Assembly (NCBI RefSeq): GCF_023148685.1
Contig: NZ_JAHXNL010000005.1
Span: 62,001 to 126,000, forward strand
Origin: Georgenia sp. EYE_87
Lineage (GTDB): Bacteria; Actinomycetota; Actinomycetes; Actinomycetales; Actinomycetaceae
Direction: 5' to 3'
DNA: 64,000 nucleotides
The notes below the pieces were generated by a model, which did no database searches, was not told the DNA's origin, and was given only the letters and a program-made list of their open reading frames with translations. The number at the start of each line of letters is the position of its first letter. Within the stretch, counting starts at the first letter, position 1. Positions 1 to 64,000 of this stretch are shown in pieces. Both the position numbers and the translations under genes were made by a program.

Positions 1-938
1 GTAGGTCGTCGTCGGGTACGTCGTCGTCGCGCACGTCGTCGCCGGGCGCGGCCGGCGAGGCCGACCTCGCCGAGCTCGTGCGGGCTCGCCGGCAGGTCGC
101 CGTCGAACGTCTGACCGCGGCCGCGGGGAACGCCTCGCTGTGCACGCTGTCGCGCTCGGGCGAGCCGCGGCCGACGGTGAAGTACCTCGAGGGCGCCGTC
201 TCCGCGTTGTCGGACGTCCAGCGCACGCTGCGCGGCCCGGCGCACGACCCGGCCGCAGGCCCGGCGGCCGCCGCGGCGGTCAGCGCGGTCCGCGAGCGCT
301 GGGTGGCCCGGCGCGGGCAGTCCGCCGCGTCGTCGCCGGCCTGGCAGGCCTACCTCGACGGCGCCGTCGACGAGCTCGACGAGCTCGCCGCCGCCGTGGA
401 CGGGCGCGCCGAGGCCCTGCCCGCCGAGGACGGAGGACGGACGCCGCAGCCTGCCGAGACGGCTGCCCAGCAGCGCCAGGCGACCAGTCACCAGCAGGCC
501 GCGGAAGCGAGCCCGCCCAACGCCACCCCCACCGAATCGCTCTCCCTGGTGACGTCACGGCCCACTCCCAAGGTCCCCTGGCCGCGCCGCCGGACCGTCG
601 CGACGGCGGTGCTCGCGCCCGCGCTCTTCGCCGCCCTCGTCGCCACCGGCGGCGGCTGGACGCCGCTGGCCGCCCCGGCGTGGACGGCGCTCGTGACGGT
701 GACGTCGGTCGTCGGCGCGGCCACGCTGTCCACCTACCTGCCTCTGCCGGGTCAGGGGCGGCGGCCGAACGTGGGGTGCACCCCGTGCGCGGCGGTGTCG
801 GCGATGACCGTCCTGGGCGCCGCCTGGCTGCTCGGCTCGGCGCCGCTGCAGCCCACGATGGCGGCCGTGGCGCTGGCCGCGGTGACGTTCGGGCTGGTCC
901 AGCGCGTCACCGGCGCCGGGGCGAGCTGCGCCACCTGA
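1..938 (+). CDS. Membrane protein of unknown function, N-terminus cut by window edge
   Basis: The reading frame (first full codon at base 3) is open to the window edge, so the true start lies upstream; an internal GTG at 78 is less likely because acidic, coding-like sequence continues before it. The visible product is about 311 residues. The first half is soluble, rich in Ala/Arg/Glu. A Pro/Thr linker follows (about 450-570), then four hydrophobic segments (about 595-655, 685-740, 790-843 and 855-908). A GCTPC cysteine pair sits between the second and third segments. I do not recognise the family. The layout suggests a cytoplasmic N-terminal region anchored by a four-helix C-terminal membrane domain. 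A strong hairpin follows directly. Confidence 0.6.
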   Translation, partial: RSSSGTSSSRTSSPGAAGEADLAELVRARRQVAVERLTAAAGNASLCTLSRSGEPRPTVKYLEGAVSALSDVQRTLRGPAHDPAAGPAAAAAVSAVRERWVARRGQSAASSPAWQAYLDGAVDELDELAAAVDGRAEALPAEDGGRTPQPAETAAQQRQATSHQQAAEASPPNATPTESLSLVTSRPTPKVPWPRRRTVATAVLAPALFAALVATGGGWTPLAAPAWTALVTVTSVVGAATLSTYLPLPGQGRRPNVGCTPCAAVSAMTVLGAAWLLGSAPLQPTMAAVALAAVTFGLVQRVTGAGASCAT

Positions 939-952
939 CCACGACACACCGA

Positions 953-986
953 GGGCCGGCCCCGTCCGTACGGATGGGGCCGGCCC
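953..986. terminator. Strong GC hairpin between convergent genes
   Basis: An 11-bp perfect stem (gggccggcccc with ggggccggccc) extends through a G-T wobble and three more pairs to a 4-nt loop. It lies between the stop at 938 and the stop of the minus-strand gene at 1002, so it probably terminates both. It has no long T-tract, which is usual in high-GC actinobacteria. Confidence 0.7.
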
Positions 987-1001
987 GTCGTTCGCCAGCC
1001 G

Positions 1002-2759
1002 TCAGGGCAGGCGGCGGACCCCCAAGGTGTCCTCGCCGTCGCCGTCCCAGTCGCCCACGCGCACCACGTCATCGGCCCGGCCGTAGGCCAGCACCAGGTC
1101 GGCCGCGCCCCCGCCCAGGGTGTTCTTCACGTGGTAGACGTTCCCGCGCCGCACCGTGAAGGTGTCCGTCCGGTCCCCGTCCCAGTCACCGACCACCACC
1201 GCGTCGGTCGCCCGCCCGTAGGGCACCACCCGGTCCGCCGCGCCGGCCGCGATCGAGTTCTTGACGTGGTAGATGCTCCCGCGGCGCACCGTCAGGGTGT
1301 CGTCGCCGTCGCCGTCCCAGTCACCGACCAGCACCTCGTCACCCGCCCGCCCGTAGACGACCACGCGGTCGGCCGGGCCGGACGAGACGTCGTTCTTCAC
1401 GTGGTAGGCGCTGCCGCGCCGTACGGCGAGGGTGTCCTTCCCGTCGCCGTCCCAGTCGCCGACGAGCACGACGTCGTCCGCCCGGCCGTAGGCGAACACG
1501 CGCTCCGCCTCGCCGCCGCCGAGCTTGTTGTTGACGTAGTACAGGTTGCCGCGGCGGACCATGATCGTGTCCGAGCCGTCGCCGTCCCAGTCCCCCACCA
1601 GCACCTGATCGGTGTGGCGGCCGTACTGGAAGAGGTGGTTCGCCTTGGCCGTCCACGCGTCGTTGAGGAAGAAGCCGTACCTCGGCTCCGCCGGCGGCGC
1701 CGCGGGGGTCAGGAGCGTCATCGCCGGGTCCACGCCGATGATCCAGAACAGATCCTCCGGGAGGTCGTCCGTGAGCACCGGCCAGTCGTAGCCGTACTGC
1801 GGCTCCGCGGCCACGACGACGTACGGGTTCTCGAAGGTCGCGCCGAGCTGGGACACCCAGTACGACCCATGGTGAGCGAGGAACCACCGGTCCTCTTCCA
1901 CGAGGTAGACGTAGTAGTCGATGCCCTCGACCTCGGGGATCTCGATGCTGGCGACCGTGCGGGTGCTGCGCCCCTTGTACACCGGCGCCTTGGGGGTGCC
2001 GGGGGTGAGGAGCTCCTCCAACGGTTCGCCGACGTACACGAGCTCGAGCTCGTAGGACTGCTGGGAGCCCGCCGCCAGGTCCAGACCCTCGGCGAGGCCC
2101 ACCGGACCGCCGTCCTCGTTCGGGCCGGCGGGCCGGAGCTCGTAGTCGCCCTCGGGGTACGTGACGGTGACGTCGAGGTGGCCGGCGTCCACCGTCCACT
2201 CGCGCGAGACGTACCAGCCGTACAGGCCGTCGGCCTCGTCGACGCTCTCACCGGTCAGGACCGGCTCGGAGGCCTGGCCGCCGACGCTGATGGAGAACTC
2301 CGCGGGGTCGTACCAGGCGAGGTCGTCGATCCGCAGCGCGAGCCGCACGGTCGGGGCGACGTCGTCGTAGCTGACCGACCAGGTCTCACCGTCCCACGAG
2401 CCGTCGCCGTCGCCGTCGACGCCGGTGCCGTCGTGGCTCAGGAGGTAGCCGGGCACCTCGTCGGGCAGGGAGATCGACGCTCCCTCGGGCAGGTCGTAGA
2501 CGAAGGTGATGACCTCCTCGAGCGCGGTGCCGCCCTCGGCCACGGTCGTGGCGACCGCGGCCGGGACCGGCGCGTCGTCGAGGTCGACGACGATCGGCGC
2601 GACCAGCGACGGGTCCTCGAGGACGCCGGTGCCGTCGTCGTGGGTGACGCGCACCTGGATGGTCAGCCGTTCCGTCACGACTGCCGAGGCGGGGGCGGCC
2701 AGGCCCCCGACGACCGCGACGGCGAGGACCGCCGCGGCCGAGATGTGGGTTCGCTTCAT
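1002..2759 (-). CDS. Secreted FG-GAP/VCBS-like repeat protein
   Basis: 585 residues. The N-terminus (MKRTHISAAAVLAVAVVGG...) is a Sec signal peptide with an APASA cleavage region near residue 29. Residues about 30-370 form an extracellular, beta-rich region of unknown family, with a short run of alternating G and D. Residues 379-585 are four complete 45-residue repeats and one partial, each carrying a D-x-D-G-D calcium-loop motif in the form GDWDGDG; these are FG-GAP/VCBS-type beta-propeller blades. The likely role is an exported carbohydrate- or surface-binding protein. It is divergent from the GH3 gene and may serve the same substrate. The AAGGAG lies 27 nt before the ATG, further than usual, but no better in-frame start is visible. 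A second protein with related repeats is at 47792. Confidence 0.8.
   Translation of the reverse strand: MKRTHISAAAVLAVAVVGGLAAPASAVVTERLTIQVRVTHDDGTGVLEDPSLVAPIVVDLDDAPVPAAVATTVAEGGTALEEVITFVYDLPEGASISLPDEVPGYLLSHDGTGVDGDGDGSWDGETWSVSYDDVAPTVRLALRIDDLAWYDPAEFSISVGGQASEPVLTGESVDEADGLYGWYVSREWTVDAGHLDVTVTYPEGDYELRPAGPNEDGGPVGLAEGLDLAAGSQQSYELELVYVGEPLEELLTPGTPKAPVYKGRSTRTVASIEIPEVEGIDYYVYLVEEDRWFLAHHGSYWVSQLGATFENPYVVVAAEPQYGYDWPVLTDDLPEDLFWIIGVDPAMTLLTPAAPPAEPRYGFFLNDAWTAKANHLFQYGRHTDQVLVGDWDGDGSDTIMVRRGNLYYVNNKLGGGEAERVFAYGRADDVVLVGDWDGDGKDTLAVRRGSAYHVKNDVSSGPADRVVVYGRAGDEVLVGDWDGDGDDTLTVRRGSIYHVKNSIAAGAADRVVPYGRATDAVVVGDWDGDRTDTFTVRRGNVYHVKNTLGGGAADLVLAYGRADDVVRVGDWDGDGEDTLGVRRLP
1005..1625 (-). 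repeat. Tandem 135-bp coding repeats (FG-GAP blades)
   Basis: Four full units of 135 bp (45 codons) and a 27-codon partial unit encode the blades of the preceding protein. Each begins YGR..D..LVGDWDGDG and continues through VRRG..YHVKN. The DNA is also strongly similar between units: the block containing gtcgccgtcccagtc recurs at about 135-bp spacing (about 1027, 1160, 1297, 1431, 1565). That suggests recent duplication or gene conversion. Confidence 0.85.
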
Positions 2760-3113
2760 GTGCTGTCCGGGCGGTTCGGCGCCCGGCTCCTTTCGTGACG
2801 TGGCCGAGGCCGTGGGTGGCTCTACTGGCGCCATTTGGGCAGCGAAGACGGCCTGCACCGTGGCCCCGCTGGAATTCTGGCCGGGAACCGTCGCCGGCGG
2901 AGTGCTTTTACGACTGACATCGGCGCCAATCCGCCGGGCAACAACTGGCAACCGGTGGCCACGGTTCGCCAGGCCGAGGATGGTGACCCACAGCACCCGA
3001 CGTATCGCGACCGTAACCCCGGGGGGACCGGGCCCGGCTCGCGCCGACGGGTGCCACCAGGCATGCGGGCGCTGCCGCCCCATGCGTGAACGAAGGTCAG
3101 AGGGGACCACTTG
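2760..3113. other. Divergent intergenic region upstream of FG-GAP and GH3 genes
   Basis: No gene is supported in these 354 bases. They should hold the promoters for both flanking secreted proteins. An imperfect 16-bp palindrome, TGGCAACCGGTGGCCA (2946-2961), has one mismatched pair and a CG-containing centre as in LacI-family operators; this is a weak suggestion only. An AGAGGGG ribosome-binding site lies just before the GH3 start. Confidence 0.35.
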
Positions 3114-5414
3114 ATGAACGCCAGAACCAGATCGCGGCGCCGGGGGCTGCTCGCGATCGCCGCCGCCGTGCCGCTCACGCTGAGCGCGGCCGGCATCGCC
3201 GTCGCCGACACCGTCACGGCACCCACCACGCAGGCGTCCGACACGGCCGAGCTGCCGTGGATGGACACCTCGCTCTCGCCCGAGCAGCGCTCCGACCTGC
3301 TGGTCGACGCCCTGACGCTGGAGCAGAAGGTCCAGCAGCTGCACGGCAGCTCCGCGCCGACCCCGGAGCTGCTCCCCGAGTGCAACGGCACCAACTCCTC
3401 GGGCGGCTACGGCACGTTCCGCAACGTCACCGGCATCCCGGAGCTGGGCATCCCGACGTTCCGGATCACCAACGGGCCGGTCGGCGTCGGCTACGGCGAC
3501 TGCACGCCGCAGGAGCCGGCGACGGCCCTCCCGGTCGCCCTCGCCCTCGCCGCGGGCTTCGACCCCGACCTCGCCTACCAGTTCGGCGATCTCGCCGGCC
3601 AGGAGAGCCGCACCCTCGGCCTCCACGAGTTCGAGGCGCCCGGCATCAACCTCGCGCGCATCGCCAACGGCGGCCGCAACTTCGAGTACTTCGGTGAGGA
3701 CCCCTATCTCTCCGGCGTGATCGCGGCCGCGGAGGTGAAGGGTGTCCAGGACAACGACGTCATCGCGATGGCGAAGCACTACGTGCTCAACGACCAGGAG
3801 AAGGACCGCGGCAACGTCAGCGTCGAGGTCGACGAGTCCGTGCTGCACGAGCTGTACCTGCTGCCGTTCGAGATGGCCGTCAAGGACGGCGACCTGGGCT
3901 CGATCATGTGCTCGTACAACAAGATCGACGGCGTGTACTCGTGCGAGAACGACTACACCCTCACCACCGTGCTGCGGGACATGTGGGACTTCGAGGGGTA
4001 CGTGCAGTCGGACTTCGGCGCCACGCACTCCACCGCACCGTCGCTGAACGCGGGCATGGACCTCGAGATGCAGAGCGGCCGCTACATGACGATGGCCAAC
4101 ATCGAGGCCGCGCTGGCCGACGGGTCCCTGACCATGGCCACGATCGACCAGGCCCTCGACCGCCGCTACACCCAGATGTTCAAGTACGGCATCTTCGACC
4201 GGCCGATCACCCGCGCCCCGATCAGCCCGGAGAACGGCCAGGTCGCCCGCGAGATCGGCGAGCAGACCTCCGTGCTGCTGAAGAACGAGGGCGACTTCCT
4301 GCCGCTCGACGCCGAGGTCGGCACCATCGCGCTGATCGGGCAGAGCACCTACGTCGACCAGGCCGTCGCCGGCGGCGGCGGCAGCTCCCGCGTCGTCCCG
4401 ACCTACACGGTCGACGCGCTCGAGGGCCTCGAGAACGCCCTCGCCGAGCTCGGCTCGGACGCGACCGTCAACAAGGTCACCGTCGAGAAGGACCTCAGCA
4501 ACCTCGACGCCGCCGTCGCCGCCGCCTCGGAGGCCGACGTCGTCGTCGTCATGGCGGGCCTGGTCACGGCCGAGGGCCGCGACCAGCTCACGGCCGACAA
4601 CAAGCCGATCCTCAACCTGCCCGACAACCAGGACGCGCTGATCTCCGCCGTCGCCGCGGCTAACGCCAGCACCGCCGTCGTCCTCAAGGACGGCGACCCG
4701 GTCCTCATGCCGTGGCTCGACGAGGTGCCCTCGGTCCTCGAGGCCTGGAACCCCGGCCAGGAGGACGGCAACGTCGTCGCCAACCTGCTGTTCGGTCTGG
4801 CGAACCCCTCCGGCAAGCTGCCGGTGACCTACCCGGCGTCGGTGGACGAGACGCCCACCGCGGGCAACGAGGCGGCCTACCCCGGCCTCGACCTCGACGG
4901 CGTGCGGAACTCGCGCGGCAACCTCACCGTGGACGTGGTCCGCTACGAGGAGGGCCGCGAGATGGGCTACCGCTGGTACGACGCCAACGACGTCGAGCCG
5001 CAGTTCTCCTTCGGGCACGGCCTGTCCTACACCGACTTCGAAATCTCGAAGCTGACGGTGACGCCGAAGGTCCAGGACGGCACGAAGGCCATCAAGGTCC
5101 AGTTCTTCGTGGAGAACACCGGCGACGTCGCCGGCGCCGAGGTCCCGCAGGTCTACCTCGGCCTGCCCGAGTCGGCGAACCAGCCGCCCAAGCGCCTCGT
5201 GGGGTTCGACAAGGTCGAGCTGAAGCCGGGCGAGAAGCAGCACGTCTCCATCACCATCGACCCCGCCGCCAGCAACCACCCGCTGTCCGTGTGGGACGCC
5301 GAGGCCGACGCGTGGACGACGCCGGAGGGTGAGTTCGACGTCTACGTCGGCAACTCCTCCGACAACATCACGCTGCAGGAGACCGTCACCGTCCGCACAC
5401 CCGCGGGCCGCTGA
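3114..5414 (+). CDS. Secreted glycoside hydrolase family 3 (beta-glucosidase-like)
   Basis: 766 residues from the ATG at 3114 (a TTG directly before it is less likely). It starts with RSRRRGLL and a hydrophobic stretch, a Tat- or Sec-type signal. The GH3 N-terminal barrel follows: FRITNGPVGVGYGDC, then KHYVLNDQEKDR and SIMCSYNKIDG. The nucleophile loop is VQSDFGATHS, with the predicted catalytic Asp at residue 300. The GH3 C-terminal domain follows, then a fibronectin III-like domain (VENTGDVAGAEVPQVYLG) near the end. It should release beta-linked glucosyl or related residues outside the cell. Substrate specificity cannot be read from the sequence. It stands alone, divergent from the FG-GAP protein and followed by two terminator hairpins. 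Confidence 0.92.
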   Translation: MNARTRSRRRGLLAIAAAVPLTLSAAGIAVADTVTAPTTQASDTAELPWMDTSLSPEQRSDLLVDALTLEQKVQQLHGSSAPTPELLPECNGTNSSGGYGTFRNVTGIPELGIPTFRITNGPVGVGYGDCTPQEPATALPVALALAAGFDPDLAYQFGDLAGQESRTLGLHEFEAPGINLARIANGGRNFEYFGEDPYLSGVIAAAEVKGVQDNDVIAMAKHYVLNDQEKDRGNVSVEVDESVLHELYLLPFEMAVKDGDLGSIMCSYNKIDGVYSCENDYTLTTVLRDMWDFEGYVQSDFGATHSTAPSLNAGMDLEMQSGRYMTMANIEAALADGSLTMATIDQALDRRYTQMFKYGIFDRPITRAPISPENGQVAREIGEQTSVLLKNEGDFLPLDAEVGTIALIGQSTYVDQAVAGGGGSSRVVPTYTVDALEGLENALAELGSDATVNKVTVEKDLSNLDAAVAAASEADVVVVMAGLVTAEGRDQLTADNKPILNLPDNQDALISAVAAANASTAVVLKDGDPVLMPWLDEVPSVLEAWNPGQEDGNVVANLLFGLANPSGKLPVTYPASVDETPTAGNEAAYPGLDLDGVRNSRGNLTVDVVRYEEGREMGYRWYDANDVEPQFSFGHGLSYTDFEISKLTVTPKVQDGTKAIKVQFFVENTGDVAGAEVPQVYLGLPESANQPPKRLVGFDKVELKPGEKQHVSITIDPAASNHPLSVWDAEADAWTTPEGEFDVYVGNSSDNITLQETVTVRTPAGR

Positions 5415-5421
5415 CGCGGGC

Positions 5422-5501
5422 GGCCCGGACGGCACCCCAACTGCCGCCGTCCGGGCCACCCGACCCCGAGGCCCCCGAACCGCTCCTGGTTCGGGGGCCT
5501 C
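5422..5501 (+). terminator. Two consecutive terminator hairpins after the GH3 gene
   Basis: Hairpin 1 is a perfect 12-bp stem (ggcccggacggc at 5422-5433 with its complement at 5446-5457). Hairpin 2 is a perfect 14-bp stem (gaggcccccgaacc at 5468-5481 with its complement at 5488-5501). Both directly follow the stop codon at 5414. Confidence 0.8.
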
Positions 5502-5628
5502 CGTCGTGCCGTGGCGGCGCGCCGGTGATCAGCCTCGGTCACGCAGATACCGGGCCACCTCGCTTCGCCTACCATTCTCCCAAGCCTGCGCCGAGGACGG
5601 CGCGGTCGTCGCGGTCGCTGGAGGTGCC

Positions 5629-6387
5629 ATGACGGCAAGCGTGCGCTCTGTCGCCAAGGCCGCCGCTCTTCTCCAGGCGTTCAACCGCGAGCACCAGGTG
5701 CTGACGGTTCGAGAGCTCGCGGCCGCCACCGGAATCCCGCGCAGCACCTGTCACGCCCTGTGCCAGACGCTCGTGGAGACGGGCCTGCTCGAGATCCACG
5801 ACGTCGAGGGATACCAGCTCGGGCGGTCTCTCGCGATGCTCGGTGGTCAGGTGATCGAGCGAACCGGTCTCATCGACGCCGCCGTCGGCCCTGCCTCGAC
5901 GATCCTGGCGAACACCCGCACCGAGATCCACGTCGCTCAGTACGTCCCCACCGGGATCGTCTACCTGCTCCGCCTGCAGAACGGCCGCCGGCTGCCCAAC
6001 CAGAACAAGACCGGCAGGCACTGGCCGCTTCACACGAGCGCCTGCGGCATGGCCGTCTACGCCGCCCTCCCAGAGGCTGCCCGCGAGAAGCACGCGCGTG
6101 ACCTGCCTGAGCAGAGCCTCACCGCCCTCACCGACGCGTCCCGCGACTTCCTGCGCCACGGCTACGTCATCTCCAACATCAGCCAGGAGGGCTTCCGCAG
6201 CGTCGGCGCCCCCATTCTCGACCAGCACGGCGAGGTGGTCGGGGCCATCGGCACGGGCGACGCACGAACGCTGATGACGCCGGCCCGCACCCACGAGATC
6301 GGGCTGGCGGTGCGCCGGACCGCCGAGGCGATTTCACGGGGGCTCGGGTTCCTGCCGTCTTTCACGCCCGGCGGGCGCCGAGGTTGA
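5629..6387 (+). CDS. IclR-family transcriptional regulator
   Basis: 252 residues from the ATG at 5629, preceded by GGAGG. The N-terminal winged helix-turn-helix is clear: SVAKAAALLQAF, LTVRELAAATGIPRSTCH, then LVETGLLE. A C-terminal IclR effector domain follows, with the typical HTSACGMAVYAALP segment and a late region containing GAPILDQHGEVVGAIG. This start is chosen because upstream in-frame sequence reads through the terminator hairpins and does not look like protein. It is the first gene before the M24-hyuB-hyuA-permease genes in the same direction, so it is the likely regulator of that set. IclR proteins commonly sense small aromatic or carboxylic ligands. Confidence 0.9.
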   Translation: MTASVRSVAKAAALLQAFNREHQVLTVRELAAATGIPRSTCHALCQTLVETGLLEIHDVEGYQLGRSLAMLGGQVIERTGLIDAAVGPASTILANTRTEIHVAQYVPTGIVYLLRLQNGRRLPNQNKTGRHWPLHTSACGMAVYAALPEAAREKHARDLPEQSLTALTDASRDFLRHGYVISNISQEGFRSVGAPILDQHGEVVGAIGTGDARTLMTPARTHEIGLAVRRTAEAISRGLGFLPSFTPGGRRG

Positions 6388-6415
6388 CGGCTTCGGGCGG
6401 GTCTGTCCGTATCTG

Positions 6416-6470
6416 GTGTCCAGCGATGCCGGACACGACGTGTGCTCCAGGTCACATCGCTTCCTAACGT
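6416..6470 (+). promoter_or_regulatory. Possible operator and leaderless promoter for the M24-hyu operon
   Basis: An inverted repeat GTGTCC-(9 nt)-GGACAC occupies 6416-6436. A -10-like TAACGT lies at 6465-6470, only six bases before the ATG at 6477. No ribosome-binding site precedes that ATG, which fits a leaderless transcript. The -35 region is not convincing. Confidence 0.4.
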
Positions 6471-6476
6471 CACCCC

Positions 6477-7688
6477 ATGGCTATCGACACCGCGCTCGCA
6501 GCGCCACACTCCACCCTCCCGGACAATCCCATCCAGTCCCTCGCGGAACGAGACCTGCGTTGGGCCCGTCTTCACGCCGCCATGGAGAGCGAGGGCTACG
6601 ACGCCCTGCTGTTCGCGGCCGCCGACTACCGGGGCCACAAGGGAAGCCTCCGTTACATCTCCAACTACAACCTCTGCCACCGTTACGGCTACGCCGTGAT
6701 GTTCGCCGGCGAGGAGCCGATCGTCGTGCTTCCCCAGAACCTCGAGGCGGACCGGCGGCCGGCGTCCCGGTGGGTCAGCGACTACCGCTTCCCGTACAAC
6801 CTCGGGTCGGGGCTCGCGGAGATCCTCTCCTCCAAGGGCACACACCTCAAGGTCGGCATCGTCGGCCTAGGTCAGGTGATGAAGGTCGAGGACTACCTCG
6901 CTGTCACGACGGCGCTGCCCACCAGCACGTTCGAGGACGCCTCGGCGCTGTTCGACCGGGTCCGCGCGATCAAGAGCCCGGCCGAGCTCCGCGCCGCCGG
7001 GGAGGGCGCCTACATCCTCGACGCCTGCTTCGACCGTCTGCTCGAGGTCGCCCGCCCTGGGATGACCGAGCAGCAGGTCGCCGCCGAGATGTTCCACGTC
7101 GGGTCCCGGCTCGGCGGGCAGGACCCGCTCTTCCTCACCATGTATGCGGAGCAGTGGGGCGAGACCGCGCGCGCCACCTTCGGCCAGCCGGAGGACCGGG
7201 TGCTCGGCGTCAACGACGTCTTCACGTTCTCCTACGAGATCGTCGGCCCGTCCGGCTACTGGGTCGAGCTCTCCCGGATGGTGACCTTCGCACCGCCCAG
7301 CGACGCCGTCGGGCACATCGGGAACGCCGTGGCCCTCGGGATGGAGGCGGCACGCGCCGCCCTCACGCCGGGCACCCCGCTCGGGGACGTCCAGCGCGAG
7401 GTCATCTCGGCCGTCGAGGCGCAGGGCGCCCGGTCCGAGTACTGGTCCGGGCACGGACTCGGCATGGACGTCCTGGAGGAGCCGTGGGTCGGCCTCGACG
7501 TCGTCCAGGACTCCGGCAAGGCCGGCGCGGTCACGACGACGGAGTCCGGCATGGTCCTGACCATCCACCCCACGCTGTGGGACGAGACCACCCGTGCCAT
7601 GGGGTACATGGCCAACACGTTCGTCATCGACGACGGCGGAGCGAAGGCGCTCTCCCGTCACCCCGTCACCATCCACACGATCTCCTGA
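6477..7688 (+). CDS. Creatinase/aminopeptidase-P fold (M24) hydrolase lacking the metal ligands
   Basis: 403 residues. Residues about 20-170 form the creatinase-type N-terminal domain and about 175-400 the pita-bread M24 domain. The catalytic-region His is retained (SGHGLGMDV, H326). The dinuclear-metal ligands of peptidases are not: the two Asp positions read as Glu (E254 in FSYEIVG and E264 in YWVELSR). The Glu of the usual GM..TIEP motif is His (H364 in GMVLTIHPT), and the last Glu is missing near MANTFVID. This resembles metal-independent creatinase more than Xaa-Pro peptidase. It lies just ahead of hyuB and hyuA, so it may hydrolyse the ring-opened product of those enzymes. That assignment is inference. 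Confidence 0.75.
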   Translation: MAIDTALAAPHSTLPDNPIQSLAERDLRWARLHAAMESEGYDALLFAAADYRGHKGSLRYISNYNLCHRYGYAVMFAGEEPIVVLPQNLEADRRPASRWVSDYRFPYNLGSGLAEILSSKGTHLKVGIVGLGQVMKVEDYLAVTTALPTSTFEDASALFDRVRAIKSPAELRAAGEGAYILDACFDRLLEVARPGMTEQQVAAEMFHVGSRLGGQDPLFLTMYAEQWGETARATFGQPEDRVLGVNDVFTFSYEIVGPSGYWVELSRMVTFAPPSDAVGHIGNAVALGMEAARAALTPGTPLGDVQREVISAVEAQGARSEYWSGHGLGMDVLEEPWVGLDVVQDSGKAGAVTTTESGMVLTIHPTLWDETTRAMGYMANTFVIDDGGAKALSRHPVTIHTIS

Positions 7689-7698
7689 AGGGCTGCTC

Positions 7699-9471
7699 AT
7701 GACCACCACCACACCCGGGGTCGACCCGATCCTGGCCTCGGTCCTCCAGCGGCGGCTGGACGCGATCTCCAAGGAGATGGCGACCCTGCTAATGCGCTCG
7801 TCGCGCTCGCCGATCTTCAACGAGATCGGCGACCTCGTCACCGTCATCTTCGACGCAAAGGGTCGCACCCTGGCCCAGGCGGAGTACGCCGCGATCATCG
7901 CCTTCGGCGCTCGCCCACCGCTGGACTACATCATCGAGTACTTCGGTGACGACATCCACGAGGGCGACGTCATCATCCACAACGACGTCTTCACCGGCGG
8001 TAACCAGAACGCCGACACCGGCATCTACATGCCGATCTTCCACGACGGCGAGCTGATCGCCTGGTCCGCGTCGAAGGGCCACCTGGCCGACGTCGGCGGC
8101 ATGACCGCCGGCGGCTACGACCCCAACGCCCGAGAGGTCTGGCAGGAGGCCTTCCGCATCCCGCCCGCGAAGATCTACGAGAGCGGGCTCGTCCGCAAGG
8201 ACGTGTGGGACCTCGTGTCGGCGAACATCCGGTTCGACTTCGTCATGGAGGACGTCAAGGCGATGGTCGGCGCCTGCGAGATCGGCCGGCGCCACGTCCA
8301 GGCGCTCGTCGCCCGCTACGGCCGCGAGCGCTTCGACGCCCACATGCAGTACGTCATCGACAGCTCGGAGCGTCAGGTCCGGGCCGAGATCCGCCGGTGG
8401 CCCGACGGCGTGTACCGCGGCGAGAGCGAGATGGTCTCGGACGGCATCGACCCGACCGCGCGCTACCGCATCGCGTGCGAGATCACCATCGCGGGCGAGG
8501 AGATCACCTTCGACTTCTCGGAGACGGACGACCAGGCGCCCGGCTTCACCAACATGCCGCCGGCGTCGGCGTCGGGTGCGGTGCGCATCGCGTTCCTCAT
8601 GCTCGTGGCCGCCGGCGGCGTCGTGATCCCGACCAACGAGGGGCTCTTCGCCCCGATCCGCACGGTCTTCCGCGAGGGCTCTCTGCTCAACCCCCGGTTC
8701 CCGGCAGCGACGATCTTCGGCAACCAGATGAGCGACGAGATTCTGGAGTGCGTCATGAGCGCGCTCGCCGAGGCGCTGCCCGACCGTGTTACCGCTGGCT
8801 GGGCCAAGTACATGACGACGGCGTTGCACGGCACCGACCCCGCGACCGGCGAGCCGTACGTCACCCTCACGGTGTTCCAGCGCACCGGCCCAGGCGCCAT
8901 GAGCGGAGCTCACGGCTGGGACGCTCTGGGCTTCTCCGGCACCGCCGGCCAGATGCGCTCCGCCGACCCCGAGATGTTCGAGATCACCTCGCCGCACTTC
9001 ATGGAGTACCACGAGTACCTGACGGACTCCGCGGGTCCGGGTCAGTGGCGAGGTGGCCTGGGCACCAGGTCCGCCTGGCGCAGCGACGGCGTCCACGCCC
9101 ACGGCGTGACGATGGGTGAGGACATCGAGGCCGAGGGCGCGACCCCGGGCCTGGGCCTGTACGGCGGTCACGACGCCGGCCTGAACCGCATGCTGCTGGA
9201 GTTCCCTGACGGCACCACGAAGGAGTGGGGCTCGAAGGAGATCGTCGACCTGCCTCCGGGCACGGTGATCCGCTCCTGGTGCGGGGGCGGCGCCGGCTAC
9301 GGCGACCCCTTCGAGCGCGACGCCGACGACGTAGCCGACGAGGTCCGCGCCGGCCTGCTGTCGGCCGACAAAGCAGCCGACGCGTATGGCGTCGTGGTGC
9401 ACCCCGAGACGCTGGAGCTGGACGAGTCCGCCACCGCCACGGTGCGTGGCGCTGAGAAGGAGCAGAACTGA
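7699..9471 (+). CDS. hyuB: Hydantoinase/oxoprolinase subunit B
   Basis: 590 residues from the ATG at 7699 (MTTTTPGVDPILASVLQRRL); the preceding GAAGGG is its ribosome-binding site. It shows the family pattern: IFNEIGDLVTVIFD, then GDVIIHNDVFTGGNQNAD, SKGHLADVGGMTAGGYDP, and late GAGYGDPFERD. HyuB pairs with HyuA to perform ATP-dependent hydrolysis of a cyclic amide, such as 5-oxoproline, hydantoin or N-methylhydantoin. The length is normal for HyuB. It begins 10 bases after the M24 stop and its stop overlaps the hyuA start by one base, so the two are translationally coupled. Confidence 0.93.
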   Translation: MTTTTPGVDPILASVLQRRLDAISKEMATLLMRSSRSPIFNEIGDLVTVIFDAKGRTLAQAEYAAIIAFGARPPLDYIIEYFGDDIHEGDVIIHNDVFTGGNQNADTGIYMPIFHDGELIAWSASKGHLADVGGMTAGGYDPNAREVWQEAFRIPPAKIYESGLVRKDVWDLVSANIRFDFVMEDVKAMVGACEIGRRHVQALVARYGRERFDAHMQYVIDSSERQVRAEIRRWPDGVYRGESEMVSDGIDPTARYRIACEITIAGEEITFDFSETDDQAPGFTNMPPASASGAVRIAFLMLVAAGGVVIPTNEGLFAPIRTVFREGSLLNPRFPAATIFGNQMSDEILECVMSALAEALPDRVTAGWAKYMTTALHGTDPATGEPYVTLTVFQRTGPGAMSGAHGWDALGFSGTAGQMRSADPEMFEITSPHFMEYHEYLTDSAGPGQWRGGLGTRSAWRSDGVHAHGVTMGEDIEAEGATPGLGLYGGHDAGLNRMLLEFPDGTTKEWGSKEIVDLPPGTVIRSWCGGGAGYGDPFERDADDVADEVRAGLLSADKAADAYGVVVHPETLELDESATATVRGAEKEQN

Positions 9472-11588
9472 TGGGTATCCGAATCGGCATCGACGTCGGC
9501 GGCACGTTCACCGACTTCCTCGTGGTCCGGCCCGACGGCAACCGGATCGTCCACAAGACCTCCTCGATCCCCTCCGACCCCGCCCGTGCGGTCACCCAGG
9601 GCCTGCGGGAGATCGCCGAGAACCTGGGGCAGACCGTCGAGGACTTCCTCGCCGGCGTGGACACGATCGTCCACGGGACCACGGTGGCCACGAATGCGCT
9701 CCTGACGCGCCGCGGCGCCCACACCGGGCTGCTCGTGACCGAGGGCTTCCGCGACGTGCTGCCGCTACGTGATGGCACGCGTGAGGAGGCGTACGACAAC
9801 CGCCTCGAGGCTCCCGCGCCACTGGTCAGCCGCGAGGACACGGCACCAGTGCCCGGCCGCCTGACCGTTCGCGGCGAGGAGGTGACCGCCCTCGACGAGG
9901 ACGTGGTGCGACAGGCCGCCCGCACCTTCCGCGAGAAGGGAATCGGCGCTGTCGCGGTCTCGTTCATGCACTCCTACACGGACGAGCGGCACGAGACACG
10001 GGCCGCTCAGATCCTCGAGGAGGAGCTGCCCGATGCCTACATCACCCGGAGCTCGGAGCTCCTTGCGCAGGCGCGCTACTACGATCGCACGAGCACCACG
10101 GTCCTGAACTCCTACGTGGGCCCGATCATCCGCGAGTACATCCGCGTGCTGACCACCACCCTTGAGGAAGCCTCGTTCCGTGGGGTCCTGCTCCTCATGC
10201 AGTCCAACGGCGGCGTCGCGACCCCGGAGGAGCTCAGCGCCCGCGCGGCCCTGTCCCTGCTCTCCGGTCCCGCCTCGGGACCGACCGCCGGACTGCTCGA
10301 GGTCGCGGCGCACGGCTGGGACCGCTGCCTGACCGTCGACATGGGCGGGACGAGCTTCGATGCCGCCATCGTCGAGGGCGGCCGCCCGCTCGTCATGACC
10401 GACGGCACGATCGACCGCTGGCGCATCGCCCTGCCGATGGTGGACATCCACACCATCGGCGCCGGAGGCGGCAGCATGGCCTCGGTCGACGACGGCGGCA
10501 TGCTCCGGGTCGGTCCGCAGAGCGCCGGGGCGGTACCTGGACCCATCTCCTACCGTCGTGGCGGAACAGTGCCCACGACCACGGACGCCGACGTCGTCCT
10601 CGGCTACATCTCGTCGTCGAGCTTCCTGGGCGGTGGGATGAGCCTCGACGTCGACGCGGCGCGCGAGGCGATCGCCGAGCAGATCGGCAAGCCGCTGGGC
10701 CTGGACGCCACCCAGGCCGCGGCAGGCATCTACGACGTCGTGAACGTCTCAATGGCCGCCGGCGTCCGCGAGATCACCGTGCGCCGTGGCCTGGACCCGC
10801 GGGACTTCCCGATCGTCGTCGCCGGCGGTGCGGGTCCCGTCCACGCCGCCGCCATCGCGCGAGAGCTCGAGATCCCCCTGCTCGTCGTTCCGCGCGAGTC
10901 CTCGATCTTCTGCGCGGCCGGCATGCTCGTGTGCGACTTCAAGCACGACTTCGTCCAGAGCCAGCGCTGGAACCTCGCGGACATCGACTCCGCCGAGCTG
11001 ACGGGGATCTGGCGCTCCATGGCCGAGCGCGGCCGCACCACGCTGCACGGTGAGGGCGTGACGGACGAGCGCATCGAGTACTCCCCGTCCCTCGACATGC
11101 GCTACAAGGGACAGTGGTTCGAGATCAACGTTCCGCTGCCCCAGGGCGCCCTGAACAGGTTTGACCTGACGGCCGCGGCACGGGAGTTCCACCGCCTGCA
11201 CGACGTCCAGTTCGGTTACCACACGGACGAGATGCCGATCGAGGTGCTCAACATCCGGCTTTCGGCCACCGGCCGTGTGGCCGGCTCCAGCGGCGACCAG
11301 ACGTGGGGCGGCGCCTCGCACGAGTCGGCGCTGATCGGCACGCGCGAGATCTGGTCGCCCGCTCAGCGGCGGATGGTCAAGGCCGACGTCTACGCGGGGC
11401 AGCACCTGCGGCCCGGCGACGAGGTCGCCGGTCCCGCCATCATCGAGCTCGGCACGACGAGCATCGTCGTCCTCGACGAGTACGACGCCGTTGTCGACGT
11501 CACCGGATCGTTCGTCCTCTATCTGCGCAGCCGCGCCGAGGAGATGCGGGCGCGCATCGTGACCGGGAGCTCAGCGGTCACCGCCTGA
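9471..11588 (+). CDS. hyuA: Hydantoinase/oxoprolinase subunit A (ATP-binding)
   Basis: 705 residues. The ATG at 9471 shares its A with the hyuB stop. The N-terminus IGIDVGGTFTDFLVV is the actin-like ATPase phosphate-binding loop of the HyuA family, and VHGTTVATNALL follows. A second ATPase segment is TVDMGGTSFDAAIVEGG, with IGAGGGSMA and GPQSAGAVPGP downstream. The C-terminal portion has the usual IIELGTTSIVV. HyuA activates the cyclic amide with ATP and HyuB completes hydrolysis. The permease downstream, the M24 hydrolase upstream and the absence of other oxoproline genes make a hydantoin-type ring plausible, but specificity is not visible in the sequence. Confidence 0.93.
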   Translation: MGIRIGIDVGGTFTDFLVVRPDGNRIVHKTSSIPSDPARAVTQGLREIAENLGQTVEDFLAGVDTIVHGTTVATNALLTRRGAHTGLLVTEGFRDVLPLRDGTREEAYDNRLEAPAPLVSREDTAPVPGRLTVRGEEVTALDEDVVRQAARTFREKGIGAVAVSFMHSYTDERHETRAAQILEEELPDAYITRSSELLAQARYYDRTSTTVLNSYVGPIIREYIRVLTTTLEEASFRGVLLLMQSNGGVATPEELSARAALSLLSGPASGPTAGLLEVAAHGWDRCLTVDMGGTSFDAAIVEGGRPLVMTDGTIDRWRIALPMVDIHTIGAGGGSMASVDDGGMLRVGPQSAGAVPGPISYRRGGTVPTTTDADVVLGYISSSSFLGGGMSLDVDAAREAIAEQIGKPLGLDATQAAAGIYDVVNVSMAAGVREITVRRGLDPRDFPIVVAGGAGPVHAAAIARELEIPLLVVPRESSIFCAAGMLVCDFKHDFVQSQRWNLADIDSAELTGIWRSMAERGRTTLHGEGVTDERIEYSPSLDMRYKGQWFEINVPLPQGALNRFDLTAAAREFHRLHDVQFGYHTDEMPIEVLNIRLSATGRVAGSSGDQTWGGASHESALIGTREIWSPAQRRMVKADVYAGQHLRPGDEVAGPAIIELGTTSIVVLDEYDAVVDVTGSFVLYLRSRAEEMRARIVTGSSAVTA

Positions 11589-11595
11589 GGCGAAC

Positions 11596-11621
11596 GGCGG
11601 GCGGGCTCCGGCCCGCCCGCC
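11596..11621 (+). terminator. Terminator hairpin after hyuA
   Basis: A perfect 11-bp GC stem (ggcgggcgggc, loop tccg, gcccgcccgcc) starts eight bases after the hyuA stop. It may attenuate rather than end transcription, because the permease follows 100 bases later on the same strand. Confidence 0.7.
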
Positions 11622-11722
11622 ACACCCGGCGCCGACTCAGGGCGCCACCCACCCAACCGGACGGGCGCGATCCCACGTGCCCCGGTCGAGCCTGCCCACC
11701 GAGCCGAATTCAAGGGAGAATC

Positions 11723-13201
11723 ATGAGCTCCGAGCGACAGAACAGCACCACTCTCCGCGCACAGATGGAGGACAACGTCCTCAACCCCGTCGCAGACGAA
11801 GAACGTCAGGGCGGTTGGTCGCTGCTCTCCAACACCGCCGGCGTCGGCACCACTCTCGCGATGCTGCTGATCGGCGGGTCGGCCAGCTACATCGTCGGCG
11901 TGAAGTGGGCCATCGCGATGTCCGTCGTCTCCGCCGTCTTCGGCTCCGTCGTCGGGAGCCTCACCGGCCGGGTCAGCCAGAGCACCGGAATGTCCTCCAC
12001 CGTCACCACCCGGTTCCACGGCCTCGGTGCGACGGGCTCGGCCCTTGCGTCATTCGTGTTCGCGTGGATGATCCTCAGCTTCCTCGCACTCGAGAACGTC
12101 CTGCTCTACAACGGGACACTGTTCATGCTCGGATGGGCGCCGACCGTCGCCAACACCATCGGCATCTACGGCGCCCTCACGGTGCTGTGGATCCTGCTGG
12201 CGCTGTTCGGGGTCAAGCTCGTGCAGAAGACCTCGCTGATCCTGACCCTCATCGCCGGCGCCCTCATGGTCGTGGTCGGCTTCCTCGCGTTCAGCCGCTC
12301 CGATCTCGGCGTCGGACAGGTCTTCGCGGTCCAGCCCGAGCACGTGGGGCCCGCCGAGATCATGGGGGTGCTCGCCACCATGGTTGGCATGGCCGGGGCG
12401 CTTGCCCTCACGGGGGCCGACTTCGCCCGGTACGCCCGCACCAGCCGGGACGTGCGAATCATGGCCGTCGGTGGGAATGTCATCGTCAACTTCGGGGTCG
12501 TCTCGCTGGGCGCACTGCTCTACCAGGCGGGCGACACCGTGGTCGCACGGTTCCTCGAGGACCCGGCGAACGCGGGCGTCGCCGCTGCGCAGGCCGGTGC
12601 CGGCACGGCGGAGAAGGTGCGCTTCCTGGCCGAGACCAACGCCGGCGCCTACTTCATCCTGCTCGCCGGGGTCGTGGGCTTCCTCGTGATGTACGCGGCA
12701 CAGGTCAAGGCGCAGGTGATCAACGTCTACGCCGGTTCGCTGTCGCTGACGAACCTGGTTGACGCGCTCCTCGGCCGCAAGGTGAGCCGCATCCTGATGG
12801 TGCTGCTCGGCAACGCGATCGCACTCGTCGCCGTCTGGGGCGGGATTCTCGGCTTCCTGGCTCAGTTCCTTGGCGCACTGGGCATCGCAACGTTCTCCCT
12901 CGCCGCACTTGTGATCACGGACTTCTACGTGCTGCGCCGCCAGCAGGCGGCACCGACAGACCGTGTGGAGCGCATGAACTGGGCTGGGCTGATCGCCGTC
13001 GCCGTCGGATTCGGGACGTCCTACCTGCTCCTTGTCACCGGTGTGTTCGTCCTCGGGTTCGTGATCACGCTGGTGCTCACGCCGCTTGTGTACGTGGTGC
13101 TGCGCCGGACCGTTCTGCCCGAAGGCCGCGGAACCACCTTCGTGGCTGGCACGGCAGCCCTGAGGGAGGTCGAGGTTCTGGACGAGGTGTCCGCCGTCTA
13201 G
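11723..13201 (+). CDS. NCS1-family permease (cytosine/allantoin/hydantoin type)
   Basis: 492 residues from the ATG at 11723, preceded by AAGGGAG. About twelve hydrophobic segments run from residue 30 to 475. The first part (GGWSLLSNTAGVGTTLAMLLIGGSAS) is typical of nucleobase:cation symporter-1 proteins, as is GADFARYARTSRD in the middle. NCS1 carriers import purines, cytosine, allantoin, thiamine or hydantoins with H+ or Na+. Placement downstream of hyuB/hyuA suggests it imports the cyclic amide those enzymes open. A bidirectional terminator follows. Confidence 0.88.
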   Translation: MSSERQNSTTLRAQMEDNVLNPVADEERQGGWSLLSNTAGVGTTLAMLLIGGSASYIVGVKWAIAMSVVSAVFGSVVGSLTGRVSQSTGMSSTVTTRFHGLGATGSALASFVFAWMILSFLALENVLLYNGTLFMLGWAPTVANTIGIYGALTVLWILLALFGVKLVQKTSLILTLIAGALMVVVGFLAFSRSDLGVGQVFAVQPEHVGPAEIMGVLATMVGMAGALALTGADFARYARTSRDVRIMAVGGNVIVNFGVVSLGALLYQAGDTVVARFLEDPANAGVAAAQAGAGTAEKVRFLAETNAGAYFILLAGVVGFLVMYAAQVKAQVINVYAGSLSLTNLVDALLGRKVSRILMVLLGNAIALVAVWGGILGFLAQFLGALGIATFSLAALVITDFYVLRRQQAAPTDRVERMNWAGLIAVAVGFGTSYLLLVTGVFVLGFVITLVLTPLVYVVLRRTVLPEGRGTTFVAGTAALREVEVLDEVSAV

Positions 13202-13228
13202 TCCCGAGTCGCAGAAAGGCAGCGACGC

Positions 13229-13265
13229 CGTCGGCGTCCAGGGCACCACGTCCTGGACGCCGACG
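13229..13265. terminator. Bidirectional terminator between convergent genes
   Basis: A perfect 14-bp stem (cgtcggcgtccagg at 13229-13242 with cctggacgccgacg at 13252-13265) with a 9-nt loop separates the permease stop from the stop of the minus-strand nucleotidase. Confidence 0.8.
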
Positions 13266-13279
13266 GGTCGACCCGGGCG

Positions 13280-15139
13280 TCACGCTCCCGTGACCTCCAC
13301 CGGCACGTCGTCGGCGGTCAGCTTCCAGTCCATCGTCGAGAACGTCGCCGGGTCGATCTGCCCCTGCGCGCTCACCCAGTCGATGATCAGCTGCCGGATC
13401 TCCTGCTGGGCGTTGTAGACCACCGGCGCCGTCGTCACGCCCGGGAAGTTCCCGCCGCCGGACTGGCGGTAGTTGTTGATGGCGATGACGAACCGCTGTG
13501 CCGGGTCGATGGGTGCGCCGTCGTACTGCAGGTTCTTGACCCGTGCCCCGGGCGCCTGGGCGATGTCGATGTCGTAGGTCAGCCGCGCGGTGTAGCCGGC
13601 CATGGTGTCGTAGTTGTAGTCCGGGGTGCCGCTGGGCGCGGTGGCGGTGACGGCGTTGGTGATGTCGTCCGGCGCGTGCGGCCCCGCGCCCGTCACCTGC
13701 TTGAAGTAGCGGGCGGAGAACTCGAGGTAGGCGCGCACCTGCTCGCCGGTGAGCACGATGCCGAGCAGGGTGTTGTCGAAGATGTACATCCCCGCCACGT
13801 CCCGCACCGTCACCTCCCCCGCCGGGATCGCCGCGGCCCGGTTGAACGGCGCGGAGATCGACAGGACCGGCAGCGCCGCCTCCGGCGTGCCCGCGAGCGC
13901 CCGAGCCACCTCGGCGGACTGGACGTGGTTGACGAAGTCCATCGCCGCGGTGTCCTCGTAGCGGGACGTCGCTGCGGACATCGCCGCCGCGGAGGTGCCG
14001 ATCACCGAGTTGACGTACCCGCGCACGGTGGCGTGGTCGCCGCTGAGGAGGGCGACGATCGCCGGGTCCTCCGGGACGGTGTTGGCGTTGAGCAGGTGGG
14101 CGCCGGCGGCGCCGACCTGCCACCGGCCGCGCACCTTGACCAGGTCCAGGTCCATCACGGTCAGCCGCATGCCCCAGCGCAGCGGCTCCGAGAGCAGCAC
14201 CTGCTTGCCGGTCTGGGCGTTGGTGACGAAGCGCTGCGGGATCTCCAGGTGCGCGTGGCCCACGAGGATGGCGTCGATGTCCGGCACCTGCTCGGCGAGC
14301 AGGGTGGAGGCGTTCTCCGGGTAGGGCAGGGCGTCGCCGTAGGAGCTGGAGGTGTTCGGCCCGGAGTGGCAGGAGACGACGACGATGTCCGCGCCCGCCG
14401 CCTTCATCCGCGGCACGAAGACCTTCGCCTGCTCGACGATGCCGGGGAAGCGCACCTTGCCCTCGACGATCGCCTTGTCCCAGATGGCGACGCCGGGCGT
14501 GACCAGCCCGAGCACGCCGACGGTGAGCTTGCGTCCGCCCTCGGGGTTGATCGTGTGCAGGCTGTAGGGCTGGTAGACGGTCTCGCCGGTGTTCCAGTCC
14601 ACGGCGTTGGCGCACAGCAGCGGGAAGTTCAGCTGCCGGTCGAAGGTGTCGAGCACGTCGAGGCCGTAGTTGAACTCGTGGTTGCCCATCGCGGCGGCGT
14701 CGAAGCCGATGGCGTTCATCGCCGCGGCCATCGGGTGGACGTGCCCGCCGGTGATCGGGTCGATCTTGGCGTAGTAGTAGGACAGCGGCGTGCCCTGGAT
14801 GGTGTCGCCGGCGTCGAGCAGCAGGCAGTTCCCCGCGCCGCGCTCGGCCCGCATCGCGGCGACCAGCGTGGAGATCTTCGCCAGGCCGATGTCGTTCTTC
14901 GCGCCGTCGTCGTACTCGGCGTCCTTGAAGTAGTCCCAGTTGAGGACGTTGCCGTGGGTGTCGGTCGTCCCCAGCACGGTGAGCCGGTAGGTGTGCTTGT
15001 CCGCGGGCGGTGCGGCGTGCGCGGGCGCGCCGGTCAGCGCGGTGCCCGCGGCCCCCAGGGCGGCGAGCTGCAGCAGCCGCCGCCGGCTCACCTCCGTGCC
15101 GAGCATCGCCTTGTGGGCGGACAGAGCGTTGTGGTCCAT
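13280..15139 (-). CDS. Tat-exported 5'-nucleotidase / 2',3'-cyclic phosphodiesterase
   Basis: 619 residues from the ATG at 15139, with GAGGAG just upstream. The N-terminus contains SRRRLLQLAALGAAG, a twin-arginine signal, with APAHA near residue 44. The metallophosphoesterase domain is complete: GTTDTHGNVLNW, LLLDAGDTIQGTP, MGNHEFNYG (Tyr where Asp is commoner), VVSCHSGPNT and ILVGHAHLEIP. The C-terminal nucleotide-binding domain carries the substrate region near INNYRQSGGGNFPG. It should dephosphorylate nucleotides or cyclic nucleotides outside the cell for phosphate and nucleoside salvage. It is monocistronic, divergent from the IclR gene at 15296. Confidence 0.9.
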   Translation of the reverse strand: MDHNALSAHKAMLGTEVSRRRLLQLAALGAAGTALTGAPAHAAPPADKHTYRLTVLGTTDTHGNVLNWDYFKDAEYDDGAKNDIGLAKISTLVAAMRAERGAGNCLLLDAGDTIQGTPLSYYYAKIDPITGGHVHPMAAAMNAIGFDAAAMGNHEFNYGLDVLDTFDRQLNFPLLCANAVDWNTGETVYQPYSLHTINPEGGRKLTVGVLGLVTPGVAIWDKAIVEGKVRFPGIVEQAKVFVPRMKAAGADIVVVSCHSGPNTSSSYGDALPYPENASTLLAEQVPDIDAILVGHAHLEIPQRFVTNAQTGKQVLLSEPLRWGMRLTVMDLDLVKVRGRWQVGAAGAHLLNANTVPEDPAIVALLSGDHATVRGYVNSVIGTSAAAMSAATSRYEDTAAMDFVNHVQSAEVARALAGTPEAALPVLSISAPFNRAAAIPAGEVTVRDVAGMYIFDNTLLGIVLTGEQVRAYLEFSARYFKQVTGAGPHAPDDITNAVTATAPSGTPDYNYDTMAGYTARLTYDIDIAQAPGARVKNLQYDGAPIDPAQRFVIAINNYRQSGGGNFPGVTTAPVVYNAQQEIRQLIIDWVSAQGQIDPATFSTMDWKLTADDVPVEVTGA

Positions 15140-15282
15140 TGCCTCTCCTCGTCGAGATACAGACCCAGCGTCGCGCTGGGCGACTGCTCGTGGCAGTGGG
15201 GAGAAACGTAGTCCCGGCCGGGCCGCCCGGGCCGAGTTTTGGGACGACGTCGTCCCCCCGGACCGCTGTTCTGCGCCCGGGC

Positions 15283-15304
15283 TAGGCTGTCTGCTGTGCA
15301 GACA
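15283..15304 (+). promoter_or_regulatory. Leaderless -10 and 17-bp palindromic operator at the iclR start
   Basis: The -10-like TAGGCT (15283-15288) lies seven bases before the GTG start at 15296, with no ribosome-binding site, as in leaderless actinobacterial genes. The perfect palindrome TGTCTGC-TGT-GCAGACA (15288-15304) overlaps the start codon. The last 15 bases of this palindrome recur exactly at 18949-18963, upstream of the aldolase gene. This fits autorepression by the IclR protein. Confidence 0.6.
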
Positions 15305-16063
15305 CCGGAGCGCGCCGCCCCGCTCTACCCCATCGAGGGCATCGACCGCGCGCTGCGCGTGCTCCTGCTGTTCAAGGACCGGCGCGAGCTGACCCTGTCC
15401 GAGGTGCGGGAGCACCTGGACGTCGGCCACTCCACCGCGCACCGGCTCATGGCGATGCTCCTCTACCGGGGCTTTGCGGTCCAGGACGACCGCACGCGCG
15501 CGTACCGGGCCGGCCCGGAGCTGTTCAACATCGCCTCCGCCGTCGCCGACACCTTCGACCTGCGCACGGCGGCCCGGCCGGTGCTGGAGCAGCTCGCGCG
15601 CCAGACGGGCGAGACCGTCCACCTCGGCACCCTGCAGGGACCGGAGGTGCTCTACGTGGACTGCGTCGAGAGCCCCGCGCTGCTGCGCGTCAGCGGCCGC
15701 GTCGGCAAGCTGACGCCCGCGTACGCCTCCAGCCTCGGCAAGGCGATGCTCTCGACGCTGACGGACGAGTCGGTGCTGTCGCTCTACCCCGCCCAGCTCG
15801 AGCAGCTGACCGAGCGGACCCTCGGGAGCCGGGCCGCGCTGCTCGAGTCGCTGCGGCAGGTCCGCGGCGCCGGCTTCGCCCGCAACCGCGAGGAGGTCGA
15901 GCTGGGCGTCGCCTCCGTGGCGGTCGCCGTGCTGCCGTCGTCGCGGTCATCGGTCGCGGCCCTGAGCGTCGCGGCGCCGCTCTCGCGGACGTCGCCGGAG
16001 CGCACGGACGACCACGTCGCGCTGCTCCGGCTCGCCTCCGAGAGGCTGGCCGCGTCGATCTGA
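15296..16063 (+). CDS. IclR-family transcriptional regulator
   Basis: 255 residues from the GTG at 15296 (VQTPERAAPLYPIEGIDRAL). The start is supported by the leaderless -10 box. The winged helix-turn-helix is in residues about 12-75 (LTLSEVREHLDVGHSTAHRL, then RGFAVQDD). The IclR effector domain follows, with GETVHLGTLQGPEVLYVD and YASSLGKAMLSTL. It is convergent with the decarboxylase-like gene at 16069, only five bases away. Its start overlaps an operator that is repeated upstream of the aldolase gene, so it probably controls the minus-strand set 16069-18846 and itself. Confidence 0.9.
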   Translation: MQTPERAAPLYPIEGIDRALRVLLLFKDRRELTLSEVREHLDVGHSTAHRLMAMLLYRGFAVQDDRTRAYRAGPELFNIASAVADTFDLRTAARPVLEQLARQTGETVHLGTLQGPEVLYVDCVESPALLRVSGRVGKLTPAYASSLGKAMLSTLTDESVLSLYPAQLEQLTERTLGSRAALLESLRQVRGAGFARNREEVELGVASVAVAVLPSSRSSVAALSVAAPLSRTSPERTDDHVALLRLASERLAASI

Positions 16064-16068
16064 CGGGG

Positions 16069-17058
16069 TCAGATGAGCGTGGCGCTCTCGGCGTTCGGGG
16101 CGAACAGCTGCTCCGGCCGCCAGTCGCGCCGCGCGAGGCCCTGCTGCCGGGAGTAGCGGAGGAAGGTCTCCAGGACAGCCCGGTTCGGCTCCAGGCCGTA
16201 GCTCCAGTACCGCTCCCCCATGACGGCCTGGGTCTCCTCGACGTGGTCGGCGAGCCAGGGCAGCATGACCGCGAGGGAGCTGCGGTACATCAGCGCGTCG
16301 TGGGCCCGGCGGAGCGAGGCCTCGAACGCCTTCATCAGGGACCGGGCGATCCAGGGCTGGCGCTCGTAGACGTCACGCCGCAGGGCGACGACGTGCATGA
16401 TCGGGAACACGCGGGTGCGGCGGAAGTAGTCCTGCTCCACCGCCTTGTAGTCGCCGAACAGCCGGACGACCTTCTCGCTCGAGTAGAAGACCTCGGGGAC
16501 GTGCGCGGTGAGGAGCGCGTCGATCTCGCCGGCCACCAGCAGGTCCGAGAGCGTCCGGCCCTGCGGCGCCGCCGTGAGGTCGACGTCGGGCGGCAGGTCG
16601 AGGCTGATCTTCTCGGTCCGCCCGGCGTGCTCGACGCCGCCGGTGACGTACCGCAGCGACCGGTGGTCGACGCCGTACTCGTCCTGGAGCATCCCGCGCT
16701 GCCACACGCCCGCAGTGATCTGGTACTCCGGCACCCCCACCCGGCGCCCGGCGAGGTCCTCCGGCCGGCGGATGCCGCTGTCGGCGTTGACGAACATCGT
16801 CTGGTGACGGAAGTACCGGGAGGGGAAGACGGGGATCGCCACGAGCCCCGGGTCGCTCTGCTCGAGACTGAGGACGTAGGAGGACAGGCTCATCTCGCTC
16901 AGGTCGAACTCGTGGTTCGTGAGCTGGCGGTAGAAGATCTCCTCCACGGGCAGGTCGATGACGTTGAGGTCGATCCCCTCGGGCTGCACGGACCCGTCCC
17001 GCAGGGCGGCGAAACGGTCGCAGCTGCTGCCCGCGAAGGACAGCTGCAGTCTGCTCAC
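16069..17058 (-). CDS. 4,5-dihydroxyphthalate decarboxylase-like (Pht5 family) protein
   Basis: 329 residues, the usual length of the family. The GTG start (VSRLQLSFAGSSCDRF) is eight bases after the stop of the binding-protein gene. Family-like segments include DGSVQPEGIDLNVIDLP, LSEMSLSSYVLSLEQ, LAGRRVGVPEYQITAGVW and DALLTAHVPEVFY. Pht5 proteins share a periplasmic-binding-protein fold, are cytoplasmic and lack a signal peptide, as here. Members are annotated as aromatic-diacid decarboxylases or as solute-binding-like proteins, so the reaction is uncertain. The neighbours (NMT1 binding lipoprotein, class II aldolase-type decarboxylase, IclR) favour catabolism of a hydroxylated aromatic diacid. 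Confidence 0.75.
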   Translation of the reverse strand: MSRLQLSFAGSSCDRFAALRDGSVQPEGIDLNVIDLPVEEIFYRQLTNHEFDLSEMSLSSYVLSLEQSDPGLVAIPVFPSRYFRHQTMFVNADSGIRRPEDLAGRRVGVPEYQITAGVWQRGMLQDEYGVDHRSLRYVTGGVEHAGRTEKISLDLPPDVDLTAAPQGRTLSDLLVAGEIDALLTAHVPEVFYSSEKVVRLFGDYKAVEQDYFRRTRVFPIMHVVALRRDVYERQPWIARSLMKAFEASLRRAHDALMYRSSLAVMLPWLADHVEETQAVMGERYWSYGLEPNRAVLETFLRYSRQQGLARRDWRPEQLFAPNAESATLI

Positions 17059-17066
17059 CGGGCGCC

Positions 17067-18056
17067 TCAGGGAAGGATCGTGTCGAGGTCGGGCTCCTCG
17101 TCGAGCGTCCCGAACTCGACCGCCTTCTGCCCGAGGAGCTCCGCCGCCTCGCGGCTGAACTCGGGGCGGAACACCGGGATCGTCATGCGCTCGAGGACGT
17201 CGGGCTCGATCTCGGTGTAGGTGCCCACGATCTCCCGCACGGCGTCGGGGTTCTCCTGGGAGTACTCCAGCGACCGGTTCATGGCCGTGCGGAAGCTCTC
17301 CACGAGCTCGGGGTCCTCGTCGATGAGCGACTGGGTGGTGAAGACGCACGAGATGTCGAGCTCGGGGTGGAACTCGGAGAAGTTGTAGGAGAGCACGCGG
17401 GCCCCGCTGTCCAGCGCCTCGGTGAGGAACGGCTCCAGGATCCACGCCGCGTCCACCTGGCCGAGCTCGAGCGCGGCCGGCGCCTCGGAGAACGGCACCT
17501 CGACGAACTTCACGGCGGCGGCGTCGCCGCCGGCCTCGTCGACCACGGTCCGGATCGTCGTGTCGCCGATGTTCTCCAGGGTGTTGACCGAGACGGTCCT
17601 GCCGCCGAGGTCGGCGACGCTCTGGATCGGGGAGTCACCGGTGACCACGACCGCGCCGATGTCCGGCTCGCCCGCCGTGGAGTTGGCGTTGGCGATGCAC
17701 CTCAGGTCCAGGCCCTGCTCGACGGCGAGCATGGTCGAGAGGAGGTTGCCGCGCCCGAACTGGTAGGTGCCCGACACCACGCTGGGGACCACGGCGGCGC
17801 CGCCGCCGGCGGACTCGATCTCGAGGTCGATGCCCTCCTCCTCGAAGAAGCCCTCCTGCTTGCCGAGGTAGAGCGGGGCGGAGTCGACGATGGGCTGGGT
17901 GCCGATGAGGACCGGCGTGAGCCCGTCCTGCGGTGCGCCGGTGCCACCGGCTCCCTCGGTGGCGGCCGGGGTGGCGCCGTCGTCCCCCGAGCAGGCGGCG
18001 AGCGCGAGCGCGAGCGTGACGAGACCGGCGGCGGTGACGGGGATGGATCGATTCAC
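17067..18056 (-). CDS. NMT1/THI5-type ABC substrate-binding lipoprotein
   Basis: 329 residues. The signal peptide ends in the lipobox LAAC, giving a lipid-anchored Cys near residue 22, followed by an acidic, Gly/Ala-rich linker. The mature domain resembles nitrate/sulfonate/aromatic binding proteins: YLGKQEGFFEEEGIDLEIE, then ADLGGRTVSVNTLENIGD and AWILEPFLTEAL. It should capture a small anionic ligand for an ABC importer. No permease or ATPase gene lies in this cluster, so it is an orphan binding protein. The nearest suitable partners in the window are at 32763-34431. It is transcribed with the aldolase upstream and the decarboxylase-like gene downstream. Confidence 0.88.
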   Translation of the reverse strand: MNRSIPVTAAGLVTLALALAACSGDDGATPAATEGAGGTGAPQDGLTPVLIGTQPIVDSAPLYLGKQEGFFEEEGIDLEIESAGGGAAVVPSVVSGTYQFGRGNLLSTMLAVEQGLDLRCIANANSTAGEPDIGAVVVTGDSPIQSVADLGGRTVSVNTLENIGDTTIRTVVDEAGGDAAAVKFVEVPFSEAPAALELGQVDAAWILEPFLTEALDSGARVLSYNFSEFHPELDISCVFTTQSLIDEDPELVESFRTAMNRSLEYSQENPDAVREIVGTYTEIEPDVLERMTIPVFRPEFSREAAELLGQKAVEFGTLDEEPDLDTILP

Positions 18057-18120
18057 GGTGGGCTCCTCGGTGAGTGGTGGGAGTGGTGGCCGACGCGGGG
18101 GTGACGACGGCGGTGCGGGC

Positions 18121-18846
18121 CTACGGGACGCGGACCTCCTCGCGCCAGACGTCCCAGGCGCGGACCACCTGCGAGCTGTTGGTGCGCCAGGCCGCCGCGC
18201 CCTCCTGCGGGGTGAGGTAGGTGACCGCGCCGAGCTGGGTGGCGGCCGCCTGGATGCCGGCGTTGACCTCGGCGTAGACGGCGCGGAAGACCGCGTCGGG
18301 CAGGGAGTCCCCGACCGCGACGGAGCCGTGGCCGCGCATGAGGACGACGGCGTGCGGGCCCAGCGCGTCGGCGAGCGCGGCCCCGGTCCGCGCGTCCCGG
18401 ATGAGCAGGTCCGAATCCTCGCCCAGGTGGTCCCGGATCTCGAAGACCGGCACGGCGTCGGCGAGGAACCCGGCCATGTGCAGCACGGGCCGGAGGGGCC
18501 GGTCGGTGACGGCGAACGGGATGACCGCCGGCGAGTGGCTGTGCACGACGCCCGTGACGTCCGGACGGGCCCGGTAGATCTCGGCGTGGATGTACTTCTC
18601 GAGGTAGCTCGGGCGGGGGTCGTCGGTCTGCGCGTCGAGGGTGAAGGCCTGGATGTCCTCGGACGTCACCCGGCCGGGGGCCATGTTGCGCGCCAGGTAG
18701 AAGCGGTCCGGGTCGGCGGCGGACCGGGCGCTGACGTGGCCGAAGGCATCCAGCACCCCGCGCGCCACCAGGATCCGGTTGGCGTCGACCAGCGCGGTGA
18801 CGATCGTCCGGTCGGACTCCGGGAGCCCCTGATCCGTCTGTCGCAT
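18121..18846 (-). CDS. Class II aldolase/adducin-family enzyme, possible aromatic-acid decarboxylase
   Basis: 241 residues from the ATG at 18846, preceded by GGGGAGAGAC. Family metal ligands are present: Glu89 in HAEI, His102 and His104 in VVHSHSP, and His173 in RGHGSVAVGD. Class II aldolase-fold proteins include sugar-phosphate aldolases. They also include metal-dependent decarboxylases of aromatic diacids, such as 3,4-dihydroxyphthalate decarboxylase and the B6-pathway HMPDC decarboxylase. Next to a Pht5-like protein and an NMT1 binding protein, a decarboxylase role is the better guess. A longer frame from 18939 is rejected because the operator and promoter region lies there. Confidence 0.85.
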   Translation of the reverse strand: MRQTDQGLPESDRTIVTALVDANRILVARGVLDAFGHVSARSAADPDRFYLARNMAPGRVTSEDIQAFTLDAQTDDPRPSYLEKYIHAEIYRARPDVTGVVHSHSPAVIPFAVTDRPLRPVLHMAGFLADAVPVFEIRDHLGEDSDLLIRDARTGAALADALGPHAVVLMRGHGSVAVGDSLPDAVFRAVYAEVNAGIQAAATQLGAVTYLTPQEGAAAWRTNSSQVVRAWDVWREEVRVP

Positions 18847-18926
18847 GTCTCTCCCCTGGCACCCTTGCCCGTCACGCCGTCGGCGTCGGTCCGCGCGGAC
18901 CGGTGTGCCGAACGTACGACCGGCCG

Positions 18927-18963
18927 GTTCTGAGTGCAAGAACTTCGTTCTGCTGTGCAGACA
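18927..18963 (-). promoter_or_regulatory. Operator-like repeats upstream of the aldolase gene
   Basis: Bases 18949-18963 (TCTGCTGTGCAGACA) match exactly 15 bases of the palindrome at the IclR start (15290-15304). A second, related element precedes it: GTTCT-gagtgca-AGAAC at 18927-18943, with the shared pattern TTCTG..GTGCA. Two tandem operators 80-120 bases upstream of the ATG fit repression or activation of the minus-strand operon by the IclR protein at 15296. Confidence 0.55.
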
Positions 18964-19130
18964 TCACGGACAAGGGCAAGATCCGTCAAGCCTGGGCCCC
19001 TGAACGGCAATTTCGATCAAGCGGGCGCCCCGGTGATCTTCCTAGGGTCTTGGAAGCCGGTTACGACGACGTGAACGTTGTCAGCGCTGACCTGCCCCGG
19101 CCCGTACCTCCGACGAAGGAATGATCGCCC

Positions 19131-21650
19131 GTGCGTGTGACCACAAGAGTCGTGGACGTAGAGCTGGCCGACGGCTGGGTCCGTGTCCGAACTGACGGCG
19201 TGGAGATCCGCCTGATCCTCGTGACCGAGGACATCCTCCGCATCCGCGCCGGCTTCGACGGGGACTTCGCCGAGGAGTCGTACACGCTGGTCACCACCGC
19301 CTGGCCCGACCGGCTCGACGGCTTCATGGGATCCGAACGCACCCGCGTCACCCCGCCGGTCGTCCAGCTGGACGACCGGGACGACAGGGCGACCGTGACC
19401 GGCGGGCGCCTGCGCGTCGAGATCGAGAAGGACCCGTTCCGGATCTGCGTCTACGACGACGAGGGGACGCTGCTCCACGCGGACGTCGTCGGCCTCGGCT
19501 ACCTCGAGGACTCGAACCGCCGCCGGCTGCACACCAGCGAGATCACCCCGGACGACGGCTTCTACGGCTTCGGGGAGACGACCGGGGCGCTGAACAAGGC
19601 CCAGAAGCTCATCACGATGAGCCCCAAGGACGCGCTCGGCTACAACTCCCGCGAGACCGACCCGCTGTACAAGCACATCCCGTTCTACCTGAAGCTGAAC
19701 CGCGCCAGCCGCAAGGCGGTCGGCTACTTCTACCACAACACCTACGAGTGCGACTTCGACCTGGGCCGGGAGAAGAGCAACTACTGGGCCCCGCACAGCC
19801 GCTACCGCACCGACGGCGGCGACATCGACCTGTTCCTGATCGCCGGCCCGGCGATCCGGGACGTCGTCCGGCGCTACACCACGCTGACCGGCCGGCCGCC
19901 GCTGCTGCCGAAGTACGCGCTCGGCTACCTCGCCTCCTCGATGTACTACGCCGAGCTCGACGCCGACAGCGACCGGGCGATCACCGACTTCATCGACATC
20001 GCGCGGGCCGAGGACATCCCCGTCGACGGTTTCCAGCTCTCCTCCGGCTACACCACCCAGGAGACAGAGACCGGCCCGAAACGGTGCGTCCTCACCTGGA
20101 ACGACCGCCGCTTCCCCGACCCGGAGGGCTTCTTCGCCGCGATGGCCGAGCGCGGCATCACCGTCTCCCCCAACGTCAAGCCCGCCGTGCTCGACGTCCA
20201 CCCCCGCCTCGAGGAGCTCGTGGCCGAGGGCGTCCTCGTCCGGCGCAGCGCCGACGCGGCCGAGTGCGCTGGCGACGGCCCTGCCGCCGGCGCCTGGTGG
20301 GGCGGGCCGGGCCGGTTCGTCGACTTCACCAAGCCCGCCGCCCGGAAGGCCTGGAAGCGCTGGCTGACCGAGGACGTGCTGGACAAGGGCACGACGTCGG
20401 TGTGGAACGACAACTGCGAGTACGACGGGATCATCGACAAGGACTCCCGCTGCGACTTCGACGGCGCCGGCGCGACGATCGGCCGCGTCCGCACGGTCAT
20501 GGCGAACCTCATGTGTCACGTGACCCGCGACGCAGTCGCCGAGAAGGACCCGGACGCCCGCCCCTACATCGTCTGCCGCGCGGGCCACGCCGGCATCCAG
20601 CGCTACGCCCAGACCTGGGCGGGCGACAACTCGACGTCATGGGAAACGCTCCAGGACAACATCGCCACGATCCTCGGCATGGGCCTGTCCGGGGTCGCGA
20701 ACCAGGGGTGCGACATCGGCGGCTTCCACGGGCCGGGACCCGAGCCCGAGCTCCTCGTGCGCTGGGTCCAGCACGGCATCTTCCAGCCCCGCTTCTCGAT
20801 CCACTCGGTGAACTCCGACAACACCGTCACGGAGCCCTGGATGTACGGCGACCACACGTCCTACATCCGCGACGCCATCAAGCTCCGCTACCGGCTCTTC
20901 CCCTACCTGTACTCGCTCATGGCCCGCGCGCACCGCACCGGCCTGCCCATCATGGAGCCGCTCGTCAGCGCCTTCCAGGCCGACCCCGCCGCCGACGAGA
21001 ACGCCACCGAGTTCATGCTCGGGGACTCCCTCCTCGTCGCGAACGTCCTCACCCCGGGCGCGACCACCCGCTCCGTGCGCGTCCCCGCCGGCGAGGTCTT
21101 CTACGACGCGTGGACCCGCGAGCGCTTCGAGGGCGGGCAGACCGTCGAGGTGCCGGTCGACCTCGGCTCGATCCCGCTCTTCGTCCGCGGCGGCGGCATC
21201 GTCCCGCTGGCCGCCAACCAGCTCGACAGCCTCACCCGCGACGAGGTCACCGACCTGCGCCTGGTCTGCGCCGCCGACCGCGACGGCCACTTCCTGCTGT
21301 ACGAGGACGACGGGCTCACCCGCGCCCACGAGGGCGGGGCGTTCCGGGAGACCGAGGTCAGCATGACCGCCGGCGAGCAGGTCGTCCTCCGGCTCACCCG
21401 CCGCGGCGACTACCGCAGCACCGTCCGGAGGCTGCTCCTCGACGTCGTCAACACGGACCGGGCCCCGCACTGGGTCGCTGTCGACGGCGAGCGCATCCCC
21501 CAGATCCTCTACCGCGAGCGTTTCGACGCCGCGGAGGTGGGCTGGCACTACGAGCAGACCACCCGGTCCGTCCTCGTCCGACTGCCCGACCCCGACGGCG
21601 ATCTCGCCGTCACCATCTCGTTCGAGCCCTTCGACATGATCGGCATGTAA
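19131..21650 (+). CDS. Glycoside hydrolase family 31 (alpha-glucosidase/alpha-xylosidase type)
   Basis: 839 residues from the GTG at 19131, with GAAGGA about eleven bases upstream. An ATG at 19121 is out of frame. The N-terminal beta-sandwich contains YGFGETTGALNK. The catalytic barrel has the GH31 nucleophile signature VWNDNCE (Asp427) and a general-acid region WAGDNSTSW (Asp499). GVANQGCDIGGFHG and FRPRFS-like FQPRFSIHS follow, and C-terminal beta domains end the protein. There is no signal peptide, so it acts in the cytoplasm on an imported alpha-glycoside. The stop is 12 bases before dctP, so it is the first gene of a GH31-TRAP operon, an unusual pairing. Confidence 0.9.
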   Translation: MRVTTRVVDVELADGWVRVRTDGVEIRLILVTEDILRIRAGFDGDFAEESYTLVTTAWPDRLDGFMGSERTRVTPPVVQLDDRDDRATVTGGRLRVEIEKDPFRICVYDDEGTLLHADVVGLGYLEDSNRRRLHTSEITPDDGFYGFGETTGALNKAQKLITMSPKDALGYNSRETDPLYKHIPFYLKLNRASRKAVGYFYHNTYECDFDLGREKSNYWAPHSRYRTDGGDIDLFLIAGPAIRDVVRRYTTLTGRPPLLPKYALGYLASSMYYAELDADSDRAITDFIDIARAEDIPVDGFQLSSGYTTQETETGPKRCVLTWNDRRFPDPEGFFAAMAERGITVSPNVKPAVLDVHPRLEELVAEGVLVRRSADAAECAGDGPAAGAWWGGPGRFVDFTKPAARKAWKRWLTEDVLDKGTTSVWNDNCEYDGIIDKDSRCDFDGAGATIGRVRTVMANLMCHVTRDAVAEKDPDARPYIVCRAGHAGIQRYAQTWAGDNSTSWETLQDNIATILGMGLSGVANQGCDIGGFHGPGPEPELLVRWVQHGIFQPRFSIHSVNSDNTVTEPWMYGDHTSYIRDAIKLRYRLFPYLYSLMARAHRTGLPIMEPLVSAFQADPAADENATEFMLGDSLLVANVLTPGATTRSVRVPAGEVFYDAWTRERFEGGQTVEVPVDLGSIPLFVRGGGIVPLAANQLDSLTRDEVTDLRLVCAADRDGHFLLYEDDGLTRAHEGGAFRETEVSMTAGEQVVLRLTRRGDYRSTVRRLLLDVVNTDRAPHWVAVDGERIPQILYRERFDAAEVGWHYEQTTRSVLVRLPDPDGDLAVTISFEPFDMIGM

Positions 21651-21662
21651 GGGAGCATGGAA

Positions 21663-22694
21663 ATGAAGAAGGTACTGATCAGCTCCGCCGCGGCGATGCT
21701 GACCGCGGCGGCGCTCGCGGCCTGCGCGCCGAGCTCGGGGATCTCGTCGATGACGAGCGCCCGGGCCACCGCGGACGACCCGCTCGTCCTGCGCCTGGCC
21801 CACAACCTCAACGACCGCCACGTCACCTCCCAGGCCCTCACCGCGTTCGCCGAGGACCTCGAGGAGCAGAGCGGCGGGCGGATCGTCGTCAGGATGTACG
21901 GGAACGGCCAGCTCGGGTCCGAGACGCAGGTGCTCGGCCAGCTCAACCAGGGCATCGTCGACATGACGCGGGTGAGCGCGCCCGGCCTGGCGAACTACGA
22001 CCCCGGCTACCACACGTTCGGCCTGCCGTACGTGTTCGAGTCCGAGGACGAGTACTACGAGGTCATGGACTCGCCCGAGATGGCCGAGTACTTCCGCTCC
22101 ACCGTCGACGACGGCTTCGTCGGCCTCACGTACTTCAGCTCCGGCGCCCGGTCCTTCTACACCGCCAGCACGCCGATCCGCACCCCCGAGGACGTGCGGG
22201 GCATGAAGATCCGGGTGCAGGACATGCGGTCGCAGACCGACTTCATGGAGGAGCTCGGCGTCGCGCCCATCGTCATGGCGTTCGGCGACACCTACACGTC
22301 GCTGCAGACCGGCCTGATCGACGGCGCGGAGAGCAACGAGACCGTGCTGACCCAGAGCGCCCACGGGGAGGTCGCGAAGTCGTTCTCCCTGACCGAGCAC
22401 ACACGGATCCCCGACATGCTCGTCATCAGCAGCGACGCCTGGCAGCGGCTCGACGCCGCGGACCAGGAGCTCGTCTCCGACGCCGCCCGGGCGGCGACCG
22501 AGGAGCACAAGGCCCTGTGGGCGGAGAGCATCGAGCAGTCGGTGGTCGACGCCGAGGCGATGGGCGTCGAGTTCGTCACCGACGTGGACACCGACGCCTT
22601 CCGTGAGGCCACCCGGCCGGTCGTCGACCGGTACGCCGAGGAGTACCCCGAGGTCGCGGAACTCCTCTCCGTCATCGAGTCGGCAAGGAAGTGA
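21663..22694 (+). CDS. dctP: TRAP transporter substrate-binding lipoprotein (DctP family)
   Basis: 343 residues. The ATG at 21663 is chosen over 21657 because GGGAG (21651-21655) is then seven bases away. The signal peptide ends at LAAC (lipobox). DctP hallmarks are LAHNLNDRHVTSQAL, FAEDLEEQSGGRIVVRMYG, QLGSETQVLGQL, MKIRVQDMRSQTDFMEELG (the ligand-carboxylate Arg region) and YTSLQTGLIDGAESN. It should bind an organic anion, classically a dicarboxylate or uronate, and deliver it to DctQ and DctM. It follows GH31 directly, so the ligand may be an acidic sugar or acidic glycoside. Confidence 0.93.
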   Translation: MKKVLISSAAAMLTAAALAACAPSSGISSMTSARATADDPLVLRLAHNLNDRHVTSQALTAFAEDLEEQSGGRIVVRMYGNGQLGSETQVLGQLNQGIVDMTRVSAPGLANYDPGYHTFGLPYVFESEDEYYEVMDSPEMAEYFRSTVDDGFVGLTYFSSGARSFYTASTPIRTPEDVRGMKIRVQDMRSQTDFMEELGVAPIVMAFGDTYTSLQTGLIDGAESNETVLTQSAHGEVAKSFSLTEHTRIPDMLVISSDAWQRLDAADQELVSDAARAATEEHKALWAESIEQSVVDAEAMGVEFVTDVDTDAFREATRPVVDRYAEEYPEVAELLSVIESARK

Positions 22695-22702
22695 GGACCC
22701 CC

Positions 22703-23215
22703 ATGACCACGCACGAACGTCTGGACCGGGTGCGAGGGGCGCTCGGCGCCGTACTCGTCTGGTTCGCCGGCACCCTGCTCGTCATCATGACCTTCCTGGT
22801 GCTCTACCAGGTCTTCACCCGCTACGTCCTCGGCACCCCCGCCGCCTTCACCGAGGAGCTCGTGCGCTACGCGCTGATCTGGACCTCCTTCATCAGCGCC
22901 GCCTACGCGTTCCTCCACCGCAAGCACATGGCGCTCGCGTTCGTGCGGGACAAGTTCTCGCCGACCGTGCGGCGACGGCTGGTGATCGGGTCCGACGTCC
23001 TCGTCCTGCTCTTCGCCGTCCTCGTCCTCGTGGTCGGCGGCACGATGCTCGCGCTCAGCGCGCGCAACGACTACTCGGCCCTGCTCGGTATCTCGCGCGG
23101 CCTCGTCTACGCGATCGGCCCGATCGCCGGGCTCGCGATCGCGGCCGCGCAGGTGCTCAACATCTGGGAAGACCTCGCCGGGGCCCCCCTGGTCGAGACG
23201 GAGGGAACCGACTGA
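22703..23215 (+). CDS. dctQ: TRAP transporter small membrane subunit (DctQ)
   Basis: 170 residues with four hydrophobic segments, the normal size and topology. The family segment VLYQVFTRYVLGTPAAFTEE is clear. The ATG at 22703 is preferred: AGTGAGG, overlapping the dctP stop, serves as its ribosome-binding site. A GTG at 22691 would add four residues. DctQ links the large permease subunit to the membrane complex. Its stop overlaps the dctM start by one base. Confidence 0.9.
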   Translation: MTTHERLDRVRGALGAVLVWFAGTLLVIMTFLVLYQVFTRYVLGTPAAFTEELVRYALIWTSFISAAYAFLHRKHMALAFVRDKFSPTVRRRLVIGSDVLVLLFAVLVLVVGGTMLALSARNDYSALLGISRGLVYAIGPIAGLAIAAAQVLNIWEDLAGAPLVETEGTD

Positions 23216-24519
23216 TGGATGCACTCACCGCCGTCGCCGTCCTGTTCGGCGCGTTCTTCGTCCTGCTCTTCACGGGCATCCCCGTCTCGGTCGCGCTCGG
23301 GGTCGCCTCCTTCCTCACCGCCCTCGTCTTCCTGCCGTGGGAGGACTCGACCTACATCGTCGGCCAGCAGATGAACGTCGGCATCGAGAGCTTCTCGCTG
23401 CTCGCCGTGCCGCTGTTCATCTTTGCCGGCAACATCATGAACAACGGCGGCATCGCGAGACGGCTCGTCGACCTCGCCCTCGTCGTCGCCGGCCGGGTGC
23501 CCGGGGCGCTCGCCCACACCAACATCCTCGGCAACATGCTCTTCGGGTCCCTCTCCGGCTCCGCCGTCGCCTCGGCCGCCGCCATCGGCGGCACCCTGCA
23601 CGAGCGGCAGAAGAAGGAGGGCTACGACCCGGCCTTCAGCACCTCCGCCAACATCGCCTCCGCGTCGACGGGGCTGCTCATCCCGCCGACGACGGCCGCC
23701 ATCGTCTACTCGACGGTCGCCGGCGGCGTGTCGGTCTCGGCGCTGTTCATGGCCGGCTACGTCCCGGGCATCCTCATGGGCCTCGTCGTCATGCTCATCA
23801 CCTACCTCTACGCACGCAAGCGCCGGTACGCGACGACGCGGGGCGCCGGCGCCGGCGAGGCCGCGCTGGTCCTCCTGCGGGCGATCCCCAGCCTGCTGCT
23901 GATCATCGTCGTCGTCGGCGGCATCGTGGCCGGCGTCTTCACCGCCACCGAGGGCGCCGGGGCCGCGGTGCTCTACTGCCTCGTCCTGTCGCTCGTCTAC
24001 CGCAGCATGTCGTGGACCGACTTCAAGGAGGTCGTGGTCCGCACGGTCGTCTCGACCGGCGTCGTCATGTTCCTCATCGCCGCGTCGTCCGCGATGTCCT
24101 GGGTCATGGCCTACACCGGTATCCCCGCGGCGATCACGGACGCCCTGCTCTCGGTGGCCGACTCGAGGGCGATCATCCTGCTGCTGATGGTGGCCGTGCT
24201 CCTCGTCGTCGGGACGTTCATGGACATCACGCCGGCGATCCTCATCTTCACCCCGATCTTCCTGCCCATCGCCACCGAGCTTGGCATGCACCCGGTCCAC
24301 TTCGGCATGGTGCTCATCCTGGCGATGTGCATCGGCACCATGACCCCGCCGGTCGGCTCCGTGCTCTTCGTCGCCAGCGGCGTGAGCGGGGTGACGATCG
24401 AGCAGGTCGTCCCGAGGCTCGTCCCGTACTTCGTCGGCCTCGTCCTGCTGCTCCTGGCCATCACGTTCGTCCCGGCGCTCTCCCTCGGGATACCGGGATG
24501 GATGGGCCTGCTCGGGTGA
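23215..24519 (+). CDS. dctM: TRAP transporter large permease subunit (DctM)
   Basis: 434 residues with about twelve hydrophobic segments. Family segments: VPLFIFAGNIMNNGGIARRL, FGSLSGSAVASAAAIGG, LIPPTTAAIVYS, and late MCIGTMTPPVGSVLFV. It forms the Na+-coupled translocation channel of the TRAP importer. The start ATG shares its A with the dctQ stop, so subunit synthesis is coupled. A terminator hairpin follows at 24588. Confidence 0.93.
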   Translation: MDALTAVAVLFGAFFVLLFTGIPVSVALGVASFLTALVFLPWEDSTYIVGQQMNVGIESFSLLAVPLFIFAGNIMNNGGIARRLVDLALVVAGRVPGALAHTNILGNMLFGSLSGSAVASAAAIGGTLHERQKKEGYDPAFSTSANIASASTGLLIPPTTAAIVYSTVAGGVSVSALFMAGYVPGILMGLVVMLITYLYARKRRYATTRGAGAGEAALVLLRAIPSLLLIIVVVGGIVAGVFTATEGAGAAVLYCLVLSLVYRSMSWTDFKEVVVRTVVSTGVVMFLIAASSAMSWVMAYTGIPAAITDALLSVADSRAIILLLMVAVLLVVGTFMDITPAILIFTPIFLPIATELGMHPVHFGMVLILAMCIGTMTPPVGSVLFVASGVSGVTIEQVVPRLVPYFVGLVLLLLAITFVPALSLGIPGWMGLLG

Positions 24520-24587
24520 CGGCGCGTCCGTCGCCACGCCGCGTTAGCGTAGGCGGGAGCCAGCTGTGCGGTGAGACACGGACCCGG

Positions 24588-24617
24588 CCGGCGGGCTGCG
24601 ACCCCGCAGCCCGCCGG
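24588..24617 (+). terminator. Terminator hairpin after the TRAP genes
   Basis: A perfect 13-bp stem (ccggcgggctgcg, loop accc, cgcagcccgccgg) separates dctM from the AraC gene 40 bases further on. Confidence 0.8.
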
Positions 24618-24656
24618 ACCGCCCCGGCCCGACGCTCAGGAAACTAGGGAAGAGAG

Positions 24657-25484
24657 ATGCTGGACTTCGCAGGCGATCTCATGGCCAGCGGCCGCGACGT
24701 GGCCGTGGCCCGGATCCGGGGCGTCGACGACAACATGATGCGGCCCCACCGGCACGACTACTTCGAGATCTACTACCTCGAGGCGGGCAGCCGGTACCAC
24801 TGGGCCGACCACACCCTTTACCGGATCGAGCCGCCCGAGCTCATCGTCTTCCCGCCCGGGGTCGAGCACTTCTCGTACGCCGACGACGGCGTCCCGTTCC
24901 AGCGGGTCGTCCTGTACTTCACCCCCGAGGCCGTCCTCTACCCGCACGTCCTCGACGCGATCCGGGCCCCGGTCACGGTCGTCCGGCCGGAGGGGCCGGG
25001 CCTGCGGGGGGTGAGCCAGGTGGTCGAGCAGCTCCTCGCCACGCAGGACGTGCTGGGCGACGGCTCGCAGGAGGAGATGCGGCTGCTGATCACCCAGCTG
25101 CTCGTCAAGCTCCTCCGGGGCGAGCACCGGGACGCCCGGATGGCGCCGCGCGAGGGCCGGATCGCCGACGTCATCCACCATCTGCACGACCACTACGCCG
25201 AGCCGATCGACCTCACGACGCTCGCCGAGCGGTTCTTCATCAGCCCGTTCTACCTGTCGCGCGAGTTCAAGAAGCACACCGGCACGACGATCATCGGTTA
25301 CGTCAACGGGCTCCGCGTGGGCCGGGCCGAGCGGCTCCTGCAGGAGACCGAGGACCCGGTGAGCCAGATCAGCGCCGCGGTCGGGTTCGCCAACGTCACG
25401 CACTTCAACCGCGTCTTCCGCGCGCGGACGGCGATGTCGCCGTCCCAGTTCAGGTCTCGGGAGAGGGCCGGGGCGACGGCGTAG
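24657..25484 (+). CDS. AraC-family transcriptional regulator
   Basis: 275 residues from the ATG at 24657, preceded by GAAGAGAG. The N-terminal cupin sensor has RPHRHDYFEIYYLEAG and FPPGVEHFS. The C-terminal region (about residues 170-270) has two helix-turn-helices: LTTLAERFFISPFYLSREFK and VSQISAAVGFANVTHFNRVF. The N-terminal domain is typical of sugar-responsive regulators such as AraC and RhaS. Adjacent to GH31 and TRAP genes in the same direction, it probably activates them in response to the imported ligand. Confidence 0.9.
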   Translation: MLDFAGDLMASGRDVAVARIRGVDDNMMRPHRHDYFEIYYLEAGSRYHWADHTLYRIEPPELIVFPPGVEHFSYADDGVPFQRVVLYFTPEAVLYPHVLDAIRAPVTVVRPEGPGLRGVSQVVEQLLATQDVLGDGSQEEMRLLITQLLVKLLRGEHRDARMAPREGRIADVIHHLHDHYAEPIDLTTLAERFFISPFYLSREFKKHTGTTIIGYVNGLRVGRAERLLQETEDPVSQISAAVGFANVTHFNRVFRARTAMSPSQFRSRERAGATA

Positions 25485-25532
25485 CCGTCACCGGTCCGTC
25501 CGCTCGGACGACGCCCTCTCGACCATCGCGCT

Positions 25533-25565
25533 GGTCACCCGCGTCCACCTTGGTGCGCGGTGACC
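25533..25565. terminator. Possible hairpin at the 3' ends of convergent genes
   Basis: GGTCACC-c-GCG pairs with CGC-GGTGACC (one bulged C), overlapping the last codons of the CMD-family gene. It is positioned to stop transcription from both sides. Confidence 0.4.
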
Positions 25566-25948
25566 GTCGGCTCCAGGCCGTCCGCGCCGACGACCTCCTG
25601 CCACGCCTCGAACCCGACCTGGAAGGCGACGATCCCCGCCTCGGGAAGCGCGATCTCGATCGCCTCGAGGATCTCCCGCGCTGTCACCCCCAGGTCGAGC
25701 GCCACCCTGATGTGGCTCTGGATGTGCCCCTTCGACGCTCGCATCACGGTCAGGCTCACGATGAAGATGAGCTCCTTGGTCCGCCGGTCGAGGGTGCGCT
25801 CGTCCAGATAGGCCGCCGACACCAGTCCGTTGGCCGCCTGGAGCACCTCGAAGTCCTGCTTGGCCATGACCTTGTGATAGTCGAGGACGTAGCCACGCTT
25901 GCGTGCCATGTCGTCGATGTACTCCTGTGCGTTGTCAGCCACAGTCAC
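25535..25948 (-). CDS. Carboxymuconolactone decarboxylase (CMD/AhpD-like) family protein
   Basis: 137 residues from a GTG at 25948; a second GTG two codons later is possible. The CMD-domain core is recognisable (DRRTKELIFIVSLTVM, then GHIQSHIRVALDLGVTAREI and LPEAGIVAFQVGFEA). The CxxC pair of AhpD-type peroxidases is absent; the corresponding segment reads ASKGHIQSH. It is therefore closer to decarboxylase-type or uncharacterised CMD proteins. It is the last gene of the eleven-gene B6-like operon. Known B6 pathways need no such enzyme, so its role there is open. Confidence 0.8.
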   Translation of the reverse strand: MTVADNAQEYIDDMARKRGYVLDYHKVMAKQDFEVLQAANGLVSAAYLDERTLDRRTKELIFIVSLTVMRASKGHIQSHIRVALDLGVTAREILEAIEIALPEAGIVAFQVGFEAWQEVVGADGLEPTVTAHQGGRG

Positions 25949-25996
25949 CTGCCCCCTTCTGCATAGGGGGAAGCACGGGCCGCGCTTCCCCGGCGG

Positions 25997-26755
25997 CTAG
26001 CCGCGCGTCAGCCTCTGGGACACCGCGGTCGCGTGGGCGATCACGGCCTCCGTGATGCTCTTCGCCCGCGCATCGTCGATCCGGTACTGCGGCCCCGCGA
26101 CCGACAACGCGGCGAGCGTCCGTCCGCCCGCCCTCACCGGCGCCGCCACGGCCCACACCCCCTCGTCGACCTCTGCCGAGCTCATCGACCAGCCCTGCTC
26201 CTCGATGACGGTCAGCTCGTCCAGGAGGCTCTTCCGCGACTGCGCTGTGGCGTCCGGTCGAACACGGTCGAGGTAGTGCGCTGCCCACTCTCGCCCCATG
26301 CTGCTGAGCAGAACCTTCGGCCCTGCCCCACGGTGCAGGCTCATGATCTGACCCGGCACGAAGGACAACCTGATCGTGTGCTCGATCTGCACCAGCTCCG
26401 CGCAGGTGGCGTGATCGCCAACCCGGCGGATGACAAGAGCCGCCTCGCCGGTCTCGGCGGAGAGTTCCTGCAGCACAGGTCGGAGGACCGGCCCCAGCTT
26501 GAACGCACGCTCCGCGCTGGAGGCGAGAGCGAACACCCTGGGCGTGAGGGCGTACGTGTTGCTCCCGTTCTCCTCGACGAGATCGAGCTCTCGGAGCAGG
26601 GAGAGGAAGCGGTACGCGGACGGCACCGAGATGTCGACCCGCTCGGCGATCTCCTCCACCGTCAGCTCCGGCTTCTCCGCCCCGAAGAGCAGAAGCACGT
26701 TCAGCACGCGTCGAGCGCTGTCCACCCCGGGCGTGCGCCCCTTGTGTGTTGACAC
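25997..26755 (-). CDS. IclR-family regulator inside the B6-degradation operon
   Basis: 252 residues from the GTG at 26755. The N-terminal winged helix-turn-helix contains DSARRVLNVLLLFG and LTVEEIAERVDISVPSAYRF. The effector domain contains MSLHRGAGPKVLLSSMG and a late VAAPVRAGGRTLAALSVAGP. It lies in the operon between the PEBP gene and the CMD gene, so it would be co-expressed with its targets. The palindrome at 34474-34490 downstream of the operon promoter is its likely binding site. The ligand may be a pyridine carboxylate from the pathway (inference). Confidence 0.88.
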   Translation of the reverse strand: MSTHKGRTPGVDSARRVLNVLLLFGAEKPELTVEEIAERVDISVPSAYRFLSLLRELDLVEENGSNTYALTPRVFALASSAERAFKLGPVLRPVLQELSAETGEAALVIRRVGDHATCAELVQIEHTIRLSFVPGQIMSLHRGAGPKVLLSSMGREWAAHYLDRVRPDATAQSRKSLLDELTVIEEQGWSMSSAEVDEGVWAVAAPVRAGGRTLAALSVAGPQYRIDDARAKSITEAVIAHATAVSQRLTRG

Positions 26756-26799
26756 CGGTCCCCCTCCCAGGTGTTCCCTCCGGCTGATCGCGGCGTGAC

Positions 26800-27246
26800 T
26801 CAGGACGAGTAGGTCGCGACGAACCTGTTCTGTTCGATGATGCTGTCGGCGTACTCCGTCAGGAACTCCTCGCGAGTGGGCTCGCCCTTCACCGGCCGGT
26901 CGAGGGCGTAGACCCAGAAGTAGTAGTGGTGCACGCCATGGCCCGGAGGCGGCTGCGGTCCCGAGTACGCCCTCTCACCGATCGTATTGGGGCCGGTCCG
27001 GTGCGACCCGTTCACGGTCCCGTCGGTGGGCTCCAGCCCGTACAGAACCCAGTGGGTGAAGCCGTGGGGCAGCGGCGCGTCTGGGTCGTGGGCGATGACG
27101 GCCAGCTCGACGGCGCCTTCTGGTACGCCGCTGATCGTCAGCGTGGGCTCGGCGTTGCCGTGGTCGGCGGCGTGCTTGTCGGGCACCCGCTCGCCGGCGT
27201 GGATGTCGGGCGAGCTGATGGCTAGGTCCTTGATGTTCAGGGGCAT
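26800..27246 (-). CDS. YbhB/YbcL (PEBP, Raf kinase inhibitor-like) family protein
   Basis: 148 residues. The anion-binding pocket motifs are present: DPDAP at residues 54-58 with HGFTHWVLYG following, and the later GVHHYYFWVYALD. Bacterial PEBP proteins bind phosphate- or carboxylate-bearing ligands and are usually of unknown function. It lies between the alpha/beta hydrolase and IclR genes in the operon, 22 bases after the hydrolase stop. It has no signal peptide. It may bind a pathway intermediate; nothing in the sequence proves this. Confidence 0.88.
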   Translation of the reverse strand: MPLNIKDLAISSPDIHAGERVPDKHAADHGNAEPTLTISGVPEGAVELAVIAHDPDAPLPHGFTHWVLYGLEPTDGTVNGSHRTGPNTIGERAYSGPQPPPGHGVHHYYFWVYALDRPVKGEPTREEFLTEYADSIIEQNRFVATYSS

Positions 27247-27268
27247 GTCTGTCCTTCGTTCGTCGGGT

Positions 27269-28123
27269 TCAGGATTGGCTGGTCGGGACCGGCCGGCTTG
27301 TGCGACTTGCCGGTGTTCGCGCGAGCATCTGAGCGACCGCCTCGGCGACGACGTCGGGCCGCTCCTCGGGGACGTAGTGGTCGACGCCTGGCAGCTCGAG
27401 AGCGTGGAAGTCGGGGCGAAGCGTCCGGGTCCGGGCGAACGCCTGGTCGGACACGATGCGGCTCAGCTGGCCTCGGATCAGCGTCACCGGGACGCCGATC
27501 GTCCGAGCCTCCTCCAGGAAATCGGTGCGCAGACCGTCCACGGTCTGCTCCATCGCACCTGGCGCGGCGAGGGGTCTGAGTCCCCGCTCGTCGGCGACGT
27601 ACCCGTAGTCGGCGCGTCGTCGGACGGCGTCGTCGGCAATGAGCGTGTATCGGTCACGGAGGTACTCCATGAGCTCGGTTCGAGTGGCGAAGTGCCTGTC
27701 GCCCCCCGCCACCCGCGCCTGGAGATCGTCGAGAACCTCAGGCTCGACGAACGGCGTGTAGTCGACCGCGACGACGCCGGCGACCAGATCCGGGCGTCTC
27801 GCCCCGAGCACGACGGCGTTGCGGGCCCCCAGCGAGTGGCCGACGACGACCACGGGGCCGCAGTCGAGCGCTTCGACGAGCTCAACGAGGTCGTGCGTGT
27901 ACTCGTTCATCCCGTAGCCGCTGGACGGCTTGTCACTTCGTCCGTGACCCCGCTGGTCGACGGCGATGGTCCGGACGTCGGTGCCGAGAATCTCGACGAC
28001 GGCGTCCCACACGCCGAGGTTGGCGGTGGTGCCGTGCAGCAGCACCACCGCCGGACCGTCGCCGGCATCCCGGATGCAGATCCGGATCGCACCCGCCTGC
28101 TGCAGCCTCAGTCCTCGAGTCAT
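27269..28123 (-). CDS. Alpha/beta hydrolase, probable 2-(acetamidomethylene)succinate (AAMS) hydrolase
   Basis: 284 residues. It has an alpha/beta hydrolase fold: oxyanion HGTTANLGVW, nucleophile elbow GHSLG (Ser97), Asp121 in AVDYTP and His249 in GVDHYVPEE. The Ser-Asp spacing (24) and Ser-His spacing (152) equal those I recall for Mesorhizobium loti AAMS hydrolase (Ser106, Asp130, His258). That enzyme is the last step of B6 degradation, releasing succinic semialdehyde, acetate, ammonia and CO2. The gene follows the dehydrogenase by five bases, in an operon that also carries the MHPC oxygenase producing AAMS. Without that context it would only be called an alpha/beta hydrolase. Confidence 0.8.
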   Translation of the reverse strand: MTRGLRLQQAGAIRICIRDAGDGPAVVLLHGTTANLGVWDAVVEILGTDVRTIAVDQRGHGRSDKPSSGYGMNEYTHDLVELVEALDCGPVVVVGHSLGARNAVVLGARRPDLVAGVVAVDYTPFVEPEVLDDLQARVAGGDRHFATRTELMEYLRDRYTLIADDAVRRRADYGYVADERGLRPLAAPGAMEQTVDGLRTDFLEEARTIGVPVTLIRGQLSRIVSDQAFARTRTLRPDFHALELPGVDHYVPEERPDVVAEAVAQMLARTPASRTSRPVPTSQS

Positions 28124-28128
28124 GGCAC

Positions 28129-29061
28129 TCAGACGGGCTTGATGGCAGAGAGAGCCTTGCGAACAGTGATGAGGCCCTGCACGATGTCGGCCCGCTTCTC
28201 GGCCACCTCACCGTTGTTGTACTCGTAGAGGCCCTGCCCCGTCTTCATGCCGAGCTTCTTGTCCTTCGTCAGCCGGGTCACCAGCTCCGAGACCCCGGTC
28301 TCGTTGGAGAGGTCGGAGTTGAGGTAGCTGGCGACGGCCTCGTAGATGTCGAGCCCCGCCATGTCGACGAGCCGCATGGGCCCGATGACTGCGAGCTTGT
28401 AGCCGACGCCCCACTTCACGCAGGTGTCGAGGTCGCGCTGGGTCGCAACTCCTTCCTCGAGCAGTGCGAGGCACTCGCGCAGGACGGCGTACAACACCCG
28501 GTTCTCGATGAAGCCGGCCTTCTCCTTCTCGACAACGGCCTCGTAGCCGAAGGCCTCCACGATCTCGATGAGGGTGTCCTGCACCTCGTCGGTGGTCCTG
28601 TCGCCCTTGATGAGCTCGATCATCGGGATGAGATGCGGCGGGTTCGACCAGTGCATCCCGATGAAGCGCTCAGGGTGCGCCATGGCGACGGCCATGTCCG
28701 AGATGGGGATGCCGGAGGTGTTGGTCGCGATGATCGCGTCCTCCGCGACCACGGCCTCGATCTGCTGCAGCACGGTCTTCTTGAGGTCGATCCGCTCCGG
28801 GATCGCCTCGATGATCAGGGAGGCGCCGTCGAGGGCCGTGGCCTGGTCGAGCTCGAAGGTCACCGACCCGCCCGGCACGACGGGCACGTCGAGCGCGTCC
28901 AGAGCCTTGGTGGCACCGGCACACACCTGCTCGGCCCGGGCCAGGGCCTCCTCGCTGATGTCGTTGAGGCGGACCTGGGATCCGTACCGGGCCAGCAGGG
29001 CTGCGATGCCCGGGCCCATGCTGCCCGATCCGATGACCGCGCTGATGGTGGGAATGCTCAT
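28129..29061 (-). CDS. 3-hydroxyacyl-CoA dehydrogenase family, probable FHMPC 5-dehydrogenase
   Basis: 310 residues from the ATG at 29061. NAD-binding Rossmann loop GSGSMG (residues 11-16). Catalytic-region His137 lies in IGMHWSNPPH, where fatty-acid enzymes have HFFNP. The C-terminal helical domain contains FIENRVLYAVLREC. In Mesorhizobium loti the NAD-dependent oxidation of 5-formyl-3-hydroxy-2-methylpyridine-4-carboxylate (FHMPC) to the dicarboxylate HMPDC is done by an enzyme of this family. It sits between the decarboxylase and AAMS hydrolase genes, and no other beta-oxidation genes are present. It might also oxidise the preceding alcohol, since no 4-pyridoxate dehydrogenase is seen. Confidence 0.8.
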   Translation of the reverse strand: MSIPTISAVIGSGSMGPGIAALLARYGSQVRLNDISEEALARAEQVCAGATKALDALDVPVVPGGSVTFELDQATALDGASLIIEAIPERIDLKKTVLQQIEAVVAEDAIIATNTSGIPISDMAVAMAHPERFIGMHWSNPPHLIPMIELIKGDRTTDEVQDTLIEIVEAFGYEAVVEKEKAGFIENRVLYAVLRECLALLEEGVATQRDLDTCVKWGVGYKLAVIGPMRLVDMAGLDIYEAVASYLNSDLSNETGVSELVTRLTKDKKLGMKTGQGLYEYNNGEVAEKRADIVQGLITVRKALSAIKPV

Positions 29062-29108
29062 GGGTGACTCGCTTTCGTGAACTGGTTGAGGAGCGGTGCG
29101 TGCGGGGC

Positions 29109-29849
29109 TCAGGCCCCGGCCTCGACGCGGTCGAGCTTGCGGTTGAAGTACATCCAGAAGTTGTTCCTCGCCCGTTCCGGATAGATCGTCTCGATCTTCT
29201 CCTGGGTCTCCTCGTCGCTCGGCGGCTGGTGTGGGAGTCCGGACGTGGCGAGGGTGAGCTGGAACTTCGCCGCCTTCTCCAGGAAGATCCCGCCGAGGGT
29301 CAGGTCCTTGAGGGTGCGACCGACGTAGGACGCGCCGTGGTTGCGGAGCAGAAGGGCCTCCGCCTCTCCGAGTGCGTCGGCGTGGGCCTTGCCCAGCTCC
29401 TTGGTGGTGATGATGTTGCTCGTCAGGGTGAATCGCGGGACGCCGTGCTCCGCGAACCACACACCCTCGTTGCTGTACGCCTCCAGCTTCGCCTCGGTGG
29501 AGGCGAAGACGGTCGTGTAGAAGGGGTGGGAGTGCCCGACGAAGTTCACGTCGGGACGGGCGAGGAAGATCTCGGTGTGCAGGGGCCACTCCAGGTGCCG
29601 CAGCCCTTGCCCCTCCAGGACGTTGCCGTCGAAGTCGATGAGAATGAAGTCCGCGCCACGGACCTCCTCCATGCCGAGGTTCCCTCGCTTGAGCCAGATG
29701 CCACGACCGTGCGGGTCGCGGTACGACAGGTGGCCCATCGACATGTCGCCATGGCCCTCCATCTCGAGGATCCGGTGCGCGCGCGCAAGGTTCTCGAGGA
29801 CGTTCTCGATGGAGTCGTCCTGGCTGTACATGACGTCGCTGTGAGTCAC
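29109..29849 (-). CDS. Class II aldolase family, probable HMPDC decarboxylase
   Basis: 246 residues from the GTG at 29849. Metal and catalytic positions: Glu93 in LHTEI, His106 and His108 in VGHSHPF, His171 in RNHGASYVG. In known vitamin B6 degradation, 3-hydroxy-2-methylpyridine-4,5-dicarboxylate (HMPDC) is decarboxylated to 3-hydroxy-2-methylpyridine-5-carboxylate (MHPC) by a metal-dependent class II aldolase homologue. The product is the substrate of the oxygenase encoded just upstream in the operon. The unusually aromatic segment around FVGHSHPFYTTVF fits an aromatic substrate. The family assignment is certain; the reaction is inferred from the operon. Confidence 0.82.
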   Translation of the reverse strand: MTHSDVMYSQDDSIENVLENLARAHRILEMEGHGDMSMGHLSYRDPHGRGIWLKRGNLGMEEVRGADFILIDFDGNVLEGQGLRHLEWPLHTEIFLARPDVNFVGHSHPFYTTVFASTEAKLEAYSNEGVWFAEHGVPRFTLTSNIITTKELGKAHADALGEAEALLLRNHGASYVGRTLKDLTLGGIFLEKAAKFQLTLATSGLPHQPPSDEETQEKIETIYPERARNNFWMYFNRKLDRVEAGA

Positions 29850-29883
29850 GTCTGTCCTTTCGTCTTGTCGTTGAGAGAGGCCC

Positions 29884-30480
29884 TCAGGCGCCCGTCGCGG
29901 CGAGTTCTCGGCGTGCCTCGGCGGCGGTCATGCCACCCACGCGCTGATGCACCCGCCCGCCGCTGGCGACGGCGACGCAGAGCAGCAGCTCGTCCGGCCG
30001 TGGGGCGTCCTCGACCCGCAGCGTCACGGTGTCGTAGTGGGAGCGGACGTAGACCTCGTCCTTGAAGGCGAGCGGGATGTCCAGGGAGGCGCCCGCCGCG
30101 GCCGTCTTGGTCGTGGACGAGATCCAGGCGGAACCGCCACCGACCGCCTCGCGGAAGGCGTTGCCGAAGACGGTGGTGATGCAGGCGACGACGTGCTCCT
30201 GCTCGCCCGCGAGGCCGGTGATGCCGCCCTTCCCGTAGCTCTCGACGGCCCGCCCGCCGAGGAGTGCCACGGCGCGCCGACCGAGCTCCGTCCCCAGAGC
30301 GGGGCTGCTCCCCGTCAGGGTCGAGAGATCCTCGACGTACGTCCCGGCGAAGGGGTTCTTGATGACGACGCCGGCGGCTGCCTTCACGAGCGGCTCGGCG
30401 GGCACGGGGCCGCCGTCGTGCCAGATCTCCTCGACGAAGCCGACGAAGCGGCGGATCTGGAAGTCGGCGAGCGCGCTCAT
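29884..30480 (-). CDS. AA_synth (PF06684-type) family protein of unknown function
   Basis: 198 residues from the ATG at 30480, which overlaps the oxygenase stop by four bases. Family features: IWHDGGPVPAEPLVKAAAGV, VIKNPFAGTYVEDLS, YGKGGITGLAGEQEH and the late CVAVASGGRVHQRVGG. These proteins are annotated 'amino acid synthesis' without proven activity. Coupled translation with the MHPC oxygenase implies a function in the same pathway, for instance handling an unstable ring-cleavage product or supplying a missing oxidation. No such role is established. There is no signal peptide or membrane segment. Confidence 0.82.
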   Translation of the reverse strand: MSALADFQIRRFVGFVEEIWHDGGPVPAEPLVKAAAGVVIKNPFAGTYVEDLSTLTGSSPALGTELGRRAVALLGGRAVESYGKGGITGLAGEQEHVVACITTVFGNAFREAVGGGSAWISSTTKTAAAGASLDIPLAFKDEVYVRSHYDTVTLRVEDAPRPDELLLCVAVASGGRVHQRVGGMTAAEARRELAATGA

Positions 30481-31637
30481 CGGGCCGCTCCTCGAGCCAG
30501 GGCGTGCCGGGTGGGATCGGTGGGGTCGTACAAGGCGGTCTCCAGGTTCTCGGTCGTGAACTGATTGCCCTGCGCCATGCCACGGGTGGCGGCGTAGTCG
30601 GCGGACCGCTGCTGGCAGCGGTCGGTGTACGGGCGCTCGAGACGCTCCCAGTCGACCAACGCCTGTTCGAGCTCGCCGTCGGCCGCCTCTGTCGCCGCGA
30701 CGGCCAACGTGTAGGCGTTGACCATCGCGCAGCCGGCGCCCTGCGCCAGAGCGGGGCACATGGCGTGCGCCGCGTCCCCGACGAGGCCGACGCTCCCCGC
30801 CGACCAGTGCTCGAGCTTCGTCGTCTGGTAGCCGTAGTACTTCGGGTCCGGCGCCACCGCCGCGGACCGCAGGACCGGCGTCAGCTCCGGGAAGACCGAG
30901 GTCCAGAGGTCGAGGTCGATCGGTGTGCGACTGCCCTGCTCGTCCGCCCGGGGCGCGCCCAGGGCGATGTAGAGCTCCCGGTCGTTGCACGGGACATAGA
31001 GGACCCGGAGATATCTCGGCTCGAGGTTCCAGAAGTCGATGACGTTGTCCCACTCGCCGGGGCCGAGCTCCGCCTTGTGCCGTGGGACCAGGAACCGGGT
31101 GATCCCGTCCCGGGTCTTCCATCGCTCCTGCTCGAACCCGATGGAGTCGCGCACGTTGGACCTGACTCCGTCGGCCCCGACGACGAGATCGGCCCGGCGC
31201 ACCTCACCGGAGGCGAGGGTGACCGTCCCGCGAGGATCCGCCGCGACGACCTCGCTGTCCGTGCTGATCTCGGCGCCGGCGGCGAGCGCCGCGTCCAGGA
31301 GCACCTTGTAGAGGTGCGGCCTCGTCATGGTCCGCCACGGCAGGTTTCCGAAGTCCTCGTGCGAGACGCTCGTTCCCTGCACGCGGGTCTCGTAGAACGG
31401 GGGCGTCATCGAGTCCGCCATGACCGCGTCGGTCGCGCCCAGCGCGTCCAGGACTCGCAGCGAGTTGTGCCACAGCACGATGCCGGCACCCTGCTCGCGA
31501 AGCTCGTGCCCCTTCTCGTGGACCCGCACCGTCCAACCGCGCTGCGCCAGCGCGGCCGCCGCAGTCAGACCGGCGAAACCCGCTCCGGCAACCTCCGCGT
31601 GCCGGCCGTTCCACTCAACTTGAGATGCCATCGTCAT
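30477..31637 (-). CDS. FAD-dependent 2-methyl-3-hydroxypyridine-5-carboxylate (MHPC) oxygenase
   Basis: 386 residues from the ATG at 31637, with AAGGAA upstream. FAD motifs: GAGFAG (residues 18-23), GADGVRS, and GDAAHAMCPALAQGAG. From memory, the sequence tracks Mesorhizobium loti MHPC oxygenase along its length, including EVAGAGFAGLTAA, LGPGEWDN and ETALYDP-like ends. The substrate-site residues reported there (Tyr82, Arg211, Tyr223) are present at identical numbers. The enzyme adds both O2 atoms and opens the pyridine ring, giving AAMS. A position I recall as Tyr54 is Val here. This is the diagnostic gene for vitamin B6 degradation in the operon. It is more specific than generic salicylate-hydroxylase-like annotation. 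Confidence 0.86.
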   Translation of the reverse strand: MTMASQVEWNGRHAEVAGAGFAGLTAAAALAQRGWTVRVHEKGHELREQGAGIVLWHNSLRVLDALGATDAVMADSMTPPFYETRVQGTSVSHEDFGNLPWRTMTRPHLYKVLLDAALAAGAEISTDSEVVAADPRGTVTLASGEVRRADLVVGADGVRSNVRDSIGFEQERWKTRDGITRFLVPRHKAELGPGEWDNVIDFWNLEPRYLRVLYVPCNDRELYIALGAPRADEQGSRTPIDLDLWTSVFPELTPVLRSAAVAPDPKYYGYQTTKLEHWSAGSVGLVGDAAHAMCPALAQGAGCAMVNAYTLAVAATEAADGELEQALVDWERLERPYTDRCQQRSADYAATRGMAQGNQFTTENLETALYDPTDPTRHALARGAAR

Positions 31638-31667
31638 CGATTCCTTCTGCAGGTCGGGGAGGCCGGA

Positions 31668-32729
31668 TCACTTCTCGGAGTGGTAGGCGTCCACGAACGT
31701 GGGGTCGTAGACGTCAGCCGCAGCCGGCGGCTCGCCCTTGAGGACTCCCTGAGCGGCGAGGATGTCGATGGTCGACTGCCACATCTCCTCGTCCATGGCG
31801 CCGAGACCGCTCTCCTCGGTGGTGGGGCTGGAGAACGTCTTGTCGATGTCGGCCTGGAGCTGGCGCGTGAACAGCTCCTGCTTGCCCTCGAGCTCCGCGC
31901 TGACCCCTGTGAGAAGTTCCGCGGTCTCCTCGGGGTTCTCGTTCACGTACTCGAAGGCCTTGAGGTAGGCGTTGGTGAAGCGCTGCACGAGGTCGGGGTC
32001 GCTCTCGAGCATCTCGTCGGTGGTGAACAGGCCCGATCCGTACGCGTCGTAACCCGCCTCCGAGCCGAGGAGGATGCTGAGCGAACCCTCGCCTCCGGCG
32101 GCATCCTCGAGGATCGGGACCTCTGCGTCGACGTAGCAGATGACCCCGTCGACCTGCTTCTGGATGAGGTAGTTCTCGTAGGGCGGAGTGACCGTGACCT
32201 CCTCGACCTGCTCGCGATCGATGCCGTTGGCCGAGAGAAGGGCCTGGTAGAAGATGTAGGTCGATCCCGCGGGGTGGACGCCCATCCGCAGGCCGACCAG
32301 GTCCGCCGGTGAGCTCAGCTCGGTGTTCTCCTTGAGGGTGCACACCCCCAGCGGCGACACCTGATTCACGGCCGCCAGCGCCTTGACCGGCACGTCCTGC
32401 GTCCGCGCGGTCACCAGCGAGGGCAGGTCCGCGAACCCGAAGTCCGCTCCCCCGGTCCCGACGAGCCGAAGGGCGTCGGGCGAGCCGCTCCCGGTGTTGA
32501 TCTCGGTGACGTCGATCCCCTCGTCCTCGAAGTAGCCGAGCTCGTCGGCGACGTAGAACATCCCGTGGTTCCCGCGGATCGTGTAGTCGAGCTGGACCGT
32601 GACCTCGTCCAGCTCACCGGCGGCGGTGCTGCCGCCGTCGGCGCTCGAGGCTTCGGAGCCACAGGCCGCCAGTGCGAGCACCGAGACGGCCGAGGTTCCC
32701 AGGATCAGAGACTTCCTGAATGCGGACAT
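31668..32729 (-). CDS. NMT1/THI5-type ABC substrate-binding lipoprotein
   Basis: 353 residues. The signal peptide ends in the lipobox LAAC (Cys near residue 23). The mature domain is of the pyrimidine-precursor/nitrate/taurine type: VQLDYTIRGNHGMFYVADEL, GYFEDEGIDVTEINTGSGSP, then ADLVGLRMGVHPAGSTYIF. This family includes ThiY, which binds thiamine precursors, so a pyridine ligand is reasonable. It is followed upstream by its permease and ATPase genes, giving a complete importer in front of the catabolic genes. The likely cargo is a B6 vitamer or oxidised derivative such as 4-pyridoxate (inference). Confidence 0.9.
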   Translation of the reverse strand: MSAFRKSLILGTSAVSVLALAACGSEASSADGGSTAAGELDEVTVQLDYTIRGNHGMFYVADELGYFEDEGIDVTEINTGSGSPDALRLVGTGGADFGFADLPSLVTARTQDVPVKALAAVNQVSPLGVCTLKENTELSSPADLVGLRMGVHPAGSTYIFYQALLSANGIDREQVEEVTVTPPYENYLIQKQVDGVICYVDAEVPILEDAAGGEGSLSILLGSEAGYDAYGSGLFTTDEMLESDPDLVQRFTNAYLKAFEYVNENPEETAELLTGVSAELEGKQELFTRQLQADIDKTFSSPTTEESGLGAMDEEMWQSTIDILAAQGVLKGEPPAAADVYDPTFVDAYHSEK

Positions 32730-32762
32730 GGTTGAACTCCTTCGATGAGGCTGGCTGGTGGG

Positions 32763-33605
32763 TCAGGCGACGACGTTGTCGGACTGGATGTGCGGGAACC
32801 TCGTGCGCAGAGCGGTCTCGGCGAGTGACATGCCGTAGTAGAGGGCGAGGCCGAGGAGCGAGATGATCGTGAGCGCGGCGAACATCAGCGGGGTGTCTAG
32901 CTGGGTGGACGCAAACTGGATGAGGTACCCCAGCCCGTCCGCCGCGCCGGCGAACTCCGCCACCACGGCTCCGATGACTGCGAACGTGATGCCGATGCGC
33001 AGGCCTGCGAAGAGGTACGGCAGTGAGGTGGGGATCTGGATCCTCGTAAGGATCTGATTGCGGCTGGCGCCCACAGACCTCATCAGCAGCAGAAGGTCCT
33101 GATCGATGCTCTTCAGGCCGACGAGCATGTTGAGCGTGATGGGGAAGAAGACGATGACGACGATCAGCAGGAGCTTGGGCGCAAGCCCGTAGCCGAACCA
33201 CAGGATGAAGATCGGCGCTAACGCCACCTTGGGTACGACCTGAAACAGGACCACAAGCGGGTATATCGCTCGCTCGAGAAATTGGAACCGCGCAATAAGA
33301 ACGGCGAGCAGCACACCCACACCGACGCCGATCAGGAATCCGTAGACAATTTCTTGGAGTGTCACCCACATCGCGGCGAGAAGCATCTCGCGGGAGATCC
33401 ACGCCTCAGAGATGAATTCCGACGGCTTCGCGATGACGAAGCTCGAGACGTCGAGAAGCTCGACCAGCAGCTCCCACACCAGGAAAGCACCGAAAAAGAC
33501 GATGACGCTCGGCCAGGTGCGGGACAGCCACGCCGCGAACGCACTGGTCTCGATACGGGCACCCTGCGCGGACCGTGCAGGGCTCTTGGTCTCGACTACT
33601 GCCAT
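32763..33605 (-). CDS. ABC transporter permease (ThiX/SsuC/TauC type)
   Basis: 280 residues from the ATG at 33605, which has TGGAG eight bases upstream. A GTG at 33653, one base after the ATPase stop, would add 16 residues and cannot be excluded. Six hydrophobic segments and the binding-protein-dependent permease signature (LLLMRSVGASRNQILTRIQI) are seen. FQVVPKVALAPIFILWFGYG is typical of nitrate/sulfonate/pyrimidine permeases. It forms the channel of the importer, with the ATPase upstream and binding lipoprotein downstream. Confidence 0.9.
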   Translation of the reverse strand: MAVVETKSPARSAQGARIETSAFAAWLSRTWPSVIVFFGAFLVWELLVELLDVSSFVIAKPSEFISEAWISREMLLAAMWVTLQEIVYGFLIGVGVGVLLAVLIARFQFLERAIYPLVVLFQVVPKVALAPIFILWFGYGLAPKLLLIVVIVFFPITLNMLVGLKSIDQDLLLLMRSVGASRNQILTRIQIPTSLPYLFAGLRIGITFAVIGAVVAEFAGAADGLGYLIQFASTQLDTPLMFAALTIISLLGLALYYGMSLAETALRTRFPHIQSDNVVA

Positions 33606-33654
33606 GTCGGGGTCTCCAGTGGTCAGTCTCGGGTCTTCGGTCGTCGCCGCCACG

Positions 33655-34431
33655 TCAGGCCGCCACCCTGGGCTCGAGCCGGTCGCGAAGGTGGCTCGAG
33701 TACTCGGCGAACAGCGGGGCGTCGAAGACGTCGCGGGTCCTGGGCCGAGACAGTTCGATCTCGACCGTCTCCACCACCCGACCGGGGTTGACGCCCATCA
33801 CATGGACCACGTCCGAGAGAAAGATCGCCTCAGAGATCGAGTGGGTGACGAAGACGACGGTCTTCCGGGTGCTCGCCCAGATCTCGGCGAGCTTCTCGTT
33901 CATCTCGTCCCGGGTGATCGCATCCAGTGCCCCGAACGGCTCATCCATGAGCAGAATCGCCGGATCCATGGCGAGGGCCCGCGCGATCGAGACACGTTGC
34001 GCCATCCCACCAGACAGCTCGTGCGGGAGCTTTCCCTTCGCGTGGTCGAGGCCGACCAGACGCAGAGCGTCCTCCGCTGCCACCTGGACCTGACGACCCC
34101 GCCCGCCGCCGGCGATCTCGCGCAGCATCGCCGCGTTCTGCAGTGCCGTCTTCCAGGGCAGCAGGGCGGGACGCTGAGGAACCAGGCCGATCTGGCGGTT
34201 CTTCACGGCGGCCCCGGCCTCGGTATCGCCGATCTGAACCGAACCGGCCGTGGGCTCGAGGATGCCGCCGAGAATCTTGAGCAGGGTGCTCTTGCCGCAA
34301 CCGGATGGCCCGAGGAGCGTGACGAAACTGCCCGCAGCGATTTCGATGTCGAGATTCTCCAGAATGAGAGGACCCGCCCCGCGCCCATATCTCATCTCTA
34401 CGCCGTGCGCCGAAATACCGCTCGAGACCAT
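33655..34431 (-). CDS. ABC transporter ATP-binding protein (ThiZ/SsuB/TauB type)
   Basis: 258 residues from the ATG at 34431, preceded by GGAGGAG. Walker A GPSGCGKST, Q-loop region GLVPQRPALLPWKT, signature LSGGMAQRVSIARAL, Walker B ILLMDEPFGALD and switch His in FVTHSISEA. It energises the importer for the catabolic operon. It is the first gene after the promoter and palindrome at 34474-34536, and its stop is one or two bases before the possible early start of the permease, so expression is coupled. Confidence 0.93.
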   Translation of the reverse strand: MVSSGISAHGVEMRYGRGAGPLILENLDIEIAAGSFVTLLGPSGCGKSTLLKILGGILEPTAGSVQIGDTEAGAAVKNRQIGLVPQRPALLPWKTALQNAAMLREIAGGGRGRQVQVAAEDALRLVGLDHAKGKLPHELSGGMAQRVSIARALAMDPAILLMDEPFGALDAITRDEMNEKLAEIWASTRKTVVFVTHSISEAIFLSDVVHVMGVNPGRVVETVEIELSRPRTRDVFDAPLFAEYSSHLRDRLEPRVAA

Positions 34432-34473
34432 ACGAGTTCTCCTCCGGACCTCAGGAATGAAGCCGAGGGCTGC

Positions 34474-34536
34474 TTATCAGAGCCTGATAACGCCCTCTCA
34501 TGCCCCGAACCTAGGACCTTCGTCTCTTGCGGTCAA
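34474..34536 (-). promoter_or_regulatory. Promoter and 17-bp palindromic operator of the B6-like operon
   Basis: On the minus strand TTGACC (34531-34536) and TAGGTT (34508-34513) are separated by exactly 17 bases, a good sigma-70-type promoter. About 20 bases downstream of the -10 is the perfect palindrome TTATCAG-AGC-CTGATAA (34474-34490). It lies between the expected transcription start and the ATG at 34431. A roadblock/repressor position fits control by the IclR protein at 25997-26755. Confidence 0.7.
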
Positions 34537-34668
34537 GGGTTTCCGTCAAACGTCTTCCAAGAGATACAAGTCCGAAACGTCGGTGTTACGAGACACGCTG
34601 ACTCCACCCCCGCCAATCCCCTGACGGGACCCAGATGCGGGCGGAGGTGACGGGTGGCCGACAGCGAC

Positions 34669-34697
34669 GTCGGTAAACGTGCCGAAGCGGCATCTTG
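34669..34697 (+). repeat. 29-bp direct repeat, left copy
   Basis: It matches the copy at 42746-42774 in 28 of 29 bases, same orientation. It contains the small hairpin TGCCG-AAG-CGGCA after GTCGGTAAAC. It sits just outside the 3' end of the lacI gene, so the pair brackets the amino-sugar locus. Confidence 0.8.
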
Positions 34698-34765
34698 TCT
34701 ATCCGCAGGGCCCGGGACCACTCACGACGGTTCCGGACATGGGCGGTGCCCCCTGGCCCTGGGCA

Positions 34766-35782
34766 TCACGCTCGGCGTGGTGCCCGCCCGGTGCTGGCCC
34801 GGTGCACGAAATGGGCCGAGATGCTGACCGCTGCCGCGGCGTCGTCCTCGCCGGCGCCGTCGATGTGTGCCAGCAGCAGGTCGACCGCGGCACGCCCGGC
34901 CTCGGCACTCGGCCCGTGGATGGTGCTGAGCGGTGGCACCGTGCGCACGGCCAGGATGTCGTCGCAACCGACGAGCGAGACGTCGCGCGGAACGGCGACT
35001 CCGGCCTCGAGGAGCCCAGCGAGCATGCCCTGGGCGAGCACGTCGTCGAACGCGATCACCCCTGTCGCCCCGGTCCGCAGAACCTGGGCGGCGGCGGCGC
35101 GGCCCTCCTCGTGCTCGGGGCGGTGCGGACCCGAGACGCTCAGCGAGACCCCGAGCTCCCGTGCACGTGCGGTCAGCGCACGGCGCCGCTCGCTGTCCGA
35201 CCACGACGACGCCGGCCCGGCAACGTACGCCAGTCGCCTGTGGCCGAGCCCGGCGAGGTGGTCGATCGCCTCCCGCATGCCGACTGCCGTGTCGATGAGT
35301 ATCCGTCGCACGCCCTCGACGTCCCGGTTCACCAGCACCAGCGGGTGGACGAGCGAGCGCGCCCGCACTGTCGCCTCCGGCAGACGCGAGGAGACAAGGA
35401 CGACGCCATCGGTACGCCGTTGCAGCGCGAGGAGGAGGTCGGCCTCCTTCTGCGGCTCCTCGTCGGTGTCCGCCAGGAGCGTGCTCACACCCAGCCGTCC
35501 GGCCGCAGCCTCCACCGCTCTGATGACCGGCGGGAAGAAGGGGTTCGCGATGTCCGGGACGACGACGGCGATGGTGCCCAGCCGTCCTGTACTAAGCGCA
35601 CGAGCCGGGTAGTGCGGCACGTAGCCGAGCTCGTCGGCGATCTCTCGCACGCGGTCGACGGTGTCGGGCCGCAGCAGGTGAGGATGGGAGTAGGCGCGCG
35701 ACACCGTGGACGCGGAGACGCCGGCCGCGGCTGCCACCATCTTCAGCGTCGGGGCGCTCGGTCGTCCGCCTCTTCGAGCCAC
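34766..35782 (-). CDS. LacI-family transcriptional repressor
   Basis: 338 residues from the GTG at 35782. N-terminal helix-turn-helix: TLKMVAAAAGVSASTVSRAY, with the hinge region ending ...ALSTGRLGTIAVV. The periplasmic-binding-protein-like sensor domain follows (VVVPDIANPFFPPVIRAVE, GVIAFDDVLAQGMLAGLLEAG). It is divergent from the amino-sugar operon. A perfect LacI-type operator lies in the intergenic region, inside the promoter of that operon, so it very probably represses it and itself until an amino-sugar-derived inducer appears. Confidence 0.93.
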   Translation of the reverse strand: MARRGGRPSAPTLKMVAAAAGVSASTVSRAYSHPHLLRPDTVDRVREIADELGYVPHYPARALSTGRLGTIAVVVPDIANPFFPPVIRAVEAAAGRLGVSTLLADTDEEPQKEADLLLALQRRTDGVVLVSSRLPEATVRARSLVHPLVLVNRDVEGVRRILIDTAVGMREAIDHLAGLGHRRLAYVAGPASSWSDSERRRALTARARELGVSLSVSGPHRPEHEEGRAAAAQVLRTGATGVIAFDDVLAQGMLAGLLEAGVAVPRDVSLVGCDDILAVRTVPPLSTIHGPSAEAGRAAVDLLLAHIDGAGEDDAAAAVSISAHFVHRASTGRAPRRA

Positions 35783-35807
35783 ACGGGCACTCTAAAGAGC
35801 GACACAC

Positions 35808-35836
35808 TTGACGTGCAAACGGTTGCACGTGAGGAT
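35808..35836 (+). promoter_or_regulatory. Promoter with LacI-type operator in its spacer
   Basis: TTGACG (35808-35813) and GAGGAT (35831-35836) are 17 bases apart. The spacer and -35 end contain the palindrome ACGTGCAAACGGTTGCACGT (35811-35830), whose core fits the LacI-family pattern TGCAANCGNTTGCA. Repressor binding would block RNA polymerase directly. The operator also lies near the divergent lacI start, so autoregulation is likely. Confidence 0.8.
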
Positions 35837-35888
35837 CCCGGGCACGGGGACGCAACGTGGCGCCCCCATACAGAGGAGGTGCAGGACG

Positions 35889-37448
35889 ATGGATGTTCTC
35901 GACTGGCTCGTGCTCGGCGGCTACTTCTTCGTCATGGTGGCGATCGGGGTGTGGGCGAAGTCCCGCATCCACGACTCCCGCGACTTCTTCGTGGCCGGCG
36001 GGAAGATGCCCTGGTGGCTGTCGGGGATCTCGCACCACATGTCCGGCTACAGCGCCGCCGTGTTCGTCGGCTACGCCGCGATCGCCTACGACGAAGGCTT
36101 CGTGCTCTACGTGTGGTGGGCTCTCGGCATCACCTTCGCGATGCTGCTGGGCGCCTTCGTCTTCGTGCCCCGCTGGCCGCGGCTTCGCCAGCGGCTTGGA
36201 ATCATCTCCCCGCTGGAGTACCTCAAGATCCGTTACAACCTGCCCACCCAGCAGCTTCTCGCCTGGAGCGGCACCGCTCTGAAGGTGTTCGACGTCGGCG
36301 CGAAGTGGGTGGCCACCGCCATCCTGCTCAACGTCTTCGCCGGGGTGTCCCTGCCGGTGGGCATCCTGCTCACCGGCGGGATCACGCTCGTCTACTCCAC
36401 GATAGGCGGCCTCTGGGCCGATGCCCTGACGGACTTCGGGCAGTTCGTCATTCAGCTCGTCGCCGGGATCGTCATGTTCGTCACCGTCCTGGTCACCCTC
36501 GACGGCGTCTCGACGGTGTGGACCATGTGGGGCGACCTGCCCGAGGGGAACGCGAGCTTCTTCAACGGTCAGTACACGGTCCTGTTCGTCATGGTCTACC
36601 TGCTCATCAACACGATGTCCTACAACGGCGGCACCTGGAACCTGGCGCAGCGTTTCATCGCCTCCCCGACCGGCAGCACCGCCCGCCGCGCGGCTCTCCT
36701 CTCGGCCGCCCTCTACCTGGTCTGGCCGCTGGTGATGTTCTTCCCGATGTGGGCGGCGCCGATCATCCTGCCGGGCCTCGAGGACACCTCCCAGGCGTAC
36801 GCGCTCATCACGCAGGAACTGCTGCCCGCCGGGCTCGTCGGCCTCGTGCTCGCGGGTATCTTCTCCCACACGATGGCGATGACGGGCTCGGACGCGAACG
36901 CCATCTCCGCCGTCGTCACCCGGGACATCATCCCCGCGGTGTGGCGGCGCGGGAAGGCGATGAGCACCAGGACCGAGCTCACGATCGGTCGGATCTCGGT
37001 GTTCACGTTCATCGCGCTGAGCATGGTCATCGCCCTGACAGCGGAAAGCTTCGGCGGGGTGCTCGGCCTGATCATTCTGTGGTTCGGCGGACTGGTCGGC
37101 CCGATCGCCATCCCCATGCTGCTGGGCCTGCTGCCCGCCTTCAAGCGGTGCGGACCGCTGGCCGCCATCTCGTCGTGGGCGGTCGGCCTGCTCGTCTTCG
37201 TGCTGACCCGGTACGTCGTCGACGACGCGCTCACCCAGCTGGCCCCTGACCAGCTCACCGCCGTACAGGTCGGCGGTCCCGTGGTGGTTGCGATCATCGT
37301 CTTCATGCTCATCGGTCTGGTGCTCCCCTGGAAGAACGAGGAGTCCGACGAGCTCGTCGACGCCATCGCGGTGGACCCGGCTGAGGACGCGTCGGACGAC
37401 TCCGGGAGGACACCGCCGTCGGACACGGTGCGGACCGGGACCGCCTGA
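35889..37448 (+). CDS. Sodium:solute symporter (SSS family), probable amino-sugar/sialate importer
   Basis: 519 residues from the ATG at 35889, with GAGGAGGTGC upstream. About thirteen hydrophobic segments. SSS features: SRDFFVAGGKMPWWLSGISH near the N-terminus, WNLAQRFIA and HTMAMTGSDANAISAVVTRD later. An acidic cytoplasmic tail ends the protein. SSS members import sugars, sialic acid, proline and other solutes with Na+. First place in an operon with AGE, NagB-like and NagA genes points to an amino sugar such as N-acetylmannosamine, sialic acid or N-acetylglucosamine. Confidence 0.88.
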   Translation: MDVLDWLVLGGYFFVMVAIGVWAKSRIHDSRDFFVAGGKMPWWLSGISHHMSGYSAAVFVGYAAIAYDEGFVLYVWWALGITFAMLLGAFVFVPRWPRLRQRLGIISPLEYLKIRYNLPTQQLLAWSGTALKVFDVGAKWVATAILLNVFAGVSLPVGILLTGGITLVYSTIGGLWADALTDFGQFVIQLVAGIVMFVTVLVTLDGVSTVWTMWGDLPEGNASFFNGQYTVLFVMVYLLINTMSYNGGTWNLAQRFIASPTGSTARRAALLSAALYLVWPLVMFFPMWAAPIILPGLEDTSQAYALITQELLPAGLVGLVLAGIFSHTMAMTGSDANAISAVVTRDIIPAVWRRGKAMSTRTELTIGRISVFTFIALSMVIALTAESFGGVLGLIILWFGGLVGPIAIPMLLGLLPAFKRCGPLAAISSWAVGLLVFVLTRYVVDDALTQLAPDQLTAVQVGGPVVVAIIVFMLIGLVLPWKNEESDELVDAIAVDPAEDASDDSGRTPPSDTVRTGTA

Positions 37449-37449
37449 C

Positions 37450-38685
37450 GTGCCGCCCTACCGCGACCACCTCGTCGACGACGTCCTGGCCTGGTGGATG
37501 GCCCATGGGCCGGACCCCGACCACGGCGGCGTCCTGACGTGCTGGGACAACGCCGGCACGCGCCTGGTCTCCCACGACAAGTACACCTGGTCGCAAGGTC
37601 GCTGGGCGTGGCTGACGGCCGCCGTCGCCCAGTCGTCCGACCGCCTCCGGGTCGACGGCGGCCCGTACGCCGAGCAGAGCCTCCGAGCGGCACGGTTCGT
37701 CCGGGACCACGCCCTGCTCCCGGACGGAACGACGGCGTTCGTCACCGACCGTGAGGGCACCCCGTTCGAGCCGGTCACCGACGGCGGGCTGCACACGTCC
37801 GTCTTCGCGGACCTGTTCGCGGCGCTGGGCTGGGCCGGTGCCGCGACGCTCGACGACGGTGAGGGCTGGGGAGACCTTGCACTGGTCACGCTGCTGCGCT
37901 CGGCGGAGCGGATCGAGGACGGCTCGTTCCGCTCCGAGCCCTACCCCGTTCCCGCCGGGCATCGCTCGCTCGGCCTGCCGATGATCCTCGTCGGTGTCGG
38001 CGAGCAGGTGTTCCGGGCGACCGGCGCCGCCGAGGCGGCCGGCGTCGTCCGTGCCGCCGCCGCCGAGATCATCGAGCACCACCTGCGCGGGGACGACGTC
38101 GTCGAGATGCCCGCCGGGCAGGAGGACACGCTCCTGGCACGGCACCGCACGCCCGGGCACACGCTGGAGGCGCTGTGGTTCCTCCACCACGCCCGTGACC
38201 TGCTGGACGGGCCGCTCGCCGCCCCGGCCGGCCTCGTGCCGATCGCCGGGCGGGCGCTGCGCACCGGCTGGGACGAGGAGCACGGCGGGCTGTTCCGCTA
38301 CACCGACGTCGACGGCGGCCAGCCGCGCGGCGCGCCGCTGGCCGGCGGCACCCCCTCGCCCGACCCCTACGAGAGCCTCGTCCGGGCCACCTGGGACACC
38401 AAGCTGTGGTGGCCGCACGCGGAGGCGCTCTACACCACCCGCCTGCTGGCGCAGGTCACCGACGACCCGGCCATGAAGGCGTGGGCGGACCGCGTCCACG
38501 ACTACACGTTCGCGACCTTCCCCGAGGGGCCCGGACGGGAGTGGACCCAGATCCGCGACCGCACCGGCGCCCCGCTGGAGAAGACCGTCGCCCTGCCGGT
38601 GAAGGACCCGTTCCACGTGGCCCGCGCGCTCCTGCTCCTCACCGAGCTCGAGCACGCCGGCCCCGAGCTCCAGGAGGAGAAATGA
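37450..38685 (+). CDS. N-acylglucosamine 2-epimerase (AGE) family protein
   Basis: 411 residues from the GTG at 37450, one base after the symporter stop. The (alpha/alpha)6 barrel shows DKYTWSQGRWAWLTA, GHRSLGLPMIL, HRTPGHTLEALWFLHHA and WDTKLWWPHAEALYTT, which contain conserved aromatic and His positions of the family. AGE enzymes interconvert N-acetylmannosamine and N-acetylglucosamine; other members isomerise mannose or cellobiose. In this operon it would convert imported ManNAc or a related sugar into the NagA/NagB route. The stop overlaps the next start (ATGA). Confidence 0.86.
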   Translation: MPPYRDHLVDDVLAWWMAHGPDPDHGGVLTCWDNAGTRLVSHDKYTWSQGRWAWLTAAVAQSSDRLRVDGGPYAEQSLRAARFVRDHALLPDGTTAFVTDREGTPFEPVTDGGLHTSVFADLFAALGWAGAATLDDGEGWGDLALVTLLRSAERIEDGSFRSEPYPVPAGHRSLGLPMILVGVGEQVFRATGAAEAAGVVRAAAAEIIEHHLRGDDVVEMPAGQEDTLLARHRTPGHTLEALWFLHHARDLLDGPLAAPAGLVPIAGRALRTGWDEEHGGLFRYTDVDGGQPRGAPLAGGTPSPDPYESLVRATWDTKLWWPHAEALYTTRLLAQVTDDPAMKAWADRVHDYTFATFPEGPGREWTQIRDRTGAPLEKTVALPVKDPFHVARALLLLTELEHAGPELQEEK

Positions 38686-39497
38686 CCACCACGACGAGGC
38701 GGGGACCGCGCCTGCGCGTCTTCGACGACCGGGCCGCCCTGGGCCGGGCCGCGGCGGAGGACGTCGCCGCCGAGCTGCGCAGCAGGCTGGCCCGCCAGGA
38801 CCGGGTACGGATGATCTTCGCCGCCGCGCCCAGCCAGCGCGAGATGCTGGACGCGCTGCGCGTCGCGGACGGCGTCGACTGGACCCGTGTGGTCGCCTTC
38901 CACATGGACGAGTACCTCGGTCTGCCCAAGGGCGCGCCGGAGCGCTTCTCGATGTGGCTGCGCGCCGCGTTCTTCGACCACCTGCCGTTCCAGGCCGTGC
39001 ACCTCATCGAGCCCGGTGAGGACCCGGAGCGCACGGCGGCCGAGTACGCGCGCCTCCTCGCCGAGACCCCGATCGACATCGTCTGCCTCGGCATCGGTCA
39101 GAACGGCCACCTCGCGTTCAACGACCCGCCGGTCGCCGATCTCGCCGACCCCCTCGACGTCAAGGTCGTCGAGCTCGACGACGCCTGCCGCCAGCAGCAG
39201 GTCGACGACGAGTGCTTCGCGGCCCTGCAGGACGTCCCCGAGCGGGCCGTCACCCTGACCATCCCGCGCCTGCTTGCCGCGGACCGGCTGTTCTGCGTCG
39301 TCCCCGGGGCCGCCAAGCGGGACGCCGTCGAGAAGGCCCTCACCGAGCCGATCTCCGCCGCACACCCAGCCACCGCCCTGCGCACCCACCCGGACGTGAT
39401 CCTGTACGTCGACGTCGAGTCGGCACCGCGCCCGGAGGTGGTCGCGACCGACGCGACCCCGGCCGGCGCCTCCCCCGCGACGGAGGTCACCTCGTGA
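38682..39497 (+). CDS. nagB: Glucosamine-6-phosphate deaminase/isomerase-like protein
   Basis: 271 residues from the ATG at 38682. The family signatures are present: VVAFHMDEYLGLP with the catalytic Asp, and GIGQNGHLAFNDPP with the ring-opening His. The usual NEP Glu is Asp here. The expected reaction is glucosamine-6-phosphate to fructose-6-phosphate plus ammonia, but the NDP variant marks a paralogous subgroup and another amino-sugar phosphate is possible. It is overlapped by four bases with its neighbours on both sides, so translation is coupled. Confidence 0.85.
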   Translation: MTTTTRRGPRLRVFDDRAALGRAAAEDVAAELRSRLARQDRVRMIFAAAPSQREMLDALRVADGVDWTRVVAFHMDEYLGLPKGAPERFSMWLRAAFFDHLPFQAVHLIEPGEDPERTAAEYARLLAETPIDIVCLGIGQNGHLAFNDPPVADLADPLDVKVVELDDACRQQQVDDECFAALQDVPERAVTLTIPRLLAADRLFCVVPGAAKRDAVEKALTEPISAAHPATALRTHPDVILYVDVESAPRPEVVATDATPAGASPATEVTS

Positions 39498-40252
39498 CGG
39501 ACCCGACCTTCGCCGCCTACCGGGCCAGGATCGACACCCACCTCGACCGGATACTCGCCGAGGAGTCTGCCAACATCCGCCGGGCCGCGGAGCTCCTCGC
39601 GGACCAGGTGGCGGCCGACCGGCTGATCCACGTCTACGGGCCCGGCGGCCATTCCAACCTCGCCGCGCAGGAGGTGTTCTTCCGCGCGGGCGGCCTCATG
39701 CACATCGCAGCCGTTCTCGACGAGGGCACCATGCTCTCCAACGGAGCCCTGCGGTCCATGGCCATGGAACGCACGCCAGGCTACGGCCGCGTCGTGATCG
39801 AGGACCGCGACCTGGGCCCGGACGACCTCCTCGTCCTCGTCAACGCCTACGGCATCAACGCCGCCCTCATCGACGCCGCGCTCACCGCCCGGGAGCGCGA
39901 CGTCACCCTCGTCGGCATCAGCTCGCGCAGCCACGCCGAGCAGACGGCCCCGGACCACCCCGCCCGCCACCCCACGGGTGCGAACCTGCACGACCTCGTC
40001 GACGTCGCCATCGACTGCAAGGTGCCCGTGGGTGACGCCGTGATGGAGGTGCCCGGCGCCTCGGAGCGCATCGCCGCCGTCTCGACCTTTGCCAACGCGT
40101 ACGTCCTCAACTGCCTCACCCTCGCCACGGTCGAGGCGCTGGTGGCCCGCGGCGTCGAGCCGCCGGTGTGGCGCAGCGGCAACGCGCCGGGCGGCGACGA
40201 GGCGAACGCCCGCTTCCTCGCTCGCTTCCGCGGGCGGGTGCGGTCGCTGTGA
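39494..40252 (+). CDS. SIS-domain phosphosugar-binding protein (UPF0309-like)
   Basis: 252 residues from the GTG at 39494. It shows RLIHVYGPGGHSNLAAQEVF, FRAGGLMHIAAVLDEG, then NAPGGDEANARF near the C-terminus, the typical pattern of the 'sugar isomerase domain' family beside nag or AGE genes. It may isomerise a phosphosugar or regulate the pathway by binding one; the activity is not known. It overlaps nagB and nagA by four bases each. No kinase gene is in the operon, so phosphorylation of the amino sugar must come from elsewhere. Confidence 0.85.
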   Translation: MTDPTFAAYRARIDTHLDRILAEESANIRRAAELLADQVAADRLIHVYGPGGHSNLAAQEVFFRAGGLMHIAAVLDEGTMLSNGALRSMAMERTPGYGRVVIEDRDLGPDDLLVLVNAYGINAALIDAALTARERDVTLVGISSRSHAEQTAPDHPARHPTGANLHDLVDVAIDCKVPVGDAVMEVPGASERIAAVSTFANAYVLNCLTLATVEALVARGVEPPVWRSGNAPGGDEANARFLARFRGRVRSL

Positions 40253-41388
40253 ACGAGTACGCCGGCCGGGACCCGGCCACAGGCCGTCGGCTGGTCGTCG
40301 AGGTCGAGGACGGCGTCATCGCCCACGTCCGCACCTCCGCCGAACCCGCCGAGGACCTGCCGTGGATCGCCCCCGGCCTCGTGGACCTCCAGGTCAACGG
40401 CTTCGGCGGCCACGACGTCAACGGTCCGGACGTGGTGCCCGACGACGTCGTCGCTCTGGCCGGCGCCCTCGCCCGGGCGGGGACGACGACGTTCGTCCCG
40501 ACCGTCGTCACCGCCTCCGAGGCCGACCTCGAGCGTTCGCTCCGCGCGGTCGCCGAGGCCCGACGGCGGGACCCCGCGACGCGCCACGCCATCCCGTTCG
40601 TTCACCTCGAGGGCCCACACATCAGCCCGGAGGACGGGCCGCGCGGCGCCCACCCGCTCGAGCATGTCCGCCCGCCGGATGTTGAGGAGTTTCGGCGCTG
40701 GCAGGCGGCGGCGGACGGACTTGTCGGCGTCGTGACGATCTCGCCGCACCATGCCGGCTCGGTGGAGTACACCGAGGCTCTCGTCGCCGCGGACGTCGTC
40801 GTCGCCGTCGGCCACACGCACGCGAGCCCGGAGCAGATCCGGGCGGTCGTCGACGCCGGCGCGACGCTGTCGACGCACCTGGGCAACGGTGCGCACGCCG
40901 TCCTGCCCCGGCACCCTAACTACATCTGGGCACAGCTGGCGGAGGACCGGCTCACGGCTGGGTTCATCGCCGACGGCCATCATCTGCCCGCGGACACCCT
41001 GACGGTGATGCTCCGGGCGAAGGGGTTGGACCGGTCGTTCCTGGTCTCGGACTCGGTCGCCCTGGCGGGTCTGCCGGCGGGCGCGTACGAGACGCCGGTC
41101 GGAGGGCGCGTGGAGCTTTCCGAGGACGGCCGGCTGAGCGTGGCGGGGACGCCGTACCTGGCGGGGGCAGCCCGATCGCTGGCTGACGGCGTGGCGGAGG
41201 TCTGCCGTCTCGCCGGGCTCCCGCTCGCGGACGCGTTACGGCTCGCGACGACGAACCCGCGCCGTCTCGTCCCTGGGCGCGGGCGCCTCGCGCCCGGCGC
41301 GTCGGCCGATCTCGTCCTCTTCGACCTCTCCCCCGGCGACCACTCGCTGACGCTGCGGCAGGTGGTCGCACGAGGGATGGTGGCATGA
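40249..41388 (+). CDS. nagA: N-acetylglucosamine-6-phosphate deacetylase
   Basis: 379 residues from the GTG at 40249. Amidohydrolase motifs: APGLVDLQVNGFGGHDVN, FVHLEGPHISPEDGPRGAH (metal Glu), VVAVGHTHASPEQI, STHLGNGAHAV (commonly THLFNAM), FIADGHHLPADTL and FLVSDSVALAG with the catalytic Asp. It removes the acetyl group of GlcNAc-6-phosphate to give the NagB substrate. Its length and motif order are normal. It overlaps the next gene start by four bases. Confidence 0.93.
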   Translation: MNEYAGRDPATGRRLVVEVEDGVIAHVRTSAEPAEDLPWIAPGLVDLQVNGFGGHDVNGPDVVPDDVVALAGALARAGTTTFVPTVVTASEADLERSLRAVAEARRRDPATRHAIPFVHLEGPHISPEDGPRGAHPLEHVRPPDVEEFRRWQAAADGLVGVVTISPHHAGSVEYTEALVAADVVVAVGHTHASPEQIRAVVDAGATLSTHLGNGAHAVLPRHPNYIWAQLAEDRLTAGFIADGHHLPADTLTVMLRAKGLDRSFLVSDSVALAGLPAGAYETPVGGRVELSEDGRLSVAGTPYLAGAARSLADGVAEVCRLAGLPLADALRLATTNPRRLVPGRGRLAPGASADLVLFDLSPGDHSLTLRQVVARGMVA

Positions 41389-42689
41389 CGGCAGGACCAC
41401 GGAGCCGCGCGCGCCGCAGTCGGTCGCCCTTGACGGCGGGCGTCGCTGTCCGGGACGTCACACCGGCGGCCGGATGCCGCATGTCGGGCTTCGCCGCCCG
41501 CACCTCGGCTGCCACCGGCGTGCACGACCCGTTGCTGGTCCAGGCCGTGGTGGTGGGGGACACGGCGGTCGTCAGCGTCGACGTCATCGGGCTGCACGAG
41601 GAGGACTGCGCCACGATCCGGGCGCGGTGCCCGCTGCCGGAGGACCGGGTGGTGGTGCACGCCACGCACACGCACGGCGGGCCGGTGAGCATGCGCGGGC
41701 GGCTCGGCCATCCGCGGGACGAGCTGTGGTGGGACCGGGTGGTCGACGCGTGCGCGGACGCCGTGGCGGAGGCTCGGCGGACCCAAGTTCCGGTGACGAT
41801 CCGCGCGGGGTACGCCCCGGCACCCGGGGTCGCGCGCAACCGCCGTCGGCCCGGCGGGCCGGTCGACCACGCCCTCCCGGTGGTCCGGCTCGAGCGCGAG
41901 GGGGGCGCGGCTCTGGCGACCGTGGTGTCCTACGCCTGCCACCCCGTCGTCCTGGGTGCGGACAACACACTGATCACCGCCGACTACCCCGGCGTGCTAC
42001 GACGTCGGGTCGGCGAGGCGACCGGGGCTCCCGTGCTGTTCCTCACCGGCTGCGCGGGCGACGCGAACACCGGCCACACCGCCGCGGCGTCGATCTCGAC
42101 GACCCCGACCCCGGACCGGACGTTCAAGGAGTGTGAACGGGTCGGCACGGTGATCGCCGACGCGGTGCTGCGGGCCGAGCTCGGGCGGAGCACCGGGCAC
42201 GTCGACGCCCGCAGCTCCGACGTGGCGCTCGCATACGACGTGGCGGGGTACGACGCCCTCGGGTCCGATCTCGCCACCTGGCGAGCACAGCGCCGCACCG
42301 CGGACCCCGCGACGGTGGCCCTGCTCACGACGTGGATCGACTGGGCCGCACGCCAGCACGAGCCGGCGCCCGAGCCCTGCCCAGTGAGGGTCACCGTCCT
42401 GCGGTGGGGACCCGCCGTCGTCGTCACGCTGCCGGGTGAGCCGTTCGCCGCGGCCGCCCACGCCGCGCGAGAGGCGGTCGAGCGGACATCCCCCGGGGTC
42501 GTCGCCCTCGTCGCCGGCTACTCGAACGGCTGCCCCGGCTATCTGCCGCCGCGAGAGGAGTACGACGCGGGCGGGTACGAAGTGACCGACGCGCACCGGT
42601 ACTACGGCTCGCCGGGGCCGTTCATGCCCGGCTCGCTCGAACTGCTCCTCGGGAGCGTCGAGCGGCTCCTCGCCGAGACTTCACCTTGA
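41385..42689 (+). CDS. Neutral/alkaline ceramidase N-terminal-domain protein
   Basis: 434 residues. It has the neutral-ceramidase-like pattern: AGVAVRDVTPAAGCRMSGFA, then VVVHATHTHGGPVS (metal His pair), VVSYACHPVVLG, LFLTGCAGDANTG, and late LVAGYSNGCPGYLPPREEYD. The C-terminal Ig-like domain of full ceramidases (over 600 residues) is missing, and no signal peptide is apparent, so it is probably cytoplasmic. Such short homologues are common in sugar operons and are likely amidohydrolases of an unidentified N-acyl compound. Here it is the last, coupled gene of the amino-sugar operon, so N-deacylation of an amino sugar is a reasonable idea. Confidence 0.82.
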   Translation: MTAGPRSRARRSRSPLTAGVAVRDVTPAAGCRMSGFAARTSAATGVHDPLLVQAVVVGDTAVVSVDVIGLHEEDCATIRARCPLPEDRVVVHATHTHGGPVSMRGRLGHPRDELWWDRVVDACADAVAEARRTQVPVTIRAGYAPAPGVARNRRRPGGPVDHALPVVRLEREGGAALATVVSYACHPVVLGADNTLITADYPGVLRRRVGEATGAPVLFLTGCAGDANTGHTAAASISTTPTPDRTFKECERVGTVIADAVLRAELGRSTGHVDARSSDVALAYDVAGYDALGSDLATWRAQRRTADPATVALLTTWIDWAARQHEPAPEPCPVRVTVLRWGPAVVVTLPGEPFAAAAHAAREAVERTSPGVVALVAGYSNGCPGYLPPREEYDAGGYEVTDAHRYYGSPGPFMPGSLELLLGSVERLLAETSP

Positions 42690-42745
42690 CCCGCACGACC
42701 CGGTGCGGCCTCGACAGCGTCCAGCGTGAACTTCCTGACGACGGT

Positions 42746-42774
42746 GTCGGTAAACTTGCCGAAGCGGCATCTTG
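42746..42774 (+). repeat. 29-bp direct repeat, right copy
   Basis: 28 of 29 bases identical to 34669-34697, same orientation. The hairpin TGCCG-AAG-CGGCA is preserved; here an alternative stem GCGGCA-tct-TGCCGC (42764-42778) can also form. It lies 57 bases after the operon's last stop and 35 bases before the next gene. Confidence 0.8.
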
Positions 42775-42808
42775 CCGCTCACCCCCAGAGCTCTCACGAA
42801 GGACCCCC

Positions 42809-43807
42809 ATGTCTTCTCCGATCCCCCCGCCCCCGGCCGGCAGCCAGCCGTCGTACGTCCCGCCCAGCGAGGACCAGCAGAACCCGTACGCGTCCGGACA
42901 GCCGTCGTACGTGCCACCGGCCGAGGGGCAGCAGAACCCCTACGCGTCCGGCCAGCCCTACGCCCCCGCCCAGCCGTACGCGCAGGGCTACCCCGGCCAG
43001 GCCCCGTTCCCCGGCGGCCAGCGCCCGTCGAGCGGGCTGGCGATCGCCGCGCTCGTCGTCGGCATCATCTCGTTCGTGCTCGCCTGGGTCCCGGTGGTCA
43101 ACTTCGTATCGATCCTGGGCGGGATCGCCGCCGTCGTCCTCGGTGTCCTCGCGCTGCGCAAGGCCAACCGCGGCGTCGCCGGCGGCAAGGGCATGGCCAT
43201 CGCCGGCACCGTGCTCGGCGGGATCTCGCTCGTGCTCTCCATCGTCGTGAACGTCTTCCTCGGCGTGGCGATCGACGAGGCGATCAACAGCGCCGAGAGC
43301 GCCGTCGCGCCCGCCGTCCAGCCGGCCGAGTCCGAGGGGACCGCCGACGAGCAGACGGTCGACACGGAGGAGCCGGCCGCCGCGGCCGGCGGCGCCCTGC
43401 CCCTCGGCGAGGCCGCCGAGGTCGGCGACTACACGATCGCCGTCACCGGCCTGGACCTCGACGCGAACGAGGCGATCGCCGCGGCGGACGCGACGAACCC
43501 CGCACCGGACGGGCAGTACGTCCTGGCCGAGGTCTCCGTCGTCTACAACGGCACCGAGGAGGGCAACCCCTGGATGGACCTGTCCTACATCCTTCAGGGC
43601 GCCGACGGCGCCGAGTACGACGACGGCACCTGCATGGCCATCGAACCGAACTCCGTGGTCAACGTGCCGGCCCTGACCACCGGCGACGCGGCGGACTACC
43701 AGGTGTGCCTGGACGTCCCGGCCGAGGCGATCGAGGGCGGCAGCTTCGCCATCGAGCCGCTGTTCTCCCTCGACGAGGCCGAGCGGGCCACGTGGGAGAT
43801 CCGCTGA
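42809..43807 (+). CDS. DUF4190/DUF4352-type membrane-anchored protein
   Basis: 332 residues from the ATG at 42809, with CGAAGGA upstream. The N-terminal 70 residues are a Pro/Gln/Tyr-rich cytoplasmic tail with repeats of QPSYVPP and QQNPYASGQP. Two hydrophobic helices follow (about 75-105 and 125-155), as in DUF4190. A secreted acidic domain resembling DUF4352 begins near residue 200 (VGDYTIAVTGLDLDANEAI, YVLAEVSVVYNG) and contains two Cys (CMAIEP and CLDVPAE) that could form a disulfide. Function unknown; such proteins occur widely in actinobacterial cell envelopes. A terminator follows. Confidence 0.8.
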   Translation: MSSPIPPPPAGSQPSYVPPSEDQQNPYASGQPSYVPPAEGQQNPYASGQPYAPAQPYAQGYPGQAPFPGGQRPSSGLAIAALVVGIISFVLAWVPVVNFVSILGGIAAVVLGVLALRKANRGVAGGKGMAIAGTVLGGISLVLSIVVNVFLGVAIDEAINSAESAVAPAVQPAESEGTADEQTVDTEEPAAAAGGALPLGEAAEVGDYTIAVTGLDLDANEAIAAADATNPAPDGQYVLAEVSVVYNGTEEGNPWMDLSYILQGADGAEYDDGTCMAIEPNSVVNVPALTTGDAADYQVCLDVPAEAIEGGSFAIEPLFSLDEAERATWEIR

Positions 43808-43839
43808 ACTGACCGGCGGCCGTAGGGCCGTCACGAGAC

Positions 43840-43869
43840 GAGGCGCCGGAGGGGATCCTCCGGCGCCTC
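43840..43869 (+). terminator. Terminator hairpin
   Basis: A perfect 13-bp stem (gaggcgccggagg, loop ggat, cctccggcgcctc) lies 33 bases after the stop of the DUF4190 gene. Confidence 0.8.
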
Positions 43870-43926
43870 GGTCGTTGTACGCACGATCAGCCTCCCAAGG
43901 CCCGCCTGAACGCCCCCTCCGGCGTG

Positions 43927-43943
43927 GCATGCACTGTGCATGC
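43927..43943 (+). promoter_or_regulatory. Palindromic operator of the toxin-antitoxin pair
   Basis: The perfect 17-bp palindrome GCATGCA-CTG-TGCATGC lies 16 bases before the antitoxin ATG at 43960, and a further half-site-like GTGCATG overlaps that start. Ribbon-helix-helix antitoxins autoregulate through such sites. A promoter could not be placed with confidence. Confidence 0.6.
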
Positions 43944-43959
43944 GCGTACCGTGATGTGC

Positions 43960-44196
43960 ATGGCCACGCTGCAGATCAGGAACGTGCCCGAGGACGTCAG
44001 GACCACGCTCAAGGTGCGCGCGGCAGCGGCCGGGCAGAGCCTGTCCGAGTACGCGCTGGCGCAGCTGATCCAGTCCGCCCGACAGCCGACGATCGCGGAG
44101 CTGTCCGAGCGGGTCCGGCTTCGGGGCGGTGCGGGCCCGTCGACGCGGGCAGCGGACATCCTCCGGGACGAGCGCGACGCCGACGGGCACCGATAG
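43960..44196 (+). CDS. vapB: Antitoxin of VapBC/FitAB type (ribbon-helix-helix)
   Basis: 78 residues from the ATG at 43960 (MATLQIRNVPEDVRTTLKVR); an ATG two codons earlier is possible. The start TLQIRNVPEDVRTTLKVRA followed by GQSLSEYALAQL is the FitA/VapB ribbon-helix-helix pattern. The C-terminal part would wrap the toxin. It represses its own operon through the palindrome just upstream and neutralises the PIN toxin encoded four bases downstream. Confidence 0.88.
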   Translation: MATLQIRNVPEDVRTTLKVRAAAAGQSLSEYALAQLIQSARQPTIAELSERVRLRGGAGPSTRAADILRDERDADGHR

Positions 44197-44200
44197 TGTC

Positions 44201-44599
44201 GTGCTCGACGCCTCGGCGCTGGCCGAGTACCTCGTGGCGAGCGCCCCGGGCCGAGCGGTCGCGGATCTGCTGGGCCAGAGCGGTGCGAGCGTGCACCTAC
44301 CTCATCTGTGCGCGGTCGAGACGGTCTCCGTCCTGCGTGCCTGGGTGCGGCGCGGAGAGCTCACGGCCGAGCGTGGCGCCGCTGCGCTCGAGGATCTTGC
44401 GGACCTGCCGGCGCAACGGTGGCCCGGCGAGCCGCTCCTGGGGCGCGTGTGGGAGCTGCGCGACAAGCTCTCCGCCTACGACGCCACCTACGTCGCGCTC
44501 GCTGAGCTGATCGGTGCAGACCTGGTCACGCTCGACCGCCGGCTGGCCCGGGCGCTCGCGGGGGCGGCGTCGGGGCTCCGAGTGATCACGCCCGCCTGA
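44201..44599 (+). CDS. vapC: VapC-type PIN-domain ribonuclease toxin
   Basis: 132 residues from a GTG at 44201, the only start codon near the family N-terminus VLDASALAEYLV. PIN acidic residues are visible: Asp3, Glu in LCAVETVSVLRAW, Asp in SAYDATYVALAE and Asp in LVTLDRRLARAL. VapC toxins cleave tRNA or rRNA and stop translation when the antitoxin is lost. The gene is four bases behind the antitoxin gene. All four catalytic acids appear intact, so the toxin is probably active. Confidence 0.88.
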   Translation: MLDASALAEYLVASAPGRAVADLLGQSGASVHLPHLCAVETVSVLRAWVRRGELTAERGAAALEDLADLPAQRWPGEPLLGRVWELRDKLSAYDATYVALAELIGADLVTLDRRLARALAGAASGLRVITPA

Positions 44600-44648
44600 C
44601 TCCGCTGCTGCGCGGTGCGCCACGGGCGGGCAGCGACCTCGCAGCGCT

Positions 44649-44870
44649 TTAGGCGCCGAACTCCCCGTGCACTTCGTCCTTGAGGCTGGCAACGTCGACG
44701 TGCCGCCGAGCGCGCGGAGGCCTGGCACGTTCGCGGGCAAGCCAGTCGGCGACGTCGGAGGCGCCCAGTGCGCGCTCGACGGCTTCTTGCGCCACGGCCG
44801 ACAGGGATATGCCCCTCTCGCGCGCCCGGCGGTAGAGCTCGTCGGGGAGGTAGATGCTCACCTTCGGCAT
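44649..44870 (-). CDS. Solitary CopG/VapB-like antitoxin
   Basis: 73 residues from the ATG at 44870 (MPKVSIYLPDELYRRARERG). The ribbon-helix-helix start KVSIYLPDELYRRA is typical of type II antitoxins. It is followed by LSAVAQEAVERAL and a charged C-terminus. The partner toxin would be expected downstream on the minus strand, but the VapC gene there is on the other strand and belongs to another antitoxin. It may therefore be an orphan or may act on a toxin elsewhere. Confidence 0.75.
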   Translation of the reverse strand: MPKVSIYLPDELYRRARERGISLSAVAQEAVERALGASDVADWLARERARPPRARRHVDVASLKDEVHGEFGA

Positions 44871-45134
44871 ACCGCCAACGTAACCCCGCGCGGCGACACG
44901 GTGGTGCCCCATCGCCCTGCCCCACCCAGGTCGGCGCCCTTACGACCCACCCGCGTGGGGACGATTACCGGTGACGACCGGTTGAGACGGAGCTCCGGGT
45001 GAACAGTCGGTGAATTCGGACGTTTATCGCCCCTTAGGGCTGTCGCGTGGCGACCCGCCGGGCCTACCGTCGAGACGACCGGGCCGCCGACGGCGCCCGG
45101 CTTCCTGCCCGAATCACGAATATCTGGGGGACAG

Positions 45135-45743
45135 ATGATTCGCCGAACAATCGCCACCGCAGCGGTCGCCGCTGCGATCGTCGCGGCTCCGACCGCCGCC
45201 TTCGCAGAGCCCGGCAACGACCCGAAGGGTCCCTGGCACGACCGCCACTCCTCGCCGCGCTTCGGGGGCTACCCCGGTCCGGGCCAGGACATCAACGTGC
45301 CGCCGCGGGTGACCCCGGGCGTGCCGTTCCAGATCACGATCTCCGGACCGGAGGCCGGCTCGGTCGTCACCCTGCAGGTCATCCTCGTCACCGCCGACGG
45401 CAGCAGCGTCGTCGTCGACGGCATCGAGGTCGCGGGCGCCCAGGCGTTCGCGCCGCAGGTGCAGGGCGACGTCGCCACCTTCGACGTCACCCTCAACGAG
45501 GCCGGTACCTACAAGCTCGCCGCGCTCGACGCCGACGGCCGGACGGTGCAGGAGGCGGTAGTGACCACCGCCGACGCCGCCACGGCGGAGACCGCGTCCA
45601 CTGACGCCGCATCGACCGCTGCCGCCGGAAACATGACCACCCCGGCCGGCATCGACCCGGTGGTTCTCGGGGCCGGTGGCCTGCTCGTGGCGGGCGCGGG
45701 TGCGTTCTTCGTCGCGCGCCGGCGCCTTTCGCTCGACTCCTGA
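45135..45743 (+). CDS. Secreted, C-terminally membrane-anchored protein of unknown function
   Basis: 202 residues. Signal peptide MIRRTIATAAVAAAIVAAPT with cleavage near AAFAE (about residue 24). A single beta-rich extracellular domain follows (GVPFQITISGPEAGSVVTLQ to VTLNEAGTYKLAALD), then a Thr/Ala-rich spacer. A C-terminal helix (PVVLGAGGLLVAGAGAFFVA) is followed by RRR. The layout resembles sortase substrates, but no LPxTG is seen. It is preceded by GGGGGA and followed by a terminator. Function unknown, probably cell-surface. Confidence 0.75.
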   Translation: MIRRTIATAAVAAAIVAAPTAAFAEPGNDPKGPWHDRHSSPRFGGYPGPGQDINVPPRVTPGVPFQITISGPEAGSVVTLQVILVTADGSSVVVDGIEVAGAQAFAPQVQGDVATFDVTLNEAGTYKLAALDADGRTVQEAVVTTADAATAETASTDAASTAAAGNMTTPAGIDPVVLGAGGLLVAGAGAFFVARRRLSLDS

Positions 45744-45755
45744 CCCACAGACGGC

Positions 45756-45787
45756 GCAGGCCCCCGCGAACGCTCGCGGGGGCCTGC
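45756..45787 (+). terminator. Terminator hairpin
   Basis: A perfect 14-bp stem (gcaggcccccgcga, loop acgc, tcgcgggggcctgc) follows the stop at 45743 by 12 bases. Confidence 0.8.
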
Positions 45788-45813
45788 GTGCCGTGCCCCT
45801 GAGAAAGGTCGCC

Positions 45814-47607
45814 ATGCCGCCGGAGAGTCCTGCACCCCGTCGCCAGAGCCCTCGCCGTCGCCGACGCCCGGTCGTGTGGACCGCCGTCGCCCTCCTCGCG
45901 CTGACGGTGGTCACTGGCGTCGCCCTCGCGCTCGACGCCCGGACCGCCTACGCGCGGCTGACCGCCGTGGCCGAGGGGACGAGGGTGCTGCAGGAGCGGG
46001 TCGTGGCCGGGGACGTCGACGGCGCCGGGGAGACGGCCACGCGGATGCGGGCCGACGCCGCCGCGGCGCGCGAGGCGCTGCACGGCCCGCACTGGTGGCT
46101 GGCCGGCCGGGTGCCCGGCCTCGGCCCCAACGTCGAGGCGGTGCAGACCGTGTCGGTCGTCGCCGACGAGCTCGCGTCCGGCCCGCTCGAGGATCTGCTC
46201 GGGGTGGTCGCCGTCGTCGACCCGGCCAGCCTCGCGCCGGTGGAGGGGCGTGTGGACGTCGCCCCGCTGGCGGGGGCCGCCCCGCGGCTGGAGTCCGCGG
46301 CGCAGGCCCTCGCCGCGGCCGACTCGCGCGTGAAGGGCATCGACGCCGCCGCGCTCGCCGAGCCGCTGCGTGAGCCGCTCGCCCGCCTCGCCCGGGAGGT
46401 GGACACCATGCGGGCGCTGAGCGACACCGCCGCCCGCGCCGCCCGGCTGGTGCCGGCGATGATGGGTTCGGACGGCCCACGGGACTACCTCCTGCTCGTG
46501 CAGAACAACGCCGAACCGCGCGCCACCGGCGGCATCCCGGGCGCCGTGGTGCACCTACGTGCCGCGGGCGGCGCCGTCGAGCTGGTCGGCCAGCGCCCGG
46601 CCAGCGACTTCGGCCCCTACGAGGAGCCCGTGCTGCCGCTCACGGATCCCGAGCTCGGCCTGTACAGCCCGCTGCTCGGCCAGTACATGCAGGACGTCAC
46701 TTTTACCCCCGACTTTCCGCGCATCGCCGAACTCGCGCGCGAGATGTGGCGGGTGGAGACCGGGACGGAGGTCGACGGCGTGCTCTCGGTCGATCCCGTC
46801 GCCCTCCAGCGGCTGCTCGCGGTCACCGGACCGGTCACCTTGCCGGGGGGCGAGCAGCTCACCGCCGACAACACCGCGAAGGTGCTCCTCAGCGACGTCT
46901 ACGCCCGCTTCCCTGAGCCCGCCGACCAGGACGCCTTCTTCGAGACCGCGGCCGCGACGATCTTCGAGCAGGTGGTCGGCGGCGACGTGGACCCGAAGGC
47001 GACCATCGAGGCCCTCGACGCCGCCGCGGACAAGGGCCGACTGCTGGTCTGGTCCGCGCACGAGGACGAGCAGCGCCTGCTCGCCGGCACAAAGCTGGGC
47101 GGCGAGCTGCGCGGGAACACCGGCACCTCCCCCGTGCTCGGCGTCTATCTCAACGACCGCAACGGCGCGAAGATCGGGTACTACCAGCGCGTCGCGGCCG
47201 AGGTGGTCACCACGGACTGCGGACCCGACGGCGCCCGCCAGCTCACCCTCGAGGTCGCCGTCGGCTCGGACGTCCCCGACGACGTCGCGAGCCTCCCGGA
47301 CTACGTGACCGGCGGCGGCAACTACGTGCCGGAGGGCGCGATGGAGACGACGGTGACCGTGTACGCCCCCACCGGCGGCGCCATCACGGACGCCCGGTCG
47401 TCGGCGGACGACGCGAGCTACCTGCCCCAGGTCCACGAGGACCTTGCCGTCGGGGCGCACACGGTGCGGGTGGGCCCGGGCGAGTCGGTGACCCTCGGCT
47501 ACGACATCACGCTGGCTTCGGGCCTGCCCGGCGAGCTCCTGACCCGGATGACCCCGGGCCCGGCCGAGGACGCTTTCACGATCACCTCCACGGGCTGCGG
47601 CACCTAA
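45814..47607 (+). CDS. DUF4012 family membrane-anchored protein
   Basis: 597 residues from the ATG at 45814, with GAGAAAGG upstream. A cytoplasmic Arg-rich start is followed by one membrane helix (residues about 21-41) and a long extracellular domain. The DUF4012 pattern is seen in DYLLLVQNNAEPRATGGIPG, then TPDFPRIAELAREMW and VDPVALQRLLAVTGPV. DUF4012 proteins are common in actinobacteria near polysaccharide genes; the function is unknown but a link to cell-envelope polysaccharide is often inferred. Here manA and a glycosylphosphotransferase gene lie 2-5 kb downstream. Confidence 0.88.
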   Translation: MPPESPAPRRQSPRRRRRPVVWTAVALLALTVVTGVALALDARTAYARLTAVAEGTRVLQERVVAGDVDGAGETATRMRADAAAAREALHGPHWWLAGRVPGLGPNVEAVQTVSVVADELASGPLEDLLGVVAVVDPASLAPVEGRVDVAPLAGAAPRLESAAQALAAADSRVKGIDAAALAEPLREPLARLAREVDTMRALSDTAARAARLVPAMMGSDGPRDYLLLVQNNAEPRATGGIPGAVVHLRAAGGAVELVGQRPASDFGPYEEPVLPLTDPELGLYSPLLGQYMQDVTFTPDFPRIAELAREMWRVETGTEVDGVLSVDPVALQRLLAVTGPVTLPGGEQLTADNTAKVLLSDVYARFPEPADQDAFFETAAATIFEQVVGGDVDPKATIEALDAAADKGRLLVWSAHEDEQRLLAGTKLGGELRGNTGTSPVLGVYLNDRNGAKIGYYQRVAAEVVTTDCGPDGARQLTLEVAVGSDVPDDVASLPDYVTGGGNYVPEGAMETTVTVYAPTGGAITDARSSADDASYLPQVHEDLAVGAHTVRVGPGESVTLGYDITLASGLPGELLTRMTPGPAEDAFTITSTGCGT

Positions 47608-47645
47608 CACCGGGAAGCATTCGCCCTCGAACCGGACGCCTCAGG

Positions 47646-47665
47646 AGGGTGACGTCACTCACCCT
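47646..47665 (+). terminator. Possible weak hairpin after the DUF4012 gene
   Basis: AGGGTGA and TCACCCT form a 7-bp stem with a 6-nt loop; the overlapping GTGACGTCAC (47649-47658) is itself a 10-bp palindrome and could instead be a protein-binding site. The remaining bases between 47608 and 47791 show nothing else. Confidence 0.35.
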
Positions 47666-47791
47666 GCTGGCCGGCGCACGATCATCCGCGATGTCCCCGC
47701 GACAGGGGTCGCCGCCCACCCGGGTCCCGCGGTTCCCTGACGGTGCGGGCCCTGCCCTCCGGGCCCGCACCAGCGCGGACCGGGAGGTGCC

Positions 47792-48973
47792 ATGGAGCAC
47801 CACGCAGCACGGCGGCCGCTACCGACAATCCTCGGCGTCGTCGTCGCCACCACCGCCATACTCCTCGGCCTCGCCGGGCCCGTCGCCGCGTTCCGCGGCG
47901 GCTCGGTGGACGATCCCGCGGCGCGCAACCCGGTCACCCGCGGTCCGACGGGCAGGACGTACCTGCTCAACAACGGCTGGGACGCCGCCCACGACCGCAC
48001 CGTCGTCGTCGGCAACCACTACGACCGCGTCTACACCGGCGACTTCGACGGCGACGGCCGCGACACCGTGGTGGTCCGCCGCGGCGCCACGTACCTGCTG
48101 GGGCGCTGCAACCAGGCCTACGGCCGGGTCAACGACGAGACCTTCGTCGGCGACTTCGACGGCGACGGCACCGACACCCTGGCCGTGCGGCGCGGCAGGA
48201 CCATCGCCATCAGCAACACACCGTGCGCCACCAGAGCGGACCGCAGAATCACCTACGGACGCCCCGGCGACGTCGTCCTGGTCGGCGACTGGGACGGCGA
48301 CGGCAAGGACACCTTCGCCGTGCGCCGCGGCAACGTCTTCTACGTCAAGAACCGCCTCACGGGCCCACCCGAGCTCACCCTCACCTACGGGCGGGCGAGC
48401 GACACCATCCTGGTGGGCGACTGGGACGGCGACGGCAAGGACACCTTCGCTATCCCTCGTGGCGCCACCTACTACGTTCGGAACATCCTGAAGACGGGCC
48501 CACCGCACTTCACTGCCACGTACGGCCGGCCGGGCGACGCCCCGATCGTCGGCGACTGGGACGGCGACGGAAAGGACTCGCTGGGGATCCGCCGCCGCGA
48601 CGCCATCACGGCGCCCAGGAACGGCACAGAGCGCATCGCCGCCGCCTATGGCATGTCGGTGCGCTACTCGCCACGGCCCGAGAGGTGCTCCCCCACCGCC
48701 GCCGGTTGCTACGGCCTCGACCGCTCGTACATCTGGATCTCCCCCACCCGCATGGCGGGCTGGTCGACGGCGAGGAAGGAGCACACCGCCTGGCACGAGG
48801 TGGGTCACTCGCTGCAGTACAAAGCCTGCGGGCGGATGGACCTGCCGCGCCTGGAGCCGCTCGCGAACGCCCTCGCCGACGCGCTCCAGGGGACCACGAA
48901 GCCGTGGGTCACCGTCACCCCGGCGGACCAGCGGAATGCCCGGACCATCCTCGCGGGCCGCTGCCCGTTCTGA
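47792..48973 (+). CDS. Secreted FG-GAP repeat protein with C-terminal HExxH motif
   Basis: 393 residues from the ATG at 47792, with GGGAGGTGCC upstream. The signal peptide is at residues about 11-34, ending AGPVAAFRG. Five FG-GAP-like units with GDFDGDG or GDWDGDG follow (residues about 75-265), closely related to those of the protein at 1002-2759. The C-terminal domain has TAWHEVGHSLQY, a zinc-metallopeptidase HExxH with His335, Glu336 and His339. It also contains at least five Cys. A third metal ligand could not be assigned. It could be a surface metalloprotease or a degenerate one; the pairing with a repeat propeller is unusual. Confidence 0.78.
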   Translation: MEHHAARRPLPTILGVVVATTAILLGLAGPVAAFRGGSVDDPAARNPVTRGPTGRTYLLNNGWDAAHDRTVVVGNHYDRVYTGDFDGDGRDTVVVRRGATYLLGRCNQAYGRVNDETFVGDFDGDGTDTLAVRRGRTIAISNTPCATRADRRITYGRPGDVVLVGDWDGDGKDTFAVRRGNVFYVKNRLTGPPELTLTYGRASDTILVGDWDGDGKDTFAIPRGATYYVRNILKTGPPHFTATYGRPGDAPIVGDWDGDGKDSLGIRRRDAITAPRNGTERIAAAYGMSVRYSPRPERCSPTAAGCYGLDRSYIWISPTRMAGWSTARKEHTAWHEVGHSLQYKACGRMDLPRLEPLANALADALQGTTKPWVTVTPADQRNARTILAGRCPF

Positions 48974-49018
48974 TCGCCGCTGCTCCGTGAGCTCGAGCCC
49001 GTCGGACGGCTGGAGAGG

Positions 49019-49390
49019 TCAGGCCCTGTCCGTGAAGGAAGGCCCCCACGTGACGGACTGCGCGGCGAGGCGCTGGTCCTGCTGCCACCGGCCGACGGTG
49101 TAGGCGCCGGCCGCGAGCAGCACCGCTCCCCCGACGATGGCCGCCGCACCCGAGCCGACGGAAGCGGGGCTCCCGACGACGAGGCGAGCCTCCGTCGGCC
49201 CGGTGGTCAGCCCGGTAGTCACCACGGACGCCTCGGCGCCCGCGACGCTCCCCGCCTCGCCGCCCTGGACCACGACGGCGGACGAGGGGACGGAGAGGGC
49301 GACAGTAGCGAGGGCGCACAGCAGCAGTGCGGCCGAGGTGGCGAACGCCCGACGGCCGAAGGCGCGGACTGCCGCAACCGCGATGATCAT
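49019..49390 (-). CDS. Small predicted secreted/membrane protein
   Basis: 123 residues from the ATG at 49390, chosen because AGGAG is 11 bases upstream; an earlier start at 49438 would read through that site. There is a hydrophobic N-terminal segment (RRAFATSAALLLCALATVAL) and a second one near residues 80-100 (GAAAIVGGAVLLAAGAYTVG). An Ala/Gly/Val-rich loop lies between. No family recognised. It is convergent with the FG-GAP metalloprotease-like gene. Confidence 0.5.
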   Translation of the reverse strand: MIIAVAAVRAFGRRAFATSAALLLCALATVALSVPSSAVVVQGGEAGSVAGAEASVVTTGLTTGPTEARLVVGSPASVGSGAAAIVGGAVLLAAGAYTVGRWQQDQRLAAQSVTWGPSFTDRA

Positions 49391-49644
49391 CCGGACGTCA
49401 AACTCCTCAGGGGCACGCACAGGCCAGTTCGCCTGCAAGTCAGGGGGTGGGCGCCGCAGCCGCTAGGCGGCGTCCGGCACATCCCCGATCCTACGGACGA
49501 AAATCGTCGGGCAGGACGAGATCTGAGTCGCAACTTCTGGGAACCGGCGGCCGGAAGTGTGCGGCGCCTCGCGATCGGGGCCGAAAGAGGACGATCTCGT
49601 CCGGTTAGCATGACTGGAGGCCAGATCGCTAGAGGGGGAACGTC

Positions 49645-50844
49645 GTGCAGCGCATTCGAGGCGTGGCGAGGGACTACGCGTGGGGCTCGCTCGACGCCAT
49701 CCCGTCGTTGCTGCAGACCGAACCGCCCGGCGGCCCGGTGGCCGAGATGTGGTTCGGCACCCACCCCGACGCCCCGGCCAACCTGGCGGACGCCGACGGC
49801 GACGGCGACCTCCGCACCCACGTGGCCGCCGACCCCGTCGGAGCCCTCGGCGAGGACGTCGCCGCACGGTTCGGCGCTCAGCTGCCCTACCTGCTCAAGC
49901 TCATCGCCCCGGCCCAGCCGCTGTCCCTCCAGGTGCACCCGACCCGCGAGCGGGCCCTAGAGCGCTTCGTCGCCGAGAACGCGGCGGGGATCCCGTTCGA
50001 CGCCCCGCACCGCAACTACCGCGACGCCAACCACAAGCCCGAGCTGGTCTACGCGCTCACCACATTCCAGGCCATGTGCGGGTTCCGTGCACCGCGCCGT
50101 GCCGCCGAGCTGTTGGCCGGCCTCGACGCTCCGCTCGCCCAGCACCTTTACACCATGCTGCGGGCCGACCCGACGGCGGACGGTGTCCGGGCCGCTTTCA
50201 CGCATCTGCTCGACGCCGCCACCAGCCCATCCCCCGATCAGGTCCACGCCGTCGCCAACGCCTGCGCCCGCCGGCTCGAAGACTGGTCACCGTCCCCGCG
50301 CGCGGACGAGACCGTGGTCCACCTGGCCGAGTCCTACCCCGGCGACCCGGGCGTCGTCGTCTCCCTGCTGCTCAACCCCGTCACGCTCCAGCCCGGCGAC
50401 GCCCTGTTCGTCCCGGCCGGCGGCGTGCACGCGTACCTCTCGGGACTCGGCGTGGAGGTCATGGCAGCCTCGGACAACGTCCTGCGCGCGGGTCTGACGC
50501 CCAAGCACATCGACGTCGCGGAGATGCTCGAGTGCGTCGACTACGTGGCCGCGCCGCCGATCCGCATCGCTCCTGAGACCTTCCACGGCGCGACGCACAT
50601 GTTCTACGCACCGGTCGAGGACTTCGAGCTCGCGGTCACCACGCTCGACGGCACGGACGGTCGAGGCCGCCCCTTGCCCGGGCGTGGGCCGCGCATCCTC
50701 CTGTGCCTCGACGGCAACATCGAGCTCGAGTCGGAGTACGACTCCACGGTCCTAGCCTGTGGCGACGCCGTCTTCGTCCGTGCAGACGAGGGCCGTCTCC
50801 GCGGCCACGGTGTCGGCACCCTCGTCCAGGCGGACGTGCCATAA
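49645..50844 (+). CDS. manA: Mannose-6-phosphate isomerase, class I
   Basis: 399 residues from the GTG at 49645, with GAGGGGGAA upstream. Zinc ligands: Gln96 and His98 in SLQVHPT, Glu133 in NHKPELVYAL and His262 in PAGGVHAYL. N-terminal YAWGSLDAIP and EMWFGTHPDAP are typical. It interconverts fructose-6-phosphate and mannose-6-phosphate, feeding mannose and GDP-mannose synthesis. It sits at the edge of a polysaccharide region but is transcribed towards the glycosylphosphotransferase gene on the other strand. Confidence 0.95.
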   Translation: MQRIRGVARDYAWGSLDAIPSLLQTEPPGGPVAEMWFGTHPDAPANLADADGDGDLRTHVAADPVGALGEDVAARFGAQLPYLLKLIAPAQPLSLQVHPTRERALERFVAENAAGIPFDAPHRNYRDANHKPELVYALTTFQAMCGFRAPRRAAELLAGLDAPLAQHLYTMLRADPTADGVRAAFTHLLDAATSPSPDQVHAVANACARRLEDWSPSPRADETVVHLAESYPGDPGVVVSLLLNPVTLQPGDALFVPAGGVHAYLSGLGVEVMAASDNVLRAGLTPKHIDVAEMLECVDYVAAPPIRIAPETFHGATHMFYAPVEDFELAVTTLDGTDGRGRPLPGRGPRILLCLDGNIELESEYDSTVLACGDAVFVRADEGRLRGHGVGTLVQADVP

Positions 50845-50885
50845 GCACGCCCTAATTCGCTGGGGGCGGGAACCCTTGCGTGAGA

Positions 50886-52379
50886 TCAGTACGCCCCGTC
50901 CGGGCGCAGTACTGCCCGGACAGTCTTCAGGATCAAGATGATGTCGCCGCTGATGGACCAGTTCTCGACGTAGCGGAGGTCGAGCCGCACGCTCTCCTCC
51001 CACGACAGGTCGGATCGCCCGCTAACCTGCCACAGACCCGTGATGCCCGGTTTCGTCAGGAGTCGGCGGTAGACGTGGGACTCGTACTCCTTTACCTCGC
51101 GGGCGAGAGGTGGGCGCGGCCCGACAACGCTCATGCTGCCGGTGAGGACGTCCCAGAACTGGGGTAGTTCATCGAGGGAGAACTTCCGCAGGATACGTCC
51201 GACCCGCGTCACGCGCGGATCATGCTTGAGCTTGAACAGCACGCCAGAGCCCTCGTTCTTGGCCTGGAGCTCGGCAAGGCGGGCTTCGGCGTCGACCGCC
51301 ATGGACCTGAACTTGTGCATGGTGAACGTCGTGCCATTGAGACCGACGCGTTCCTGGCGGAAAATCACCGGCCCCCGGTCATCCAGTTTGATGGCGAGCG
51401 CGATCGCTGCCAGGGCCGGGCTCAGGACCGTCAACACGGCTGCCGAGAACAGAATGTCCATTGTTCGCTTGGCCACGTGGTTGAAGCCGGTGTACTGCGG
51501 GAGGTCCACGTGAACCATGGGAAGCCCGTCCACCGGAACCATGTGCATGCGTGGGCCGGCGACGTCGGTCAGTCGGGAGAGCAGGATGAGCTCGACGTTG
51601 GTGTTCTCGAGCTCCCAGGCGAGGACCCGGATCGCACGCCGCGGCAGGCTTCCGGCGATCATGACGGCTCCCAGCCGAGCGTCCCGCACGAGGGTGGGCA
51701 GATCCTGTCGATCGACTCTCGGCAGCAGCGAGAGAAGCGGATCTGCTCTGTCATCCTCAACGTCAGGGCCCACCAGCGAGACCGCAAGGGCCCGGTACCC
51801 CGCCTCGGGGTGCCGGCGGATGTCCTTCAGCGTCGCCTCGACCTCCTCACAGTCACCGACGACGACGGTGCCGGTGAGCGCGCGCCCATCACGCCGCACA
51901 CGGCTGAGGAAGAGACGCCAGGCGAGCCGACCGATGAGGAGGAGGACGAGGCCCACAGGCAGGGCCACGACGAAGTAGAACCGCGAGAGGGAGATCTCGA
52001 ACAGGTACGACAGCACGGCGACCACGCCGAACGCGGCGACAGTCCCGTTCAGCACGGCGCGGTACTCCTCGAGTCCGGCTCCGATGACTCGCTTGCTTCT
52101 CGAGTCAGTCGCCGTGAGCGCAAAGACCCAGATGAGCTCGATGACAAGGCCGACGATGCCATAGCCGAACTGCCACGGCCCGACGGCAAGCGCGCCCGAC
52201 TCGCCACCGAACCGGCTGTACTGCGCCGTAAGCAAGGCGACGACGATCATCACCAAGTCGGTGACGAAGAGGGCGTAACGGTACTTCTCGTACCACGGAG
52301 CGATCGCTCGGCGCGAGGTGAGGGGGTCGTCCTGCCAGATACGCGACCGGGCATCGAGCACTCGCTCCATCGTCGCCAC
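50886..52379 (-). CDS. Polyprenyl glycosylphosphotransferase (exopolysaccharide initiation)
   Basis: 497 residues from the GTG at 52379, with GGGGGAG five bases upstream; an ATG three codons later is possible. Four or five N-terminal membrane helices (residues about 35-165) precede a CoA-binding-like domain (TGTVVVGDCEEVEATLKDI). The membrane-embedded WbaP-like catalytic domain follows: KRTMDILFSAAVLTVLSP, FRQERVGLNGTTFTMHKFRS, SLDELPQFWDVLTGSMSVVG and GPRPPLAREVKEY. It transfers a sugar-1-phosphate to undecaprenyl phosphate, the first step of repeat-unit assembly. It is divergent from the broken rmlA and next to the island with Wzx/Wzy-like proteins. Confidence 0.93.
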   Translation of the reverse strand: MATMERVLDARSRIWQDDPLTSRRAIAPWYEKYRYALFVTDLVMIVVALLTAQYSRFGGESGALAVGPWQFGYGIVGLVIELIWVFALTATDSRSKRVIGAGLEEYRAVLNGTVAAFGVVAVLSYLFEISLSRFYFVVALPVGLVLLLIGRLAWRLFLSRVRRDGRALTGTVVVGDCEEVEATLKDIRRHPEAGYRALAVSLVGPDVEDDRADPLLSLLPRVDRQDLPTLVRDARLGAVMIAGSLPRRAIRVLAWELENTNVELILLSRLTDVAGPRMHMVPVDGLPMVHVDLPQYTGFNHVAKRTMDILFSAAVLTVLSPALAAIALAIKLDDRGPVIFRQERVGLNGTTFTMHKFRSMAVDAEARLAELQAKNEGSGVLFKLKHDPRVTRVGRILRKFSLDELPQFWDVLTGSMSVVGPRPPLAREVKEYESHVYRRLLTKPGITGLWQVSGRSDLSWEESVRLDLRYVENWSISGDIILILKTVRAVLRPDGAY

Positions 52380-52587
52380 AGCGTCTCCCCCGAACCCTCG
52401 ACAAGTCCAACTAATGATCGATGGTAGTTGGACGAGACGACATCAGACAGAAACCGTCCGCCTACGGTCCAGGACGCATCACGAGTTGCAGACGTGGTCG
52501 AACCGCCGCTTCTCCCAACCTTCGCTAGCGCCCGACCATCAGGCGATCTATCAGAAGCACGGCGTCGCGCTCAGCGACGGTCCGTTC

Positions 52588-53446
52588 AAGCGAGGAATCA
52601 TTCTGGCCGGCGGGTCCGGCACCCGGTTGCACCCGATCACCCAGGGCGTGAGTCCCGGTGTACGACAAGCCGATGGTCTACTACCCGCTGACCACGCTGA
52701 TGCTCGCGGGGATCCGCGACGTGCTGGTGATCACCACCCCGCACGACGCCGAGTCCTTCCGCCGGCTCCTGGGCGACGGCTCCCAGTTCGGCATCTCGAT
52801 CTCCTACACCGTCCAGGAGGTCCCCAACGGGCTGGCGCAGGCCTTCGTCCTGGGCGAGGAGTTCGTCGGCGACGACTCCGCCGCCCTGGTGCTGGGTGAC
52901 AACATCTTCTCCGGACCCGGCATGGGCAAGACCCTCGCCCGCTTCGAGGACATTGACGGTGGCGCCGTCTTCGCCTACCACGTGTCCGACCCGAGCGCGT
53001 ACGGCGTCATCGAGTTCGACAAGGAGTTCCGCGCGATCTCGCTCGAGGAGAAGCCCGCCGAGCCCAAGAGCTCCTACGCGGTACCGGGGCTGTACTTCTA
53101 CGACAACGACGTCGTCGAGATCGCCAAGAACCTCGAGCCCTCGGCGCGCGGGGAGTTCGAGATCACCGACGTCAACAAGGCCTACCTGGAGCAGGGCCGC
53201 CTCAAGGTTGAGGTCCTCCCCCGCGGCACGGCGTGGCTCGACACGGGCACGTTCGACTCCCTCGCCGACGCCAGCGCGTTCGTGCGCACCGTCGAGGCCC
53301 GGCAGGGCCTGAAGATCGGCTGCCCCGAGGAGGTCGCCTGGCGCAAGGGCTGGCTCTCCGACGACGAGCTCGTGCAGCGGGCCGAGCCGCTGCGCAAGTC
53401 CGGCTACGGCGCGCACCTCTTGAACCTGCTCCACCACAAGCATTAA
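52588..53446 (+). pseudogene. rmlA: Glucose-1-phosphate thymidylyltransferase, frameshifted
   Basis: The N-terminal nucleotide-binding signature KRGIILAGGSGTRLHPITQG (from 52588) is in one frame, and everything from [20 protein letters not shown] on (ccg at 52655) is in another. Between GVS and PVYDKP intact homologues have about five residues (SKQLL), 15 bases; only 4 are present, so about 11 bases are missing. No ATG or GTG sits at the usual start, since TTC precedes AAG-CGA. The rest is intact: [32 protein letters not shown] and [14 protein letters not shown] caller may report 52658-53446 as a 262-residue protein, but it would lack the dTTP-binding loop. Either a pseudogene or a sequencing error. 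Confidence 0.8.
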
Positions 53447-54404
53447 CGACACTCGCAACGTAATCGACGTAGGCCGACCCCGACTGCGTTGCCGGAAGCA
53501 ACTATCGGCCTCGACGACACACTCTTGCTGCGACAACTTGCCAACGGTCGCTGTAGTGACACAGGACATGGGTCCATCAGACTGGAACGGAAAACCAGCA
53601 ACTCAGCCCTAGCCGAGGTCCTCCCGCGGTCTGGTGTTGCCATCAGCCTACGACTGGTCACGCGTGGGCGGTCGGCGACCTGGGGTGTTGAAGCAATACC
53701 AAGCCGCCTGAATCGGCGGGACCTACATTCTCCGGCAGACGAGAGAAGACACACCGGCACCGCCGGACTCTGGGGCGACACCCAGGTTCGCGATGCAACG
53801 GGTGTGCATTTTGAATGCTGGTCGCGTGGCAGCTCTCCCCGATTGACTAGCGTTATGCGTGCTCAGTACTACCGCTTGCCAGCGTCAGCACATTCAAGCG
53901 CTACCCACGCCAGGCCCCACTAGCCCGGCGCTCCGCGAAAAGCTGACGTAGATCTCTTATCCGGAGATTCTGACGAAATCGCGACAGAACCTTGGCACCG
54001 AAGCAGCGCTGACGCTGGAAACATACCGAGCAAGGTCCGAACTCGATCTCGCGAGAAACTCCTACCTATGAACACTGCTAAACCGGATATGCCCAGTCCC
54101 ACCGAATGCCCTCATCACCTCTGCGCCTCGCACACCTGTATACCCAACCCTAGTATGAGCAGTCAGACGTACGAGCGAGGCAAGGTAGGGCAATAGTGCG
54201 TAGCCTGCGTGAGCCAGCTGCCCCGCTCGCACGAACCGTATCCACCACCTCCCTATACAGGCGGAACCGACCACACGGCTCCGACTCCCCGATGGACACG
54301 CCGCCCTGTTCATGTGCGGTTACGTTCAGGGTTACGCTGGTAGGCAACGCGCCCGAGGTTCCACCCGTCAAGCGCATCATCCGTAGGTCTCTAGAAGGAA
54401 GAGT
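53447..54404. other. Gene-poor boundary between high-GC genome and low-GC polysaccharide island
   Basis: No convincing gene in 958 bases. An open frame at 53489-53923 has no recognisable domain, no ribosome-binding site and unusual composition. GC falls visibly from about here. No insertion-sequence ends, tRNA or clear target duplication were seen. The last 20 bases hold AGAAGGAAG before the start at 54405. It probably marks a recombination junction or decayed DNA. Confidence 0.45.
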
Positions 54405-55685
54405 ATGAGACTGCCCACGCGAGCAAAACAATCGACGCTCAGTGATGTCGTCAAGGATGTAGTTGACAACGGAAATTGCTCTGGGTGCGCGGGGTGTACT
54501 CTTGCGTCAGACCGGATACGGATGGTGCTCGCTGACGACGGCTTCCTACGGCCTCAAGTGACAATTCCTCGCGAAGCGGAACTAGAAACTTCTGAAGCCA
54601 GTTTATTCAAGCAAATCTGCCCGGGCATAGAACTTCACTCACCCACCCCGGCCGGAGACAGTCATCCTATTTTTGGGCGACATGTCTCAGTATGGGCAGC
54701 CTCGGCGACCGATGCGATGATCAGACACAAAGGGAGTAGCGCCGGTGTACTAACAGCACTTTCTACGTGGTTGATCGAAACAGATAGAAGCACCGAGGTC
54801 ATCGGGAGCCGCGCGTCTCGATCGGAGCCAACTCGAACAGTCCCAGTGACAATCACTACCCGAGACGCGGCACTGGCTTCCGCCGGATCCCGATACGCAC
54901 CGGTCGGTAATGTCGCTCTCTATAACCCCAACGACCCGTACCGCAGCTTAGTAGGGAAGCCCTGTGAGGTCTCGGCCGCTGATCGAGCAGATAACGCTTT
55001 CGGCGTTCCTGAGGCAAACCGTCCGATCAAACTCTCATTCTTCTGCGCTGGCACGCCGAGCCAAAACGCAACAGAATCACTGATCTCCAATCTCGGTTTA
55101 GGTCAGGCGAACGTAACCGATCTGAAGTATCGGGGCAACGGTTGGCCCGGTGAATTTATTGTTGAGTCATCCAACCCGCCGTTGCGCGCGTCACTTTCTT
55201 ATAACGAATCTTGGGGCCAGCACCTCGGGCGCGACCTCCAGTGGCGATGCAAACTTTGCGTTGACGGCACGGGCGCAGACGCCGATATCTCGGTTGGGGA
55301 CTTCTGGGACTCCGACGAACAGGGCTACCCGATATTCGCGCAAGGCGAGGGCAATTCAGTGGCTATTGCGAGAACTGCGCGCGGCCACGCAATACTCTTG
55401 CAGGCCGCAAACGCCGGCGTCATAGAGGTCAGCCCTGCCCAGCTCAGCGATGTAGCACAAATCCAGCCCCTACAAGTCACACGGATACTCACACTTCGCG
55501 CAAGGCTACTGGGTCGACGAATTGCAGGTTTCTCGGTCCCCAAGTACCGGGGCTACCACCTCTGGCGTGGAGCGCTCAAAAAGCCAGTCACGGGAATTCG
55601 AACTATGGTCGGGACTTGGCGACGCTCAAGGCGCTCGGTTCATACCGCTACCAGCAGCCTGACCCATCAATCTTCCCCACAATGA
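54405..55685 (+). CDS. FrhB/FdhB-like (coenzyme F420 hydrogenase beta subunit family) protein of a polysaccharide cluster
   Basis: 426 residues from the ATG at 54405, with AGAAGGAAG upstream. N-terminal NGNCSGCAGCTLAS contributes Cys for an iron-sulfur cluster. HKGSSAGVLTALSTW, GSRYAPVGN, then LSFFCAGTPSQN and WRCKLCVDGTGADADISVGD are the family segments. The usual 'GTPCQ' stretch here reads VGKPCEVSA. Members outside methanogens are typical of polysaccharide loci with pyruvyltransferases, as here, and their reaction is unknown. The composition is clearly lower in GC than the flanking genome. Confidence 0.82.
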   Translation: MRLPTRAKQSTLSDVVKDVVDNGNCSGCAGCTLASDRIRMVLADDGFLRPQVTIPREAELETSEASLFKQICPGIELHSPTPAGDSHPIFGRHVSVWAASATDAMIRHKGSSAGVLTALSTWLIETDRSTEVIGSRASRSEPTRTVPVTITTRDAALASAGSRYAPVGNVALYNPNDPYRSLVGKPCEVSAADRADNAFGVPEANRPIKLSFFCAGTPSQNATESLISNLGLGQANVTDLKYRGNGWPGEFIVESSNPPLRASLSYNESWGQHLGRDLQWRCKLCVDGTGADADISVGDFWDSDEQGYPIFAQGEGNSVAIARTARGHAILLQAANAGVIEVSPAQLSDVAQIQPLQVTRILTLRARLLGRRIAGFSVPKYRGYHLWRGALKKPVTGIRTMVGTWRRSRRSVHTATSSLTHQSSPQ

Positions 55686-55854
55686 GCATTGAAAACACAT
55701 GTTCGTGCTGTGCGCTACGGCGGATCACAAATGATGAAACGGTGAAACCTCTACGCCTGCGGCGACGTCGCGCGACTCCGCCACGCAAACCAAACCGTGA
55801 CCGTGGGAACTACGAAGTGCTCCGTCCAAACGACGTCCACAAGAGGGCAACCTG

Positions 55855-56823
55855 ATGCATTTGAACAGACTCAGTAGAGTACCGCGGTCTGCTGCGACTG
55901 CAGGGAAGTTGCTGCGATCCGCCTATGTCCGCCAAAACAGGCCGGTCGTAACTGTTTACGGAAACTGCCAAGCCTCCGCACTCAGGACGTTACTACAACG
56001 GTCCCCGTCGTTCAGCAACAAATTCACGATCGCCTGGATTCCTGGCGCACACCAGATCACCGCGCACCAACTTCCTACTATCCGCAAGATACTTCGGAAG
56101 ACGAGCATATTTATAACGCAAGAGATAAAGAACGACTACCGCGGTCTGCCCCTGGGAACGTCGCAATTCGTCTCGGCGTTAGCATCTGGAGCACAGGTTG
56201 TTACCTACCCTGTGATGTACTACCGCGGACTGCACCCCTACCTCGTTTACGTGCACGCCAACGGTGCACTAGGAACACCTGCTCCCCGGACGGAGGGATA
56301 CCACGACCTACGTTTCATCGCGGCAGCCGCTCGACGGATGCGCCCAGCCGAAGCAAGTCGGTGGCTCGAGGATTACACGGGAAACGCTGAATGGATTCGA
56401 GCCGTGGCATCAGAATCGCTAAACGAACTAAAACGACGCGAAGAGCGCCTAGATATAAAGGTGAGCCATGCCATTGCGCCCCTTAGAGATACCGCCTTCT
56501 GGACAGTGAACCACCCGTCAAATGATCTCATGGACGTCGCCGTGCAAGGAATCATGGACGCTCTTTCGCTCGATTCCGACGTACTAGCCCCCCTGGACTA
56601 CGAGCTTCTATCCTCGACGGTTGTTCCAGTCCATAATCACATCCGACACGCCCTCGGTTACACTACGACATCGACGGAATCCTTATGGACTATTGCAAAC
56701 ACGTTGACGTTGGAAAAGCGCCTCCTAGAAAGCCACCTGGAATATTACACCGCGCGGGGAGAAATTCTGGAACATGCGCTCCGCGAACATGGGGAAGTAC
56801 TCCACAGGGCGGGCCTTCTATAA
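55855..56823 (+). CDS. WcbI-like polysaccharide biosynthesis protein (putative acyltransferase)
   Basis: 322 residues from the ATG at 55855. The WcbI-family motif VYGNCQASALRTLL is at residues about 34-47, followed by TSIFITQEIKNDYRG and AQVVTYPVMYYRGLHPYLVY. The late NHPSNDLMDVAVQGIMDAL is also typical. WcbI proteins are proposed capsule acetyltransferases with a CoA-binding pocket. It is convergent with the polymerase-like gene. The 169-base gap before it holds no supported gene. Confidence 0.8.
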   Translation: MHLNRLSRVPRSAATAGKLLRSAYVRQNRPVVTVYGNCQASALRTLLQRSPSFSNKFTIAWIPGAHQITAHQLPTIRKILRKTSIFITQEIKNDYRGLPLGTSQFVSALASGAQVVTYPVMYYRGLHPYLVYVHANGALGTPAPRTEGYHDLRFIAAAARRMRPAEASRWLEDYTGNAEWIRAVASESLNELKRREERLDIKVSHAIAPLRDTAFWTVNHPSNDLMDVAVQGIMDALSLDSDVLAPLDYELLSSTVVPVHNHIRHALGYTTTSTESLWTIANTLTLEKRLLESHLEYYTARGEILEHALREHGEVLHRAGLL

Positions 56824-56877
56824 CCGGTTCCTTCTTTGATCGGTATCGGTTTCATGTCCACGCATCTAGGCGCAAGA

Positions 56878-58149
56878 TCAGCGAGATAATGCACCGGACG
56901 CGAGGCTTCTGTCGGCTGTTACTGTCGGCGCCGAAGCAGTAGCTCCAACGAGAAAGAGTGCCAACGTGGGCAAACCCGTCCACGCGTGGATAGCGACATA
57001 TAGTCCGGCCGACATTGCCACTATTGCCGCTCCGGAGACGGGACTACGGAAACCGCGACCGAGGACGAGCCACAGCATGGTAGCAAGGTAGGCAGCTACA
57101 CCAGCGGCACCAAAGTCGAACGCGAGGAGCACGATCTCCGAATCCACCGTTAGCGCTAAGTCCTTCGGTCCAAACGGGCTCGAAACGATGATTTGCCCTT
57201 CAGGGAGTCCACCCACTCCCCAACCAAACGGCATTTGCTTGAGCGACTGAGCAACCTCCGCATACAACACACCGCGATATTGGACACTTGCTACCGTAGG
57301 ATCGCTGCTCGTAATAGATGCGCCTTCGAACGGTTCTACTCCAGCAACGAGTGTGACTATGCCGAGCGCGACTCCAATGGAGAGTCCCAAAACGAGCACG
57401 TTGGTCATGCGCGCCCCCTGTCGCGCGCGCCGCAAGTGTGACACCAAGTTCACGGCTGCAAGAACGGCTACTAGCACCAGAGCACCACGACTACCAGTGC
57501 TCAAAATGCCGGATACTAGCACTACACAAAAAGCCCACCTCAATATGGGTGATCTTACAGTGCGCCATACAAATGGGACGCAGACAACGAAATACACGGA
57601 GAGCAAAATTGGATGTTCAGATAACAACACCGCCCGGACCTCCCCGTCTCGCAGAATGGTTGGTGCCATACCTGGAAAGATCACCGCATCGCGACTAGCC
57701 TCAACCGTAGCTAGAATCGCAAACAGCAACGACCATCCGAGGTAGGCCCGGGCAAACTTACTCAGAAGGCCAGCTTTGACCATTGCCGCGCCGTAGACAA
57801 ACGCAAGCGGGAACAGAACAACGTACCTGAAAGACGCCTCACCTATATCTGGCGAGAATGGGCGCCCTAAAACGAAGACGACCGTTCCAAGCGCCCCGTA
57901 CACGCAACTAGCCGCGAACGCGGCCGTTCGGACGTTGTTCGTCCTACCAACTTGTATGGCGAACTTTCCAATGGATACCGTTAGAAGCAGAGCTATGAAG
58001 TAGCGTACTGGTAGCGCATCTTTAAGCGCGCCTGCACAGTAGACCACCGCGATTAGCACGTGGAGTGTGAGCGCATGTGAGTGTCGGTAGCTCAAGAAGA
58101 GCACCGTCACAGCCACGCCGGCAACCGCTCCGGTGAGGGCCGCTAACAC
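56878..58149 (-). CDS. O-antigen polymerase/ligase-like membrane protein (Wzy type)
   Basis: 423 residues from a GTG at 58149, with about eleven hydrophobic segments across the length. The polymerase/ligase-like segment LSTGSRGALVLVAVLAAVN and a following periplasmic loop with FGWGVGGLPEGQIIVSSPFG fit Wzy/WaaL-type proteins. Such proteins polymerise undecaprenyl-linked repeat units outside the membrane. It closes the minus-strand polysaccharide genes. Sequence divergence is high in this family, so the call rests on topology, motif and context. Confidence 0.75.
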   Translation of the reverse strand: MLAALTGAVAGVAVTVLFLSYRHSHALTLHVLIAVVYCAGALKDALPVRYFIALLLTVSIGKFAIQVGRTNNVRTAAFAASCVYGALGTVVFVLGRPFSPDIGEASFRYVVLFPLAFVYGAAMVKAGLLSKFARAYLGWSLLFAILATVEASRDAVIFPGMAPTILRDGEVRAVLLSEHPILLSVYFVVCVPFVWRTVRSPILRWAFCVVLVSGILSTGSRGALVLVAVLAAVNLVSHLRRARQGARMTNVLVLGLSIGVALGIVTLVAGVEPFEGASITSSDPTVASVQYRGVLYAEVAQSLKQMPFGWGVGGLPEGQIIVSSPFGPKDLALTVDSEIVLLAFDFGAAGVAAYLATMLWLVLGRGFRSPVSGAAIVAMSAGLYVAIHAWTGLPTLALFLVGATASAPTVTADRSLASGALSR

Positions 58150-58216
58150 ACGGCGACCTTAAGTCGGTGGCAGCTCGACACCCGATCAGGCGATATGAGG
58201 CGGTTCCGCGCCGCGA

Positions 58217-59086
58217 TCATGCCAAGAACCCCGCTAACATGCCAACCAGAACGGCCGAGGCTTTCGACAGCTTCGATTCCTTTTCCCGTAGGCTCGCCGC
58301 CAAGAGGCGAAGGGAAATTCTGACGCCATCAACGAAGGCAATGCGAAAGCGACTATGGCGCTCACCGCAAACTACCAGCCTGTTTCGAGACATGTAGTAG
58401 TAATACAACTTGCTCTTGCCCGAACCGCCTCCCTGGCTTCCACCGACGTCGTGCCAAGCCGTAGCCGCGGGAACGACCGCAAGTTTTAATCCTCGATCCT
58501 TCGCTCGCAGACTAAGGTCTGCGTCCTCCCAGTACATGAAGAGATCTTCGCGAAATCCACCGAGATCCTCCCAAGTTTCGACTTTGAGCATGGGCGCCGC
58601 ACCAGTGATGAAGGATACTGGAACGGGCCCGAAGTTCCGGGGCAGATCCGCAAGTGGTTGGCTGAGTCCCTTCCTGACGTTCATATACCCGCCGGCGTAC
58701 CATACGCGAGGAGCATCCTTGTTCCCAGTGAAAATAACGGGGGATACAATGTCCCAACCGCTATTCAGCGCTGCCTGGAGCTCCATCGCGCTTTCCTCGC
58801 TGACGCGGAGATCTGGGTTGACGATCCAAATGTAGTCCTCGCTCTTCAAGTCACCCGCTAGGGCGAACCCTCGATTGATTCCTGCACCGAATCCAACGTT
58901 TGCCGGGAGACGGTACACACGTACCATCGAACCGGATCGCTGAATAGCTTCGAGTTGCTGGTCGGTGTCGTTTGAATGATTGTCAACCACAACAACATCC
59001 TGGACCCCTGCCGCGAAGAGCGAGTCAACGCAGGTCAAAACATCCTTCGACGTGTTGAAGTTGACGATGATGGCCGTGACTGCCAT
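58217..59086 (-). CDS. Glycosyltransferase family 2 (rhamnosyltransferase-like)
   Basis: 289 residues. GT2 fold: TAIIVNFNTSKDVLTCVDSL, VVVDNHSNDTD, NVGFGAGINRGF, then WIVNPDLRVSEES with the DxD-like metal site. GGFREDLFMYWEDADLSLRA is the acceptor-site region typical of WbbL-like rhamnosyltransferases. It adds a sugar to the lipid-linked repeat unit at the inner membrane face. It starts two bases before the acyltransferase stop in the operon. Confidence 0.92.
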   Translation of the reverse strand: MAVTAIIVNFNTSKDVLTCVDSLFAAGVQDVVVVDNHSNDTDQQLEAIQRSGSMVRVYRLPANVGFGAGINRGFALAGDLKSEDYIWIVNPDLRVSEESAMELQAALNSGWDIVSPVIFTGNKDAPRVWYAGGYMNVRKGLSQPLADLPRNFGPVPVSFITGAAPMLKVETWEDLGGFREDLFMYWEDADLSLRAKDRGLKLAVVPAATAWHDVGGSQGGGSGKSKLYYYYMSRNRLVVCGERHSRFRIAFVDGVRISLRLLAASLREKESKLSKASAVLVGMLAGFLA

Positions 59087-59088
59087 AC

Positions 59089-59745
59089 CTAGTTCGTCCG
59101 TTCACTCAACTGGCGCATGTAACCCTCGCATTCTGCGGGTGATCTGAGCCAGGGCTCATCATGCAGCAGTCGTGACCGGAGATCCGCAGTGAGCCGCTCG
59201 CCAATAGTTCGCGCCGGGTTTCCCGCTACAATACAAAAATCACCGACGTCTTTCGTAACGACGGAGCCTGCGCCGATGACGGCACCAATCCCAATCCGCG
59301 CAACTTGCGGCAGAATCACCGTATTCGCACCAACCCACGAGTCATGGCCGATCCATATCGCACTGCGGTGTATCGCCGTGATCGCTTCTCGACCATATGC
59401 AGAAGCGTTGTACCAGTACGGATGAAGGCTCGGAAATTTCAGCGGATGAGACGCTCCGAACCGCCGCACCCCCGGACCAATAGATACATAGTTTCCGATT
59501 TCAGTATGCGGATCGCAATTTCCCGGCGAAAGGAGCGAACCGTAACTGTACGGTCCGACAATTACACCATAGTGTTCTTTGAGTATTCTTCGAAGAGTTA
59601 CGGATGTCATCTGGCCACCCTCTGCGTCCACGACCATGCCGAGCGCGTACTGCCACCACCGCCGTCCTGGCCGATAATTGGTCACGAGGTGCTGGCCGAG
59701 AACGGAAAGCTTCATCCTCGGGCCAAAGCGGTTATGTGGTGCCAT
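59089..59745 (-). CDS. Hexapeptide-repeat acyltransferase (xenobiotic/CatB type)
   Basis: 218 residues from the ATG at 59745, with GGAGGGACAG upstream (ATG at 59715 also possible). Left-handed beta-helix hexapeptides: TEIGNYVSIGPGVRRFGASH, then IWIGHDSWVGANTVILPQVA and RIGIGAVIGAGSVVTKDVGD. It should O-acetylate a sugar of the polysaccharide, using acetyl-CoA. It is located between flippase and glycosyltransferase genes. Confidence 0.9.
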   Translation of the reverse strand: MAPHNRFGPRMKLSVLGQHLVTNYRPGRRWWQYALGMVVDAEGGQMTSVTLRRILKEHYGVIVGPYSYGSLLSPGNCDPHTEIGNYVSIGPGVRRFGASHPLKFPSLHPYWYNASAYGREAITAIHRSAIWIGHDSWVGANTVILPQVARIGIGAVIGAGSVVTKDVGDFCIVAGNPARTIGERLTADLRSRLLHDEPWLRSPAECEGYMRQLSERTN

Positions 59746-59778
59746 GACGCTGTCCCTCCACGATTATCCGTAGTCCCG

Positions 59779-61035
59779 CTACTTCCGAAATGAGGCAGCG
59801 ATACTCCTGGGTTCAAACCGAAAGACCGCCGAACCCAACCGAAAAGCCGAGTACCCGATTCCGGTCAAAAATAGAAGCACCCCGAGGACGCATATACCCA
59901 CCTGAGGCGAAACAACGTAGGCCATACTTAAACCGCTGACGATAGAGATGGCAACGGTGAGACCCACAAGGCCCCCAGACCGGGCGCGCCTGGACAAGTC
60001 TTGCGCCAAGGCAGAGTAGGCACCAAGCCCTAGAACCATAGAGCACGCTGGTACGATGTAGCTCCGTGACGGCTCGAAGCCTTTCCCGAAAATGGGCGGG
60101 ATGAGCCAATACGCGGCGGCTCCGCCCAGCAAGCACAGGAGAAGTCCCACCAGTATCCCAGCATGCAAAATGTTCTTGAGCCGTGTATCCGGATTTAGCC
60201 GCGGGCTGGCAGAAAAAGACAGCTGAACGAGCGTGTTGAAAGTAGCGTACGCAACCTGTGGGATAAGACCTGCCACCGAGTATAAGCCGAGCGCGCGAGC
60301 GTCGTTAAGAAGCGACACCAGCGCGGTGTCAGATCTGCCGACGAGAGTATCAATGAGTTGGGCTCGCCACGCCCGCGCACTCCGCCGGACCAGTTTCGTC
60401 CCAGACCAGACCCCGCTTGTAACAATTTCCTGCCGTCTTCGCCTAAGCATGCCGCGTTCTTCGCTACGGCTCGTTCTAAGCACGAATCCTTTGAGGAGCA
60501 AGATCTGCACAACCAAGCCACCGGTGTTCGCCGCTATCGCCGCTCGAAGATCAAGCTGTCCGAGCGCAAACAGCACGGTATAAAGAAGCGCCGTCGCACT
60601 TGCAAACGACATATTCGCTAACCCGACGGAACTAGTCCGACCGAGCGAGACCAGCACATTTCCGTCCGCACTCCGCGTCGCAGCGGTCGCGGCGACTAAA
60701 TAGTAAACGGCTACGAACCACCTATCTGTCGAAGACAGTTTGAGCCACTCGGCAACCCCGACCGCTAGCAGAAGCGCCACAGGGGCGAAAGCCATACTAA
60801 TTCGCTGAGCGGCATGTTGCCAAAAGATTCGTGTGGTCGGGTCCTTCCCCACTTCATCTCTGATCACCCAGCCAATCCCAAAACTGCCTACCACAACGAT
60901 GACCGAAGAGACCAACGTAATCACAGTGATCTGCCCGCGCCCTTCGACGCCGAGCGCGTGCGCTGTAAGAGGCGCGGTAACGAGTCCTGACACCATCGGT
61001 GCCACGTTGCCTAGGTATAACAGGAGAGACCTCAA
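59779..61035 (-). CDS. Polysaccharide flippase-like (Wzx/MVF superfamily) membrane protein
   Basis: 418 residues from a TTG at 61035. About twelve to fourteen hydrophobic segments. The N-terminus LLLYLGNVAPMVSGLVTAPL and DTLVGRSDTALVSLLNDARA with ALGLYSVAGLIPQ are typical of Wzx proteins. It would flip undecaprenyl-linked repeat units outward for the polymerase. The TTG start is the best available, because upstream frame runs into a high-complexity region without a GTG or ATG near a ribosome-binding site. Confidence 0.8.
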   Translation of the reverse strand: MRSLLLYLGNVAPMVSGLVTAPLTAHALGVEGRGQITVITLVSSVIVVVGSFGIGWVIRDEVGKDPTTRIFWQHAAQRISMAFAPVALLLAVGVAEWLKLSSTDRWFVAVYYLVAATAATRSADGNVLVSLGRTSSVGLANMSFASATALLYTVLFALGQLDLRAAIAANTGGLVVQILLLKGFVLRTSRSEERGMLRRRRQEIVTSGVWSGTKLVRRSARAWRAQLIDTLVGRSDTALVSLLNDARALGLYSVAGLIPQVAYATFNTLVQLSFSASPRLNPDTRLKNILHAGILVGLLLCLLGGAAAYWLIPPIFGKGFEPSRSYIVPACSMVLGLGAYSALAQDLSRRARSGGLVGLTVAISIVSGLSMAYVVSPQVGICVLGVLLFLTGIGYSAFRLGSAVFRFEPRSIAASFRK

Positions 61036-61126
61036 CGTGCCCCCAATGGAGAAGAAGGCAGTGAGCTCTCAGCCCGACCTGCGAAAGCAAAACGGGCGAT
61101 TCTGATCAAGGATCCCCTCGCGATAC

Positions 61127-62215
61127 TCAACGACTAGGCCCCATAATGCTGTCTTCGATGGCACGGAAGAAGAGTTCAACTTTTCGTCTGCCCAGCGCGC
61201 GCGCCTCAAGGGCATCAGTTACGAGCGCTGAATTCTCGAGATAGGATCTTAGATCCGTTGGGTCCGCCTTGGAGCCAGATCGCAAATCAATCACAGCCCC
61301 ATACCCCAGATCGGAAAACAAGGGCGCAAACTTGTCAGAGTATGCAAGTGCTACGGTCGGAACTCCAACACTTATTGCATTCAAACACGCGTGCATACGG
61401 CTCCCGACAACCAATCTGGATCGCGCGATCTCCGTCCGCATCGAGCTGAGTGACGTCGGGGCGATGACGTCCACCGTGGGAAACTCCGACCGTACGGCTA
61501 CGGCTGCAGCCATATCATCGTCACGCGACCCTGGTGACGCTACATGCACCAGAAGAGTGACACGGATACCGTCGGCTATTGCGCCACCGACTAGTGTGCG
61601 AACGTATTCCCGATATGAGTCCGAGTCGACGTGCGGGTTCACGGACCAGAGCAGGCCACTCACATTAAGAAGTACGTCTCGCATGCCTTGATCGCCGGCC
61701 AACCTCGGCGGCGCTATCGCAAAAACCAAGTCGGAGCCGAGTTGAACGTTTCGGATTCCTAACGACTCTGCCCTTCGCCTGCTTGCGTGGTCTCTAGCCC
61801 ATACCGTCACGGCACCGTCCGTTGCTCGCTTGGCAAGCGCCCTGCTCAGGTGGCCGCGCCATGGACCGAGGGTTTGGGGTGCCAAAATGTACGGCGTTCC
61901 AGACCTCCGGGCAGCGATCTTGGACATAGTCATCTTGCCAAACCGCTTCCAACCATAGATGGAAGCGAAACTATCTCCTTCCCCCACGTCAATAATCAGG
62001 TCGTACGAACGGAGTTCCTTCCTCGTCGCACTGACGGGCGATACCGCCGCATAAGTCAATCGCTTAAGAGAAAGCGATCCAGAGCTCAACGGGGTCGCAT
62101 GGCTCGCGAACGTCACTTCGAAGCCGTCCGGTACACCGGCAGCAACGCCTTCTGCTAGCGCCCTTACGCCGAAGTTCGGCGACTCTGGTTCCGCCCACAT
62201 CACAAGTAACTTCAT
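61127..62215 (-). CDS. Polysaccharide pyruvyl transferase family protein
   Basis: 362 residues from the ATG at 62215, with GAGGAA seven bases upstream (GTG at 62227 would add four residues). Family segments: YDLIIDVGEGDSFASIYG, GTPYILAPQTLGPW, WARDHASRRRAESLGI, and VGSRMHACLNAISVGVPTVAL with the conserved His. It transfers pyruvate from phosphoenolpyruvate to a sugar, making an acidic ketal. With the FrhB-like protein it forms a pairing common in pyruvylated-polysaccharide loci. Confidence 0.88.
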   Translation of the reverse strand: MKLLVMWAEPESPNFGVRALAEGVAAGVPDGFEVTFASHATPLSSGSLSLKRLTYAAVSPVSATRKELRSYDLIIDVGEGDSFASIYGWKRFGKMTMSKIAARRSGTPYILAPQTLGPWRGHLSRALAKRATDGAVTVWARDHASRRRAESLGIRNVQLGSDLVFAIAPPRLAGDQGMRDVLLNVSGLLWSVNPHVDSDSYREYVRTLVGGAIADGIRVTLLVHVASPGSRDDDMAAAVAVRSEFPTVDVIAPTSLSSMRTEIARSRLVVGSRMHACLNAISVGVPTVALAYSDKFAPLFSDLGYGAVIDLRSGSKADPTDLRSYLENSALVTDALEARALGRRKVELFFRAIEDSIMGPSR

Positions 62216-62269
62216 TGATTTCCTCACGTGCCTTACCGGAGCGGGCTTGTGCCGATGGAAGATGTAACC

Positions 62270-63367
62270 CTATGCCAGCACACTTGCCAGCTTCTTGGTG
62301 ACTGCGCTGAGCCGATACGGCTCGAGTACGGGATCCAAAGGGCTGAATGGCTCGATCCCGTCCAGCGAGTGGAAATCGGGCCGGGTCACATCGCATGCAA
62401 GGAGTTTGCCTCGCAATTCGGGTGAGAACCCATCGAAAGCGAAGTCGGTCCCTATCACCGGCACTCCCTTGGCCAACGACTCCAATACTTTCACCTTCAT
62501 ACCCCCACCGAGGCGTATCGGAGCAAGCGTAACGGAAACCTCACGATAAAAGTCCGCCACAGACGGCACTTCACCAAGAAGCGTGATGCCTGGCGGCGGT
62601 TCACCCAACACATGCGAGTGTCGGCCGGCAACTAGGACGGACCAACCCTCTGACCGCAGGCGGGGCAACCAACTATCGACGAGCACTCGGTACGCGTCAA
62701 CATTAGGCCAGTATTCAAAGTTTCCGATAAAGCCTGCCACTTTCGCGCCGCCTCCATGACGACGATTGACGGCCTGGAACTCATCGTCAGGCAGCGTGGA
62801 CGGAATCCAGAGGTTGTCGATTCCTCGGGAGCGGAGCAGCTTATGATCCGACCAGCCTGTCGTAGTGACTATGTGGGCCCGACTTGCGTATCGTTGTTCG
62901 TGCTGTGCTAGGTAGGCAGCTTGGAGTCTTGCAGATAAGCGGGCCGCGCCACGTCTGACGTGTCCTTCTCGTCGCGCGACGTCGCTCCAGACATCCATGA
63001 AGTCGAGCCATAGTCTTGCAGACGAAAGCCCGGAATATGGGGCCTGCGAGAGCGCACTGATAAGCACAATGTCGGTTTTGCTATTGTGGATAAGTCCCTT
63101 GAGGTGCGCGTCCCTTGCGCCCAACATGGTGGGCATCGGCAAAAAGTGCCGTTTTACGCGCCCTACCTGGCGGCGCACATCAGCGAGCGCACCGTCCCCT
63201 GTCCCCGTGGAAGGACTGACATCGCCCAGAGCAGCCCGCGGGTACGCGAGGGACACTTCGAAGCCGATTCGCCTTAGCGCATCAATGTGCGCACGGGTAC
63301 GAAGGGTCCCGCCGTGACGCGACTTGTATGGGTCGGTAATGCTAACCACCATGGCGCTACTCGCCAC
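62270..63367 (-). CDS. Glycosyltransferase family 4
   Basis: 365 residues from a GTG at 63367, overlapping the upstream stop by eleven bases; an ATG at 63352 is the alternative. Features: SRHGGTLRTRAHIDALRRIG in the N-terminal domain, VAGFIGNFEYWPNVDAYRVL linking the domains, then LAPIRLGGGMKVKVLESLAK with GVPVIGTDFAFDG, the GT4 nucleotide-sugar site. It is a retaining transferase adding one sugar of the repeat unit. Confidence 0.88.
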   Translation of the reverse strand: MASSAMVVSITDPYKSRHGGTLRTRAHIDALRRIGFEVSLAYPRAALGDVSPSTGTGDGALADVRRQVGRVKRHFLPMPTMLGARDAHLKGLIHNSKTDIVLISALSQAPYSGLSSARLWLDFMDVWSDVARREGHVRRGAARLSARLQAAYLAQHEQRYASRAHIVTTTGWSDHKLLRSRGIDNLWIPSTLPDDEFQAVNRRHGGGAKVAGFIGNFEYWPNVDAYRVLVDSWLPRLRSEGWSVLVAGRHSHVLGEPPPGITLLGEVPSVADFYREVSVTLAPIRLGGGMKVKVLESLAKGVPVIGTDFAFDGFSPELRGKLLACDVTRPDFHSLDGIEPFSPLDPVLEPYRLSAVTKKLASVLA

Positions 63368-64000
63368 GAGCGCCCCCTTTCAGAGGCCTACTTACGGTCT
63401 CGCACACGTTCGCTATTTGCTGTTGGTATCGAGTCTTTGAAAAGTTATCGCGGACGTATTCGTATCCCGCAAGGGTCAACTTGCGCCACAGTTCTTCGTC
63501 TGAGGCAATCAATCGGATTGCCTCAGCGAGTTCGGACGGATTTTCGGGCCGAACCCGTATACCCGTGTGCATGTGTTCTACAATCTCGCGAAGCCCCTCG
63601 ACATCGGTGACCACAACTGGACGCATGGCAGCCATTGCCTCAGCTGCAACCGTACCGAACGGCTCCATTCGCGAAGGTACCACCACAATGTCTGCCTCCG
63701 CTAGGGACACAGCGACGTCACTCCTGAAGCCAGAAAAGTGGACTCGATCGGAGAGTCCATTCGTCCGAACAAACTCCGCCAACTCGTCGCGGAACCATTC
63801 GTAGCCGGGGAATACGTCACCGACCAAATCAAGTTTCACGTCTACGCCTTGGCGCACAAGGTGCAGCACTGCCTCGAGCAGAACGTCCTGTCCCTTTCGC
63901 GGACTCAAACGACCGACCGCCAACAGAGAGACCTCGCCCACTATCGCACGCGGGGAGTACTTATAATATGGCTCCCAATCTTTCCCGTTGTAAATGACTA
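63357..64000 (-). CDS. Glycosyltransferase family 4, 5' end outside the window
   Basis: The frame is open through base 64000, and the upstream residues (VIYNGKDWEPYYKYSPRAIV) belong to a normal GT4 interdomain region, so the GTG at 63941 is not the start. Visible C-terminal domain: LLAVGRLSPRKGQDVLLEAV, VHFSGFRSDVAVSLAEADIV and PSRMEPFGTVAAEAMAAMRP with the E-x7-E motif. It is the most upstream visible gene of the minus-strand polysaccharide set. Confidence 0.92.
   Translation of the reverse strand, partial: VIYNGKDWEPYYKYSPRAIVGEVSLLAVGRLSPRKGQDVLLEAVLHLVRQGVDVKLDLVGDVFPGYEWFRDELAEFVRTNGLSDRVHFSGFRSDVAVSLAEADIVVVPSRMEPFGTVAAEAMAAMRPVVVTDVEGLREIVEHMHTGIRVRPENPSELAEAIRLIASDEELWRKLTLAGYEYVRDNFSKTRYQQQIANVCETVSRPLKGGARGE

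Follow-up and report, generated by a model that had tools for sequence, protein, structure and literature searches.

Among non-peptidases of the M24 fold, ectoine hydrolase (DoeA/EutD) opens a cyclic amidine and creatinase is a creatine amidinohydrolase. MBOA has been described as converted to an aminophenol by BxdA, and an N-terminal tag of the dioxygenase of the ARO microcompartment has been proposed as its encapsulation signal. According to the accessible text of PMC10470539, ARO loci have a single candidate for an upper-pathway enzyme, HyuA/HyuB, and the precursor is given there as unknown. Caprolactamase has two subunits, the A subunit with the ATP motifs DxGGTxTD, DxGGT, and GxxPGP and the B subunit with the metal ligands Asp-His-Asp-His, as far as the accessible text of PMC8453981 describes it. 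For skatole, a cluster of 14 genes (ska) is described in the accessible part of PMC13101512 from Rhodococcus aetherivorans DMU1 and R. ruber R1. Our search of open-access papers, judged by their listings, found no pairing of M24 proteins with hydantoinases. The gene set of the soil bacterium Georgenia sp. EYE_87 analyzed here contains such a pair; it probably serves to import a nitrogen-containing ring compound and to cleave it at the expense of ATP, with the aid of a peptidase-derived protein with a rebuilt active site.

Gene set of the Georgenia locus

The window, that is, the whole stretch of 64,000 nucleotides that was analyzed, contains the following genes:

About 5629-6387, + strand: IclR-family regulator (start counted by hand; the ORF opens at 5329)
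6477-7688, + strand: M24 (pita-bread) protein with E254-E264-H326-H364 replacing the D-D-H-E-E metal set (Pfam Peptidase_M24 and Creatinase_N)
7699-9471, + strand: HyuB, metal-hydrolysis subunit of an ATP-dependent lactamase (Hydantoinase_B)
9471-11588, + strand: HyuA, ATP-binding subunit (Hydantoinase_A)
11720-13201, + strand: NCS1-type permease, probable heterocycle importer (Pfam Transp_cyt_pur, weak)

The order IclR, M24, hyuB, hyuA, NCS1 permease in the initial annotation was recovered in full, with all five genes in place on the + strand. Ten bases separate the stop codon of the M24 gene from the start of HyuB, and the HyuB and HyuA genes overlap. The HyuB ATG at 7699 was located by hand count; the family searches with HyuB began one codon earlier, at 7696. 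Pfam scores were 83.5 bits for Peptidase_M24, 36.1 for Creatinase_N, 460.5 for Hydantoinase_B, and 284.1 for Hydantoinase_A. HTH_IclR and IclR_C were both found in the regulator, which has a 73-75% identical counterpart in the corresponding position of two further Georgenia genomes. The permease scored 28.6 bits with Transp_cyt_pur (cut-off 23.5) and 40.8 bits with TIGR00800 (cut-off 353), and a search of its sequence against solved chains, intended for comparison with Mhp1, gave no match at E 0.1.

The M24 protein and the HyuB-HyuA lactamase

Alignment of the M24 protein placed E254, E264, H326, and H364 at ligand positions and A379 at the site of the last Glu of canonical members. This confirmed the residue changes read earlier (Asp ligands to Glu, Glu to His364, last Glu gone, His326 kept), and the departure from the D-D-H-E-E set bears out the exclusion of a standard Xaa-Pro peptidase. 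Because the quartet was invariant in 12/12 aligned relatives, down to 27% identity, we rejected chance decay of the site. The canonical metal set is absent, but the site is rebuilt, not lost, and the label 'metal-site-less' is itself an inference: with a pair of Glu and a pair of His as ligands, the site might still bind a single metal ion.

The AlphaFold model of the protein (pLDDT 83.6) adopted the pita-bread fold, with Z of about 33-37 against prolidases across 330-360 residues. Its best structural match was ectoine hydrolase DoeA (Z 38.3), and creatinase 1chm was close (Z 35.9) in a comparison of fold only, not of residues. Membership in the DoeA family was rejected at 63.6 bits with TIGR02993 (cut-off 613). 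Two M24 proteins near ectoine genes at another locus have other residues at the four sites, unlike the Georgenia protein, and neither the gene table nor tblastn gave a Hyu gene at that locus. The conserved quartet points to an E-E-H-H subfamily with a non-peptidase active site, and our search found no assigned function for this subfamily.

The ATP motifs of HyuA are intact (DVGGTFTD, DMGGT, and GAVPGP at residues 8, 290, and 353). In HyuB, the motifs HND (residue 95) and KGHLAD (residue 127, counting from 7696) line up with CapB His99, Asp102, and His124, and the fourth CapB ligand, Asp41, lies opposite a conserved Asp in an alignment read by eye. The best NCBIfam families for HyuA/HyuB were the caprolactamase subunits, with 674.8 (CapA) and 361.4 bits; both are below the equivalog cut-off of 1000, and CapAB proper was rejected on this score. 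Among solved structures, HyuA/HyuB matched both caprolactamase (6yra) and N-methylhydantoinase (7hk5; 3e-136 and 3e-78) strongly, the former better. The Georgenia HyuA grouped with HyuA proteins linked to ska or ARO genes (group of 9 rows, support 98/99).

Neighborhoods in other genomes

The order M24-HyuB-HyuA is kept, at 51-81% identity, in all 10 named orthologous loci, among which three Cryobacterium loci and two Arthrobacter loci are close kin. The proposed coupling of M24 to an ATP-dependent HyuBA lactamase is supported. With neighbor families assigned on representatives, the trio adjoins in 8/10 loci (5 genera) an aniline-dioxygenase-like set: Rieske large and small subunits, a GS-like gene, and a glutamine amidotransferase gene. 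Seven of these eight have a similar ferredoxin reductase; the eighth, that of R. aetherivorans, has a different reductase, judged by eye. Catechol 1,2-dioxygenase and a SkaA-like monooxygenase each occur in 5/10 loci. Linkage to an NCS1 permease also proved sound: the gene lies 3' of HyuA in 5/10 named loci plus a third Georgenia genome, being downstream of HyuA in three Georgenia genomes and in four of the other nine named loci. The conserved neighbors elsewhere are genes of aromatic-amine oxygenation, skatole oxygenation, and aminophenol/catechol meta-cleavage; creatinine- or sarcosine-type genes were absent from the annotated part of the neighbors. M24 and HyuBA are separable, because one distant locus has an E-E-H-H M24 gene with SkaA-like and SDR genes and without HyuA/HyuB, and HyuA/HyuB occurred in 1/8 distant M24 stretches (one stretch of only 3.5 kb). 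Plasmid occurrence of M24 with HyuBA was dismissed, as the two HyuA/HyuB matches there came without M24 (incomplete gene table; tblastn of the stretches).

The R. aetherivorans locus matches the published ska cluster, with 14/14 genes in order, skaA of 1368 bp, skaB of 531 bp, and a spacing of 7058 bp; for several of these genes the name comes from reading or similarity and not from a family scan. The M24 gene directly follows skaA there with a four-base overlap, upstream of HyuBA, which could mean that M24 acts before HyuBA. Neither SkaA nor a close Rieske subunit of the ska type was found in the Georgenia sp. EYE_87 genome, which gave only a half-length Rieske match of 38%; two other Georgenia genomes have a SkaA-family match of 30-32% elsewhere in the genome.

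An ARO microcompartment locus with shell genes and a dioxygenase lies between two M24-Hyu trios in Nocardioides soli. It includes two PF00936 genes and one PF03319 gene (shell genes called by Pfam family, not via published ARO shell sequences), a semialdehyde dehydrogenase (TIGR03216, 788.9 bits, cut-off 693.25), and an IclR gene. The dioxygenase subunits matched 7TXY, the solved ARO enzyme of Micromonospora rosaria, better than non-BMC enzymes (7txy_B, 1.9e-148; 7txy_A, 2.5e-90). The 7txy_B match covers residues 1-320 including the N-terminal extension of the beta subunit, whereas the non-BMC 3vsg and 8ihg align from residue 36, without the extension. Both N. soli M24 proteins open with a tag like the N-terminus of the dioxygenase beta subunit, and neither Hyu protein does. 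The pattern M..VF..P.G, drawn up after these three N-termini had been seen, occurred at three places in the N. soli stretch, namely those N-termini, and nowhere in 14 other stretches (325,343 bases). The shared sequence suggests that M24 probably enters the ARO microcompartment together with the dioxygenase. The Georgenia M24 protein has no tag. Relatives of the N. soli dioxygenase were absent from the three Georgenia genomes searched, and its beta protein was found in 0/394 genomes of Georgenia's class and in 1/294 genomes of N. soli's family, namely N. soli. No gene telling 2-aminophenol from catechol ARO loci was recognized among the ORFs read in the N. soli locus.

Proposed pathway and relation to known systems

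We favor, with slightly better than even confidence, the reading that the trio degrades benzo-fused N-heterocycles containing a ring amide or cyclic carbamate and that M24 acts in it after HyuBA. Candidate substrates would be of the oxindole, benzoxazolinone, or benzoxazinone type; from benzoxazolinone or benzoxazinones, 2-aminophenol is released. HyuA would phosphorylate the lactim oxygen with ATP, and the metal site of HyuB would hydrolyze the activated ring to an ortho-substituted aniline. M24 would then act just before the dioxygenase and free the amine, the least certain step. In the skatole route, it may convert ring-opened 3-hydroxy-3-methyloxindole to aniline and pyruvate by a retro-aldol reaction, and in the ARO microcompartment it may release 2-aminophenol. 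In Georgenia, the NCS1 permease would import a ready-made heterocycle, and the IclR protein would control the unit. We place M24 after HyuBA because the N. soli tag is shared with the dioxygenase and the dioxygenase matches 7TXY.

In the reverse order, M24 would first hydrate or hydrolyze an imine or amidine C=N of the ring, in the manner of ectoine hydrolase, and so provide the lactam; we consider this order possible but rather improbable. It agrees with DoeA as best structural match, with the overlap of skaA and M24 upstream of HyuBA in R. aetherivorans, and with the distant SkaA-like/SDR locus lacking HyuBA, but the N. soli M24 proteins, not HyuA/HyuB, share the dioxygenase tag, which puts M24 next to the dioxygenase. 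That M24 is an accessory subunit of HyuBA without catalytic activity seems very unlikely: its canonical metal set is incomplete and the two-subunit makeup of caprolactamase means that a third is not required for catalysis, but four charged pocket residues are invariant across the 12 relatives, and in N. soli M24 is tagged and HyuA/HyuB are not.

Other substrates were also considered. In the initial annotation, NCS1 imports N-methylhydantoin or a similar ureide, and HyuBA opens this to N-carbamoylsarcosine, whose ureido group is then hydrolyzed by the creatinase-like M24 protein. NCS1 carriers of hydantoin exist, HyuA/HyuB also match 7hk5, and creatinase is close to the M24 model. We nevertheless rejected this as the best reading, because the conserved neighbors are aromatic-amine genes, with skatole and meta-cleavage genes, including the aniline-dioxygenase-like sets of 8/10 loci and the ARO aminophenol/catechol locus of N. 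soli; in addition, the 6yra match beats that to 7hk5 and oxindole-type lactams have no ureido group. We give it little credence. It is unlikely, though less so, that the module in Georgenia now serves the use of a simple lactam taken up from outside (caprolactam- or pyrrolidone-like) with no aromatic link; caprolactamase is the best NCBIfam of HyuA/HyuB and no ska or ARO companions were found in the Georgenia sp. EYE_87 genome, but the Georgenia HyuA falls among ska-/ARO-linked HyuA proteins.

If the benzo-fused reading is right, the trio could fill two places: the lactam ring opening of oxidized skatole in Rhodococcus, and the compound and enzymes feeding the actinobacterial ARO microcompartment. 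The same module occurs in both settings and, in Georgenia, stands alone with a permease of its own, so that three genes are enough to test both questions. From the N-terminal tag, an M24 protein would be expected to be microcompartment cargo. A bolder proposal, which we regard as speculative, makes the E-E-H-H members of M24 a new subfamily of enzymes, perhaps binding a single metal through their His pair and Glu pair. The subfamily would release aniline or aminophenol once an N-heterocycle has been opened and would be ARO cargo, and with HyuBA it would make up the missing ARO upper pathway and the unassigned skatole steps.

Compared with known systems, the Georgenia M24 protein resembles ectoine hydrolase and creatinase in fold. 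HyuBA resembles caprolactamase CapAB (6yra), as described in the accessible text of PMC8453981, in sequence family, ATP motifs, and metal-site residues, and differs in falling under the CapA/CapB equivalog cut-offs and in having an M24 gene attached. The N. soli trio stands in an ARO BMC locus as described in the accessible text of PMC10470539, beside shell genes, the semialdehyde dehydrogenase, IclR, and the 7TXY-like dioxygenase; HyuA/HyuB are noted in print at such loci, with an unclear role, and the word 'peptidase' is absent from its main text. In the ska cluster of R. aetherivorans, M24, HyuB, and HyuA are at skaI, skaJ, and skaK, whereas the Georgenia trio comes with IclR and NCS1.

The Georgenia locus and its M24 protein

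The ORF list and Pfam place five genes at the locus:

about 5629-6387, + strand, IclR
6477-7688, + strand, M24 protein
7699-9471, + strand, HyuB
9471-11588, + strand, HyuA
11720-13201, + strand, NCS1-type permease

HyuB and HyuA overlap, and 10 bases separate M24 from HyuB. All five genes also occur together in two other Georgenia genomes (G008, locus L030; G007, locus L058); among named relatives, Georgenia sp. SYP-B2076 is closest to the window. ORFs, Pfam domains, and alignments bore out this gene set and the M24 residues as read in the initial annotation, with the canonical D, D, H, E, and E ligands replaced or kept as E254, E264, H326, H364, and A379. E254/E264/H326/H364 were retained in 12/12 aligned M24 proteins (that of the window, its 10 named orthologs, and a paralog at 27%) and in 18 of the 29 proteins of a wider set, among them relatives of about 30% identity belonging to other actinobacterial families; the remaining 11 had canonical or other residues, some being partial sequences with gaps. 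Because of this retention, the E-E-H-H proteins are, on sequence grounds, a distinct M24 subfamily with a rebuilt site.

The AlphaFold model has the M24 fold (pLDDT 83.6), its less sure part being the block around H326 (mean pLDDT 73). VIA-align matched it to the ectoine hydrolase DoeA (Z 38.3, 361 residues, 2.4 Å), prolidase 5cde (Z 36.6), and creatinase 1chm (Z 35.9), likenesses of fold that show no function. Foldseek alone placed prolidases and DoeA on top, and both lists contained DddP. The DMSP lyase DddP is a lyase precedent in the M24 fold.

The M24-HyuB-HyuA trio at loci of two aromatic pathways

Scanning genome contigs for M24 orthologs gave 11 loci. Ten held orthologs (51-81% identity), all with M24-HyuB-HyuA (the trio), and L040 held a 24% relative without the quartet. 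Five loci (L032, L034, L035, L037, L039) combine a SkaA-like monooxygenase, Rieske subunits, a GS-like protein, an amidotransferase, and the trio, L039 additionally with NCS1. Rieske subunits, GS-like protein, amidotransferase, trio, and NCS1 make up L033, L036, and L038, in whose three genomes SkaA had no match. The trio stands without the Rieske/GS-like/amidotransferase set in the window and L030, both with NCS1, and in L031. Neighbor families, assigned by scanning representatives, were catechol 1,2-dioxygenase (above cut-off), ring-hydroxylating subunits, GS, GATase, and reductase, and further muconate-cycloisomerase-like, styrene-monooxygenase-like, SDR, and flavin reductase families. Strong orthologs (E < 1e-100) numbered 3/59 in relatives, 2/297 in the window's order, 2/245 in the order of L031, and 1/396 in the phylum (the window itself), in overlapping samples.

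L032 (Rhodococcus aetherivorans) is from the same species as the published skatole cluster, for which PMC13101512 gives 14 genes, skaCDZEFGHAIJKRLB, with skaA of 1368 bp and skaB of 531 bp located 7058 bp downstream. Fourteen ORFs of L032 match this order, skaZ corresponding to a 91-residue ORF and skaG to a ferredoxin; skaA (8634-10001, 1368 bp) and skaB (17059-17589, 531 bp) differ in coordinate by 7058. Exactly three genes, M24, HyuB, and HyuA, separate skaA from skaR, which is of the LuxR type, and we infer that they are skaI, skaJ, and skaK. The words peptidase, hydantoin, and oxoprolinase are absent from the main text of that paper.

L031 (Nocardioides soli) carries an aromatic microcompartment (ARO)-type locus at 766-17814; its family, Nocardioidaceae, lies outside the orders named in the consulted passage of PMC10470539. 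It starts with M24-HyuA-HyuB, two BMC shell genes, and one EutN/CcmL gene; genes for 2-hydroxymuconic semialdehyde dehydrogenase and a decarboxylase-like protein come next, followed by M24-HyuB-HyuA and IclR, and the locus ends with dioxygenase beta, then alpha, then transporter genes. Another trio in the M24-HyuA-HyuB order lies in L051. The beta subunit matched 7txy_B (1.9e-148, residues 1-320) and the alpha subunit 7txy_A (2.5e-90), both ahead of non-BMC enzymes. 7TXY is the ARO dioxygenase of Micromonospora rosaria, and ARO loci of a 2-aminophenol and of a catechol type have been published. According to PMC10470539, the precursor is unknown with HyuA/HyuB as the sole candidate upper-pathway enzyme, and an N-terminal extension of ARO beta (30-35 residues) may direct encapsulation. 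The N-termini of both L031 M24 proteins (MSSVFHPPIGDRTW, MTRVFRVPHGGDGA) resemble the dioxygenase tag MSNVFRVPVGDRTW, which was not seen in L031 HyuA/HyuB or the other M24 proteins viewed. The pattern M..VF..P.G, composed after the three N-termini were seen, occurs at 3 places in L031, all at these N-termini, and at none in six frames of 14 other stretches (325,343 bases). Since they share the tag, the M24 proteins of L031 are probably cargo beside the dioxygenase.

The hydantoin pathway proposed initially, for an N-methylhydantoin-like ureide, is unlikely. The stronger finding is one ring-opening module common to published positions of two aromatic pathways that have no assigned function, in one of which its M24 protein probably enters a microcompartment.

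Putative order of steps

Window HyuA keeps three ATP motifs, and HyuBA should work as an ATP-dependent lactamase, judging from sequence. HyuBA would open the ring amide first, and M24 would then free the amine, directly ahead of the dioxygenase. In the skatole pathway, opened 3-hydroxy-3-methyloxindole is 2-(2-aminophenyl)-2-hydroxypropanoate, and retro-aldol-type cleavage of this acid by M24 would yield aniline and pyruvate, in keeping with the neighboring aniline-dioxygenase-like set and the catechol 1,2-dioxygenase. In ARO, benzoxazinone or benzoxazolinone would give 2-aminophenol. We infer this mechanism as a whole. Two arrangements speak against it and would suit action of M24 before HyuBA: in L032, M24 comes directly after skaA, and in L045 (7372-13060) a ketopantoate-reductase-like gene precedes an E-E-H-H M24 gene beside LuxR, SkaA-like, and SDR genes, where the 18 kb covered contain no HyuA/HyuB. 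The reductase-M24 pair also occurs in L047 (Pfam) and L048 (by reading).

Georgenia compared with known systems

In the HyuA tree, Georgenia groups with the ska and ARO HyuA proteins, with branching inside the group unresolved. An ARO dioxygenase relative is absent from the window's genome by a query that does recover N. soli, and a SkaA-family match (30-32%) lies elsewhere in G007 and G008. In Georgenia, the trio may deliver its product to a different lower pathway or provide nitrogen.

The window's genome encodes a second HyuA, 38% identical (L065, contig C1 26001-46000), near HyuB, a Rieske oxygenase, and extradiol-dioxygenase-like and beta-keto-acid-cleavage-like genes, by reading. Similar HyuA and Rieske matches, separated by about 8-9 kb, are present in G007 and G008; the HyuA-like frames of G005 and G006 each contain one internal TGA. 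In the window, 16072-34431 (- strand) holds genes resembling aromatic catabolism: a dihydroxyphthalate-decarboxylase-like protein (by reading; NCBIfam gave no match), a class II aldolase that somewhat resembles 3,4-dihydroxyphthalate decarboxylase, an FAD hydroxylase, a hydrolase similar to enol-lactonases, and, by reading, a probable carboxymuconolactone decarboxylase. The stretch also contains an IclR gene and transporter genes of the NMT1/SsuA type. At 52001-64000, G+C falls from about 0.70 to 0.56-0.61, possibly marking a foreign island.

In contrast to the ska cluster, the window's genome has no SkaA match, and its single Rieske match is 38% identical and half-length. Compared with the caprolactamase CapAB, Georgenia HyuB keeps HND and KGHxxD, both aligning with metal ligands of CapB, whereas HyuA and HyuB, though ranked by NCBIfam as caprolactamase subunits, score below the equivalog cut-offs, a score not taken to name the substrate.
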